NCBI GenBank assembly: GCA_024663395.1
Contig: JANFAH010000161.1
Coordinates: forward strand, 1 to 47,498
Source: Pisolithus tinctorius
Taxonomy: Eukaryota; Basidiomycota; Agaricomycetes; Boletales; Pisolithaceae
Length of the DNA stretch: 47,498 nucleotides
Direction: 5' to 3'
A program made the position numbers and the translations under genes. The notes beneath the pieces are model-generated. The model saw only the letters and a program-made list of their open reading frames with translations. It had not been told where the DNA came from and ran no database searches. Below, one piece after another: positions 1-47,498 of the stretch (within the stretch, counting starts at the first letter, position 1; every line of letters starts with the position of its first letter).

Positions 1-55
1 TGATTGGCAAATTCTTTATCTATAAAACTATGCATGGAACTGGAGTCCACTAGAT
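1..55 (-). pseudogene. Fragment of a gypsy (A-type) aspartic protease
   Basis: This stretch matches, with scattered substitutions, the protease region of element A near 10123-10175, including the part coding for the D-S-G active site and the following Met-His. It is cut off by the window edge on one side and by unrelated sequence near position 55. It is read on the minus strand, opposite to the LTR remnant that follows, so the two are not a simple continuous element. Confidence 0.6.
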
Positions 56-198
56 GTGACAAGGCCTCTCATCATCCTCTCCTCTTCTCTCATCCCACAA
101 ACCCAGTGCTTCATCATCCAAATACTCTCCTCTATCCTTGCTTTGATGACAGACATATCTGCCTGAAAAGGGTAGCTCAAACAGTGTGATGCCCACAA

Positions 199-974
199 TA
201 TCATAGCCTTGCTTTGCAGGGTGCTAGTGGGGGGTTGATGCGACTGAACTGACCTCAGTCCCCTTGCTAAGTCCCTCTGTGCAATCCCCTTCCAACCCTA
301 GGTCCAATTCTAGTGTCTCAAACACTGAGGGACCCAGTGACTCAACTGTCACAACCATGCCCAGACCACCCAGACTTGACTGGTCTCATCCAACCCTTGC
401 CCTGGTCCTGGCCTTAACCCTTCAACCCAGAAATGTGTTAGCTTGTGAGGCACTGCAAGGCAGTGCCCAGTCGAGTTGTCCCCTCAGTTAGTACCAGGCC
501 AGTGTAACACCCAGCCCAGCCACATGTCCTGCCCTGGTTCCCAGTAATCCCTTGTTCATAGTCTTTGCTTGATAAGATTCTTTGTAACACTACTTACCAA
601 TATCTTTACCAATCATCACTGTACTGGCACAGACCAGTCTCCAGTGCTACATTACACTTAGGTTACTTCCAGTATTTAAGCCATAAGATATTCTGTTTAG
701 CCTCAGTCTGAAATCAATCTAGTTCTCATCTTAACCTGGTCTCCCTGATCCTCTGCCTTCTGCTTCTCAACCAGACTACAGCCCATGCAAGGGAATAGTG
801 CTGCACCATCAGTCACTAAGTCCAATAGTCCAAAATCCCTTATCACCTCATACTACCCTCTGACACCCAACTGGACTCCGGACCAGCTTTGGACCAGTAA
901 AGACCTGGACTTAACACTCAACCCAGCCATCAATGCATGTGTTGGACTCTTTGCTCTCAGATGGTAGCTTGACA
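199..974 (+). mobile_element. Old, diverged LTR related to the LTR of element A
   Basis: Read on the plus strand, this region follows the LTR of element A in order. It has an ATCATAGCC start, a CACTGC...GCAGTG segment, a cluster of CTTACCAAT-type motifs, the CTCAGTCTGAAATCAA motif near 700, a GGGAATAG...CTAAGTCCAA block near 785-825, and a terminal CTTGACA. It is longer than the 525-bp LTR of A and much diverged, so both ends are approximate. It runs opposite to the A LTRs. The motif near 700 is the same one proposed below as the self-priming sequence of A. I saw no flanking target duplication. Confidence 0.5.
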
Positions 975-1399
975 GGTGAGTCTGAGTGATTGTAAGGTGG
1001 GACTATGGGGTCACATGGGGAGTTTGACAGACCCAGGGGTCAAGTGAATGAGGTGTTCAGGGGTTGGCTTGCTTCTGATGACAGGTAGGACCCTTTCCAA
1101 TGACCCTGGCCTGACCTCCAACAGGTTATGAGATGTAGTGGCTGCTATTGGGTAATCAGGGGTGGGCCATGAGCCAATCTCTGATGTGACAGGGATCTTG
1201 ATCTGGGGGGCAGGTGCAAGCACATGACACAAGGTTGACCTCATCTCAATGACCTGTGGAACCAGTCTTGGTGGCACTTGCTCAAGTCTTGATGCATTGC
1301 ACTGGGCATGAGGGCCAAGGGGGACACTCCAAGAGTTGATGGCACATGTCTCTGCAATCTTTGGAGTGAGTGGATGCAACACAATGGGAGTCTGGGCAC
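975..1399. other. Unassigned sequence between an old LTR and H3
   Basis: About 425 bp with no recognisable gene, repeat unit or element end. Short ORFs exist on both strands but have no recognisable motif. CpG is absent, as expected for long-methylated, decayed repeat DNA. The last four bases, GCAC, are the candidate left target duplication of H3, but the partner lies outside the window. Confidence 0.5.
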
Positions 1400-1645
1400 T
1401 GTCACACACCAAAGGTGTTGTGGACATGGTTTACAGCTGACTCTGCCTAACTTGTTGATGAGTTGTGCCAACACCCATGAATGCATATGAAGACTAAAGC
1501 CCTCATATGTAGAAAGACTGCTGGATGTTAGCAGTCATCCTTTGCACAAGAACAAGTCATTGGTGCTAAAGAGAAGAGAGGAAGCAAGTTAAGCATGCAT
1601 TAAAAGTTTTTAGTGCCCATGTATGGCATTCTGGTTTTCATCATA
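1400..1645 (+). mobile_element. H3: 5' part of a long LTR (family H)
   Basis: The sequence from TGTCACACACC onward is the plus-strand equivalent of the ends of H1 (9268 downward) and H2 (12107 downward). It is followed until element I interrupts it at a TA dinucleotide (1644-1645). The rest of H3 resumes at 47070. This establishes H3 as the outermost layer of the nest seen here. It is the most CpG-poor copy of family H. Confidence 0.85.
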
Positions 1646-2197
1646 CAGTGAGGGACAAAAGTGTTGCAATGTTGGTGAGGTGTGACTTGCTGCTGATGTA
1701 GCTTGGGCTATTCTGCACAGATAATCATGATACCTGTACCAATGGGAAGGGGTGAGTCTAAGCTTTCCAGAGCACTAAGGTTCAGTCCAAACAAAGCAAT
1801 ACATGCCGAGATACACCCTATTCTTTGTGAAAAGTGCATTGCAACACTTTTGTCCCTGACTGGTGAAATAGTGAAAAGTGACCTTTTGATGGGATTGAGG
1901 GCATGAAGGATGGGAAAATATGATTACATAATGAACCACATGACCATCCAGATGATTTGTCAGCATGTAAACAATGACAAACATTGGACTTGTACCATTA
2001 ATCTTCCCTCTTTTACCACAACTCATGAAATCATCTCTCTAGCTCACATGGTCATTTTCTCAAGGAATTCTTATCAAATACTGGTGGCCACCACAGTGCA
2101 TCAGTATAACATGCTCTCAGAACCATCAGTCCCTTAAAAAAACTTGCTGTCAGTCATTCCCTGGACTGTTTCCTCCCCCATGCCTGATGTGGTCTGG
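1646..2197 (+). repeat. Left inverted-repeat arm of element I (outer part)
   Basis: Reverse-complement match to about 46520-47069 over its whole length with few differences. The inner end of the arm continues on the far side of element A (46050-46188). Short ORFs here (for example 1910-2137) are mirrored on the other arm and look like by-products of the palindrome. Confidence 0.85.
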
Positions 2198-2722
2198 TGT
2201 CAAGTACGGGATTGTCTGGGTTGAGGCCAGACCAGAGACCGAAGTGGGCACAAGACCAAGGGGTTGGGATCAGGGGGGGAGTCGAAGATACAGATAGTTG
2301 GACTGGTTGGACTTAGCAACTGAGGATACAGTGCTATTCCCTTGCATGGATCTCAGTCCAAGTCCAAGGCCGAGACAGGGTTATCAGAGTATACTTAGTT
2401 GATTTCAGACTGAGGTCTACAGGCCGAGTATCTATGAGCTTATATACTAGAAACAACTATAGTACAGAGACCAGTAATGCCAGTCTCGCAAGGATTGCTA
2501 AGGTGATTGGTAAGACAAGTATTAGTAAGGTATGACAAAGACAATGGAGACCGGGAAAGGTGGACCGGGGACAGGACCAGGCAGGACTTAGCTGAAGTGA
2601 CAGACACTGCAAAGCAGTGTCTACCATGCTAGGACATCTGGGGATAGAGGACAGGCGAGGCCGAGGCCAGACTGAGTGAGTGCGAGGCCGAGTCCAGCCG
2701 GGGTCAAGACATGGCTATGACA
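2198..2722 (-). repeat. A: 3' LTR
   Basis: 525 bp, starting TGTCAAGTAC and ending CTATGACA on the plus strand, with 5-bp inverted termini. It matches the split 5' LTR at 13592-13948 and 45877-46044. Differences are mainly C/T and G/A at CpG-derived sites. On the minus strand it holds a TATATAA box (near 2451) upstream of AGTCTGAAAT (2411-2402). Confidence 0.92.
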
Positions 2723-2726
2723 GTAT

Positions 2727-2735
2727 CCCCCTCTT
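2727..2735 (-). promoter_or_regulatory. A: polypurine tract (PPT)
   Basis: On the minus strand AAGAGGGGG lies four bases upstream of the 3' LTR, the normal place for the plus-strand DNA primer. A small inverted repeat, GGGTT-G-AACCC (2738-2748), lies immediately upstream. Elements B, C and E have a similar hairpin before the 3' LTR. Confidence 0.7.
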
Positions 2736-2843
2736 AGGGGTTGAACCCATGAGACCCCTGCGAGAGTGGTAGGCTGAGTTTTGAAAAAATGATACTTGTG
2801 GCTTGCTAAGCCTTTTGTGTCTTTCTTTCTCATCCTATTCATC

Positions 2844-3879
2844 ATGTCTGATTCGAGGCTGATCACTGTGACCGACAACAACGACAAAGGCCAGGTCATC
2901 ATTGACTGGACCCAAGTACCTGATGACAACATCAGGTATGACACTGATGATGAAGAGGAGGTGATGAAGGCGAAGGTGAAGGAGAGAAAAAGGCAAAAGG
3001 TGGCCAAGCAAGCCCAGCAGGAGGAGCAGGCTCGGCTTGAGGCTGAGAGGGTGGCAAGAGAGCAAGACAAGGCCGAGAGGATAGTGCAGGAGGCTGAGGA
3101 GCAAAGGGCTTTCGAGGAAGAAGAGAAGTGCAGAGCTGAGGAGGAGAAGGAGGCTGAGTGGAAATGTAAGGCCAAGGCCAACAAGGGTGATGAGGCCGGG
3201 GGGGAGGTGAAGAAGGTGGTTATGGACCCCAGGTGAGTGATTTTTTCTTACTACCCATGCTCTCTTCATCTAACATCCTCTAGCTGTACCCGTTGCACCC
3301 AGGTGCAGGTCGTCTGCGAGTTCCTTGTAGATGGCAACAAGAAACAGGTTGCCTGCATGCGCTGCAACTTGTCGAAAGGCAAGTGCCGATGGCTGGGGGG
3401 ACAGGAAGGACACCGAGGCCAGTCCCAAGGTCACCTCCAAGGCCAACAAAGGGAAGAAGAGGAAGGCTGATGATGGGACACCCAAGCCTGGACTGAGCCA
3501 AAAGAAGAGGGCAAAGTCGAAACCGACTGAGGTGCTGGAGATCGACAAACCTGAGGTTGGTGGGAGTGGGGTGAGGAAGGCTGGTGCAGGTGGGTTCCTG
3601 GGCTTAGAGGATAAGCTCGAGCGGCTTATCGACATCACAGGGCTCATCGCCAACAACTTGGTGGGCCTCTTCGAGGCCCATGAGGCCATGGCCGAAAACT
3701 CTGGCAGGATCACCGACATGCTTGAGGCGATGCTCGATGAGTCCTACGGCTTCGGGATGGCAGTGTCCCCTTCAGACTCAGGCTCGTCCGAGCTCAACTC
3801 TGACAAGTTGTGCAAGGAAGCAGAGTGGTTGAAGACTCATGGCAAGGATGAAGAGGAGGAGTCCAAGGGGGGAGGATGA
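2844..3879 (+). pseudogene. A: antisense accessory gene with six-Cys Zn cluster (frameshifted)
   Basis: This gene is on the strand opposite gag-pol, between pol and the 3' LTR, and convergent with pol. The start is ATG 2844 (Met-Ser-Asp), after a pyrimidine-rich leader. Exon 1 (2844-3232) codes for an acidic stretch and a long Glu/Lys/Arg/Ala-rich segment predicted to form a coiled coil. A 51-bp intron follows (3233-3283, GTGAGT...TAG). The next exon encodes Cys131, 134, 141, 154, 157 and 164, spaced C-x2-C-x6-C-x12-C-x2-C-x6-C, like a Zn2Cys6 cluster with a longer loop. After this the frame must change near a G6 run (about 3390-3400). The other frame then gives a Lys-rich linker and a helical C-terminus ending at 3879. 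Whether the shift is mutation or sequencing error cannot be seen here. A DNA-binding or regulatory role is inference. The E element has the same kind of gene. Confidence 0.7.
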
Positions 3880-4084
3880 GAGTATGGCTGAGGCCGAGTA
3901 GGATCGTAGCATAGTGCCTTTGTTGTTCCTCCTGTGAATTGTCATGTCTGGTGTCCAGTGTCCGGTCCTCTATAGTACAGTAAGAGAAGACAAGAAAGAG
4001 AAAACAAAGTAAGTAAGAGATCAAAGGAAATTTAGATACTGATAGAAAACAGAACAGAAAATTAAGGCCAGTTGAGACCGGTCC

Positions 4085-4442
4085 TTATTGGTACAGGCCG
4101 GGTTTACTGGGGTAGCAGGAATGGAATTCTTGTACAAGTTCAGATGCATTGTCCAGCTCTGTAGCTAGTACCCATGTAGTTTCTTCATCGGTCCCTTCAT
4201 AGCCGGTCCACCAGACCAAGTACTGCAGCCAACACCGGTGACGCTGGTTGACCTTGGAGTCGAGGATTTCAGCCACCTCGAACTCTAGTTCTCCATCGAC
4301 CTCAACTGGTGGGGGTGGTGGTTGAGTCTGGTTCAGGATGGTATAGGGACAGCCAGCTTGAGTTGGGAAACGTGGAAGACCAGGTGGACTGCGTGCATTG
4401 AGTCTGGCAGGCGCAGTGTGAAAGAGTGGGTACCGGCCTGAG
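4085..4442 (-). pseudogene. A: integrase C-terminus and chromodomain
   Basis: The last 63 residues give a recognisable chromodomain: aliphatic start with ILDSK, then QYLVWWTGY, then ETTWV and a Glu-rich helix. Such domains tether integration to methylated H3K9 chromatin in chromoviruses. The segment is out of frame with the preceding integrase ORF, whose last about 20 residues are already shifted, so at least one indel lies between about 4440 and 4500. The linking residues around 4300-4440 can be followed in another frame. The stop is at 4085. Confidence 0.75.
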
Positions 4443-5968
4443 CTATGACCGGATACAGCCCAAGATTCTTTTCTGAGAGTTTCTTGGAAGGCCGAGTTGA
4501 CTGGAAGTATTGGCTTTTACATATACCTGGTCACCGACCTTGAAGTCTGGAGCTGGCATGCATTTAGCATCAGCCAGGCCCTGGTAATGCTGTTGTGTGA
4601 GGGACATTTCTTCCCATAGGTATTGATGCAGTGAGTCTAAGTCAACTGCATAGTCATGAGCCCGAGCAGAGGTGAGGTTGTGCTCTGGGTACACCGAGAT
4701 GTTAGGGTGATAGCCCTTATTAGCAAAGAAGGGTGAAACACCGGTAGTAGTGCTAGGGGCATTGTTGTAAGTGAACTCAGCCAAAGGTAGTAGATCAGCC
4801 CAGTTGTCCTGCTGATAGTTGCAGTACACTCGGAGGTATTGTTCTAGAGTCTGGTTGGTCCTTTTGGTCTGGCCATCACCTTCAGGGTGGTAGCCCAAGG
4901 TGAAGTGTAAGCACATGTCCAAAGCCTTACCGAGTGACTGGAAGAAATGAGAGACAAACTCCAAGCCTTGGTCTGAGGTTACATGGGCTGGTACTCCGTG
5001 CTTTGAGAAGACATGGAGTAGGAATAATTTGGTGATTTCTGGGGCCATGATAGTGTCATGGGTGGGGATGAATATGGCCTGCTTGGAAAGCCAGTCAACT
5101 ACAATGAGGATGGCCATGAAGCCAGTTGAGGCCAGAAGTTGCTCAATGAAATCCATAGAGATGGAATTCCATGGTTTCTCTGGTACCAGGAGTTGCTTAA
5201 GGAGGCCATAAGGCCGATGGCAGGGAACCTTAGCCCAAGCACAGGCCATGCAAGACCGGACATAGTCTTTGACAAATGTCCTGAGGCCAGGCCAGGTATA
5301 CTCATGCCGTATAAGTTCCAGTGTGCAGTTTTGGCCGAAATGGCCAGACAGGGGGTGGTCATGCTTGAGCCACAAGACCCTGAGGCAGAGATCATTTGAG
5401 TCCAGCATGTAGATCCTTCCATCAAGGCAAAGGAAGCTGATGTCATCCACTGACCACCAGGGATCAGACATGTCAGAGATACAGATTTGTGAGACCAGGT
5501 CATCCGGCAGTGTGGTCAGGATGTCATTATGAAGTTTTTCTATATCCATTAGCACAACTGCCCATAAGACCAGGTACTCAAGGTAAGTGGCATGGAGGGA
5601 GACTGCTAGTTGCTCCTGGGTGAAGACCAGTCTCAGGTTCTGTGGGTTCACTCGGGCATAGCCGCTATCCCCCTCTTTGGGGTAGACATCCCATCGTCTA
5701 GTTAGGGCATTGGGCTTAGCCCCGAGCTTACTGGGTCTGAATCTGATGATCATATTGAATTGAGACAGGAATTCTGACCAGCAAGCTTGGCAGTGGGTGA
5801 GTACTTTAGAGGTAGAGAAGTACTCAAGATTCTTGTGGTCAGTAACAACGTTGACCAGTGAGGCCAAGCCCTCAAGGTAGTGGCGCCAGGTCCAGAATGC
5901 TTCGAATATAGCAAGCAATTCCTTGTCATGAGTATCATAATTCAACTCCGGGGCAGTCAAGGTCTGGG
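4443..5968 (-). pseudogene. A: pol, RNase H (3' part) and integrase
   Basis: The frame continues from the RT segment across solo LTR F1. It first completes RNase H (ELNYDTHDKELLAI type segment and TDHKNLEY). It then gives an integrase with an H-H-C-C zinc module (HPLSGHFG...MACAWAK) and the catalytic core: Asp in SMDFIEQ, Asp in TSDQG, and a third motif reading GQTKRTNQ. The third catalytic Glu is replaced by Lys (codon 4863-4865, AAA for GAA). The change lies at a CpG, so CpG deamination explains it. The ORF loses frame near 4490. Confidence 0.88.
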
Positions 5969-6640
5969 TGTCATAACCGTGCATTCGTCATAAGTCTTTG
6001 CTCACTCCACAACCTTTTCCACCGGTCATCTGCTCACTCTGCACCAACTGCTGTCAGACTTGTGTTGCTCTCCTACTGGACTGAGTGGTCCATTCTCTGA
6101 GGGGTCATGTGACTACCTTCGCAGTCAGGTACTCCACAGCACGCTCACCACATGGTCCAGCGCCTGGACTGTTTCCTTTTCTGGATGTTCTGTGTTACCC
6201 ATTTGTATGTCCTCCATCTACCCTTCATTCATCGTCCAGGAAATTTTACTTTAAAATCTATGAGTCTCCATATGTCAGTTCCGATTCCGATTACTGTACC
6301 TCCATAGCAGTATAAAAGCATGTACTGTACTCTGCTGTTCTTCAGTACGAATATCAACTTAGTTCCTACTCCCTCTGATTCCATCCTCTGTCTGTTGGAG
6401 TTACCTCCGACTCTCCATCTGTACTCTCCCTCTGAAATATGAGGGCTGAGATCGTGCAAGGGGGTAGCACACGAGCTAAACCCGATGCCCTCACTCCACT
6501 CCGCCTTTGTCTCAGTGGTCTTTGTTCCTGCCAACACTCTGCTAGTTGGAGTTCTGTTCTTCTGTGTTGGACTTGCTTCCGAACCTTTCTCTAGACCTTG
6601 TAGAGCATCGGAGTTGGTCAGAGTAGGCCCAGACTTGACA
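5969..6640 (+). mobile_element. F1: solo LTR
   Basis: 672 bp with ends TGTCATAACC...ACTTGACA and TSD CTGGG (5964-5968, 6641-6645). It is homologous to F2 at 20343-21056 but more CpG-depleted. A TATAAAAG box at 6311-6318 marks the plus strand as sense. No internal region is present, so this is a solo LTR left by LTR-LTR recombination. It splits the RNase H region of A. Removing it with one TSD restores the A frame (VAFYSQTLTAPE). Confidence 0.9.
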
Positions 6641-6645
6641 CTGGG

Positions 6646-7416
6646 AGTAGAAAGCAACCAGATGTATTTGGCCATTGCCACAGGTGATAGAGAGGATGCT
6701 GGCAATGGCATAGTCCAAAGCATCGGTCTTGACGGTGATAGGAACCCTGGGGATGAAATGAGTTAAGACCAGTGCGGTGGTGAAGGCAGCCTTGAGGTTA
6801 TTAAATGACTGGCGACACTCCTCAGAGAAGTTCCAAGGGGCACCTTTGCAGGTAAGCTGAGTCAGCGGTACAACAATGTCTGAGTAGTTGAATATAAACT
6901 GGCAGTAAAAATTGGTGAAGCTGAGGAAAGATTGAATGTCCTTGACCTTGTGAGGCTCAGGCCAGTCGCAGATGGTCTGGACCTTTTCCTTGGACATCGT
7001 GAGGCCAGCAGGGGAGAGGTGGAATCCGAGGTATTTGACTGAGTCTGAGTGAAACTCACATTTCTCTGGCTTCACATAAAGGCCATGAAGCCAAAGCTGG
7101 CAGAGTACCTCTTGGACATGCTGCTTATGAGACTCCTTATCTCCGGAGTAGATTAAGATGTCATCTAAGTAGATGACTACACAGACATCCAACATATCTG
7201 TGAAGATGGTATTCACAAAGTGTTGGAAGGTGGCCAGGGCATTGGTGAGGCCAAAGGGCATTACTAACCACTTGTAAGATCCATACCAAGTCTGGAATGC
7301 AGTTTTCCATTCATCGCCTGGGGCAATCTGGATGAGATGGTAGGCATGCCACAGATCAATCTTGGTATAGATTTTGGCTTGGCTGGGTGAGTCCAAGGGG
7401 TCAGAGATGAGTGGTA
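6646..7416 (-). pseudogene. A: pol, reverse transcriptase core and start of RNase H
   Basis: RT palm motifs are visible in order: KIDLWHAYH, VMPFGLTNA, and the catalytic YLDD at 7171-7160, then KPEKCEF and LGFHLS. The thumb/connection region and RNase H beginning (TDALDYA) follow until F1. This segment itself has no stop. It joins upstream across H1 to the RT N-terminus (QYLLP junction) and downstream across F1 to RNase H, all in frame. The RT active site is intact. Confidence 0.9.
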
Positions 7417-7420
7417 GCAG

Positions 7421-9268
7421 TGTGAGTCAAAGTGTGGAAAGCTGGTGTAAACCAAACAAATCCAACACCAAAGACAAATACGAGCGAGTGGTGGTTTACC
7501 TCCACAGAACCTGGAGGGCAGAGAAACCTGATGTGGGGGGAGGGACTTCAAGTAGAGTGCTCCTGGCACAAGTCATCGATGAGTTACACAGGAGTAGATA
7601 AGCGAGTGATGACTAGATGGGGGATGCTGAATAGAGTGAAGGTATTCAGCCGAAAGTACTCTGGTGTGATGATCTTTTGGATGTGCTCCTGGTGCAAGTC
7701 AATGACAAGTTACACAGGAGTGGATGGATGACTAAGCAGGTGTGCTGACAGAGCACAGATGATACTTCAGATGAATGAATGAAGGTAGATAGACCCTTGA
7801 TGGAGCCTCAACTACCAATGATACGAATGAAGACAGATAGACTCTTCCAAATGAGCCTCAACTGTTGACAATGAGATAGGCACTGAACTGACTGCTGGAC
7901 TGCTTCTGATTTTCTTCTTTGTAGCTAAGTACATGGGGGTTTATATACTATGGGGGGGGCACAGCTTGTGACAAACAAGGCACAAACACTTGGTAAGTAA
8001 TGAGTAAGGACTGAGTAATCATGATGAGTAAGCGAGAAATGAAAAGTAAGCAAGCAAAGAAGATTGGTAAGTATTGGCAATGAACGAGTCAAGGATAGTC
8101 AAAATATCACAGAACGAGTCAAATAGAGTCAGAAACTGAGTAAGCGCACTGATATCACATTAGGGGGTGGCAATGCAAGTCAGATCTCAGCAGAGACATC
8201 TCTAGATCCAAAGATGGCATGACAGATGGACGGTGTTTCCAGATAGGGAAGTATTAATTCCAGAATTGAAGGGCATGAGTCAGGCATCAAAGGGGGCTAG
8301 GGCGTTGGGGGTCTGTGGGGCAATGGGAGGCATATGCAATCGCATCTCCCACCCTTTCATCCTCTCAGTGAAGTTAACAAAAACTTCATGGGTGGGGCTC
8401 TGATGGAGGAGGAGGAGAAGGGGGGATGTCTTCTACTGGATCTTGCAGTAAGAAGGCAAGATGCATGTCATACTTGTCATGAATGCAATCAGGGAGGCTG
8501 GAGGACAATAGATTATACTGCAGCTGTTGCAATGTGGGAAGAATGATGGATGAGACTGGAATAAAGACAGTGCAGGGAGCAGGGAGGAACGATCCATATG
8601 CTTCATCAACCAGGGAGACTGAAACAACCACATAAGACCTTTCTAACCAAGTGACAGACCTGAGGTGACCAAAGAACGTCCTTCTGGAAGTCATACTGAC
8701 AAGGAGAACACGCTGACCAAGCTGCATGGGATGAGATGGGGCTGACAACAACGGGATGAACCAGGGGGCTTCAGGATGGAAGCTGGTGGGAACACCTGGC
8801 AGATATACATAGCCATTGTCTCTGGCAAATGAGACAAGTGAGATGATCAACGAAGAGGTGGCCATGATTGATGGACTTAGTGAAATGAGCGTCTGATGGA
8901 TGGAGTGCTGTAGAAACATGTAGGGTGCGAGGATCCTCTCCAAATTTGGAAGGAAGAATCGTGGGGCTGAGCACTTTAAGTGAGTGTGGGAACGGAGTCG
9001 ATATCTTTGGAAATGGTGGAGATATGATGAAAACCGGAATGCCATACATGGGCGCTAAAAACCTTTAACGTGCGCTTAACTCACTTCCTCTTTTCTCTTT
9101 AGCACTGACAAATCATTCTTGTGCAAAGGATGACTGTTCACGTCCAACAGTCTTTCTACACATGAGGCCTTTAGTCTTCATCTGCATGCTTGGGCATTGT
9201 GCGCAACTCATCAACGAGTTAGGCAGAGTCAGCTGTAACCATGTCCACAACACCTTTGGTGTGTGACA
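7421..9268 (-). mobile_element. H1: solo LTR of a long-LTR family (about 1.85 kb)
   Basis: Ends are TGTGAG...GTGACA on the plus strand, with a 4-bp TSD GCAG (7417-7420, 9269-9272). I read it as a solo LTR with sense on the minus strand. U3 begins at 9268, an ORF lies at 8865-8386, a TATATAA box lies at 7947-7941, and R/U5 contains repeated TTGAGGCTC...AGTCTATCT segments near 7800-7880. About 120 bp at 7555-7740 contains two related CTCCTGG...GTTACACAGGAGT units. No internal element sequence is present. A DNA-transposon reading is less likely because TG...CA ends and a 4-bp TSD fit LTRs. Confidence 0.75.
8386..8865 (-). CDS. Conserved ORF in the U3 region of LTR H1 (unknown function)
   Basis: From ATG 8865 the ORF gives 159 aa. 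In H1 it is open further upstream to another ATG at 9045 (219 aa in all). H2 has ACG instead of that upstream ATG, so I prefer 8865, which all copies share. The protein is hydrophobic to neutral, has segments GYVYLPG, PEAPWFIP, MTSRRTFFG and SLVDEAYGS, and ends in a Pro-rich tail. I recognise no family. The ORF sits upstream of the TATA box in the same orientation, so if expressed it needs its own upstream start of transcription. Confidence 0.5.
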   Translation of the reverse strand: MATSSLIISLVSFARDNGYVYLPGVPTSFHPEAPWFIPLLSAPSHPMQLGQRVLLVSMTSRRTFFGHLRSVTWLERSYVVVSVSLVDEAYGSFLPAPCTVFIPVSSIILPTLQQLQYNLLSSSLPDCIHDKYDMHLAFLLQDPVEDIPPSPPPPSEPHP

Positions 9269-10246
9269 GCAGGTATTGGTCTTTCTTAGTGATCTTGTTC
9301 AGGCTGCAGAAGTCTATGCAAAGCCGGAGGGAGCCATCCTTCTTTTTGACAAAGAGGACTGGTGCAGCATAAGGGGAGGAGGTAGGCCAAATGAATCCAG
9401 TGGTAAGGTTTTCATTGATGAAAGTCCAGAGAGCTTGGAGCTCAACTGGGGACAGCAAGTAGATGGTGCTGAGAGGCGGGGTTGTTCCTTCTTCAAGCTC
9501 TATTTTCAGGTCATACTCCCAGTGTGGTGGGAGTGCCGAGGCCTTGGCCTTGCTGAATACATCAGCAAAGTCATGGTACTCTTCTGGAACATTGGGTAAG
9601 GCCAGAGGAGGTGAAGCTGAGGCTGATTGGGCTTGAGCTGAATCCGAGGGGCAGAGCTGAAGTTGGAACTGGACAGACCCTTCTAGTTTTCAGGTGCACA
9701 CAAAAGCAGCTGCATTGATTAGGGAAACCAGAGGGGCCTTCAGAGGGGTGTGAGCCGGAGAGTCGGAGACTGGTACAGATGGCACAAGGCCGGGTTGGTC
9801 ACTAGGACCAGAGTCAGGGAGGCCAGTGGAAACTGGGCTTACAAGGGGTGTCGATGGGGTTGGCATTCCTTGTGCAGGAGTCTGGAATGTTAGACTGCCC
9901 AATACCCAATCAATCAATGGATTGTAGTTGGTGAGCCAGTCATGTCCGAGAACTATCTTACACTCAGAATCCAATGGGGGTAGATACAGGGTTACTGGGG
10001 TGACATTGCTGGATGCGAAGCAGATATTGACATCTACTGCTTGGGTTATGGTGAAGGTGGACGTTCCATTGAAGAGCTGGAGTCGGATTGGTGAGACCAA
10101 GTAAGGGGTAAAAGAGTGTTGATTAGCAAATTGGTTATCTATGAAACAATGCATGGAACCAGAGTCCACTAAAGTACGAAGCCAAGGTAATTCATGGTTT
10201 TCTAATGTGACATAGGGGGTTAAAGAATTCAGACTGGAAAGAGTGG
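9269..10246 (-). pseudogene. A: pol, protease and N-terminal RT
   Basis: Starts just after H2. The retropepsin active site is D-S-G followed by Ser-Met-His, and the second conserved region is IVLGHDWL. A Pro/Ser-rich linker follows, then a TGA stop at 9690-9692 where CGA would keep the frame. RT then begins with LSPVELQAL, SPYAAPVLFVKKKDGSLR and IDFCSLNKIT, ending at the H1 junction. The frame before and after the stop is the same, so one CpG transition accounts for the break. Confidence 0.85.
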
Positions 10247-10250
10247 ACAC

Positions 10251-12107
10251 TGTGAGTCAAAGTGTGGAAAGGTGGTGAAAACCAACCAAAACCAACACAA
10301 AAGACAAATGTAAAGCGAGTGGTGGTGTGCCTCCACAGAACCTGGAGTGCAGAAACCCAAGAGGGGGAAACTTCAATGGGAGGGTGCTCCTAGCACAGGT
10401 CGTCGACAACTTATGCAAGAGCAGATGGTTGAATGATGACTGGATGGGGGCTGCTGAACAGAGTGAAGGTGTTCAGCCGAAAGGACTTGGGATGAAGGAC
10501 TTTGATAAGATGTGCTCCTGGTGCAAGTCGATGATGAGTTATGCAGGAGTGAATGGATGACTAAGCAAGAGTGCTGACTAAGTGTGGATAAGACTGCAGA
10601 TGATGGATGGTGGCAGATAGACTCCTTCATGGAGCCTCAACTACCAATGATATGAATGGAGACAGATAGACTCTTCTGAATGAGCCTCAACTGTCAACAA
10701 CAAGTTATGCACTGAAGAACTGACTGACTGCTGAGTGAATGGCTTCTGATTTTCTTGTTGGTAGCTAAGTACATGGGGGTTTATATACTGTGGGGGGGGC
10801 ACAGCTTGTGACAAACAAGGCACAAACACTTGGTAAGTAATGAGTAAGGACTGAGTAATCATGATGAGTAAGCGAGAAATGAAAAGTAAGCAAGCAAAGA
10901 AGATTGGTAAGTATTGGCAATAAACGAGTCAAGGATAGTCAAAATATCACAAAATGAGTCAAATAGAATCAGAAACTGAGTAAGTGCACTGATATCACAT
11001 TAGGGGGTGGTGATGCAAGTTAGATCTTGGCAGAGACATCTCTAGATCCAAAGATGGCATGACAGATGGATGGTGTTTCCAGATAGGGAAGTATTAATTC
11101 CAGAATTGAAGGGCATGAGTCAGGCATCAAAGGGGGCTAGGGCGTTGGGGGTCTGTGGGGCAATGAGAGCATACGCAATCGCATCTCCCACCCTTCCATC
11201 CTCTCAGCGAAGTTAACAAAAACTTCATGGGTGGGGCTCTGATGGAGGAGGAGGAGAAGGGGGGACGTCTTCTGCTGGATCTTGCAGTAAGAAGGCAAGA
11301 TGCATGTCATACTTGTCATGAATGTGATCAGGGAGGCTGGAGGACAGTAGATTATACTGCAGCTGTTGCAATGTGGGAAGAATGATGGATGAGACTGGAA
11401 TAAAGATGGTGCAGGGAGCAGGAAGGAACGATCCATATGCTTCATCAACCAGGGAGACTGAAATGACCACATAAGACCTTTCTAACTGAGTGACAGACCT
11501 GAGGCGACCAAAGAACGTCCTTCTGGAAGTCATACTGACAAGGAGAACACACTGACCAAGCTGCATGGGATGAGATGGGGCTGACAACAATGGGATGAAC
11601 CAGGGGGCTTCAGGACAGAAGCTGGTGGGAACACCTGGCAGATATACATAGCCACTGTCTCTGGCAAATGAGACAAGCGAGACGACCGATGAAGAGGTGG
11701 CCATGATTGATGGACTTAGTGAAATGAGTGTCTGATGGATGGAGTGCCGTAGAAACACACAGGGTGCAAGGATCCTCTCCAAATTTGGAAGGAAGAATCG
11801 TGGGGCTGAGCACTTTAAGCGAGTGTGGGAATGGAGTCGATATCTTTGGAAATGGTGGAGATACGATGAAAACCGGAATGCCGTACATGGGTGCTAAAAA
11901 CCTTTAATGTGCGCTTAACTCGCTTCCTCTTTTCTCTTTAGCACTGACGACTCGTTCTTGTGTGAAGGATGACTGTTAATGTCCAACAGTCTTTCTACGC
12001 ATGAGGCCTTTAGTCTTCATCTGCATGCTTGGGCATTGTGCACAACTCATCAATGAGTTAGGCAGAGTCAGCTGTATCCATGTCCACAACACCTTTGGTG
12101 TGTGACA
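10251..12107 (-). mobile_element. H2: solo LTR of the long-LTR family H
   Basis: 1857 bp, the same structure and orientation as H1, with 4-bp TSD ACAC (10247-10250, 12108-12111). It matches H1 end to end with mainly CpG-type transitions. The TATATAA box is at 10787-10781. It separates the end of A gag from A protease. Confidence 0.78.
11225..11704 (-). CDS. Conserved ORF in the U3 region of LTR H2 (unknown function)
   Basis: ATG 11704 to the stop at 11225 gives 159 aa, the same length as in H1. It differs by scattered substitutions (for example the residues around SSVVSLV and GRLRSVTQ) but has no stop or indel. The frame is also open further upstream without an equivalent ATG. No domain is recognised. 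Preservation of length among diverged copies is the main evidence that it is or was a real gene. Confidence 0.5.
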   Translation of the reverse strand: MATSSSVVSLVSFARDSGYVYLPGVPTSFCPEAPWFIPLLSAPSHPMQLGQCVLLVSMTSRRTFFGRLRSVTQLERSYVVISVSLVDEAYGSFLPAPCTIFIPVSSIILPTLQQLQYNLLSSSLPDHIHDKYDMHLAFLLQDPAEDVPPSPPPPSEPHP

Positions 12108-12188
12108 ACACATTGAGATGAGCCTCCAAGTTTGCACAACCAGAGTCAACACAGCTCCCAGATTGTGCGGAGTCCTGGGAGCTGCTAC

Positions 12189-13553
12189 CTATTTTTTTGT
12201 CTCAGGGGTAGAACCCAAGCCTGAGGCCGGTGCGGCCTTGGTGGTGGCCACAGTGCAAGCCTTGGCCTTTGCGGCTTTCTTGGGGCATTTGTCAGTGAAG
12301 TGACTGGACCCTCCACAGAACATGCAGAGGTTTCCGTCTATGCAATGCTTGCATTCTTCAGGGGTAAGCTTTCCATCCTTGCTGAGTTTGCTAGGCTCAG
12401 GCTTGGACGAATTGCTGTTATTACTATTGCCCAGCTTCAATGAAGCCAGCTTGGGAGAAGATCTGGAGTTGTTGTTGTTGCCAGTCTTGGATTTGTCTTG
12501 GCCAGTCTTGGGCTGACTATTGTTGCTGGAGCCACCAGACTTGTTGTTACCAGAGTTGGACGAGCCCTGGTGCTTATTTGCCCTTTGGACTTCTTCCTTG
12601 TGCTCCCAATAGCACACATCTATTTCTTGGGCGAGGTGGTGGAGCTCGTGAAGTGTCCAGGGTTTGCCAACTCGACAGACTTCATCCTTAATCCAGTCTG
12701 GGAGCCTGGAATAGAAATGATAGCACAGTGCACCATCTCCATAGCCTCGGACTTGTGAAGCAAGCCGATTAAAGTCTACTATGTACTTGTTAATGCGCTG
12801 ACTTTCCTTCATATGTAAATGGTCGAGTTGGCTCTCAGTGTCAGCAACCGGATCATGGGGGCCGAAGGTGGTTTGTAGCTCCAGGATGAACTCCCACCAG
12901 GAGTCCATCCAGAGAGGCCAGTCATCAGGGTTGTCGAGCCTGAGCAAGTCCAGTTCGAACCACTCTAAGGCCATGCCTTTGAGGTAAGATTGGACAAAGA
13001 TGACCTTGGCATGGTTGGTCCTAAAAGCCTGGGGACAGTCTTGGAAGTTAAGTTCGCACTGGATGAAGAAGGCATGAAGTTTCTTTGGGTCGATGCCATT
13101 GAAAGTGTTGGGCTCACACAGCTTGGTCCTGCTTGAGGACTCAGGGCTAGTGTGGGCATTACCAGCCAACAGTTTGATGGCTGAAGCAAGGTTGTCTAAG
13201 ACTGTAATGGTGGGCTCGGTGTCTGGATCTGGGAAGTCTGGATCGTCCTCCAGATCATTATCTTCCAGATTATCATCACTGGGACCATCATCGTCTGGGT
13301 TGTTGTCATCATCGTCACCCAGCCCATCATTGCTGGGGTCACCCTTGGGGATGGGAGCAGTGGGACAATGTGGGGTGGGGGTATTAGATGTGTGGGCTGA
13401 AAAGCCCCTGAAGGGACTAATGGGATCTGGAGAGCACCTAGTGGTTCCCAAAGCAGCTAGTGCTGTTTTGTGGCGAGCCCCACTGGCTGAGGCCAAGTCA
13501 GGATTGGTGGCAGGGCAGCCACGGGGAGGTTGGAAGCGAGTCTTTGTTGCCAT
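12189..13553 (-). CDS. gag: A: gag polyprotein (454 aa, intact)
   Basis: The start is ATG 13553, 38 bases inside the PBS-proximal LTR boundary, and the stop is TAG 12191-12189. The N-terminus is Pro/Ala-rich, followed by an Asp-rich acidic stretch. A retrotransposon-gag (capsid) region follows (around FNGIDPKKLHAFFIQ, SYLKGMALEWF, FGPHDPVADTE), then an Asn/Ser/Lys-rich linker and a CCHC zinc knuckle C-x2-C-x4-H-x4-C (CMFCGGSSHFTDKC). This is the nucleocapsid and capsid precursor. The ORF ends directly after an A7 run that could be a frameshift site into pol. Confidence 0.9.
   Translation of the reverse strand: MATKTRFQPPRGCPATNPDLASASGARHKTALAALGTTRCSPDPISPFRGFSAHTSNTPTPHCPTAPIPKGDPSNDGLGDDDDNNPDDDGPSDDNLEDNDLEDDPDFPDPDTEPTITVLDNLASAIKLLAGNAHTSPESSSRTKLCEPNTFNGIDPKKLHAFFIQCELNFQDCPQAFRTNHAKVIFVQSYLKGMALEWFELDLLRLDNPDDWPLWMDSWWEFILELQTTFGPHDPVADTESQLDHLHMKESQRINKYIVDFNRLASQVRGYGDGALCYHFYSRLPDWIKDEVCRVGKPWTLHELHHLAQEIDVCYWEHKEEVQRANKHQGSSNSGNNKSGGSSNNSQPKTGQDKSKTGNNNNSRSSPKLASLKLGNSNNSNSSKPEPSKLSKDGKLTPEECKHCIDGNLCMFCGGSSHFTDKCPKKAAKAKACTVATTKAAPASGLGSTPETKK
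12192..12198 (-). promoter_or_regulatory. A: candidate -1 ribosomal frameshift heptamer at the gag/pol junction
   Basis: On the minus strand the gag codons run ACA-AAA-AAA-TAG, so the A7 run forms A-AAA-AAA in the phase required for -1 slippage. A slip puts ribosomes into the frame that continues, across H2, into the protease. The alternative is loss of one A from an A8 run in a formerly continuous gag-pol frame. Confidence 0.5.
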
Positions 13554-13579
13554 GATGATTTAGACCCACACAAGTGGCG

Positions 13580-13589
13580 AGTCTGAAAT
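13580..13589 (-). promoter_or_regulatory. A: primer-binding site of self-priming (Tf1/sushi) type
   Basis: Two bases inside the 5' LTR the minus strand reads ATTTCAGACT. This is the exact 10-nt complement of AGTCTGAAAT within the LTR (13805-13796), which lies about 28 nt after a TATATAA box, where transcripts would start. No tRNA-like TGG start is present. This fits priming by the folded-back 5' end of the element RNA, known from Tf1 and sushi-type chromoviruses. Confidence 0.65.
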
Positions 13590-13591
13590 AC

Positions 13592-13948
13592 TGTCAAGTA
13601 TGGGATTGTCTGGGTTGAGGCTGGACTGGAGACCAAAGCAGGCGTGAGACCGAGGGGTCAGGATCAGGGGGGGAGTCAAAGATACAGATAGTTGGACTGG
13701 TTGGACTTAGCGACTGAGGATACAGCACTATTCCCTTGTGTGGATCTCAGTCCGAGTCCAAGGCTGAGATGGGGTTTTCAGAGTATACTTAGTTGATTTC
13801 AGACTGAGGTCTACAGGCCGAGTATCTATGAGCTTATATACTAGAAACAACTATAGTACAGAGACCAGTAATGCCAGTCTCGCAAGGATTGCTAAGGTGA
13901 TTGGTAAGACAAGTATTAGTAAGGTATGACAAAGACAACAGAGACCGG
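13592..13948 (-). repeat. A: 5' LTR, first piece (interrupted by element B)
   Basis: Matches 2198-2555 of the 3' LTR. It stops at CCGG (13945-13948), the left target duplication of B, and continues at 45877. Candidate core promoter on the minus strand: TATATAA at 13840-13834. Confidence 0.9.
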
Positions 13949-14300
13949 TGTAGGGAATGTAATTTCCCTACTGGGGGAATTGTTTTATTTTGATGATTTT
14001 GCTTTATTTTTGTTCTAGCTATCCCTCTGCTACTTGTTCTTAGAATTTCGCATTTTTGTTGCTTAGTCAGCACTACCTAGTACTGGATGTAGTTAGTTGT
14101 TTTTTTTTAAAAAATAGACAAGTTACCCTAAGACGAGAGACGAGTTTGAGCAGGTCATTTCCCTGCACCCAGACAGCCTTAGAAGCCTTCAGACGATTAT
14201 CAGGATCCTTGCCCAGGCTATAGAAGCCCCTTTGGCCTACTCACTCCCCTCAGACAATCCAACTACCAGTCTTCTCCCCACTAATTCTTGTTTTCCTACA
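13949..14300 (+). repeat. B: 5' LTR
   Basis: 352 bp. It matches the right LTR closely for the first about 290 bp, with differences mainly at CpG. The last about 55 bp (U5 end) differ strongly from the other LTR until the common TTTTCCTACA terminus. Confidence 0.9.
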
Positions 14301-14302
14301 AC

Positions 14303-14319
14303 TGGAGCCCACCGCGAGG
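14303..14319 (+). promoter_or_regulatory. B: tRNA-type primer-binding site
   Basis: TGGAGCCCACCGCGAGG begins two bases (AC) after the LTR. Element E has the same site with the same AC spacer (TGGAGCCCACTGCGAGG, minus strand 26767-26751). The primer tRNA was not identified. Confidence 0.75.
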
Positions 14320-14528
14320 GGCTTCTGTCTTAGCCTGGCAACCCTCCCCAACCCTTCCCAGATTTTATTTTGCAGTCTCTAGCTTCGTTTTCGCAATTTT
14401 CAGGCTCGGTTTAGCAGATTTTGCCTTTTCGGTCTCATTTTTGCAGTCACTTCACTCGCAATTTCGTGTTTTCCCACTTGCGCACACTCACATATCAAGC
14501 ACTCGCACTCGTATTACCCACTATCTTC

Positions 14529-14638
14529 ATGCTTGGCCTCAAGATTCTGTGTCGAGGCTCGCCCGAAGCACCGAGCTTCTCTGGGTGCCCCGAGGACCTT
14601 CAAAGCTATTTTGATGACATAATCGACTTCTGTGATGG
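14529..14638 (+). CDS. gag: B: gag, segment 1 of 3
   Basis: The first ATG (14529) after the leader starts a gag protein interrupted here by element C after codon position 2 of a Gly codon. Residues include CPEDLQSYFDDI, which resembles the start of the capsid domain in E gag (LPRYLEDIDFLG). The segment joins exactly to 35124 when element C and one GATGG copy are removed. Confidence 0.8.
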
Positions 14639-14923
14639 TGTAAGGATTCGGTCCGATGCTGTCGACTGTATGGTTAGATGTTGTTTTCCTTATGACAGAT
14701 CTATTGGTTTCTCATTTATTTGTTTGATCCTACTTAACCCGTACTGATACTCTGACATATTTCGTGCCTAACCTCTACCCTATAAAATAGGCCTTGTAGC
14801 ATACTGTACAGGGACTTCTTTTCTACCTCGAAATAAGACACTATTGTCTGGAAACCCGAGTAGACGAAGAATCCTTCTTGTTGTGCCGCTGTTAAAAGTT
14901 CTGCACTTCTTATCGGTGTTACA
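14639..14923 (+). repeat. C: 5' LTR
   Basis: 285 bp with TATAAAATAG at 14781-14790 as the likely core promoter. It differs from the right LTR at 12 positions, all transitions and all inside eight former CpG sites. The sequence after it (TATTTTTTTTCCTGC) does not look like a tRNA-type PBS. Confidence 0.92.
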
Positions 14924-15054
14924 TATTTTTTTTCCTGCAAAACAAGGTCTTACCTCAAACCCAATAACAAACACACCAGATACCTTCTCGACCATTCGCA
15001 GAACTGATCCACTGCGAAGACAAGAGTAAGTATCATACACTTGATAAAAAAGAA

Positions 15055-16634
15055 ATGGTTAATACCCATGCAACTGCCCACCGAGCTACAAAAGCTCGGG
15101 CATCGTCATTACCTCCTAGCCCGTCGATGACTCAGCCTGGTGCTGACATCGGCGATAAGTCTTCACTCCCAAAACTGACTCCAATAGGAAGTCAATATTC
15201 CACCCCAATTGAAAGGCCCATCACTGATAACATCTGGAGTTATAGTGACATGGTAAGGACTGGCTCGCGGGACCCAAGCCCGGCGCCCAAAGGAGCTGCT
15301 GCTACCCTCCCTGGCTCGAGAGTAAGCTCGCCAATAGACCCTGGCTCGAGAGCGAGCTTGCCAAATTACCTTGGCTTGAGAGTTACCTCGCCAGAGAATC
15401 CTGGCTCGAGGATAGCCTCGCCGATGAATCCTGGTGACATTGAAGTCCCGGAAGCTGTAAAGGCTCGTGCTGTTAGAGTCTGGGTACTGACTCACGAAGA
15501 AAACGAGAACCTACCCGATAAGGTCCAGTGCGACTCCATCTTCCCTATGAGCAAAATAGATGTTGAGTATGGTGACTGGACGGAAGTGAAGTGCAAGAGG
15601 TCGCGCGAGCGACGCGCTCATAGCATGCTGAGATCTGATCAAAGAGATGCAATCCAAAAAGCCGAAAGACAACTAACCCCAGATGAGCAGGAGAGAATCT
15701 GAAGGAGGTCGCTATCGACAACGAGGGATAACCCCGATCCTACTACATCCGAAGACAAAGCGTCCACTACCCAGAGAGATCTCAAAGGGAAAGGACCTGA
15801 TCCTAGAAATTGGGGAAACTTAAATTTCAGTGACGGTGAAATAGATACAAATGCGCAACGCACGGCCCTCGTGTCATGGAACACCTTGAACAAACTGGCG
15901 AGTAAGAGTGACCCCAACCTGATGGGACCAGCAGAAAGGGGTAACCTGGAGGATGCCACATCGGCCAACAAAGATGTCCCCCAGAAGAAGGCCAGTGGGG
16001 GCGACGATCGTGCTGAACGGCTCCCTAAGAAAGAGAAATCAAAGAGAAGGGAAAACACAAAGAAACCTGCTCCTTCGAAGGTTCCTCCCAATCCTGTAAA
16101 GGAGATGGTGGATAAAGTTGTCTGCCAGGACCATAAGAGGTGGGAACACCAAAAGATGCCAAGGGCCATGGAACCTGTAAAACAGATAAACCCTAAGAGC
16201 TATATTGGGCTTGCCTTTAAATGTCTCGAAAAGGACGAAAAACACACTAGTAAAACCAAAAGGAAACGGAAATCAACGCATCGACGTGAATCGACAGATA
16301 ATAGCAAGTCCAGCTCTAGCTCGAGCGATGGCTCCGAGAGTAGCTCCCTGGAGGATGACTCGAGTTCAGATCCGTCCACCTCTTTGAGTTCGAAATGCAG
16401 TACCTCAAGTGATGATGGATCAGCTTCGGAATCGGATGATATGTCGAGCACCTCTGGCAGCTCATCGAGCTCCAGTGAATCCTCATCGAGCTCCAGCAGG
16501 TCACGAGGGCATTGGCGACGGGGAAGATCCAAGCAGCGGAAAAGCCATAGTCGCCGAGCACATAAGTCAAAAAGGAGATCTAGACCCCGCCGGAAGACCA
16601 CTTTGAAACCCATCCCACCTAACAAGTATGACGG
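15055..16634 (+). pseudogene. gag: C: gag, N-terminal part (one in-frame stop)
   Basis: ATG 15055. The N-terminal region is Ser/Pro-rich with four 10-residue repeats. It is followed by a TGA stop at 15700-15702 where CGA would fit. The frame then stays open to the E insertion at 16634, through a Lys-rich region, a long Ser/Asp/Glu tract and an Arg/Ser/Lys-rich basic stretch ending PPNKYDG. That ending is the usual beginning of a gag capsid domain and joins in frame to 27430. Confidence 0.82.
15310..15429 (+). repeat. C: four tandem 30-bp coding repeats in gag
   Basis: Four units of 30 bp (15310, 15340, 15370, 15400), each coding for a PGSR-x-x-SP-x-x type decapeptide, followed by a partial PG. 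Differences between units are mostly transitions. Confidence 0.85.
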
Positions 16635-17290
16635 TGTAGGAAAAGCCCAAGTAGCTGTATAACATGAGCTAGATGGCTTAGATAACAACAATAAAAAATG
16701 AAGGGAACGAATTGTTCGTCCCAAGGGATTCTGGACTGTCGGGACTAGAAGGAGAGACCCAGCGCTTTGTAGTGGTAGTGTTTCGTGACGTGCGCGGCGT
16801 GGTCCACGGAGTAGTACTGGCAATGCGAGCGGTGCGAGCAGTATACGTAGTTCGTGCACGGCAGAATGCGAGATGTGTGGTGTAGACAAAGTGGAAAAGA
16901 AACTCGTGGTGACCTTCCAAGTGCCAAAAGGTATCATTCTGTACCTAAGTACAGGGCTTTTATAGTCCAGGCAAACCCGGAACCTAAGTAAGACAGGGTA
17001 CAGTAAGGGAAGGCCGCGTGACAGTGCGTACTCAGAAGACAGGCCAAAACAGAGGCCGAGGGTATACTACAAGCACTAAAAGAATAGAGACTGTGATAAA
17101 AAAAAGAGTCCGAGGAAAAACAACAACCGGAGCACAGCGGCTGCGGGTATAGCATTGCGCGAGAAGGAGCGAGGGCATGGGAAGGTAGCGCGTGAACAAT
17201 GGCGAACGTGAGAGGGGAGCAGTTGTAACAGTAGTCATGGAACGGTTAATGATAGGGGCTTACATGTCCAGGGAATGCGGATTCCTCACA
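16635..17290 (-). repeat. E: 3' LTR
   Basis: 656 bp. In sense orientation it carries TATAAAAG (16964-16957). It lies next to the hairpin/PPT-like block 17291-17328. Confidence 0.92.
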
Positions 17291-17328
17291 CCTGCGGGGG
17301 ACTTAGATGCTGACCGTTCCCGGTCAGC
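17291..17328 (-). repeat. E: hairpin plus CCCCCGC block at the 3' LTR (copy 2)
   Basis: In sense orientation: a hairpin GCTGACC-GGGAAC-GGTCAGC type palindrome (17328-17309), then a short spacer, then AGTCCCCCGCAGG directly before the 3' LTR. A second copy lies at 19415-19453, on the other side of the accessory gene. A related hairpin precedes the 3' LTR of B. Confidence 0.7.
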
Positions 17329-17504
17329 CACGTGGCACGGAGGACATGAATAGCTTGCCGCGTGGTGATGGCAACGGTGTGGTGCCAAGGGTTTGAGAAT
17401 ACCGGAGAGTTCCGCGTAGAAGCAAAGGAAGCATAGAGCCGAGGGACGTGAGAAGGCCATTGAATACTGTGTATAGGCATCCAGACCGATGACATAAGCG
17501 CCTC

Positions 17505-17600
17505 ATGGCCGCTATGTATATAATTGTTAGTGCGCAGCTCAAACCTTCGCATCGATTTGATTCTTTCCTCCCATCATCGACCCCTTCTATTGCTCTCATC
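17505..17600 (+). promoter_or_regulatory. Promoter and leader of the E accessory gene
   Basis: TATGTATATAATTG at about 17513-17526 is a TATA-like element. It is followed by a pyrimidine-rich leader ending CTCTCATC before ATG 17601. This is typical of fungal class II promoters and independent of the sense LTR promoter. Confidence 0.5.
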
Positions 17601-18714
17601 ATGTCTGCTGGCCGTGCCCCTCATCTCTCCCAGCTCGTATGCACAGCCACCCCCGACCCGATCGAAGCAGAGAAGACCTTGCTGAGGGAGAAGTTTGTTG
17701 CCGCCTCCGCAGCTCTGGTCGCTGAGGCCAAGTGCCTCCTGGATGACAAGGAGGAATTGTGGGAGGAGAAAGTGATGTGGATGCGCAGATGGGAGCAGAG
17801 GACAGTAAGTGTCCAACGCCTTTGAGGCTCACAGTACTGATTGTTTTCCAGGGAGAAGTGTTCCCCCTTGTCGAGTGCGGGCGAGCGTTGGGAATCGACA
17901 CCAAAATAGACGCGGCGGATGGTCCCACGGTAGCGGAGGCTGACGAGGCCTATGAGAGGTGGGTGTCCAAGGAGATCGCACGGGGGAGAGCTGACGAGGA
18001 CATGCAGATGGAAGAGGCGGTCGCGCAGGCTGTCGTCGAGCAGGGTACCAGTGCCGAGGTGCCGGTGACAACAGAGAAAATGTCGCACATCGAAGTGGTG
18101 TCCCATCCAGTTCGGAAGGTAAGTGCGGAATCTGGACGGTGCGGTAGCAGCTAACACTGAAGTCCTAAGCGATCGCGGCAAATGGTGGCAGAGAGCGAAG
18201 ACGAGGACGAGCCCAAGATCGTCATTCCTCCCAGCTCGATCCTCCACAAGGTCCCGTGTGCACGGTGCACGGTGAAGAAGACGGCCTGTATCGGACCCAT
18301 TGGGCGGACGTGTGACGGCTGTGCGCGAATGAAGCAGGGGTGCAAGAAGTCGACGAAGGCCGCAGGAAAGAAGGCACAGGCAGGCGCTTCGGTCGGTAAG
18401 TAATGACCCCACTTTGGGAGGTGCGAAGTTAACGGCGAGCAGCGCGGGCCTCGAAGACCGCGAAGGCGAGCTCGTCCAAGAGAGTCGTAGACAACGATGA
18501 CGATGACGACGAAGTAGAGGTGGTCGAAAGCCACATGCATGCGAAGGGAAAAGCACCAGTGCGTAGCCGGCTCGATGCCAAGGTCGCGGCCGACCTGTCG
18601 CAGTCGCTGAGGCTGCTTCGTGCTGAGGCCGCGGAGTCGCAGGCCGCATACCTTCGCCTGCAGGTGCACGTCGATCAACTCGCCGAAGCTCTGGAGAAGA
18701 TTGGGGTGGAATAA
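17601..18714 (+). CDS. E: antisense accessory gene, Zn2Cys6-like cluster protein (4 exons, 322 aa)
   Basis: The exons are 17601-17804, 17852-18118, 18170-18395 and 18443-18714. The introns are 47, 51 and 47 bp, each with a GTAAGT donor and AG acceptor, and CTAAC/TTAAC-like branch sites in the second and third. The spliced frame is 969 nt without a stop until TAA 18712-18714. Exon 1 gives a charged helix, exon 2 an acidic region. Exon 3 gives an acidic lead and six cysteines at residues 187, 190, 197, 205, 208 and 215 (C-x2-C-x6-C-x7-C-x2-C-x6-C), the spacing of a fungal binuclear zinc cluster. Exon 4 gives a basic nuclear-signal-like segment, an Asp/Glu run and a C-terminal leucine-containing coiled coil. 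It lies opposite to and convergent with pol. A DNA-binding regulator is the likely type; the target is unknown. The gene is intact although pol is broken. Confidence 0.85.
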
Positions 18715-19593
18715 GAACGTTTATAGTTAGTTCAGATTTATTGTACCGTCCCATCTGCATGTCAGCGCATACTGCACTAAATGTACCGCTTTGCTTGCTT
18801 CTGTGCGAAGTTGCGAACGACTGGACATGCTTGAGGATGAGCCACGGGGAAATGCGGCCACAGTGAGATATGGTGCACGGGGTACCGCCTGACTTGTCTT
18901 CTTCGTGCGACTTTTGACTTCTCTCAGCAGTATGTCCTCGTGAAACAATCTTGATGGTAGGATGTGACGGATTCTTGAAGAGGAAGCGAAGGGACTGTTT
19001 ATTGGGTAGCTGGGGCGGTCTTTGTGTATCAATTGTAAGGAGACGGAAGGAGAATTGAAAGAAAAATAAATCAAGGGGCACAAGCTGACTGTGTGATCGA
19101 AGAGGAAATGCGTGGGGTGGTTGCGAAGATCCGCAGTATAGGGCGGCCGAGGACGGCATCAGCGAGACTAGTAAGAGAGATAGGAGAGACGTTGTTTTGG
19201 CTATAAACTTATTCGGTGTTTTGTTATTTTTCTGGACGGTTTTGGACTTTTTGTAAGCAGTTTTTATGTTTTTGAGCGAGGACTAGCTATCAGTAGAATC
19301 ACTGGACGAAACCCGGGGTGGAATAGAGGTCTCCGGACGAAACCCGGGGTAAAACAGATAAAAGGAAACGAACTATGTCTGATATCGGGCGGATCAAGTG
19401 CTATGCTGGTCACCCCTGCGGGGGACTTTGAACGCTGACTGTCCCCAGTCAGCATGGGAGAAGGAACGAGCGTAGTAGGAGAAGCCACGGGGAGGCGGGC
19501 GAGGCCGCGGAAAGAGGTATGGGTATCGTGGGAGAAGAGGGTACGGGGGAACAGCGCGATGGACAAACTGTGGATACTGCAAAGGACGGATAG
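18715..19593. other. E: spacer between accessory gene and pol ends
   Basis: 880 bp between two convergent genes. I see no gene. A long minus-strand frame (19159-17621) overlaps the spliced accessory gene and has no recognisable motif. GGACGAAACCCGGGGT occurs twice (about 19303-19318 and 19335-19350). The 3' ends of both transcripts should fall here. Confidence 0.5.
19415..19453 (-). repeat. E: hairpin plus CCCCCGC block after pol (copy 1)
   Basis: In sense orientation: GCTGACTGGGGACAGTCAGC hairpin (19453-19434) followed by AAGTCCCCCGCAGG. It is the same block that precedes the 3' LTR at 17328-17291. The two direct copies bracket the accessory gene and spacer. Confidence 0.7.
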
Positions 19594-20337
19594 TCAGCTG
19601 TCCGCGGAGAAAGCCTCCACATCATCATCAGTGGGGTCATCCTCAGCCTCTTCAAGAAGGTGGTCTAGTTCTTCATCATCTAGCCCAGTAATGCGAGTCA
19701 CAGTTGCACGGGTTTGAGACCGCGGGTGGTAGGGAAGTAAGCAGAATGCAGCAAAGCGGAGCTTGGAGATGGAGCCATCCAACTCGGCCAGTAGGTACGA
19801 GCCCCCAGTGGTCCGACGAAGGACAACCATGGGACCGGTGTACCGTGGCTTTGTCTTCCGGTTCAGCTCTTTCTCTATGCAGGAGTTGTGAACGAGCACG
19901 AGGGTGCCGGGAGCAAAGTTATGGTCTTTAATGCGATGCTGAAAGGCGGTTTCGAACTGTTGGATAGACTGGAAGCGTGCGTGGAGGACGTTGCCGCGGA
20001 CCTGATCTAAATCATCCTGACACTTCTGTAGCTGGTGCGCATGCCAAGCAATCAGTTCTGTGGTAGTCAGCAGTGTTGCATCATCACGGGATAGGGGTAA
20101 GAGGAAGGTAGCCTCAGCGAGATCAAATGGAAACAGCAGCTCGACACCATGCACCATGAAGTAAGGGGATAAACCTGTAGACTTCAGAATGGTGACCCGC
20201 TCGGCCCAGAAGATGGAGTGTGCAACGGTGTGCCAGCAGCGATCATCGTTCTCGCAGCTCTTCATGATAGCCTCGCGAACATCATAGTGGCGGCACTCTA
20301 CAATGCCATTAGCCTGAGAGTTGTAAGGAGAGATACG
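19594..20337 (-). pseudogene. E: integrase C-terminal part
   Basis: Continues the integrase across F2: the third catalytic residue is Glu in GIVECRHY (just after the junction). The sequence then runs through WAERVTI, the GPY/F-like region (TKPRYTGPMVVLRRTTGGSYLL), and an acidic tail to the stop at 19594. No chromodomain is visible. This part itself is open throughout. Confidence 0.85.
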
Positions 20338-20342
20338 GATGT

Positions 20343-21056
20343 TGTCATAACCGTGCGTTCACACTAAGCCCTTACTCACTCCGCGCTCCACTCCGCTGGT
20401 CATTCACTCACTCCGCACCAACTCCGCCCAACTTCTGTCGGTTGCGAACCATCTCCGCTCCGACTGCTGTCGGACTTGTGTCGCTCTCCTACCGGACCGA
20501 GCGGTCCGTCCTCTGAGGGGTCATGTGACTACCTTCGCAGTCAGGTACTCCGCAGCGCGCTCACCGCATGGTCCAGCGCCTGGACTGCTTCCTTTTCTGG
20601 ATGTTCTGTGTTACCCGTTCGTATGTCCTCCGTCTACCCTTCATTCATCGTCCAGGAAATTTTACTTGAAAACTTATGAGTCTCCATATGTCAGTTCCGA
20701 TTCCGATTACTGTACCTCCGTAGCAGTATAAAAGTATGTACTGTACTCCGCTGTTCTTCAGTACGAATATCAACTTAGTTCCTACTCCCTCTGATTCCGT
20801 CTTCTGTCTGTCGGAGTTATCTCCGACTCTCTGTCTATACTCTCCCTCTGAAATACGAGGGCTGAGATCGTGCAAGGGGGTAGCGCACGAGCTAAACCCG
20901 ACGCCCTCACTCCGCTCCACCTTTGTCTCGGCGGACTTCGTTCCTGCCGACACTCCGCTAGTCAGAGTTCTGTCCCTGTGTGTCGGACTTGCTTCCAGAC
21001 CCTCCTCTGGACCTTATATAGCGTCGGAGTTGGTCGGAGTAGGCCCGAACTTGACA
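20343..21056 (+). mobile_element. F2: solo LTR
   Basis: 714 bp with ends TGTCATAACC...AACTTGACA and TSD GATGT (20338-20342, 21057-21061). It has TATAAAAG at 20727-20734. It is the same family as F1 (5969-6640) but retains many more CpG, consistent with later insertion. It is the deepest layer of the nest. Removal with one TSD restores E integrase (HIRHIRISPY junction). Confidence 0.92.
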
Positions 21057-21061
21057 GATGT

Positions 21062-24000
21062 GACGGATATGATATTGCACAGCTAGGGCATCTAGGGCTT
21101 GGACGAATGTGGGACCATTGTCAGTGACAATCTCAGTGAGCAGGCCCCAGCAGCATAGGATATCCTCGAAGATGAAGGATGCGAGCGTGGTACTATTTTC
21201 CGCGCACAACATGTGCCATTCGGGATATGAGGTGAGCGCGCAACGAGCCTGGACTATGTAGCGGTAGCTGCCGGCTTTGGGCATCAGCATCGTGTCAATG
21301 TGAGCTTTATGAAACAGGCCCCCTATCATGGGTACAGTGGGGGGGATATGAAGCTTTTGTGTCTGGCGGATCTGACATTCGTGACAAGTGCGAACATACC
21401 ACTTCACATCCTCGACAAGAAGAGGCCACCAAAAGTGGAGGAGAAGGCACATGCAGACCGTGAAGACACCCTTGTGTCCAAGGTCGTCATGCACTTCTTT
21501 GATGAGACGATACCGCTTGGATTCGTCGACGACTAGCTGGTGCCATCCATGTGGTTCCCTATGCCATAGATTTCCATCTAGGAGGAAGAAGCAGCTAGCC
21601 GAATTGAAGAAGGACGAGTACTGTGCATCAGTAAGGTCAGGAGGTCGCTCGTGGGTCGCGAGGAATGCGCAGATCATTTCTATCTTTGCTTCACATGCCC
21701 GAGCCTTCGCGGACCGCGGAATAGCAGGGTCGTCTGAGGTATCGGAAGGGCTATTAGCATCAGCAGTCGCAGAGAATGCGAGATAGAAGGATGCAGGCGG
21801 TGGGAGGCTCGCCCGATGGTAAGCGGGTGGTGGTAGGGAGCAGTGATCTTGACTGGAAAGTGACATAGCAGGCGGGCGGTCATTGACAACCTGTGTAGAG
21901 AAAGAGTAGAAACGGTCCAGCCAATCCTCATGGTCGTCAACCTCGGGCGGGTCGAGCTCTGACCGCGGACAGCGGGATAAGCCGTCAGGGCCAGCATGCT
22001 TGTCCACGGGAACATGGACGAGTTTGAACGAGAAGAGGAGGACACCAGCGATCCAGCGATTGATTGTCGCGTTAGGCTGGAGATCTGGGTTATTTATCAT
22101 GCCCTTAATATACTTTGCATCTACCTCCACAGTGAAGTTAGTGAGACCAAAGATGTATATGCATACCACGCACAACGTGCAGAAGAGACCGTACAACTCA
22201 AGCTTAGCCTGGGAGTAGTGGCTTTCCACTTCATTGAGGGTGATGGATCCGAAGCGACTTGGGTACCGTCTGCCATCTTCGCCAAGCTGGTAGAGGATGT
22301 AGCCAACTGCGATGACCGATGTGTTGACTGCTAGAACTACTTCGCGACCGCACTCATAGTCGATTCTTCGGAGTGCGGGGGACTTTACAATTTCATCCTT
22401 GAGTCGTTGCATGGCAGCGCGTTGCGGCTCGTCCCATGTGAATGGTACGTCTTTCCGCGTGAGCGCGACTAGCGGCCGCATGATCTTGGCGAAGTCTTTG
22501 ATGAAGATGTGTAGCACACCGCAGACACCGAGGAAACCGCGAACCTGTGTCAGGTTGCGGCACTCGGGCCAGTCGCGGATCTTCTGCACTTTGCTTTCTT
22601 CAGGAATGCGACCTTCAAAGGTGCACTTGTGGCCAATGATCACAGCAGACGGAGCGGCTAGCACGAACTTCTTTGCCGAGACGGTGGCTCTGACGTTCTG
22701 CAAACGCTGAAGGATACAGTTAACGACTATACAGTGATTCCAGATAAATTTCCGAATCCCAGGATTCTCCGGGATAGTCTCATAGGAGCCGTCTGCGCGC
22801 TGATAGCGGGTGGTCTCGGATTTCACGGGGATGTCATCTATGAAAGGCAGGGTATGGTGTGGGATCTCATCCTGGAGCACAAATGCAGTATCTCCCTGGT
22901 ATACCTGTACTGCATTCGCATGACCCTGCGGCAGAGTAGTAAGCCGATGTGGTCCGAGGGGGGTACCGAAGGTGGTGAGGTTGTGGGAATCCACGTGAAG
23001 TGCGTGCTGGTCATACCCGGAGTAGAGGTCCATCATCGCATACACTGCATATCCAGCAAAGGATTCTGCGAGGTGTTCTACGAAGGGTGGAACGGACGCA
23101 TCGCGGATGGTCACTGCATTCAGGGGCTGTAAGTCATGCACAAGGCGAAGAGACTTTCCATCTTTCTTTACTACGCAGAACCAGCAGGAGCGGTAAGCCG
23201 CTGTAGAAGGTTCATACATGCCAGACTTGATGCGATCTTTAATCATGTCTATGACTTGGGCATGGATCGCGTTCGGGATAGGGATATTGCGTTGGACCCA
23301 AGGCGTGTGCGGAATTGTAGGAATCTTTACTGCGGAAAATAGCGTTCATCTAGGTGTCTGTGCTCTGTAATGTCCCAAGCAAATGCGAGCTCATGGACCA
23401 AAACGAGCCAAGTTACGAGTTTAAGTTCTTCTGGCCAAAGCCAATCCGCAGGATCGAGGTCAAGTTCCGCGGCCCATTCGGCAGTGAAGCGGGTGCCCGG
23501 AGCGAAGTCTGGTGGATGGGTTGGAAGTGGTTGAAGACCAGCAAGCGGGTCGTCAGGCAGGCTGCGCACGATGCGGTATTCTTCCGTCATCGGGGCAGGT
23601 ACCGTCCGAACCTTCTTGGCAACCGGCTTGTAAACGAGGGTGCGAACCATGGGATCTAGTTGATAAACGCTGCCGAACGCGGCTATAGCAGAGGGGTTTA
23701 ATATTGTCTGAGTGGAAGAGAGGAAGGTGAAAACAGGCGAGGGTATTCCAGTGGGTATGTTCCGCGGCATGGGTGCCGTGGGCGAAGGGAAGTTCGTCGA
23801 AGTAAAGGCTAATGATGAGACTGTAGGACTGAGGAACGGATAACAGCGGCTAAATAGGAAACAGGACGTTTTAGTAGGCTCTCCCCGACCGTTTGGTGGA
23901 TCATCGATATTCAAAAACCCCATTCGACTATACTTTGGTGGCTATGGCAGTGCTTGCCACACTTGCAGCGTGGACAGCCCTCGCACCACGGGTGCGTGGG

Positions 24001-24948
24001 CAAAGTGTACTCGCGGCCGTCGTTTGGATCGTGGAGAGTGATCCGTTGTCCACCGTTGGGATAATCGTTTGTTACCGCACTCATAAGGCAAATGAACGGA
24101 TGTCCGAGGAGCATGTCAAAGTTGGCATGTTCAATTACTTGAACCTGTAGCATGACTGGCCCAGCGCCAAAGTCGAGTTTCAGGTTCTCTAGTACGCCTA
24201 CAGTAGTGTCTTTAGACATGTTAGCAGACATCATAGTCATGAGATGATCGCAGCACAATGGGAATCCGATCTTTTCCCAAACGTGCCTGGGCATGGTGAT
24301 GATTTCCGAACCAGAATCTAGTATGCAGTTGATTGTGACATCAGTCCTGGGGACCTTAGCCTCGATGCAGTGGAGCGGCAGAGTGTGGTGAGCTACGATG
24401 GAGCTGTCATCACCGCGGATAACACGGTCTCCGTATTCATGCGCGGTTCTTTGAGGATCGCGGCCGGTCAGTTCATTCACTTGTACTCCTTCTTCATCGT
24501 CACTACGAACTACCTCAATCTCGTTTGTGGTGACGCATTTCGCCATGGTGATGTCTCTGAACTGTTTGCAAAACTCTGGGGCTACTGCAAATAATTCTTT
24601 GACTGGCATGGCAACGCTAGTTTCGAGTACGCGCTCCACGATACGCTTGGGCGCGGCTTCATCTTCGAGAGGGAACAAGTAATGGTACTGGTTTTGATTG
24701 CGAGCTGCTGGGTATGGTGTCTGCGACAGAACAATTGCCGTGGGAACGGGATCCTTGCGCGCGGGCGTCGGAGCCGGACTAGTTGGAGGAACATATGGTT
24801 TCGTAGCGCTGGATGTTGGTGCAGGTGTGGAGGGCTCGGATGCCTGGCGAGCAGCACGTGAACTTTGAACACCAGGGGAAATGATTTCCTCTTCAACAGT
24901 GGCTGTGCACGGGTCGACTCGTGGAGGGTTGGCAGGATGTGCCGCGGG
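21062..24948 (-). pseudogene. pol: E: protease, RT, RNase H and integrase N-terminal part
   Basis: Protease: D-S-G in ILDSGSEI and MLLGHPF. After a shift near 23911 a linker follows (VPAPMTEEYRIV, TRFTAEWAAEL). A second shift lies between about 23330 and 23246, at the start of RT. RT: SCWFCVVKKDGKSLRLVHDLQPLN, DLYSGYDQ, and the active site as FIDD (22844-22833) rather than YxDD. RNase H and connection follow (TLNEVESHYSQAKLELYG). Integrase has a zinc module (HDDLGHKG...CHECQIRQ), Asp in HIDTM and Asp in VTDNG. Confidence 0.87.
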
Positions 24949-26726
24949 TCAAGCTGTGATTTCAACTCTGTCGAAGCGGGCTTTCTTTCCACGGGGAATG
25001 ACTGCTCCCTTGTTACCTTTATCTGCTTGGTAGGTAGCCCAAGCTTGAGCGACATATGCTTGGAAGTCAGGGTCAGCTAAGTCTGCGACAGGTTCATTGG
25101 CATCTTGGACAGTGTTTAAGAAGGCAGAAGGCTGGATCTCCAACTGCACGTCAATTTCGGGATGAGCAATGCAGAAGAGGTTGGCGGTGCCTTGTGCAGC
25201 CGCGTTGCGCGGAGCAGGAGTCACGGTGTGCGCGCTGGCCTGATCTCTGTCAGCCATGACGCGGTCAACAGCCTCTCTTAGTGAGTTACACTCGGGGAAG
25301 CATGGAATTCGGCTTCCGTCCGCAAGATAGAGACGGTTGTCTGTACCTCTTGTGATCTTACCTGTGCGGATATAAACTTCAACGAGCGTGCACATCCTTG
25401 TCCAGTGGTTGGGGTCTGCACAGAAACCGCAGCCAGGTCTGCGTTGCTGCGGCAGAGGCTGCGTCTGGAAGTTGTATTCCTGTTTAACGACAGTGCCAGG
25501 AGGTGGCACTTGTGGCATGTAAGCCGACGAGGGAGGTGCAGCTGGCGAGGCCGCGGTACCCATTGTCAGTACCGCGCTATGAAGAGCGGATCCTGTCAGA
25601 AGGAACTTAGCAGCTTTGACGACTTCTGCGAGCGGGTATGGATCGTCAGGGTGGAGGTCGGTGCGGACTATGGAGAGTCGATGACGAATACAGTCTGCGA
25701 TGGCCCTCGGGAAGCCATTCAGGAACATGGAATCCCATTCCATCTCTGCAAGCTTTTTAGTTTTAATGAGCAGGGCAGAAATCTTAGCGAATTTCTGCTG
25801 TATTCTCCGAGGTCATCCTGGTTCCACATAGGCTTGGACTGATATTCTTCGACGAGGTACTGCAAGTCTGCACAGCAGTAGCAGTCGTCACCCTCGCAGC
25901 CAGGGTACAAACCCTTAACAGCTACTACGAAGGCATCCCAGTCATCGGCCACGGGAGCAGCTTCTGGGAGCGTTTGCCAGACCTCGGCTTCCTCGAGGTC
26001 AGCATAGCAGATTGCGGCTCTGATCTTGCCACGGTCATCAAGAGCAGCGAGAGTACCAAGGAAGTCGATGTCTTCGAGGTAGCGCGGAAGCTGCGCGGGA
26101 GAATCTCTGCTAAATTTAGGTGAGTTTTGTGTTCCGTGGAGCAGCATCTGAAACTGAGGATTAGCCATAGGTGGGTTAACCTGTGGTGGCGGTGCCAGAT
26201 TGGTAACGGGTGGAACGGGTATTGATTGCGGGTGCGAAGCGGTTGGTATAGTGCGCGAGCGAGCTGGCGGAAGCGTTGGTGGGTTACTAATTGGCTGATG
26301 GGTGGTCTGCGACCGAGTGAGTGGTCGCGGCAGTGTGGTGGATGGAGCTGGGAGTCTGGGTATAGATTCGGAGGCATCAAAGAGACGGGAAAAAGAGGGC
26401 GTCGGTGATGATGAATCAGATGATGTGACAGGTGTTAAAGGTGATGGTGGGGTTTCGGGCCTTCGGGGAGTCGAGTGGATAAAGCCACCGGGAAAATCAG
26501 GGGCAGTGAGATCTAGGTGATCCGACGCGATGGATATCTGATCTGCCGAGATATCAGGAGGAGTGATCGCGGGTAGTACCCACAGAATGTCAGTGGGTAA
26601 TTGCACATGATCTGGTGTTACGGGTGAAACAGGGCGGAAAATGTCAGAGTCTTCTGACAGGTTCAGATTGCGAAAGTGCAGGCAGAAATTTTCTAGTTCG
26701 GTGCGTTCGGCAGTGCGCCTGAGCAA
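24949..26726 (-). pseudogene. gag: E: gag
   Basis: The open frame begins at 26726, just after the PBS. The first ATG in it is only at 26168 (MANPQF), so the true start is uncertain. A Pro/Ser-rich N-terminus leads to a capsid domain (LPRYLEDIDFLG, AICYADLEEAEVW, LYPGCEG, LVEEYQSK, LGEYSR). A one-base loss near 25800 shifts the frame. The other frame continues (FLNGFPRAIADCIRH, DDPYPLAEVVKAAKFLL). A CCHC knuckle CGFCADPNHWTRMC follows. The TGA at 24951-24949 is where CGA fits, and the frame continues into the protease. Confidence 0.85.
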
Positions 26727-26750
26727 CCTTCTGGAAGCGACAGCAGAATC

Positions 26751-26767
26751 CCTCGCAGTGGGCTCCA
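26751..26767 (-). promoter_or_regulatory. E: tRNA-type primer-binding site
   Basis: TGGAGCCCACTGCGAGG on the minus strand, two bases (AC) after the 5' LTR. It is identical to the B site except one CpG-type change. Confidence 0.75.
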
Positions 26768-26769
26768 GT

Positions 26770-27425
26770 TGTAGGAAAAGCCCAAGTAGCTGTATAACAC
26801 GAGCTAGATGGCTTAGATAACAACAATAAAAAATGAAGGGAACGAATTGTTCGTCCCAAGGGATTCTGGACTGTTGGGACTAGAAGGAGAGACCCAGTGC
26901 TTTGTAGCGGTAGTGTTTTGTGACGTGCGCGGCGTGGTCCGCGGAGTAGTACTGGCAATGCGAGCGGTGCGAGCGGTATACGTAGTTCGTGCATGGCAGA
27001 ATGCGAGATGTGCGGTGTAGACAAAGTGGAAAAGAAACTCGTGGTGACCTTCCGAGTGCCAAAAGGTATCATTCTGTACCTAAGTACAGGGCTTTTATAG
27101 TCCGGGCAAACCCGGAACCTAAGTAAGACAGGGTACAGTAAGGGAAGGCCGCGCGACAGCACGTACTCAGAAGACAGGCCAAAACAGAGGCCGAGGGTAT
27201 ACTACAAGCACTAAAAGAATAGAGACCGTGATAAAAAAAAGAGTCTGAGGAAAAACAACAACCAGAGCACAGCGGCCGCAGGTATAGCATTGCGCGAGAA
27301 GGAGCGAGGGCGTGGGAAGGTAGCGCATGAACAATGGCGAACGCGAGAGGGGAGCGGTCGTAACAGTAGTCACGGAATGGTTAATGATAGGGGCTTACGC
27401 ATCCAGGGAATGCGGATTCCTCACA
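26770..27425 (-). repeat. E: 5' LTR
   Basis: 656 bp, the sense promoter TATAAAAG at 27099-27092. It is followed on the right by TSD ACGG and continuing C gag. Confidence 0.92.
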
Positions 27426-27429
27426 ACGG

Positions 27430-28780
27430 GTCCAATAACCCTCACACGTTTCATCACTTCGTCACAGAGGGAACAGCGTATGTCGAGGATGGGCGCGTTG
27501 AGACAAAGAAGCGCGCGTTCATACTGTCGCATTACCTAACGGGGAAAGCACATGAGTTCTATGTGCGTGAAGTATCCGGGGACCCTTACAAATGGAGGCT
27601 TTCCGATTTCTTCACTGAGTTATTCAACTACTGTTTCCCCATCGATTTCCGAATGTGCCAGAGAGAAAAACTTCAGTCCTGTTATCAGAACTCCAAGACT
27701 GTTAAAAATTACCTTTACGAGCTGAATGAGATTTGGAATATGATTGGGGAGACGAATGAACGCACCAAAGTACATAAGTTCTGGTCAGGACTCCACCGAG
27801 AACTACAGCGCAACCTATGGAAAGAAAAGCTGAACCCGGAAATCTCAACACTAAAAAAGGTCGTAGCCTCTGCAGAGATACTCGAGATCGCGCAATAAAT
27901 CACTGGGGACTATGTTCATAAGTTGCAGAGACGGCGAAGTAAAAAGCACACCGTTGAAAGTGCAGCCGTCTCGACTGGAGAAACAGAAACCCCAAGACAA
28001 AGGCGACTGCATACCCGTAAGGGGAGATACAAAGGTGATGGGAATGCTAAGGACTCAACACCCATGGATTCCTCTAAGACAGGAGGACAACGTGCGAAAT
28101 GTCTGGATAGGCATAAGCGCGATAGCCCGAAGCTAAGTAAGGAGGAGCAAGAGCGTCATAAAGCAGAAGGCCTCTGCTTTATCTGCCACAAGTCTGGACA
28201 CTTCTCGAGGAACTGTCCTGATTGCCACACCGTCTCCACACCCAACAAGCCCCCAGGCATTGCGAGTTTCGGAGTGGATGTCGACTTTGGGGATGTTGAG
28301 TGCCAACGTCAATTGGCCACGTCAGTTGATCACGACCCTGAGATCTCTGTAAATTTCATTCAAACTCGAGGCCCTAGGGTCCAAGACGAAGAAGACCTAC
28401 CTGATGATGACCTCCCCACTCTCAAGAGCATCTCGGATGACGACGATGAAGAAAGACTTAGTGACATTTTTACTACTGATGAAGATGACTTACCCACTGG
28501 AATGCAAATATACACGTATGATCGTAGACCGTTCCAGGGATACCAATCATTGGGAACCCGGCTCGGACACCCCTTGGAAGAACGCACGATGGACCGATTG
28601 GCCGGGATTTGCTACCCAGGCGACGACCCAGACTCGCTGAGCACCTTCATGGATTCCCAATTCCTCGTATACGACTTGGGCACTGGACAACATATGATCA
28701 GGGAAAGTGAGAGAGATGTATTAGGACCAGGAGACGAGATCAGAATCGACACTCACCTCCTACTCAACCCTGCGTTCTGA
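27430..28780 (+). pseudogene. gag: C: gag, capsid and nucleocapsid part
   Basis: Continues C gag after E: GSNNPHTFHHFV, LTGKAHEFY and FPIDFRMCQREK mark the capsid domain. TAA at 27896-27898 interrupts it, and the same frame continues. A canonical CCHC knuckle, CFICHKSGHFSRNC, lies near 28171-28219, followed by an acidic region. The frame ends with TGA 28778-28780. Pol resumes one frame away at about 28789, behind a TAG at 28786-28788. Confidence 0.85.
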
Positions 28781-28788
28781 CTTGATAG

Positions 28789-31700
28789 TTGGTACTGGTT
28801 AGGAAAGGGGAGCGCGCAGGCATCCCAAAGGCTGAGTTACGGAACTGCGAAAGGTCCAGAACCTGGAGATCTCGTCCGATGGGCAGGCCCTTCGAAGATC
28901 ACATCGAGGCTAGACTTGGAGAATATAGTCTCCAGGTCCTGGAAGGCGGAAATGCGGATCGATTCATGTGTGTCAGGAAGGATGATACAACGTTTGAGGT
29001 GCTCAATTACCATATGGCTCTGTGCTTTGAACTCCCAATTAGCAGGGTGACCACCCCCTATTTTGACATCGCCCGCTGGCATGCTAAGAAGCTCTTTCAT
29101 GCGTGTATGGAGTTGATGAGCCGCGACCCTTTCGAAGGTGACGACGATGTAGGGATCTGGTCCCTGACGGTAGACGAGGACCTTGAAGAGGTGGATAATA
29201 AGCACCATGACTCCAGAGAGGACATACCTTGTAGTGCAATCCACCTGAATGGTACTACCGTTTGTAATGACAATCGGACGACCCTCCAACGAAACGCTTC
29301 AATAGCTAAGGACTTCACACAAAAGATACCAAAGCCTTTAGTGGTGGTGGTGCACATCAATGGCCACCCAGCGCGAGCTTTGATTGACACTGGATCGCTG
29401 GCTGACTTTATGTCAGTAACGCTAGCAGAGCAATTAAATGTGAAATGGATCCCACTTGAAAAGCCACTTACCATACAGCTGGCAGTACAAGGATCACGTT
29501 CGAAGGTAAACTTCAGGACGAGAGTATGCCTACAGTACCAGGGCATTGATTGTGAGCAACACTTTGATGTGATGAACTTACAAAACTATGATCTTATCCT
29601 TGGGACGCTGTTCTTGTATCAGCACAAAGTCATGGTGGGACTACATTCCCTGAGAGTGGTGATTGGTAGTACAACCCCAACTGAGATGAAGGGCGAACAG
29701 GTATCGACCCTGGAATCGCGTGCTATGGAAATATATTATGAGAGTATCGCAAAGGCAAGAAAGTACCTACAGGAGCTAGCGAAGCCTCTATGCTCCCAAG
29801 TCGGCGCTACAGCTCTGCCCCCTTTCAGAGCGATTAATCACAAGATCCCACTCATAGACGAGAAGAAGATTTATCCATGGCAGCCATCTAGGTGTCCAGA
29901 AGCGTTACGACCCTTGTGGTCCGAAAAGAAGAACGCATACTTGAGGATGGGCCGTTGGGAACTCACAGCAGCACGAAATACTTGCCCCATGCTGTTGATC
30001 CAAAGGCAGGAAACCCTCCCCACCTTCGAGTGGTAGTTGACCTTCGGGAACGAAATAAGAATACTCAAAAATTATCGTCCCCAATGCCGGACATGGATGG
30101 GATCCTTCGACACGTAGCCAAGAAACCGTATCACTCGATTATTGATGGTGCGGATGCGTACAAACAGATTAGGGTCATCCCCAAACATGTTGAGCGAATG
30201 GCAGTAACTACTCCTGATGGAAACATGGTTAGCCTCGTCGTGCAGCAAGGCAACTGTAACGCGCCTGCCATGTACCAAGCTCTGATGAACCATATCTTTG
30301 GCGAGCACATTGGCACTTTCATGGACGTGTATCTGGACGATATAATCATCTATTCGAACACGCTAGAAGAGCATGTACACCATGTCAGAACTGTCCTTGA
30401 AATCCTCACACGAGAGAAACTGTACCTTAGCGATAAAAAGTTGAGGTTCCTCTGCGATGAGGTTAAGATACTCGGGCACGTCGTCACTGATGATGGGATA
30501 AAATGGACCCAGAAAAGGTCGACCGAATACTAAATTGGAAAGCACCCACGAATCGCATGCTGTGCAAGGGGTTCATTGGGTCAGTAGGCTATCTCGCTGA
30601 CAACATCTACAAAGTGCACGTACCCTTGGGGGTACTCGCTGAGGTGAGTGCTGAGACCCGACCTTTCCGGTGGACATACACAGAACAACGCGCTTTTGAG
30701 ACAGTGAAGTCCTACATCGCCGCCTGCACGCAACATTGTCACATGCCACTGAATTACAATCTGGACTGTGAACCCATCTGGGTGATGACTGACACTTGTG
30801 GTAATGGCATTGGAGGTGTGATTGCGCAGGGGAAAGATTGGAAGGCGGCTAAGGTTGCTGCATTCTACTCTGCAAAGATGTCATCAGCCGAGAGAAACTA
30901 CCCTGTGCACGAACAAGAGCTTCTTTGTGGGAGTCAAAACGATGCTTGAGGCATTGTGATATCCTACAAGGTACTCGCTTCACGTGGGTCACTGACCACA
31001 AGAGTTTGACGCACCTACTAGATCAAAAGGATCTGTCTGGATGGCAGGCGCGATGGTTAGAAAAATTGGCTGAGTTCAATTTCGAAATCAAATATGTACT
31101 GGGAAATGAGAATGTGCTCCCTGACACGTTATCCAGAATGTACAAGTTCGACGCTCCTGGCACGATCAGAGCGCCGAGTGAATACCTACACCATGATTTG
31201 GATGTCGAGGGATCAGCCTTGCCAGAACAATGACAGCAGGTCATCAGTGCACCTTTATACGTCGGAATCGAAGCATTGGCAATGTCGACCAGATCTCATA
31301 ATCGGGGAGTGGGCGAGCGGATTGACAATGACCCGCAGGTGTAACCTGCGGGAATGTCAGGTGTAAAGAACCCACCAGTGCGTCGCGTAAGGTTGATCAT
31401 GAAACCTCCAGGGACATCGCAGGTAGCGATGGACGACAGGAAGGGCCCCACCTCAGAAGAAGACCCGGACCTGTGCATCGCAGGGAGCTGTGAGGCAGGG
31501 GATGTCGGAACACCAACTGACTCACCTGTTCGGTCCACTGCTAAGAAACTGACCACACAGCGGCGACGATCTCCTATGCCCCCAGCAGAAACTGGCTGCC
31601 CCAAAACAGGCATGGAATTCGCCAGAAGGATGAAGGATCAATTTGTTCTCCTTGGACCAGGCGAACGAATGAAGGGGGGAAAGGACAGAGAACGTCCCCC

Positions 31701-33428
31701 TATTACGGATACACACAATGCATGCACTGCAAGCACTTTACAGGACACGTGCTCGCTGCCGAGTATGGAACAACACGCAGTACACATGAGTAATGCTTTG
31801 GCGAGTACAGGAATAAAGGCCCCATTGGTCGTATATCCGGGCAATGAAGGTGTGATCACAGCGGCACAGCATAAGTACGATAGAGACCCCTTTTTTAAGC
31901 AAATCATGGACGAGCCACAGGCATTCAAGAATTTTGAAGTCACGACAGATGGCTATATTCGCCTGAAACTCACAGATCGTACCGTTCTCTGTGTCCCGGA
32001 CATAGAGGTGGATGGCAGACGAATTAGAGAGACTGTCGTAGACCGTGCTCACTCACTACTAGCCCATCTAGGCGCTAAGAAAACAGTATCGTACATACGC
32101 GAATTCCTGTGGTGGGAGTCTATGGTGAAAGATGTCACTGCATTTTGTACATCTTGTCAAACTTGCCAATGAAGCAAGCCCCCTACTCACAAACCGTTTG
32201 GACTCCTGAACCCACTGCCCATACCTTCGAGACCTTGGGAAGCGATTGGGGTTGATTTCGTGGGACCTCTCCCCAAATCTAAGGACCATGACGGAGAATA
32301 TGACTCCATAACTGTGATCATAGACTTATTAACGTCCATGGTACACATAGTGCTGAGTAGAACCACCTACACCACTCGCAAAGTGGCGGAGTTAATGTTC
32401 GCCGAGGTATACAAGCACCACGGCTTACCTCAGGCAATAGTTAGTGACTGAGACGTCCTATTCACGAGCATCTTCTGGAAGCATCTTAACGACCTAATTG
32501 GGATAAGGCAAAAGATGTCCAGTGCATACCACCCAGAGACAGACGGCGCCACTGAACGCGCCAACCAAACTATTGCTCAAATGTTGAGATGTTGTATCAG
32601 TCCAAACCAAAAGGACTGGGTATCTCGAATACCTGCCATTGAATTTGCTATAAACAACGCGACATCAGAGTCGACAGGATACGCGCCTTTCTTTCTGAAC
32701 ACTGGAAGGATGCCTCGACAAATGATATGGGATGCTCCTACGAAAGACGAGTATCTGAGTGTAAGAGCGTTTGCAAATAAAATGAAACTCACCTTATTGG
32801 ACGCTCATGACGCCATCCTGAAAGCGCGCATTAAGCAAACGACAGGCACTAATAAAAAGCGCCATGCTTGCCCTTTCATCAAAGGCGATCTCGTGTACAT
32901 CTCTACAAAGAATATTAGCCTGTCAAAGGGAACGTCAAGGAAGCTCGTACCGAAGTTCATAGGTCCCTACCGCATCTCAGAGGACTTCAGGAATAACTCC
33001 TTCTGCGTCGAGCTACCAGATTCTCTGAAACGGAGAGGTATACATGATGTCTTTCATTCATCGCTGCTAAGGGTGCACATACCTAATGATGACCGTAAGT
33101 TCCCCGGCTGAATGGACGACCAAATTCCTGAGTTCGGGGGAACCAATCACGAATGGGCTGTCGATCAGATAATTAGACACCGCGGCAGTTTTTGGATGCG
33201 ATGTTCGAAGTCCAGTGGACAGCTGGGGACCGAACGTGGTTACCATATGATGAGATCGCACACTTAAAGGCTCTTACTGATTATTTCGAGGCCATTGGGG
33301 TTGATGGGATTGAGAAATTGAGGGACGCAGGCAATGGGGGCTCGTCGGACGACAACCCCCAGGTGTTCTTGGGACACTTGGCACCAGGTCTGTGGGGCCC
33401 ATTTAAGCCGCCCATGTCCCAACTGTAA
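28789..33428 (+). pseudogene. pol: C: pol, protease, RT, RNase H, integrase and chromodomain
   Basis: The protease has D-T-G near 29386 and LILGT further on. RT has LRVVVDLRERN, VVQQGNCNAPAMYQ and catalytic YLDD at 30330-30341. RNase H has FYSAKMSSAERNYPVHEQE and VTDHKSLTHLL. Integrase has a zinc module (HLGAKKT...CTSCQTC), Asp in GVDFVGP, Asp in VSD before a stop, and Glu in GATERANQ. A chromodomain (FEVQWTAGDRTWLPY) ends at 33428. Frame changes occur near 30005, 30520, 30930 and 33190. Stops lie at 31231, 31342, 32170, 32449 and 33109; most are TGA where CGA fits. Confidence 0.88.
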
Positions 33429-33456
33429 AACTTGACCCACGTACCCAAACTCCCCT

Positions 33457-34788
33457 TTGGCTAGACAATCTCAACCTCAGAGCCACCAAGCTAATGCCCA
33501 TCCTCGCACAAACCGTCCACCTCATCCTACTACTCGTCGCCATCGTTCTCCTGCTCGTCCACCCAAGACCTCACACCACTACCAGAACTGCTCTCGTCAG
33601 GCCTACCCTCGCACCGACCATCATACCCCCTCGCATGCATCCTATAATCCTAGGCGTAAAAGCCACAGGCATGACAGTCACGGTCGAAAGGTCAGGCACA
33701 GACAAGCTAGACCTACTGCTGATAGTCGACGACATCGGTCGCATACTCCCCCTTTGATTATTCGACTTTCTAGGCAGCAGACCCTAAGCCCAGACACCCT
33801 AGCCACACTGCAGTGCACACTATCTGCAGTGGTCAGTGAACTCCAGAGTCTAGCTATCGACCACTTACCTGACACACAATCGCCCTGTATGGCCAGCATG
33901 TTGGACGCTGCTGAGAATAACCTAATCGAGAGGATTAACCCGGATTTCTTCACTATCTGGGACACTACAGGCTCGGGAAACCCTGAAGGGCGAGTGCTCG
34001 TCCACCATGAACAAGTCCGTTCCTACTTCCAATATGATAAAGCTCTGTGGCAGAAGGATGGAGATCCACTTGATGTACCTGCTGGATACCTCCAGTTTCG
34101 GGACGCCTATAATAGCAATGCTACTGCGAGGTCACGGTTTGCGTACTACGAGCCGGGGGACAATGCTCGTACAGTCATCACAGGCCCGGCCCCTACTAAG
34201 AAAGAGGTCCTGGGAGCGGATGCGGACCTGCAAAGTAAGGAAGAGGGGGGGGGACAAATACTCAACGGTGTGGAAACAGAGACACTTAATAGTATGCTGT
34301 GGGATGCGGCGGAGCGACTCAAGCGCCAACGCGAGCGCTTCCAGCGAGGCTATCAGGATCGCCGTGGCCATCAGGAGGATGATCGCCATGCCAAGGGCCC
34401 ACTGGGTGGACATCCCAGTTCATCGCCTGTGGAAGCTCGTCGCACTGGAAAGTTGAACTCGAGTAAGTGCAGGGAGGCAACTAGGGCGGGCAGCTTCCAC
34501 AGGAATAATAAGATGCCTACCTGTTCGCACTCGCCTGCCCCCATTGCTAGCTCCTCTACTATCACCCTGGATGCGATCTCCCACTATGGTGTCTTCCCTG
34601 ACCACACTGGCATGCCTGATCACAATCCCTCTAATGTCGCTGTCGGCTCGGTAGGCATGGACGTCTCCATCGAAGGTCTTGAGGAGGAGTACGGAGAAGA
34701 GTACGATGGCGTAGCAGACACTGAAGGTGAGGATGACATGATGGAACAAGGTGGAGATGCGGAAAATGCCGGAGGTGTTGCTGAGTAA
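33457..34788 (+). CDS. C: intact 443-aa accessory ORF between pol and the 3' LTR
   Basis: ATG 33457 starts 28 bp after the chromodomain stop, in sense with pol. The N-terminal about 100 residues are rich in His, Arg, Pro and Ser and strongly basic. The middle part (LDAAENNLIERINPDFFTI, VHHEQVRSYFQYDKALW, GYLQFRDAYNSNA, FAYYEPGD) looks like a folded domain I do not recognise. A basic Arg/Gln helix and an acidic Glu/Asp-rich C-terminus follow. It has no cysteine cluster, signal peptide or membrane segment that I can see, so it is not an envelope protein. It has no stop or frameshift, in contrast to the broken pol. It could be translated from a subgenomic transcript or by reinitiation. Confidence 0.7.
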   Translation: MARQSQPQSHQANAHPRTNRPPHPTTRRHRSPARPPKTSHHYQNCSRQAYPRTDHHTPSHASYNPRRKSHRHDSHGRKVRHRQARPTADSRRHRSHTPPLIIRLSRQQTLSPDTLATLQCTLSAVVSELQSLAIDHLPDTQSPCMASMLDAAENNLIERINPDFFTIWDTTGSGNPEGRVLVHHEQVRSYFQYDKALWQKDGDPLDVPAGYLQFRDAYNSNATARSRFAYYEPGDNARTVITGPAPTKKEVLGADADLQSKEEGGGQILNGVETETLNSMLWDAAERLKRQRERFQRGYQDRRGHQEDDRHAKGPLGGHPSSSPVEARRTGKLNSSKCREATRAGSFHRNNKMPTCSHSPAPIASSSTITLDAISHYGVFPDHTGMPDHNPSNVAVGSVGMDVSIEGLEEEYGEEYDGVADTEGEDDMMEQGGDAENAGGVAE

Positions 34789-34806
34789 GCCCACTTCACG
34801 AAGGAA

Positions 34807-34833
34807 GGGTACTTTGTACCCTGGAGGGGGGAA
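34807..34833 (+). promoter_or_regulatory. C: hairpin and polypurine tract before the 3' LTR
   Basis: A perfect inverted repeat GGGTAC-TTT-GTACCC (34807-34821) is followed by TGGAGGGGGGAA up to the LTR at 34834. The purine run is the plus-strand primer. Confidence 0.75.
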
Positions 34834-35118
34834 TGTAAGGATTTGGTCCGACGCTGTCGACCGTATGGTTAGATGTTGTTTTCCTTATGACAGATCTATT
34901 GGTTTCTCATTTATTTGTTTGATCCTACTTAACCCGTACTGATACTCTGACATATTTCATGCCTAACCTCTACCCTATAAAATAGGCCTTGTAGTGTACT
35001 GTATGGGGACTTCTTTTCTACCTCGAAATAAGACACTATTGTCTGGAAACCCGAGTAGACGAAGAATCCTTCTTGTTGTGCCGCCATTAAAAGTTCTGCA
35101 CTTCTTATCGGCATTACA
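34834..35118 (+). repeat. C: 3' LTR
   Basis: 285 bp, ends TGTAAGG...GCATTACA, followed by TSD GATGG (35119-35123) and the continuation of B gag. Confidence 0.92.
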
Positions 35119-35123
35119 GATGG

Positions 35124-35420
35124 ATTTGGCCTCTCAGACGGGCTCGCGCACATCAAATTTGCGCTCAAATATGCGCCTTTTGAGTCAGCCGACCTCTGGT
35201 CCCACCTTGCAGAGAGTAGCAATGGAGATTGGGCTTGTTTTACCTCGGAAATCACTCAGCAGTATCCGGAATTACAGGAAGTCACTCGAAATAAGTTCTA
35301 CAAACTTCACAAGGCGCTCACAAACTCAGACACCATCTCGACATCATCCCTGGGCGAATATTATCGCATTTTTCGTCGCTTTTCGTTGTCTCTCGAGAAG
35401 GAACATGGGCCGCTACCCCA
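35124..35420 (+). CDS. gag: B: gag, segment 2 of 3
   Basis: Continues gag in frame from 14638. Capsid-like motifs are ALKYAPFESADLW, QQYPELQEV and LGEYYRIFRRF. These parallel AICYADLEEAEVW, KGLYPGCEG and LGEYSR in gag of element E, so the two capsids are homologous. It ends in CCCCA, the left TSD of element D, and joins to 43112 across D. Confidence 0.82.
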
Positions 35421-35688
35421 TGTTGGAACATGTGTCCCCTATGTTTATTTGCTTACAGCATACAAGCTTACATAATAATTCTTCGCACTTAGGCAATTAG
35501 TTTTTCCTCGTGCACCTCAGTCTTCTTACCACAGAAGCCTGAGGTATGTTTACTATATTACCCCTACAGCTACCTTACTGATGTGCTACTATAGACCTTC
35601 TTTACAGGTTAGCTTGTTAATATTAAGTCTTCTTACCACAGAAGCCTGAGACCTTCTTTACAGTCTTAATTTCGACCTCCTCTTAAGA
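35421..35688 (+). repeat. D: 5' LTR
   Basis: 268 bp. It contains two internal direct copies of TCTTCTTACCACAGAAGCC and of ACCTTCTTTACAG. The following GGTTATGAGCCC is in the PBS position; it resembles copia-type initiator-tRNA sites only loosely. Confidence 0.9.
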
Positions 35689-35764
35689 GGTTATGAGCCC
35701 TGTGCAGCTCTAACCTTACAGTATCAACGAACTCGAAAGTGGTACCACCAAATAACCTACAGAC

Positions 35765-37557
35765 ATGTCATCTGGAGTGTCAGCGTCAACATCCCAGCAA
35801 CCAGGCCCATCGACAAGCACAAACACAACAGTTTCTGCATCTACTAGTGCTAGGGTCACCCAAGGCTCAAGCCAACTCTATGATATAATGCCCCTCGCAG
35901 ATGATGGAGCAAATTATCAAATGTGGAAGTTTTGAATGCAGAAAGTCCTAGGTATACGAGGCCTCTGGAACATAGTTGCTGGCATGGAGAAGAAAGCTCT
36001 GGATGTGAACATGAACCCAGACCAGTATGAGGAATGGTTAATGAAAGACAAAGAAGCATGTGCACAGATTACCTTAATGTTCAAGGACGAGCCTCTTAGC
36101 AGTGTTCTGTATGCTAGTACTGCAGCGGAGACCTGGACCAAGCTCAGTGAACGGTATGAAGGAAAGGGAAAGCAATCCATAGCCTACCTTATAGGAGAAC
36201 TGTTTCGTGGCACACTCGCCAACGACCAGCCTATGGAAACACAGCTAAATGCCATGCAGCAAAAAGCCCACATCCTCTCATCACTTGGTCAACCCCTCGA
36301 TGACTCGCTGGTAGCAATCGCGATGGTGATATCTCTCTGCAGTCGTACTCCACACTCCAGACAATCCTTATGTCCTTGAATGAGAAGCTCACCATCGAGA
36401 CTGTCATATCCCAAGTCCTGGTAGAAGAAAGAACATGACAAACTTCGACAGCACATTCTGCTCTCGCTGCTAAGACTAACCCAGGTAAAAAGTCAAAGGC
36501 AACAGACAGGAAGAAAAAGAAGAAGAAGTGTCTCTATGCCCCTTGTGGCAAAACCGGACATATGGAGGATGAATGCTACAAAAAGAAGGCAGATGAAGCA
36601 GCCAAAGCTGCACCCCAGGGATCTGCACAAGGGAGCAAGGATAAATCCAAGGAAAAAACGGAGTTAACAGCCAAGGTCACAACTGTTGCAGAAGAGGATA
36701 GCGGACCTCTTTGCCTATTCATGGCATGCACTTGCCCTGAGACCAGTGCATCGGAGTGGATAATCGACTCTGGCACCTCAGCACACATGTGCTGCCAACA
36801 CTCATGGTTTGCAACATTCAGCAAACTGTCACCCTCACAACCAGTGATTGTCGGTGATGGCAGATCCATACAAGCTATTGGGAAAGGGAGGATCGAAGTC
36901 TCCATGCATCTCAAGGATGGCCACACAAGTGGAACGATCCTCCGAGACATCTACTATGTTCCAGACCTGGACACAAACCTTGTGTCAGTGCCCGCACTAG
37001 CCTCGAGGGGACTTCTAGTCACCTTTGGAGAGCAGGAGTGTAGGGTGCACATCGACAGCAAGGTTGTAGCTCTGGCTACTAAACGAAAGTCCCTCTACAT
37101 ACTCAAAGCAAGCGTCGTATCTGGCAGTCATTCTGCATACATTGTCAGTACGCCTGACACGCTAAACCCAAATGAACCTTTCACTGCTCTCACCTCACGA
37201 ACAACGATATCTAAGGCTACACTAACCACCTGGCATCATCGTCTCGGACATGTGAACATCAGAAGTGTCCTAAGACTATCTGAGAGTGGCATGGTGTCTG
37301 GGATGGAACTGACAGGACCGAAGGAGCACAACGTGACTTCATGCAAGGCCTGCCATGATGGCAAACAACATCGGGAACCTATTCCGTCGAAGTCAGCTGT
37401 GGAAAGCCTGAGTGTACTGCACAGAACTTACACAGATGTGTGCAGGCCTATGGAGACTGCAGGACGATCTGGCCACCGGTACTTCATAACGTTCATTGAT
37501 GGACACTCGCACCATCTGGTGGTTAAGTTAATCAAGTCAAAGGACGAAGTCTTTGGA
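35765..37557 (+). pseudogene. D: gag, protease and integrase N-terminal part
   Basis: ATG 35765 (MSSGVSAS). A TGA at 35933-35935 interrupts LADDGANYQMWKF. The gag helix bundle follows (UBN2-type: AAETWTKLSERYEGK). A one-base loss near 36330 shifts the frame, and TGA 36436-36438 follows. A zinc knuckle with unusual first spacing, CLYAPCGKTGHMEDEC (C-x4-C-x4-H-x4-C), lies near 36531-36580. Protease has D-S-G-T-S-A near 36766. The pre-integrase zinc module (HHRLGH...CKACHDGK) and the integrase Asp (YTDVCRP) follow up to the G insertion. Confidence 0.87.
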
Positions 37558-38534
37558 CCAGCCGTATCAGCTGATTTTGACCAAATGACCATGGTAATTA
37601 CCACAAAAGCAGTTACAGAATTCATGGCAACTACCACTTCCCAATATAGACAATGCCCCCTGAGTGACAACCTCTGTCGGTGTTTGAAAAAAATTCAGAT
37701 TGGAATGTTCCCATGGTGGGTTACCCTGTCACAAATATTGATAATTTGCACCTGTACTGTGGCTATACAGATGAGCATGTGACCAGTAGATGTGATGGTC
37801 ACATGATGAGTGACATAAGCAGGGATGACCCTAGATCACGTGATTTTTACGTAATTGATTACGTGATGACGATCCTCCGGAGCGTTCTGTTACGTAATGT
37901 GTCACGTGATCGTGGGAAAATATGCATGTGACTTAATCAATGTCACATGACAAGGTACAATCATAGATCATCCAACCTATTACATAATGATCACATGTCA
38001 GTTTCTCCCCAGAACACTTGGTTATGTAATGGGTCACATGATTGTGAGACAATAGACATGTGACCACTCCTGCAGCATCACATGACAAGGTACAATTGTA
38101 GATCATGTGACCTTTTACATAATGATCATGTGGCAATAACTCTCCGGACCATTGGCTTATGTAATAGGTCACATGACTGTACTCATCATGTGATCTCACC
38201 TCTAGCACTCTGCACATGACTCAATCCATATCACATGACCAGCAATCCCACCCCTATTCGCATGCTGGGCATTTGTGGCTGTGCTAAAAATGCGAATTGT
38301 GTCCCCACCCATTCAATTCTTGACATATGGATCTGAATTTTTGTGTGTAGAGTAGGTTACCATGTTGCTACACATTGTCAAAGGCACAGCTGGTCTTGTC
38401 CAGCAGTTGCTGAGATATAATGGAAATGAAAATGCTAACAAAACATCACACCATTCAACTTACACATCCTTCATGCCATATCTGACACTTCAGAAGGGTT
38501 GGACATATGCATATCAATTCATAGACAAAGTTTG
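37558..38534 (+). repeat. G: left inverted-repeat arm
   Basis: Mirror image of 39095-40071. From about 37610 to 38478 the arms look identical: encoded frames at 37680-37931 and 37933-38217 translate identically on the other arm. The outermost about 50 bp and the inner end are diverged. ORFs here are palindrome by-products. Confidence 0.9.
37834..38240 (+). repeat. G: three tandem ~135-bp units with CACGTG/TCACATGA motifs, left arm
   Basis: Units begin at 37834, 37966 and 38101. Each contains GATCA, TTACRTAAT, CCGGA/CCAGA, GTTAYGTAAT and GTCACRTGAT-like motifs in the same order. Each unit is itself partly palindromic. The mirrored array is at about 39393-39799. Confidence 0.8.
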
Positions 38535-39094
38535 GTGTCACCCCACTCAGATCTGAGAGAGCAAGATGCAAAATAAAGATTCAAGAGTGTGGGAAAGTGG
38601 GAAAAAGTCCCAAAATAACATATGGAGATTTTGAAAACATATCAAAAATGTGGATTTGCACACATCACAGTGACCCTGCCAACCCCAGACTTTGGGTGAG
38701 GAATGCAGCAATATGGCCTACCATGTTGGCACCATGTGCCTGGTGAGATATCCACTTAAACATGTCAAAATTGCGAAAATGTGTGCAATGGGGTAGTGGT
38801 GTTGACCTTGCACTGGCATAAATCTCCCATTGTCTCAATGAGTCAAGTGTACCATTTCGCATTTTTGAGCATTTGCAGTGAGTATCACATCAGGCACTTG
38901 TTACTAATATCTTCCACCATGTCCCAATATCCCTCACCTAAGTTCTGGTAGTGGTAGCTGCACTGTGGGATGTGCTGTGCTTTGTTTTTGATATGTTTTC
39001 AAAATCTCCACTATTTTATTTTCTCTTTTTGAAGCTTTCCCACGCTTCTGGGATCAGTATTTGGCTTGCTGTTCACTCAATTCTAAATGGATAA
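38535..39094. other. G: central spacer, partly palindromic
   Basis: About 560 bp without a gene. AGATTTTGAAAACATATCAAA at about 38630-38650 is mirrored near 38985-39010, and CCAGACTTTGGGTGAGG at 38682 is mirrored near 38933-38950. The whole element therefore derives from one long inverted duplication. Confidence 0.7.
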
Positions 39095-40071
39095 ACTTGA
39101 AACTTTGGACATGCATTGCAGGAATCTTCTTCAACCCTCCTGAAGTTTCAGATGTGGCATGAAGGATGTGTAAGTTGAATGGTGTGATGTTTTGTTAGCA
39201 TTTTCATTTCCATTATATCTCAGCAACTGCTGGACAAGACCAGCTGTGCCTTTGACAATGTGTAGCAACATGGTAACCTACTCTACACACAAAAATTCAG
39301 ATCCATATGTCAAGAATTGAATGGGTGGGGACACAATTCGCATTTTTAGCACAGCCACAAATGCCCAGCATGCGAATAGGGGTGGGATTGCTGGTCATGT
39401 GATATGGATTGAGTCATGTGCAGAGTGCTAGAGGTGAGATCACATGATGAGTACAGTCATGTGACCTATTACATAAGCCAATGGTCCGGAGAGTTATTGC
39501 CACATGATCATTATGTAAAAGGTCACATGATCTACAATTGTACCTTGTCATGTGATGCTGCAGGAGTGGTCACATGTCTATTGTCTCACAATCATGTGAC
39601 CCATTACATAACCAAGTGTTCTGGGGAGAAACTGACATGTGATCATTATGTAATAGGTTGGATGATCTATGATTGTACCTTGTCATGTGACATTGATTAA
39701 GTCACATGCATATTTTCCCACGATCACGTGACACATTACGTAACAGAACGCTCCGGAGGATCGTCATCACGTAATCAATTACGTAAAAATCACGTGATCT
39801 AGGGTCATCCCTGCTTATGTCACTCATCATGTGACCATCACATCTACTGGTCACATGCTCATCTGTATAGCCACAGTACAGGTGCAAATTATCAATATTT
39901 GTGACAGGGTAACCCACCATGGGAACATTCCAATCTGAATTTTTTTCAAACACCGACAGAGGTTGTCACTCAGGGGGCATTGTCTATATTGGGAAGTGGT
40001 AGTTGCCATGAATTCTGTAACTGCTTTTGTGGTAACTACCACATTGCTTGGTCAAAGTCAGCAGACTCTGG
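39095..40071 (-). repeat. G: right inverted-repeat arm
   Basis: Mirror of 37558-38534. The terminal CCAGAGTCTGCTGACTTTG (reverse complement) aligns with the left CCAGCCGTATCAGCTGATTTTG with gaps. The second copy of the tandem array is at about 39393-39799. Confidence 0.9.
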
Positions 40072-40079
40072 TGTTTGGA

Positions 40080-42815
40080 CTAACCAAGGAGTACTTCACT
40101 AGAGCTGAAGCAGAAACTGGACATCGCCCTAACTATCTTCGAAGCGATGGTGGTGGAGAATACAGCTCGAATGCATTTGAAGCCTATCTGAAGTCAAAAG
40201 GCATACATCATGAGAAGACGAATGCCTACACACCACAGGAAAATGGTGTAGCAGAACAGATGAACCGAACACTTGTTGAGTCTGCACGAGCTATGCTCAG
40301 TGATGCCAGTCTGCCCAACAAATATTGGGGGGACACCATACTGCATGCAGCGCACATAATAAATAGACTACCGACTAAAGCACTCGAGCAAAGCATAACC
40401 CCCTATGAGGCATACACTGGGAACAAGCCATCAATCACCCATCTTCGAATTTTTGGATGCACGGCACATGTCCACATTCCGGAGGAGAAGCGTCAAAAGC
40501 TGGATGTTAAGTCCCTTGAGTGCACACTCTTGGGATACTCGGAGAATAAAAAGGTGTACCTGTGTGTACATCGGTCCACCGGGCGAATTGTTGAAACGCA
40601 CGATGCTATCTTCGATGAAGGGGACAGTGCAGACATGTCTCGAATCCAGATAGACATGGTAACTAGGGAAACAAGGCGTGTAACACCTACAGTTCACGCA
40701 CAAGGGATGCGAAGGGAGATTGACTTACCAGAGAGCAAAACGACCCCAGATGAACCTGGAAATGAGTCAGATGGAGGAAATATTGAAGGACACACCTGGG
40801 ACAGTCAAAACGACGAGACAGCAATCGACGATGGCTCACAGATCGCTGACGATCACAGCCACTCAATGCTCAAGCCTAAAACTCACACTAAAACAGAGAA
40901 AATCGTTAGTGGGTCAAACCATGAGCAGAATGATGAGGTACAGACCTCAGAACGTCGACGCCAAGTGCCATCAGTGGCCATTCATCGCTCTGGAGCGACA
41001 CCTGGGCCCCCCGGTCCCTATCCAATCCCTATCCCCCCTCTGGGGCTTCGAAGGTCATCCCGAGCCAGAAAAGCACCTATTCGAGACGACGATCAACGCT
41101 ATTTCATCAATGCATACCAAAAAAATAGCTTACTGTCTGTGGAGGATGTAGCAGCAGAGGGTGAGGGTGCTGAGACAGAGGTGAGCGTGCGAGAAGGTGT
41201 GGCAATGGTGAGGCAGAGTGGTGATGACCCAGAAAGGGAAGAAGTTACCGTGTACCAAACAAACACAATCTGCAACGACGAACCTACAACGTTCACAGAG
41301 GCAATGCATCGTGCTGATGCTGACCACTGGTATGCAGCGATGGCCGATGAATTAGCAATGTTTCGCACTATAGGATTGTATGAGGAGGTACCACGCCCAC
41401 CTGACAGAAAGATTATAGATTCGAAATGGGTCTACAAGATAAAGTGAGGCCCTACAGGCGACGTTGATAAGTACAAAGCCCGACTCGTTGCAAAGGGATT
41501 CATGCAGGTCCATGGAATTGATTATACAGAGATGTTCGCACCTGTAGCTAAGTTCTCTACCATCAGAACCCTACTCGCCCTTGCTGCTAAGTTTGATCTG
41601 GAGATCCACCAGATGGATGTAAAGTCCGCCTTTCTAAATGGCAAACTCGAGGAGGAAATATACCTCTGCCCTCCTCCTGGCTTCCGAGACTCAAGCGACG
41701 TCGTTTGGCGTCTCTATCGCACACTCTACAGATTGAAACAGGCTCCTAAAGCCTGGTACAATCGACTACGAGAGGTTTTTGAATCTCTCGGGTTCACGCG
41801 CAGTGTCGCTGATCACAGTCTTTTCTACAAAGACGAAAATGGGATTTTAATTATAGTTGCTGTCTATGTCAACGACAAACTAATCCTCTCAAAGAGCTGC
41901 AAGGCCATTGACCACCTCAAAGTCCAGCTATCAGCTGAGTACGACCTCTCCAACTTAGGCAAGGCTCGGTGGATCCTTGGTATGGAGATTATATGAGATC
42001 ACGACAAGGGAACCATAGAATTGTCTCAGCGTCGCTATATAGGGCTCATTCTCAAGTGTATGGGCATGCAGGATGGCCGTACAGTGTCCACGCCCATCGA
42101 GCAGAACTTAAAATTAGAGAAACTCAATGCCCCTGCCTATGACCTGCATGCATACCAAAGTGCTCTTGGAGCGTTGATGTACGCTATGCTGGCTACCCGA
42201 CCAGATCTCGCATTTGCTGTGGGCATGCTTAGCAGGCATGCGGCTACCCCTGGCGACCAACACTGGACCACACTCAAATGAGTTTACAGATATCTTCGAA
42301 AAACTGTTGATGCGCGTTTACAGTACACAAGAGACTCTGCAAGTTCTCTTGTAGGCTACGCTGATGCTGACTGGGCTGCAGATGTAAATGACCGCCGTTC
42401 TGTAACTGGCTACGTCTTTACTCTGTGCAGTGGAGCAGTTAGCTGGTCATCCAAGAAACAGACCTCTGTTGCATTGTCCAGCACGGAAGCTGAGTACATG
42501 GCAGTCTCAGCAGCTGCAAAAGAAGTACTTTGGCTATGAATGCTACTACGTGAACTAGATATGGATATGACTGCACAGCCCACTTCCCTCCTAGTCAACA
42601 ACCAGTCTGCAATAGCCCTGACGACCAATGCAATGTTCCATGATCACACGAAGCACATAGCTATTCGTCATCATTTTATCTGCAAGAAGGTTGAAGATGG
42701 AGAAGTGGATGTCAAGTATGTTTCTATGAACGAACAGATCACCGATGTTCTCACCAAGGGACTGTCATGCGAGAAGCATGAACGCTTTTCTCTTGGTATG
42801 GGAATTATTTTCTAA
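40080..42815 (+). pseudogene. D: integrase C-terminal part, reverse transcriptase and RNase H
   Basis: Integrase core continues with Asp in LRSDGGGEY and Glu in TPQENGVAE. A GKKPS-type region and acidic linker follow. RT (RVT_2) has KARLVAKGF, DVKSAFLNG, RLKQAPKAWY and the active site as Y-V-N-D (41865-41876) instead of YVDD. The first Asp is lost by GAC to AAC at a CpG. RNase H has YADADWA, SSTEAEYMA and ADVLTKGL-like ITDVLTKGL. Stops TGA lie at 41445, 41994, 42279 and 42537, all readable as former CGA. The frame is otherwise continuous and ends TAA 42813-42815. Confidence 0.9.
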
Positions 42816-42829
42816 AGACTTGCTACACT

Positions 42830-42838
42830 GAGGGGGTG
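42830..42838 (+). promoter_or_regulatory. D: polypurine tract
   Basis: GAGGGGGTG directly before the 3' LTR at 42839. Confidence 0.75.
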
Positions 42839-43106
42839 TGTTGGAACATGTGTCCCCTATGTTTATTTGCTTACAGCATACAAGCTTACATAATAATTCT
42901 TCGCACTTAGGCAATTAGTTTTTCCTCATGCACCTCAGTCTTCTTACCACAGAAGCCTGAGGTATGTTTACTATATTAACCCTACAGCTACCTTACTGAT
43001 GTGCTACTATAGACCTTCTTTACAGGTTAGCTTGTTAATATTAAGTCTTCTTACCACAGAAGCCTGAGACCTTCTTTACAGTCTTAATTTCGACCTCCTC
43101 TTAAGA
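42839..43106 (+). repeat. D: 3' LTR
   Basis: 268 bp, two differences from the 5' LTR (one CpG transition, one C/A change). It is followed by TSD CCCCA and the continuing B gag. Confidence 0.92.
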
Positions 43107-43111
43107 CCCCA

Positions 43112-44078
43112 CCTAACATCCAGCTTCTTTTATGGATTCCCGCCTGAGTTCAGGCAAGAGCTTCTTGAGTTTCATGACCCACCAGCTCAAACCTTTACTG
43201 TACCTAGTCTTATAGCTGCAGCAGGACGGATTCTCACACTTGGCAATGGCCTCTGGAAGAGCTGCAAGGTTGACAGTTCATGCACACAGCCATCACGCAC
43301 CTCAGACAATCATTCTCCCTGCCGTTCATACTCATTCTGCTTCTTCTGTGGACTTTCAGGCCATATTCGAGCGGGTTGCCATTTATTCAAGTCATATTTA
43401 GCTTCGGGAAAGTGTCTACTTATTGATAGCCATGTTGTTCTACCTACAGGACTGGAAATCCCATGTGAAGTTGCTGGACAGACTCTACGAGACCATCTCG
43501 ACAACTGGTCTTCGTTGACTAGCCAGTTCGAGGCTCGTATGGGGTCATCATCCACTCGCTCGCCTTCACCCACAGCCGCACCCTCTCGAAGCGTGTTCGA
43601 TTCACCATTGCGTGTACCCACTCGGACGAGCATCGTGTATCCTCAGTCCCTACCTACTATCCAGCTCGAGCCAGTAGTACCCGACCCACCAGCCATTCAG
43701 TCTTGTCACTCGTCAGCTGAGCGCTCTTGTAGCTCACCGCACGCGCAGCCACAGTTGAGGTGGCCATGTGGCCGAGGCCGATCGCCCTCGCGTCACCGTT
43801 CACATTCGCGCTCACAGACTCAAACGGGTTCGTACGTGCATTCGAAGGATGAATTCATACCGGTCCAGTCATATACCCGCAGCTTGAAGCAGTCTCACAC
43901 TCGAAGGCGCTCGTATTCATATTTGACCAGTAGTTCACTCCCTTCTTCTTCCTCGTCCTCGTCCTCATGCTCACGCTCTCGCTCACACTCGAGGAAAGTA
44001 CATTCGCACGCCTGCTCCAAGCCGAAGTGGTCGCGCAGCCGCAGTTGCGCGCCCTGGCGCTCTCGAAGAGCGCGTTGA
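43112..44078 (+). CDS. gag: B: gag, segment 3 of 3 (zinc knuckle and Arg/Ser tail)
   Basis: Continues in frame from 35420 and ends with TGA 44076-44078. The capsid C-terminal part includes GFPPEFRQELL. A CCHC zinc knuckle CFFCGLSGHIRAGC lies at 43338-43379 (C-x2-C-x4-H-x4-C). A long Ser/Pro/Arg/His-rich tail with RS and SR dipeptides follows, probably for nucleic-acid binding. The whole gag is 1374 nt, 457 aa, with no stop or frameshift despite two large insertions. No protease motif follows. Confidence 0.85.
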
Positions 44079-45510
44079 TGCCGCATGTCACACAAGTTCT
44101 GTTATGTTTTTCGTTTCTTTTTTTGCTTATGGATCTTGCAGTATCTAGTACAGATCTACCTACGTCATTATGCGAAGTTTCCGGTACATTATACACGTTT
44201 AGTTCTTCTTTTCTTTTTGTTCTGTGTTTTACTGTTTTACCCCCCCCGGACTCGAGTTCCCCGCAGAACGCCAAGTAGCATCGCACCTAGCACCTTCCCG
44301 CGCTCTACACAACGCCTCCCATCCACGGATACAGTTCTAATGAGGGATGCTGTCGATGAAATCACTGTCAACACCGCTCGTCGCTCGTCAAGACAAATGC
44401 TACCTCCCTCGTACCAAGCGTGTATCTCGCTCGTTATCGCGCCGTACCTCTCGCTTTTCGGCAGGCTCGTACTACTCGATGTCAGCTCTCTGATGGTACC
44501 AAGCTCGCTTGCATGCGCTCAGCCGTTCAGGAGATATTCGCGTTTTTGTGGATAGGTTGTAGGCCACGACGAATGCTCCATGTTGATATCAGGATTGTTC
44601 TGATAGGTCCAGTAGCTCCGGAGATATTTGCATTTTTGTGCGAAGGCCCATCCTCGAGGTCTTGCCATAGTCGCTTGCGCAGTTCTGCGTCTCTCCTCTC
44701 GCTTTTCAGGTCGTTCATCCTGCTCGCCGAACCCTTCCTGGGGCCATCTACTTTGTAAAATTCCGCGCAACCGTTATCAAGATATCCACGTTTTCGTATC
44801 CAGAGGGCTTCGAGACGGTTTTGCATATAACTCAGGATCGGCTGATCCAATCGGCGTGTTTCCTCGTTCTCCCTGTTCGTCTACGAGTCCTCTACCGTCT
44901 CACGGACTTTTGTATTGATCGTCCAAGCCGTTGCTGTGCGAGTTGACCCCTTCTCCCCACCCTCGAAGTTCTCTCATCATATCTCGTGCATCCGAGCGCT
45001 GCTCCTCTCGCTTTCCCGGCAGTCCATTCCCCCACATAGCCCTTTCTGGGGATGCCTCTTCTGTCAAATTCCGCACAGCTATCGTCGAGATATGCCCATT
45101 TTCGTGGTTAGAGACACTTTCAGACGACTCTTTGATTATCTCGCTCGTTTCTCGACCGGATCTCTCGCTTTTCGGGATCCTGATGCTACTATTCGACAGC
45201 TTCAGAATGGTAGCTTCTCCGTCGTCGTCGCTGCAGAACTTGTGGCTACATTTGGTTTTTGGTGGATGAGGATACCTTTGGGCGGTTTTGTGGATATCTC
45301 AGGATCGGGCGCGCGGATTCTCTCCTCTCATTTTGCAAGGTCCTGGCTGCATTCCCTTCTGTCATCATATCTTGTATCGCGGCATTCCGAGCACCCATTT
45401 TTCGTCAACAAGTCGTTGTCTCGCCTCTTCCCTCGTGACTGTGGATTATTGTGTAGTCAAGCCGCCTTCGGGTTGACTGGGGACAGTCAAGATCTTGAGT
45501 ACCCCTGGGA
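44079..45510 (+). repeat. B: non-coding 3' region with degenerate internal repeats
   Basis: 1.43 kb between the gag stop and the 3' LTR with no convincing gene. A block with CTCTCGCTTTTC recurs near 44446, 44694, 45006 and 45160. AGATATTCGCGTTTTTG-like motifs recur near 44531, 44618, 44779 and 45091. Two copies (about 44692-44806 and 45003-45115) align over about 115 bp. An 18-nt hairpin TTGACTG-GGGA-CAGTCAA (45473-45490) lies just upstream of the LTR, as in E. The region may hold packaging or RT signals; this is inference. Confidence 0.6.
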
Positions 45511-45872
45511 TGTAGGGAATGTAATTTCCCTACTGGGGGAATTGTTTTATTTTGATGATTTTGCTTTATTTTTGTTCTAGCTATCCCTCTGCTACTTGTT
45601 CTTAGAATTTCGCATTTTTGTTGCTTAGTCAGCACTACCTAGTACTGGATGTAGTTAGTTGTTTTTTTTTAAAAAAAATAGATGAGTTACCCTAAGATGA
45701 GAGACGAGTTTGAGCAGGTCATTTCCCTGCACCCAGACAGCCTCAGAAGCCTTCAGATGACTCCCAGGATCCTTGCCTAGGCTATAGAAGCCCCCCTTTG
45801 GCCTACTCACTCCCCTCAGATATCCCTACTCTCCTCAGCTACTTTTCCTCTCTCTTAAATCCTTTTCCTACA
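45511..45872 (+). repeat. B: 3' LTR
   Basis: 362 bp, starting TGTAGGGAATG and ending TTTTCCTACA, followed by TSD CCGG (45873-45876). See the 5' LTR for the unusual difference in the last about 60 bp. Confidence 0.9.
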
Positions 45873-45876
45873 CCGG

Positions 45877-46044
45877 GAAAGGTGGACTGGGGACAGGACT
45901 GGGCAGGACTTAGCTGAAGTGACAGACACTGCAAAGCAGTGTCTACCATGCTAGGACATCTGGGGATAGAGGACAGGCAAGGCTGAGGCCAGACTGAGTG
46001 AGTGTGAGGCCAAGTCCAGCCAGGGTTGAGACATGGCTATGACA
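45877..46044 (-). repeat. A: 5' LTR, second piece
   Basis: Continues the LTR after the right CCGG copy (45873-45876). It matches 2556-2722 of the 3' LTR, including the duplicated GACACTGCAAAGCAGTGTC palindrome near 45923. It ends TATGACA, followed by TSD TCTGG. Confidence 0.9.
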
Positions 46045-46188
46045 TCTGGGACTAATCAGTACTTGGAAGGCTGAAAATGTTATGGAGGTCAATCTGGCAC
46101 TTCAGAACATGATGTACAAACCAGTCCCCTCTCAACCAATGCATTTCTGGCACAGGGACAGTGGTATGGAGGTTAGGGCAAGACAAAA
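46045..46188 (+). repeat. Left inverted-repeat arm of element I (inner part, beyond element A)
   Basis: Starts with the second TCTGG copy of the A target duplication (46045-46049). It continues the left arm and mirrors about 46379-46535. A short imperfect palindrome, TTGGTCA...TGACCAA, lies in the spacer at 46281-46298. Confidence 0.8.
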
Positions 46189-46378
46189 TCCTCTTTACCC
46201 CTGGGTGTCATCAGAAGGATATGCTACTGAACTGCCATGGAGCAGAATCCTGTGCTTCCATTTGGCCCTGAATATTGCCTTTGGTCACATATGACCAAAT
46301 AATCCTTCCCCAGTAATCTGCAGTTCAGATCAGAGCAAGATCTAGTGAACCCTCTTATGGTGCTCAGAGCACAAGCAG

Positions 46379-47069
46379 GTTTTGTCTCAACCCAACTTCC
46401 ATACCAGTGTTCCTGTGCCAGAAATGCATTGGTTGAGAGGGGACTGGTTTGTACATCATGTTCTGAAGTGCCAGATTGACCTCCATAACATTTTCAGCCT
46501 TCCAAGTACTGATTAGTCCCAGACCACATCAGGCATGGGGGAGGAAACAGTCCAGGGAATGACTGACAGCAAGTTTTTTAAGGGACTGATGGTGCTGAGA
46601 GCATGTTATACTGATGCACTGTGGTGGCCACCAGTATTTGATGAGAATTCCTTGAGAAAATGACCATGTGAGCTAGAGAGATGATTTCATGAGTTGTGGT
46701 AAAAGAGGGAAGATTAATGGTACAAGTCCAATGTTTGTCATTGTTTACATGCTGACAAATCATCTGGATGGTCATGTGGTTCATTATGTAATCATATTTT
46801 CCCATCCTTCATGCCCTCAATCCCATCAAAAGGTCACTTTTCACTATTTCACCAGTCAGGGACAAAAGTGTTGCAATGCACTTTTCACAAAGAATAGGGT
46901 GTATCTCTGCATGTATTGCTTTGTTTGGACTGAACCTTAGTGCTCTGGAAAGCTTAGACTCACCCCTTTCCATTGGTACAGGTATCATGATTATCTGTGC
47001 AGGATAGCCCAAGCTACATCAGCAGCAAGTCACACCTCACAAACATTGCAACACTTTTGTCCCTTACTG
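46379..47069 (-). repeat. Right inverted-repeat arm of element I
   Basis: Mirror image of the two left-arm pieces joined together. This uninterrupted arm shows what the left arm looked like before element A inserted: the GGTCTGGGACTAATC junction at about 46515-46530 is the empty-site sequence with a single TCTGG. Confidence 0.85.
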
Positions 47070-47498
47070 TACCTCCACCATTTCCAAAGATATCAACTCC
47101 ATTCTCACACTCACTTAAAGTGCTCAGCGACACAATTCTGCCTTGCAAATTTGGAGAGGATCCTCACACCCTACACACAGCACTCCATCCATCAGATGCT
47201 CATTTCACTAAGTCCATCAATCATGGCCACCCTTTTGTCAATCATCTCACTTGTCTCATTTGCCAGAGACAGTGGCTATGTATATCTGCCAGGCATTCCC
47301 ACCAGCTTTCATCCTGAAGCCCCCTGGTTCATCCCATCATTGTCAGCCCCATCTCATCCCATGCAGCTTGGTCAGCATGTTCTCCTTGTCAGTATGACTT
47401 CCAGAAGGATGTTCTTTGGTTGCCTCAGGTCTGTCACTCAGTTAGAAAGGTCTTATGTGGTCTTTTTGGTCTCCCCAGTTGATGAAGCATATGGATCA
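47070..47498 (+). mobile_element. H3: continuation of the long LTR (family H), runs off the window
   Basis: After the right end of element I and the second TA (47070-47071), the sequence continues exactly where H3 stopped at 1645. It is the same order as H1 8999 downward and H2 11860 downward. It contains the 5' part of the conserved H ORF and is cut by the window end. Confidence 0.85.
47222..47498 (+). CDS. Conserved family-H LTR ORF, partial (unknown function)
   Basis: An open frame begins at ATG 47222 (Met-Ala-Thr) and stays open to the window end, about 92 codons. The protein is clearly the same as those of H1 (8865-8386) and H2 (11704-11225), with shared segments such as SLVSFARD, GYVYLPG, HPEAPWFIP and MTSRR. 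It lies in what I take to be the U3 part of a long LTR. I do not recognise a domain. The frame is still open in the oldest and most CpG-depleted copy, which is notable. It could be a decayed fragment kept open by chance, but three open copies argue against that. Confidence 0.5.

What the first reader, a model, noticed from the sequence alone, without database searches (positions are those of the whole stretch)
2844..18714. Two gypsy families carry an antisense, intron-containing Zn-cluster gene at the same position
Seen: A (2844-3879) and E (17601-18714) both have a gene between pol and the 3' LTR, on the strand opposite pol and convergent with it. Both start ATG-TCT after a pyrimidine-rich leader, both have introns of about 50 bp, and both encode six cysteines with C-x2-C-x6-C-x(12 or 7)-C-x2-C-x6-C spacing between charged and helical regions. 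Known: that spacing is typical of fungal Zn2Cys6 DNA-binding domains. The gag-pol parts of A and E are of different lineages (self-priming with chromodomain; tRNA-primed without), so the gene was either acquired twice or exchanged. Introns require it to be expressed from its own antisense transcript, since a sense genomic RNA would not splice them out, which explains their survival through retrotransposition. Inference: an element-encoded regulator, perhaps controlling LTR transcription, silencing or copy number.
Basis: partly seen in the sequence, partly recalled or inferred. Interest (0 to 1): 0.9.

Follow-up and report, generated by a model that had tools for sequence, protein, structure and literature searches.

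The report
Antisense zinc-cluster gene in retrotransposons
Two families of jumping genes in the mushroom Pisolithus each carry, on the strand opposite their replication genes, an extra gene with predicted introns and six conserved cysteines that natural selection has kept working, and its protein is predicted to bind DNA and likely controls the element itself.

Summary
Gypsy elements A and E each carry, between pol and the 3' LTR and convergent with pol, an antisense gene with a C-x2-C-x6-C-x(12 or 7)-C-x2-C-x6-C cluster and predicted introns of 47-51 bp. The host is Pisolithus tinctorius or a very close relative. The gene belongs to the element: it sits beside the LTR in 21 of 21 A loci and 19 of 20 E loci read, and 12 of 15 loci picked by pol have it, the other three being filled by other repeats. 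Elements with 98.7-100% identical LTR pairs keep it open (7 of 7). It is under purifying selection (median dN/dS 0.14 and 0.19). The window's A copy is frame-broken; its allele-like copy is open. Unexpectedly, the gene is the most diverged part of the element (in A, transversions twice the LTR's and 4-6 times those of pol and adjoining DNA). A DNA-binding regulatory role is inferred: Pfam Zn_clus stays below cutoff, structure models are weak, no expression data were available. Antisense genes in this place are known in plant elements and in fungal Boty (brtn); a zinc-cluster one was not found in the papers searched.

The parts
2198..2722 (-). 3' LTR of gypsy element A (sense strand is -); target-site duplicate TCTGG at 2193-2197 and 46045-46049
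   Evidence: repeat of 13592-13948 plus 45872-46044
2723..2843 (+). gap between LTR and antisense gene A: PPT side and pyrimidine-rich leader; fewest transversions of the A segments compared
   Evidence: alignment of 18 copies
2844..3232 (+). antisense gene A exon 1: acidic, charged, long predicted helix
3233..3283 (+). predicted intron of gene A (51 bp)
3284..3879 (+). antisense gene A exon 2; six-Cys cluster 3285-3386, basic stretch, second helix; frame broken in this copy after the cluster
4085..4516 (-). end of A pol: chromodomain
   Evidence: Pfam PF00385 1.8e-9
4443..5987 (-). A pol: RNase H and integrase
6542..7426 (-). A pol: reverse transcriptase
   Evidence: Pfam RVT_1 9.4e-30
12189..13559 (-). 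A gag
   Evidence: Pfam Retrotrans_gag 5.7e-8
13592..13948 (-). 5' LTR of A, first part; rest at 45872-46044, split by a nested insertion that contains E
16635..17290 (-). 3' LTR of gypsy element E
   Evidence: repeat of 26770-27425 (97% over the 300 nt compared; ends)
17291..17600 (+). gap between LTR and gene E with TATATA 84 nt before the ATG on the gene strand
   Evidence: TATATA 82-85 nt before the start in 19 of 20 copies
17307..17328 (.). inverted repeat GCTGACCG-N4-CGGTCAGC (17309-17328) next to the PPT; second version at 19434-19455
17601..17804 (+). antisense gene E exon 1
17805..17851 (+). gene E predicted intron 1 (47 bp)
17852..18118 (+). antisense gene E exon 2
18119..18169 (+). 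gene E predicted intron 2 (51 bp)
18170..18395 (+). antisense gene E exon 3 with the six-Cys cluster at 18257-18343
18396..18442 (+). gene E predicted intron 3 (47 bp)
18443..18714 (+). antisense gene E exon 4: acidic run and C-terminal helix
19594..20358 (-). C-terminal part of E pol, convergent with gene E
   Evidence: 92-95% protein matches downstream of the gene in copies L011-L016
20958..23345 (-). E pol: RT, RNase H, integrase zinc domain
26770..27425 (-). 5' LTR of E

Best explanation
In two Ty3/gypsy families of Pisolithus the antisense six-cysteine gene with predicted introns between pol and the 3' LTR is a standing part of the element kept by purifying selection, and its protein is predicted to be a nuclear DNA-binding regulator that would act on the element's own LTR region. 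Proposed working, step by step. (1) Seen in sequence: the gene lies antisense beside the 3' LTR and is carried by recently inserted copies with its introns in place, as expected if the sense genomic RNA is copied, in which the introns read backwards. (2) Inferred: after insertion an antisense promoter just inside the 3' LTR (a TATA box about 84 nt before the ATG in E; the LTR or the short leader in A) makes a separate mRNA that is spliced. (3) Inferred: the protein is held together by helices (a long N-terminal helix in A, a C-terminal helix in both), enters the nucleus by the basic stretch after the cluster, and binds DNA through a Zn2Cys6-like cluster. (4) Inferred, least certain: its target is the element's own LTR/PPT border, so each lineage sets its own sense transcription and copy number, which would also explain why the gene and the sequence just past its stop codon are far more diverse than the rest of the element.
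For: Element gene: 41 A matches (40 of 325 candidates scored) and 40 E matches (40 of 212 scored) in the same genome. Of 21 A loci read (among the best gene matches, window and its allele included), 21 have the A LTR directly before the gene (one partial) and 20 have the chromodomain end of pol on the other strand after it, three of them farther off; E: LTR edge in 19 of 20, E pol behind the gene in all 8 loci long enough to tell. Picked by pol end instead: of 40 places, 15 lie beside a gene place; of the other 25 I probed 15: gene on the expected strand in 12, other repeats inserted in 3; 10 not probed. Recent movement: of 11 complete A elements, all 7 with LTR pairs 98.7-100% identical have the gene open, 1 of 4 with 93.7-95.2%. 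Selection: NG86 median dN/dS 0.142 (13 A copies, 78 pairs) and 0.192 (12 E copies, 63 of 66 pairs); the other five frames 0.27-1.90 in A and 0.31-1.49 in E, the low one in each being the same reverse frame, which shares third positions; omega = 1 rejected: lnL -6505 against -6899 in A, -4694 against -4849 in E. Introns: bodies differ at 0.38 of sites in A and 0.20-0.30 in E, third codon positions at 0.30 and 0.31, first and second at 0.09-0.11, while the ends stay GTRAGT...AG with one exception in 8 + 8 copies. Cysteines: all six in 70 of 73 A and 57 of 59 E database proteins that have the region, among the 76 and 74 aligned. Helices with block pLDDT of 90 or more: A 51-110, E 281-320. TATATA before the E start in 19 of 20.
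Against: No transcript, protein, zinc or DNA-binding data. Pfam Zn_clus: best E 0.043, in 4 of 22 A members, none of 22 E members, always below cutoff. The cluster is predicted at pLDDT about 50, and Foldseek gave no PDB match for A and a best E-value of 0.8 for E. No target site is known; the E inverted repeat is only a candidate. In A the only TATA-like motif found within 700 nt before the start is a TATATA about 400-420 nt away inside the LTR. The gene evolves faster than integrase in the same 7 copies (dN/dS 0.136 against 0.028, 21 pairs), so it is less constrained than a core enzyme. E has no proven tRNA primer.
Confidence: 0.5

Rival explanations
1. The protein is an anti-silencing factor: it binds the element and keeps or makes it free of CpG methylation, rather than tuning LTR transcription as such.
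For: Some open copies show strong CpG loss (observed/expected 0.38-0.53 in six of the 25 copies used, about 1.0-1.2 in most others), as expected if the host methylates the element. DNA transposons of some Basidiomycota and Pezizomycetes carry TET/JBP dioxygenases, which the author says likely contribute to escape from methylation-based silencing (PMC12730594, abstract read).
Against: No demethylase-like domain was matched in Pfam; no methylation data; the CpG argument fits any methylated element.
Confidence: 0.22
2. The protein is a non-transcriptional accessory of the life cycle: it accompanies the cDNA or integrase, for nuclear entry or target-site choice.
For: Basic stretch after the cluster, long helices; the plant review (PMC7264820, section 7) proposes such roles for antisense extra ORFs.
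Against: A factor packaged with gag-pol would more simply be made from the sense RNA; a separate spliced antisense mRNA suits a factor made independently. No chromatin-targeting domain was matched in it.
Confidence: 0.18
3. The antisense RNA, not the protein, is what matters: it pairs with genomic RNA and tunes silencing.
For: Antisense transcripts of elements may feed small-RNA silencing (discussed in PMC7264820, passages read).
Against: dN/dS of 0.14 and 0.19, frame-specific, conserved cysteines and drifting introns need a protein.
Confidence: 0.04
4. Host genes or fragments caught by chance.
For: They are filed in databases as host hypothetical proteins.
Against: Same place beside the LTR in nearly every copy read, picked by gene or by pol.
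Confidence: 0.01

Closest known systems
Antisense additional ORFs between pol and 3' LTR (aORF-3R) of plant Ty3/gypsy elements: maize Grande gene23, rice RIRE2, Retand (TRP28), PvRetro13
   Same: Same place, same strand relation, present in most copies, some of the proteins nuclear; those of Retand predicted to bind DNA (PMC7264820 sections 5 and 7 and passages; PMC11963269 passages).
   Different: The proteins named there are unrelated (TRP28, Smc and others); the word intron does not occur in the main text of either paper. Here: six-Cys cluster, one or three predicted introns, a fungus.
brtn, the antisense gene of Boty-like gypsy elements of Botrytis cinerea and Sclerotinia (Zhao et al. 2011, Virology 417:248; not held, known from citing papers)
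   Same: Fungal gypsy element with a chromodomain and an extra antisense gene.
HTLV-1 HBZ and other retroviral antisense proteins (PMC10186651 passages)
   Same: Antisense gene at the 3' LTR, spliced, nuclear regulator of the provirus.
   Different: HBZ is a bZIP protein; none was matched here. Its 3' LTR promoter is established, here it is inferred.
Fungal Zn2Cys6 (zinc cluster) transcription factors, PF00172
   Same: Cysteine number and spacing (consensus recalled); a number of database copies bear the automatic name Zn(2)-C6 fungal-type domain-containing protein.
   Different: Below Pfam's cutoff; the lysine four residues after a half-cluster's second Cys, which I recall as typical of the first half of the known domain, is conserved in the second half of A and is the consensus in the second half of E.

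Membership tests
[quoted passage not shown]
Antisense additional ORF between pol and 3' LTR (aORF-3R) | present in most copies of the family | tested here: met
   A only: 15 of 40 pol ends adjacent to a listed gene; 12 of 15 further probes, 3 filled by other repeats; 10 of 40 not probed. Not tested from the pol side for E
[quoted passage not shown]
   constrained, but dN/dS 0.136 against 0.028 for integrase and far more divergent DNA. A description in the review rather than a defining trait; position and strand define the class
Zn2Cys6 binuclear cluster (PF00172) | C-x2-C-x6-C-x(5-12)-C-x2-C-x(6-8)-C | tested here: met
   x12 in A, x7 in E; consensus recalled
Zn2Cys6 binuclear cluster (PF00172) | score above the Pfam gathering cutoff | tested here: not met
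   best E 0.043; matched at E 0.1 or less by 4 of 22 A and 0 of 22 E members
Zn2Cys6 binuclear cluster (PF00172) | fold of two metal-bridged helix-loop halves | tested here: inconclusive
   cluster at pLDDT about 50; no usable PDB match
Zn2Cys6 binuclear cluster (PF00172) | binds zinc and CGG-type DNA sites | not testable with these tools
   needs protein
HBZ-like retroviral antisense regulators | bZIP domain | tested here: not met
   no bZIP match in Pfam scans
HBZ-like retroviral antisense regulators | antisense spliced mRNA started in the 3' LTR | tested here: inconclusive
   conserved predicted introns and an E TATA box between LTR and gene; no RNA data
Boty brtn | sequence homology | not tested
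   sequence and paper not held

The most novel reading that the evidence does not exclude
The antisense gene is a lineage-specificity cassette: many diverged versions of a self-directed DNA-binding regulator are kept in circulation on an otherwise far more uniform, freely recombining gypsy backbone, in two element families separately, much as a self/non-self locus is kept diverse by selection.
Probability: 0.25. Interest if true: 0.85.

Novelty: new variant of a known kind. Interest (0 to 1): 0.62.

Why it matters
Antisense extra genes of LTR elements have been known for years without a function. Here is one with a transcription-factor-like cluster, introns that show which strand must make the mRNA, young intact copies, and strong codon evidence, in a mushroom. 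It would make the question of whether retrotransposons encode their own transcription regulators directly testable. It also suggests that the 109 E-type hits and at least the 120 listed of 183 A-type hits in databases (all listed names are Pisolithus), filed as host hypothetical proteins, are a retrotransposon gene, which inflates host gene and transcription-factor counts.

Tried and rejected
Host fragment and chance explanations: rejected on position, copy number and dN/dS. Antisense RNA alone: rejected on codon evidence. Structure route: two AlphaFold2 jobs gave mean pLDDT 63 and 58; PDB fold search gave nothing usable; profile search of solved structures gave no match below E 0.12. Relatives outside Pisolithus: none among the 109 E hits and none among the 120 of 183 A hits that are listed (the A search scored only the candidates sharing most words, and 63 hits were not listed); a third search limited to longer proteins found 2, both Pisolithus. 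tRNA primer of E: no genome match. Exchange of the gene between A sublineages: trees of gene and pol reject each other, but so do LTR, integrase and RT trees among themselves (10 copies), so recombination is general and not special to the gene. The 12-copy trees held an outlying pol slice (L017, branch length 2.1) and are superseded. Rfam gave no match in the window. Literature: the listings (titles and starts of abstracts) showed no paper with a zinc-cluster antisense gene in a gypsy element; subscription papers are not held.

Rows dropped: the A selection set used 13 of 14 open copies of 22 (L029 dropped as twin of L028; partial L025 left out of the 22). E used 12 of 20: left out were L010 (identical to the window), L012, L038, L041, L045 (best model with other introns) and L016, L037, L046 (no full-length open model). 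Pairs with dS of 0.03 or less were left out. Divergence profile: A 7 copies (L033 dropped as twin of L030), E 17 of 20 (L010, L014, L043 dropped). The A splice models preferred the cluster pattern when several were open; the database alignments do not depend on that choice, but hold 76 of 120 and 74 of 109 listed proteins, picked by me.
Full report
What is there. The window is a stack of nested transposons from Pisolithus: the spliced E protein differs at one of 322 residues from GenBank M404DRAFT_30327 of P. tinctorius Marx 270, and the A gene on contig C71 gives exactly M404DRAFT_30333; both records sit on a database contig of the same length, 366,823 bases. C71 holds A and E at the same spacing as the window and is most likely the other allele or haplotype (inferred). 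Element A (LTR 2198-2722, other LTR split, target duplicate TCTGG) is the outer one; E lies inside an insertion that split A's 5' LTR.

The genes. A: one 51-bp predicted intron, cluster at the start of exon 2. E: predicted introns of 47, 51 and 47 bp, cluster in exon 3. Of 22 A copies, 14 are open with the same intron (47-62 bp) and all six Cys; of 20 E copies, 13 are open with the same three introns. The window's own A copy is frame-broken after the cluster.

They belong to the elements. All 21 A loci that I read have the LTR against the gene (one match is partial); 20 have the pol end convergent behind it; 19 of 20 E loci have the LTR edge about 311 bp before the start. These loci were picked by the gene. 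Starting from pol gives the same answer for A: 12 of 15 probes hold the gene on the expected strand, and the remaining three are filled by other repeats; 15 further pol ends lie beside a gene already listed, and 10 of the 40 were not probed. Complete A elements are about 7.5 kb, with target duplicates (for example GGGCC around L034, whose LTRs are identical), so elements with the gene moved recently.

Selection. Pairwise dN/dS medians are 0.142 (A) and 0.192 (E) at median dS of 0.78 and 0.65; codon models give omega 0.15-0.19 and 0.24-0.26 and reject omega = 1 by 393 and 155 log units. Reading the same alignments in the other frames gives 0.95-1.9, except one reverse frame, which shares third positions (0.27, 0.31) and also holds stops. 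Intron bodies differ at 0.38 (A) and 0.20-0.30 (E) of sites against about 0.10 at first and second codon positions, with splice ends kept but for one (8 + 8 copies). These features need a spliced, translated mRNA from the antisense strand; the RNA itself was not seen. The gene is less constrained than integrase in the same 7 copies (dN/dS 0.136 against 0.028).

An unexpected pattern. Within A, the gene and the 300 bp after its stop are the most diverged part of the segments compared: transversions per site, median of 21 pairs, are 0.025 in the LTR, 0.008 in the gap, 0.053 in the gene, 0.064 in the next 300 bp, 0.010 in the 400 bp after that and 0.0125 in pol. In E (136 pairs) they are 0.012 in the LTR edge, 0.019 in the gap, 0.056 in the gene and 0.029 behind it; the gene exceeds the gap in 118 of 136 pairs and the following stretch in 115. 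Counting transversions alone makes CpG decay an unlikely cause. Because introns and, in A, the trailer share the excess, relaxed protein constraint cannot explain it. Either the cassette is older than the backbone it rides on, kept diverse while the rest is made uniform by recombination, of which there is much along the element, or it mutates faster. I cannot separate these here.

What the protein may do. Both proteins join a Zn2Cys6-like cluster, a basic stretch and helices: residues 37-116 and 243-292 in A, 278-318 in E. That make-up, and a promoter-like TATATA 82-85 nt before the E start in 19 of 20 copies, fit a DNA-binding regulator made from its own antisense mRNA, in the manner of HTLV-1 HBZ. 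Pfam's Zn_clus model stays below its cutoff, so I call it Zn2Cys6-like and do not file it in the family. In E an inverted repeat of eight-base arms lies between LTR and gene (19 of 20 copies, many with one or two C-to-T or G-to-A changes), and a second version with matched changes in both arms lies beyond the gene (7 copies seen, 6 exact and one with a change at the outermost base); it could be a binding site for a dimer or an RNA hairpin by the PPT.

A against E. Different pol types; the clusters align as profiles, weakly. Common descent, double capture and exchange all stay possible.

What is known. Antisense extra ORFs in this place are an established class in plants and are known in the fungal Boty element as brtn (PMC7264820, sections 5 and 7 and passages; PMC8365987 and PMC4227169, passages; Zhao 2011 itself not read). 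The passages seen name no zinc-cluster protein, and the main texts of PMC7264820 and PMC11963269 do not contain the word intron. Hence a new variant of a known kind.

Noticed in passing
window 17286-17328 and 19410-19455: A 22-bp direct repeat of the PPT side (91% alike, TCAC-CCTGCGGGGGACTT) plus an inverted repeat brackets the E gene at both ends; the two inverted repeats differ by matched changes in both arms (CCG..CGG against CTG..CAG). It may mark how the gene was taken in.
   Followed up: partly
window about 2736-2750, sense strand of A next to the 3' LTR: In copies that keep the CpG, the sense strand reads GGTTCGACCCC, a match to the recalled RNA polymerase III B box, conserved beside the PPT in the 18 copies aligned apart from changes at that CpG; ARAGORN found no tRNA in five loci.
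   Followed up: partly
window 7418-9245 and 10248-12110: Two copies of a roughly 1.8-kb repeat inserted in A, each with a minus-strand ORF of 222 codons (8386-9054, 11225-11893); the same repeat fills two of the three pol-end probes without the gene, and by eye database protein P0109 carries a version of this ORF.
   Followed up: partly
window 33436-34788: Sense-strand ORF of 450 codons between pol and the 3' LTR of the element that hosts E (LTR repeats 14639-14926 and 34834-35121): possibly an extra gene on the sense strand.
   Followed up: no
window 1644-2197 and 46519-47071: Element A sits inside a foldback repeat with arms 97-99% complementary and ends like CAGTGAGGGACAAAAGTGTTGCAA.
   Followed up: no
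window 37592-38501 and 39132-40041: 910-bp arms, 100% complementary, holding 103-nt repeats spaced 132-135 nt, inside what looks like a copia element.
   Followed up: no
A and E copies: CpG observed/expected ranges from about 1.2 down to 0.38 between copies: a sign of methylation-driven decay in this fungus.
   Followed up: partly
10 A copies among L018-L035, segments: LTR, gene halves, integrase and RT segments of A reject each other's trees (p-AU below 0.05 throughout, except the 5' gene half against the whole-gene tree): heavy recombination within the family.
   Followed up: yes
window 2844-3879 against C71:37125-38158: The window's A copy is frame-broken while the allele-like copy on C71 is open.
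   Followed up: yes
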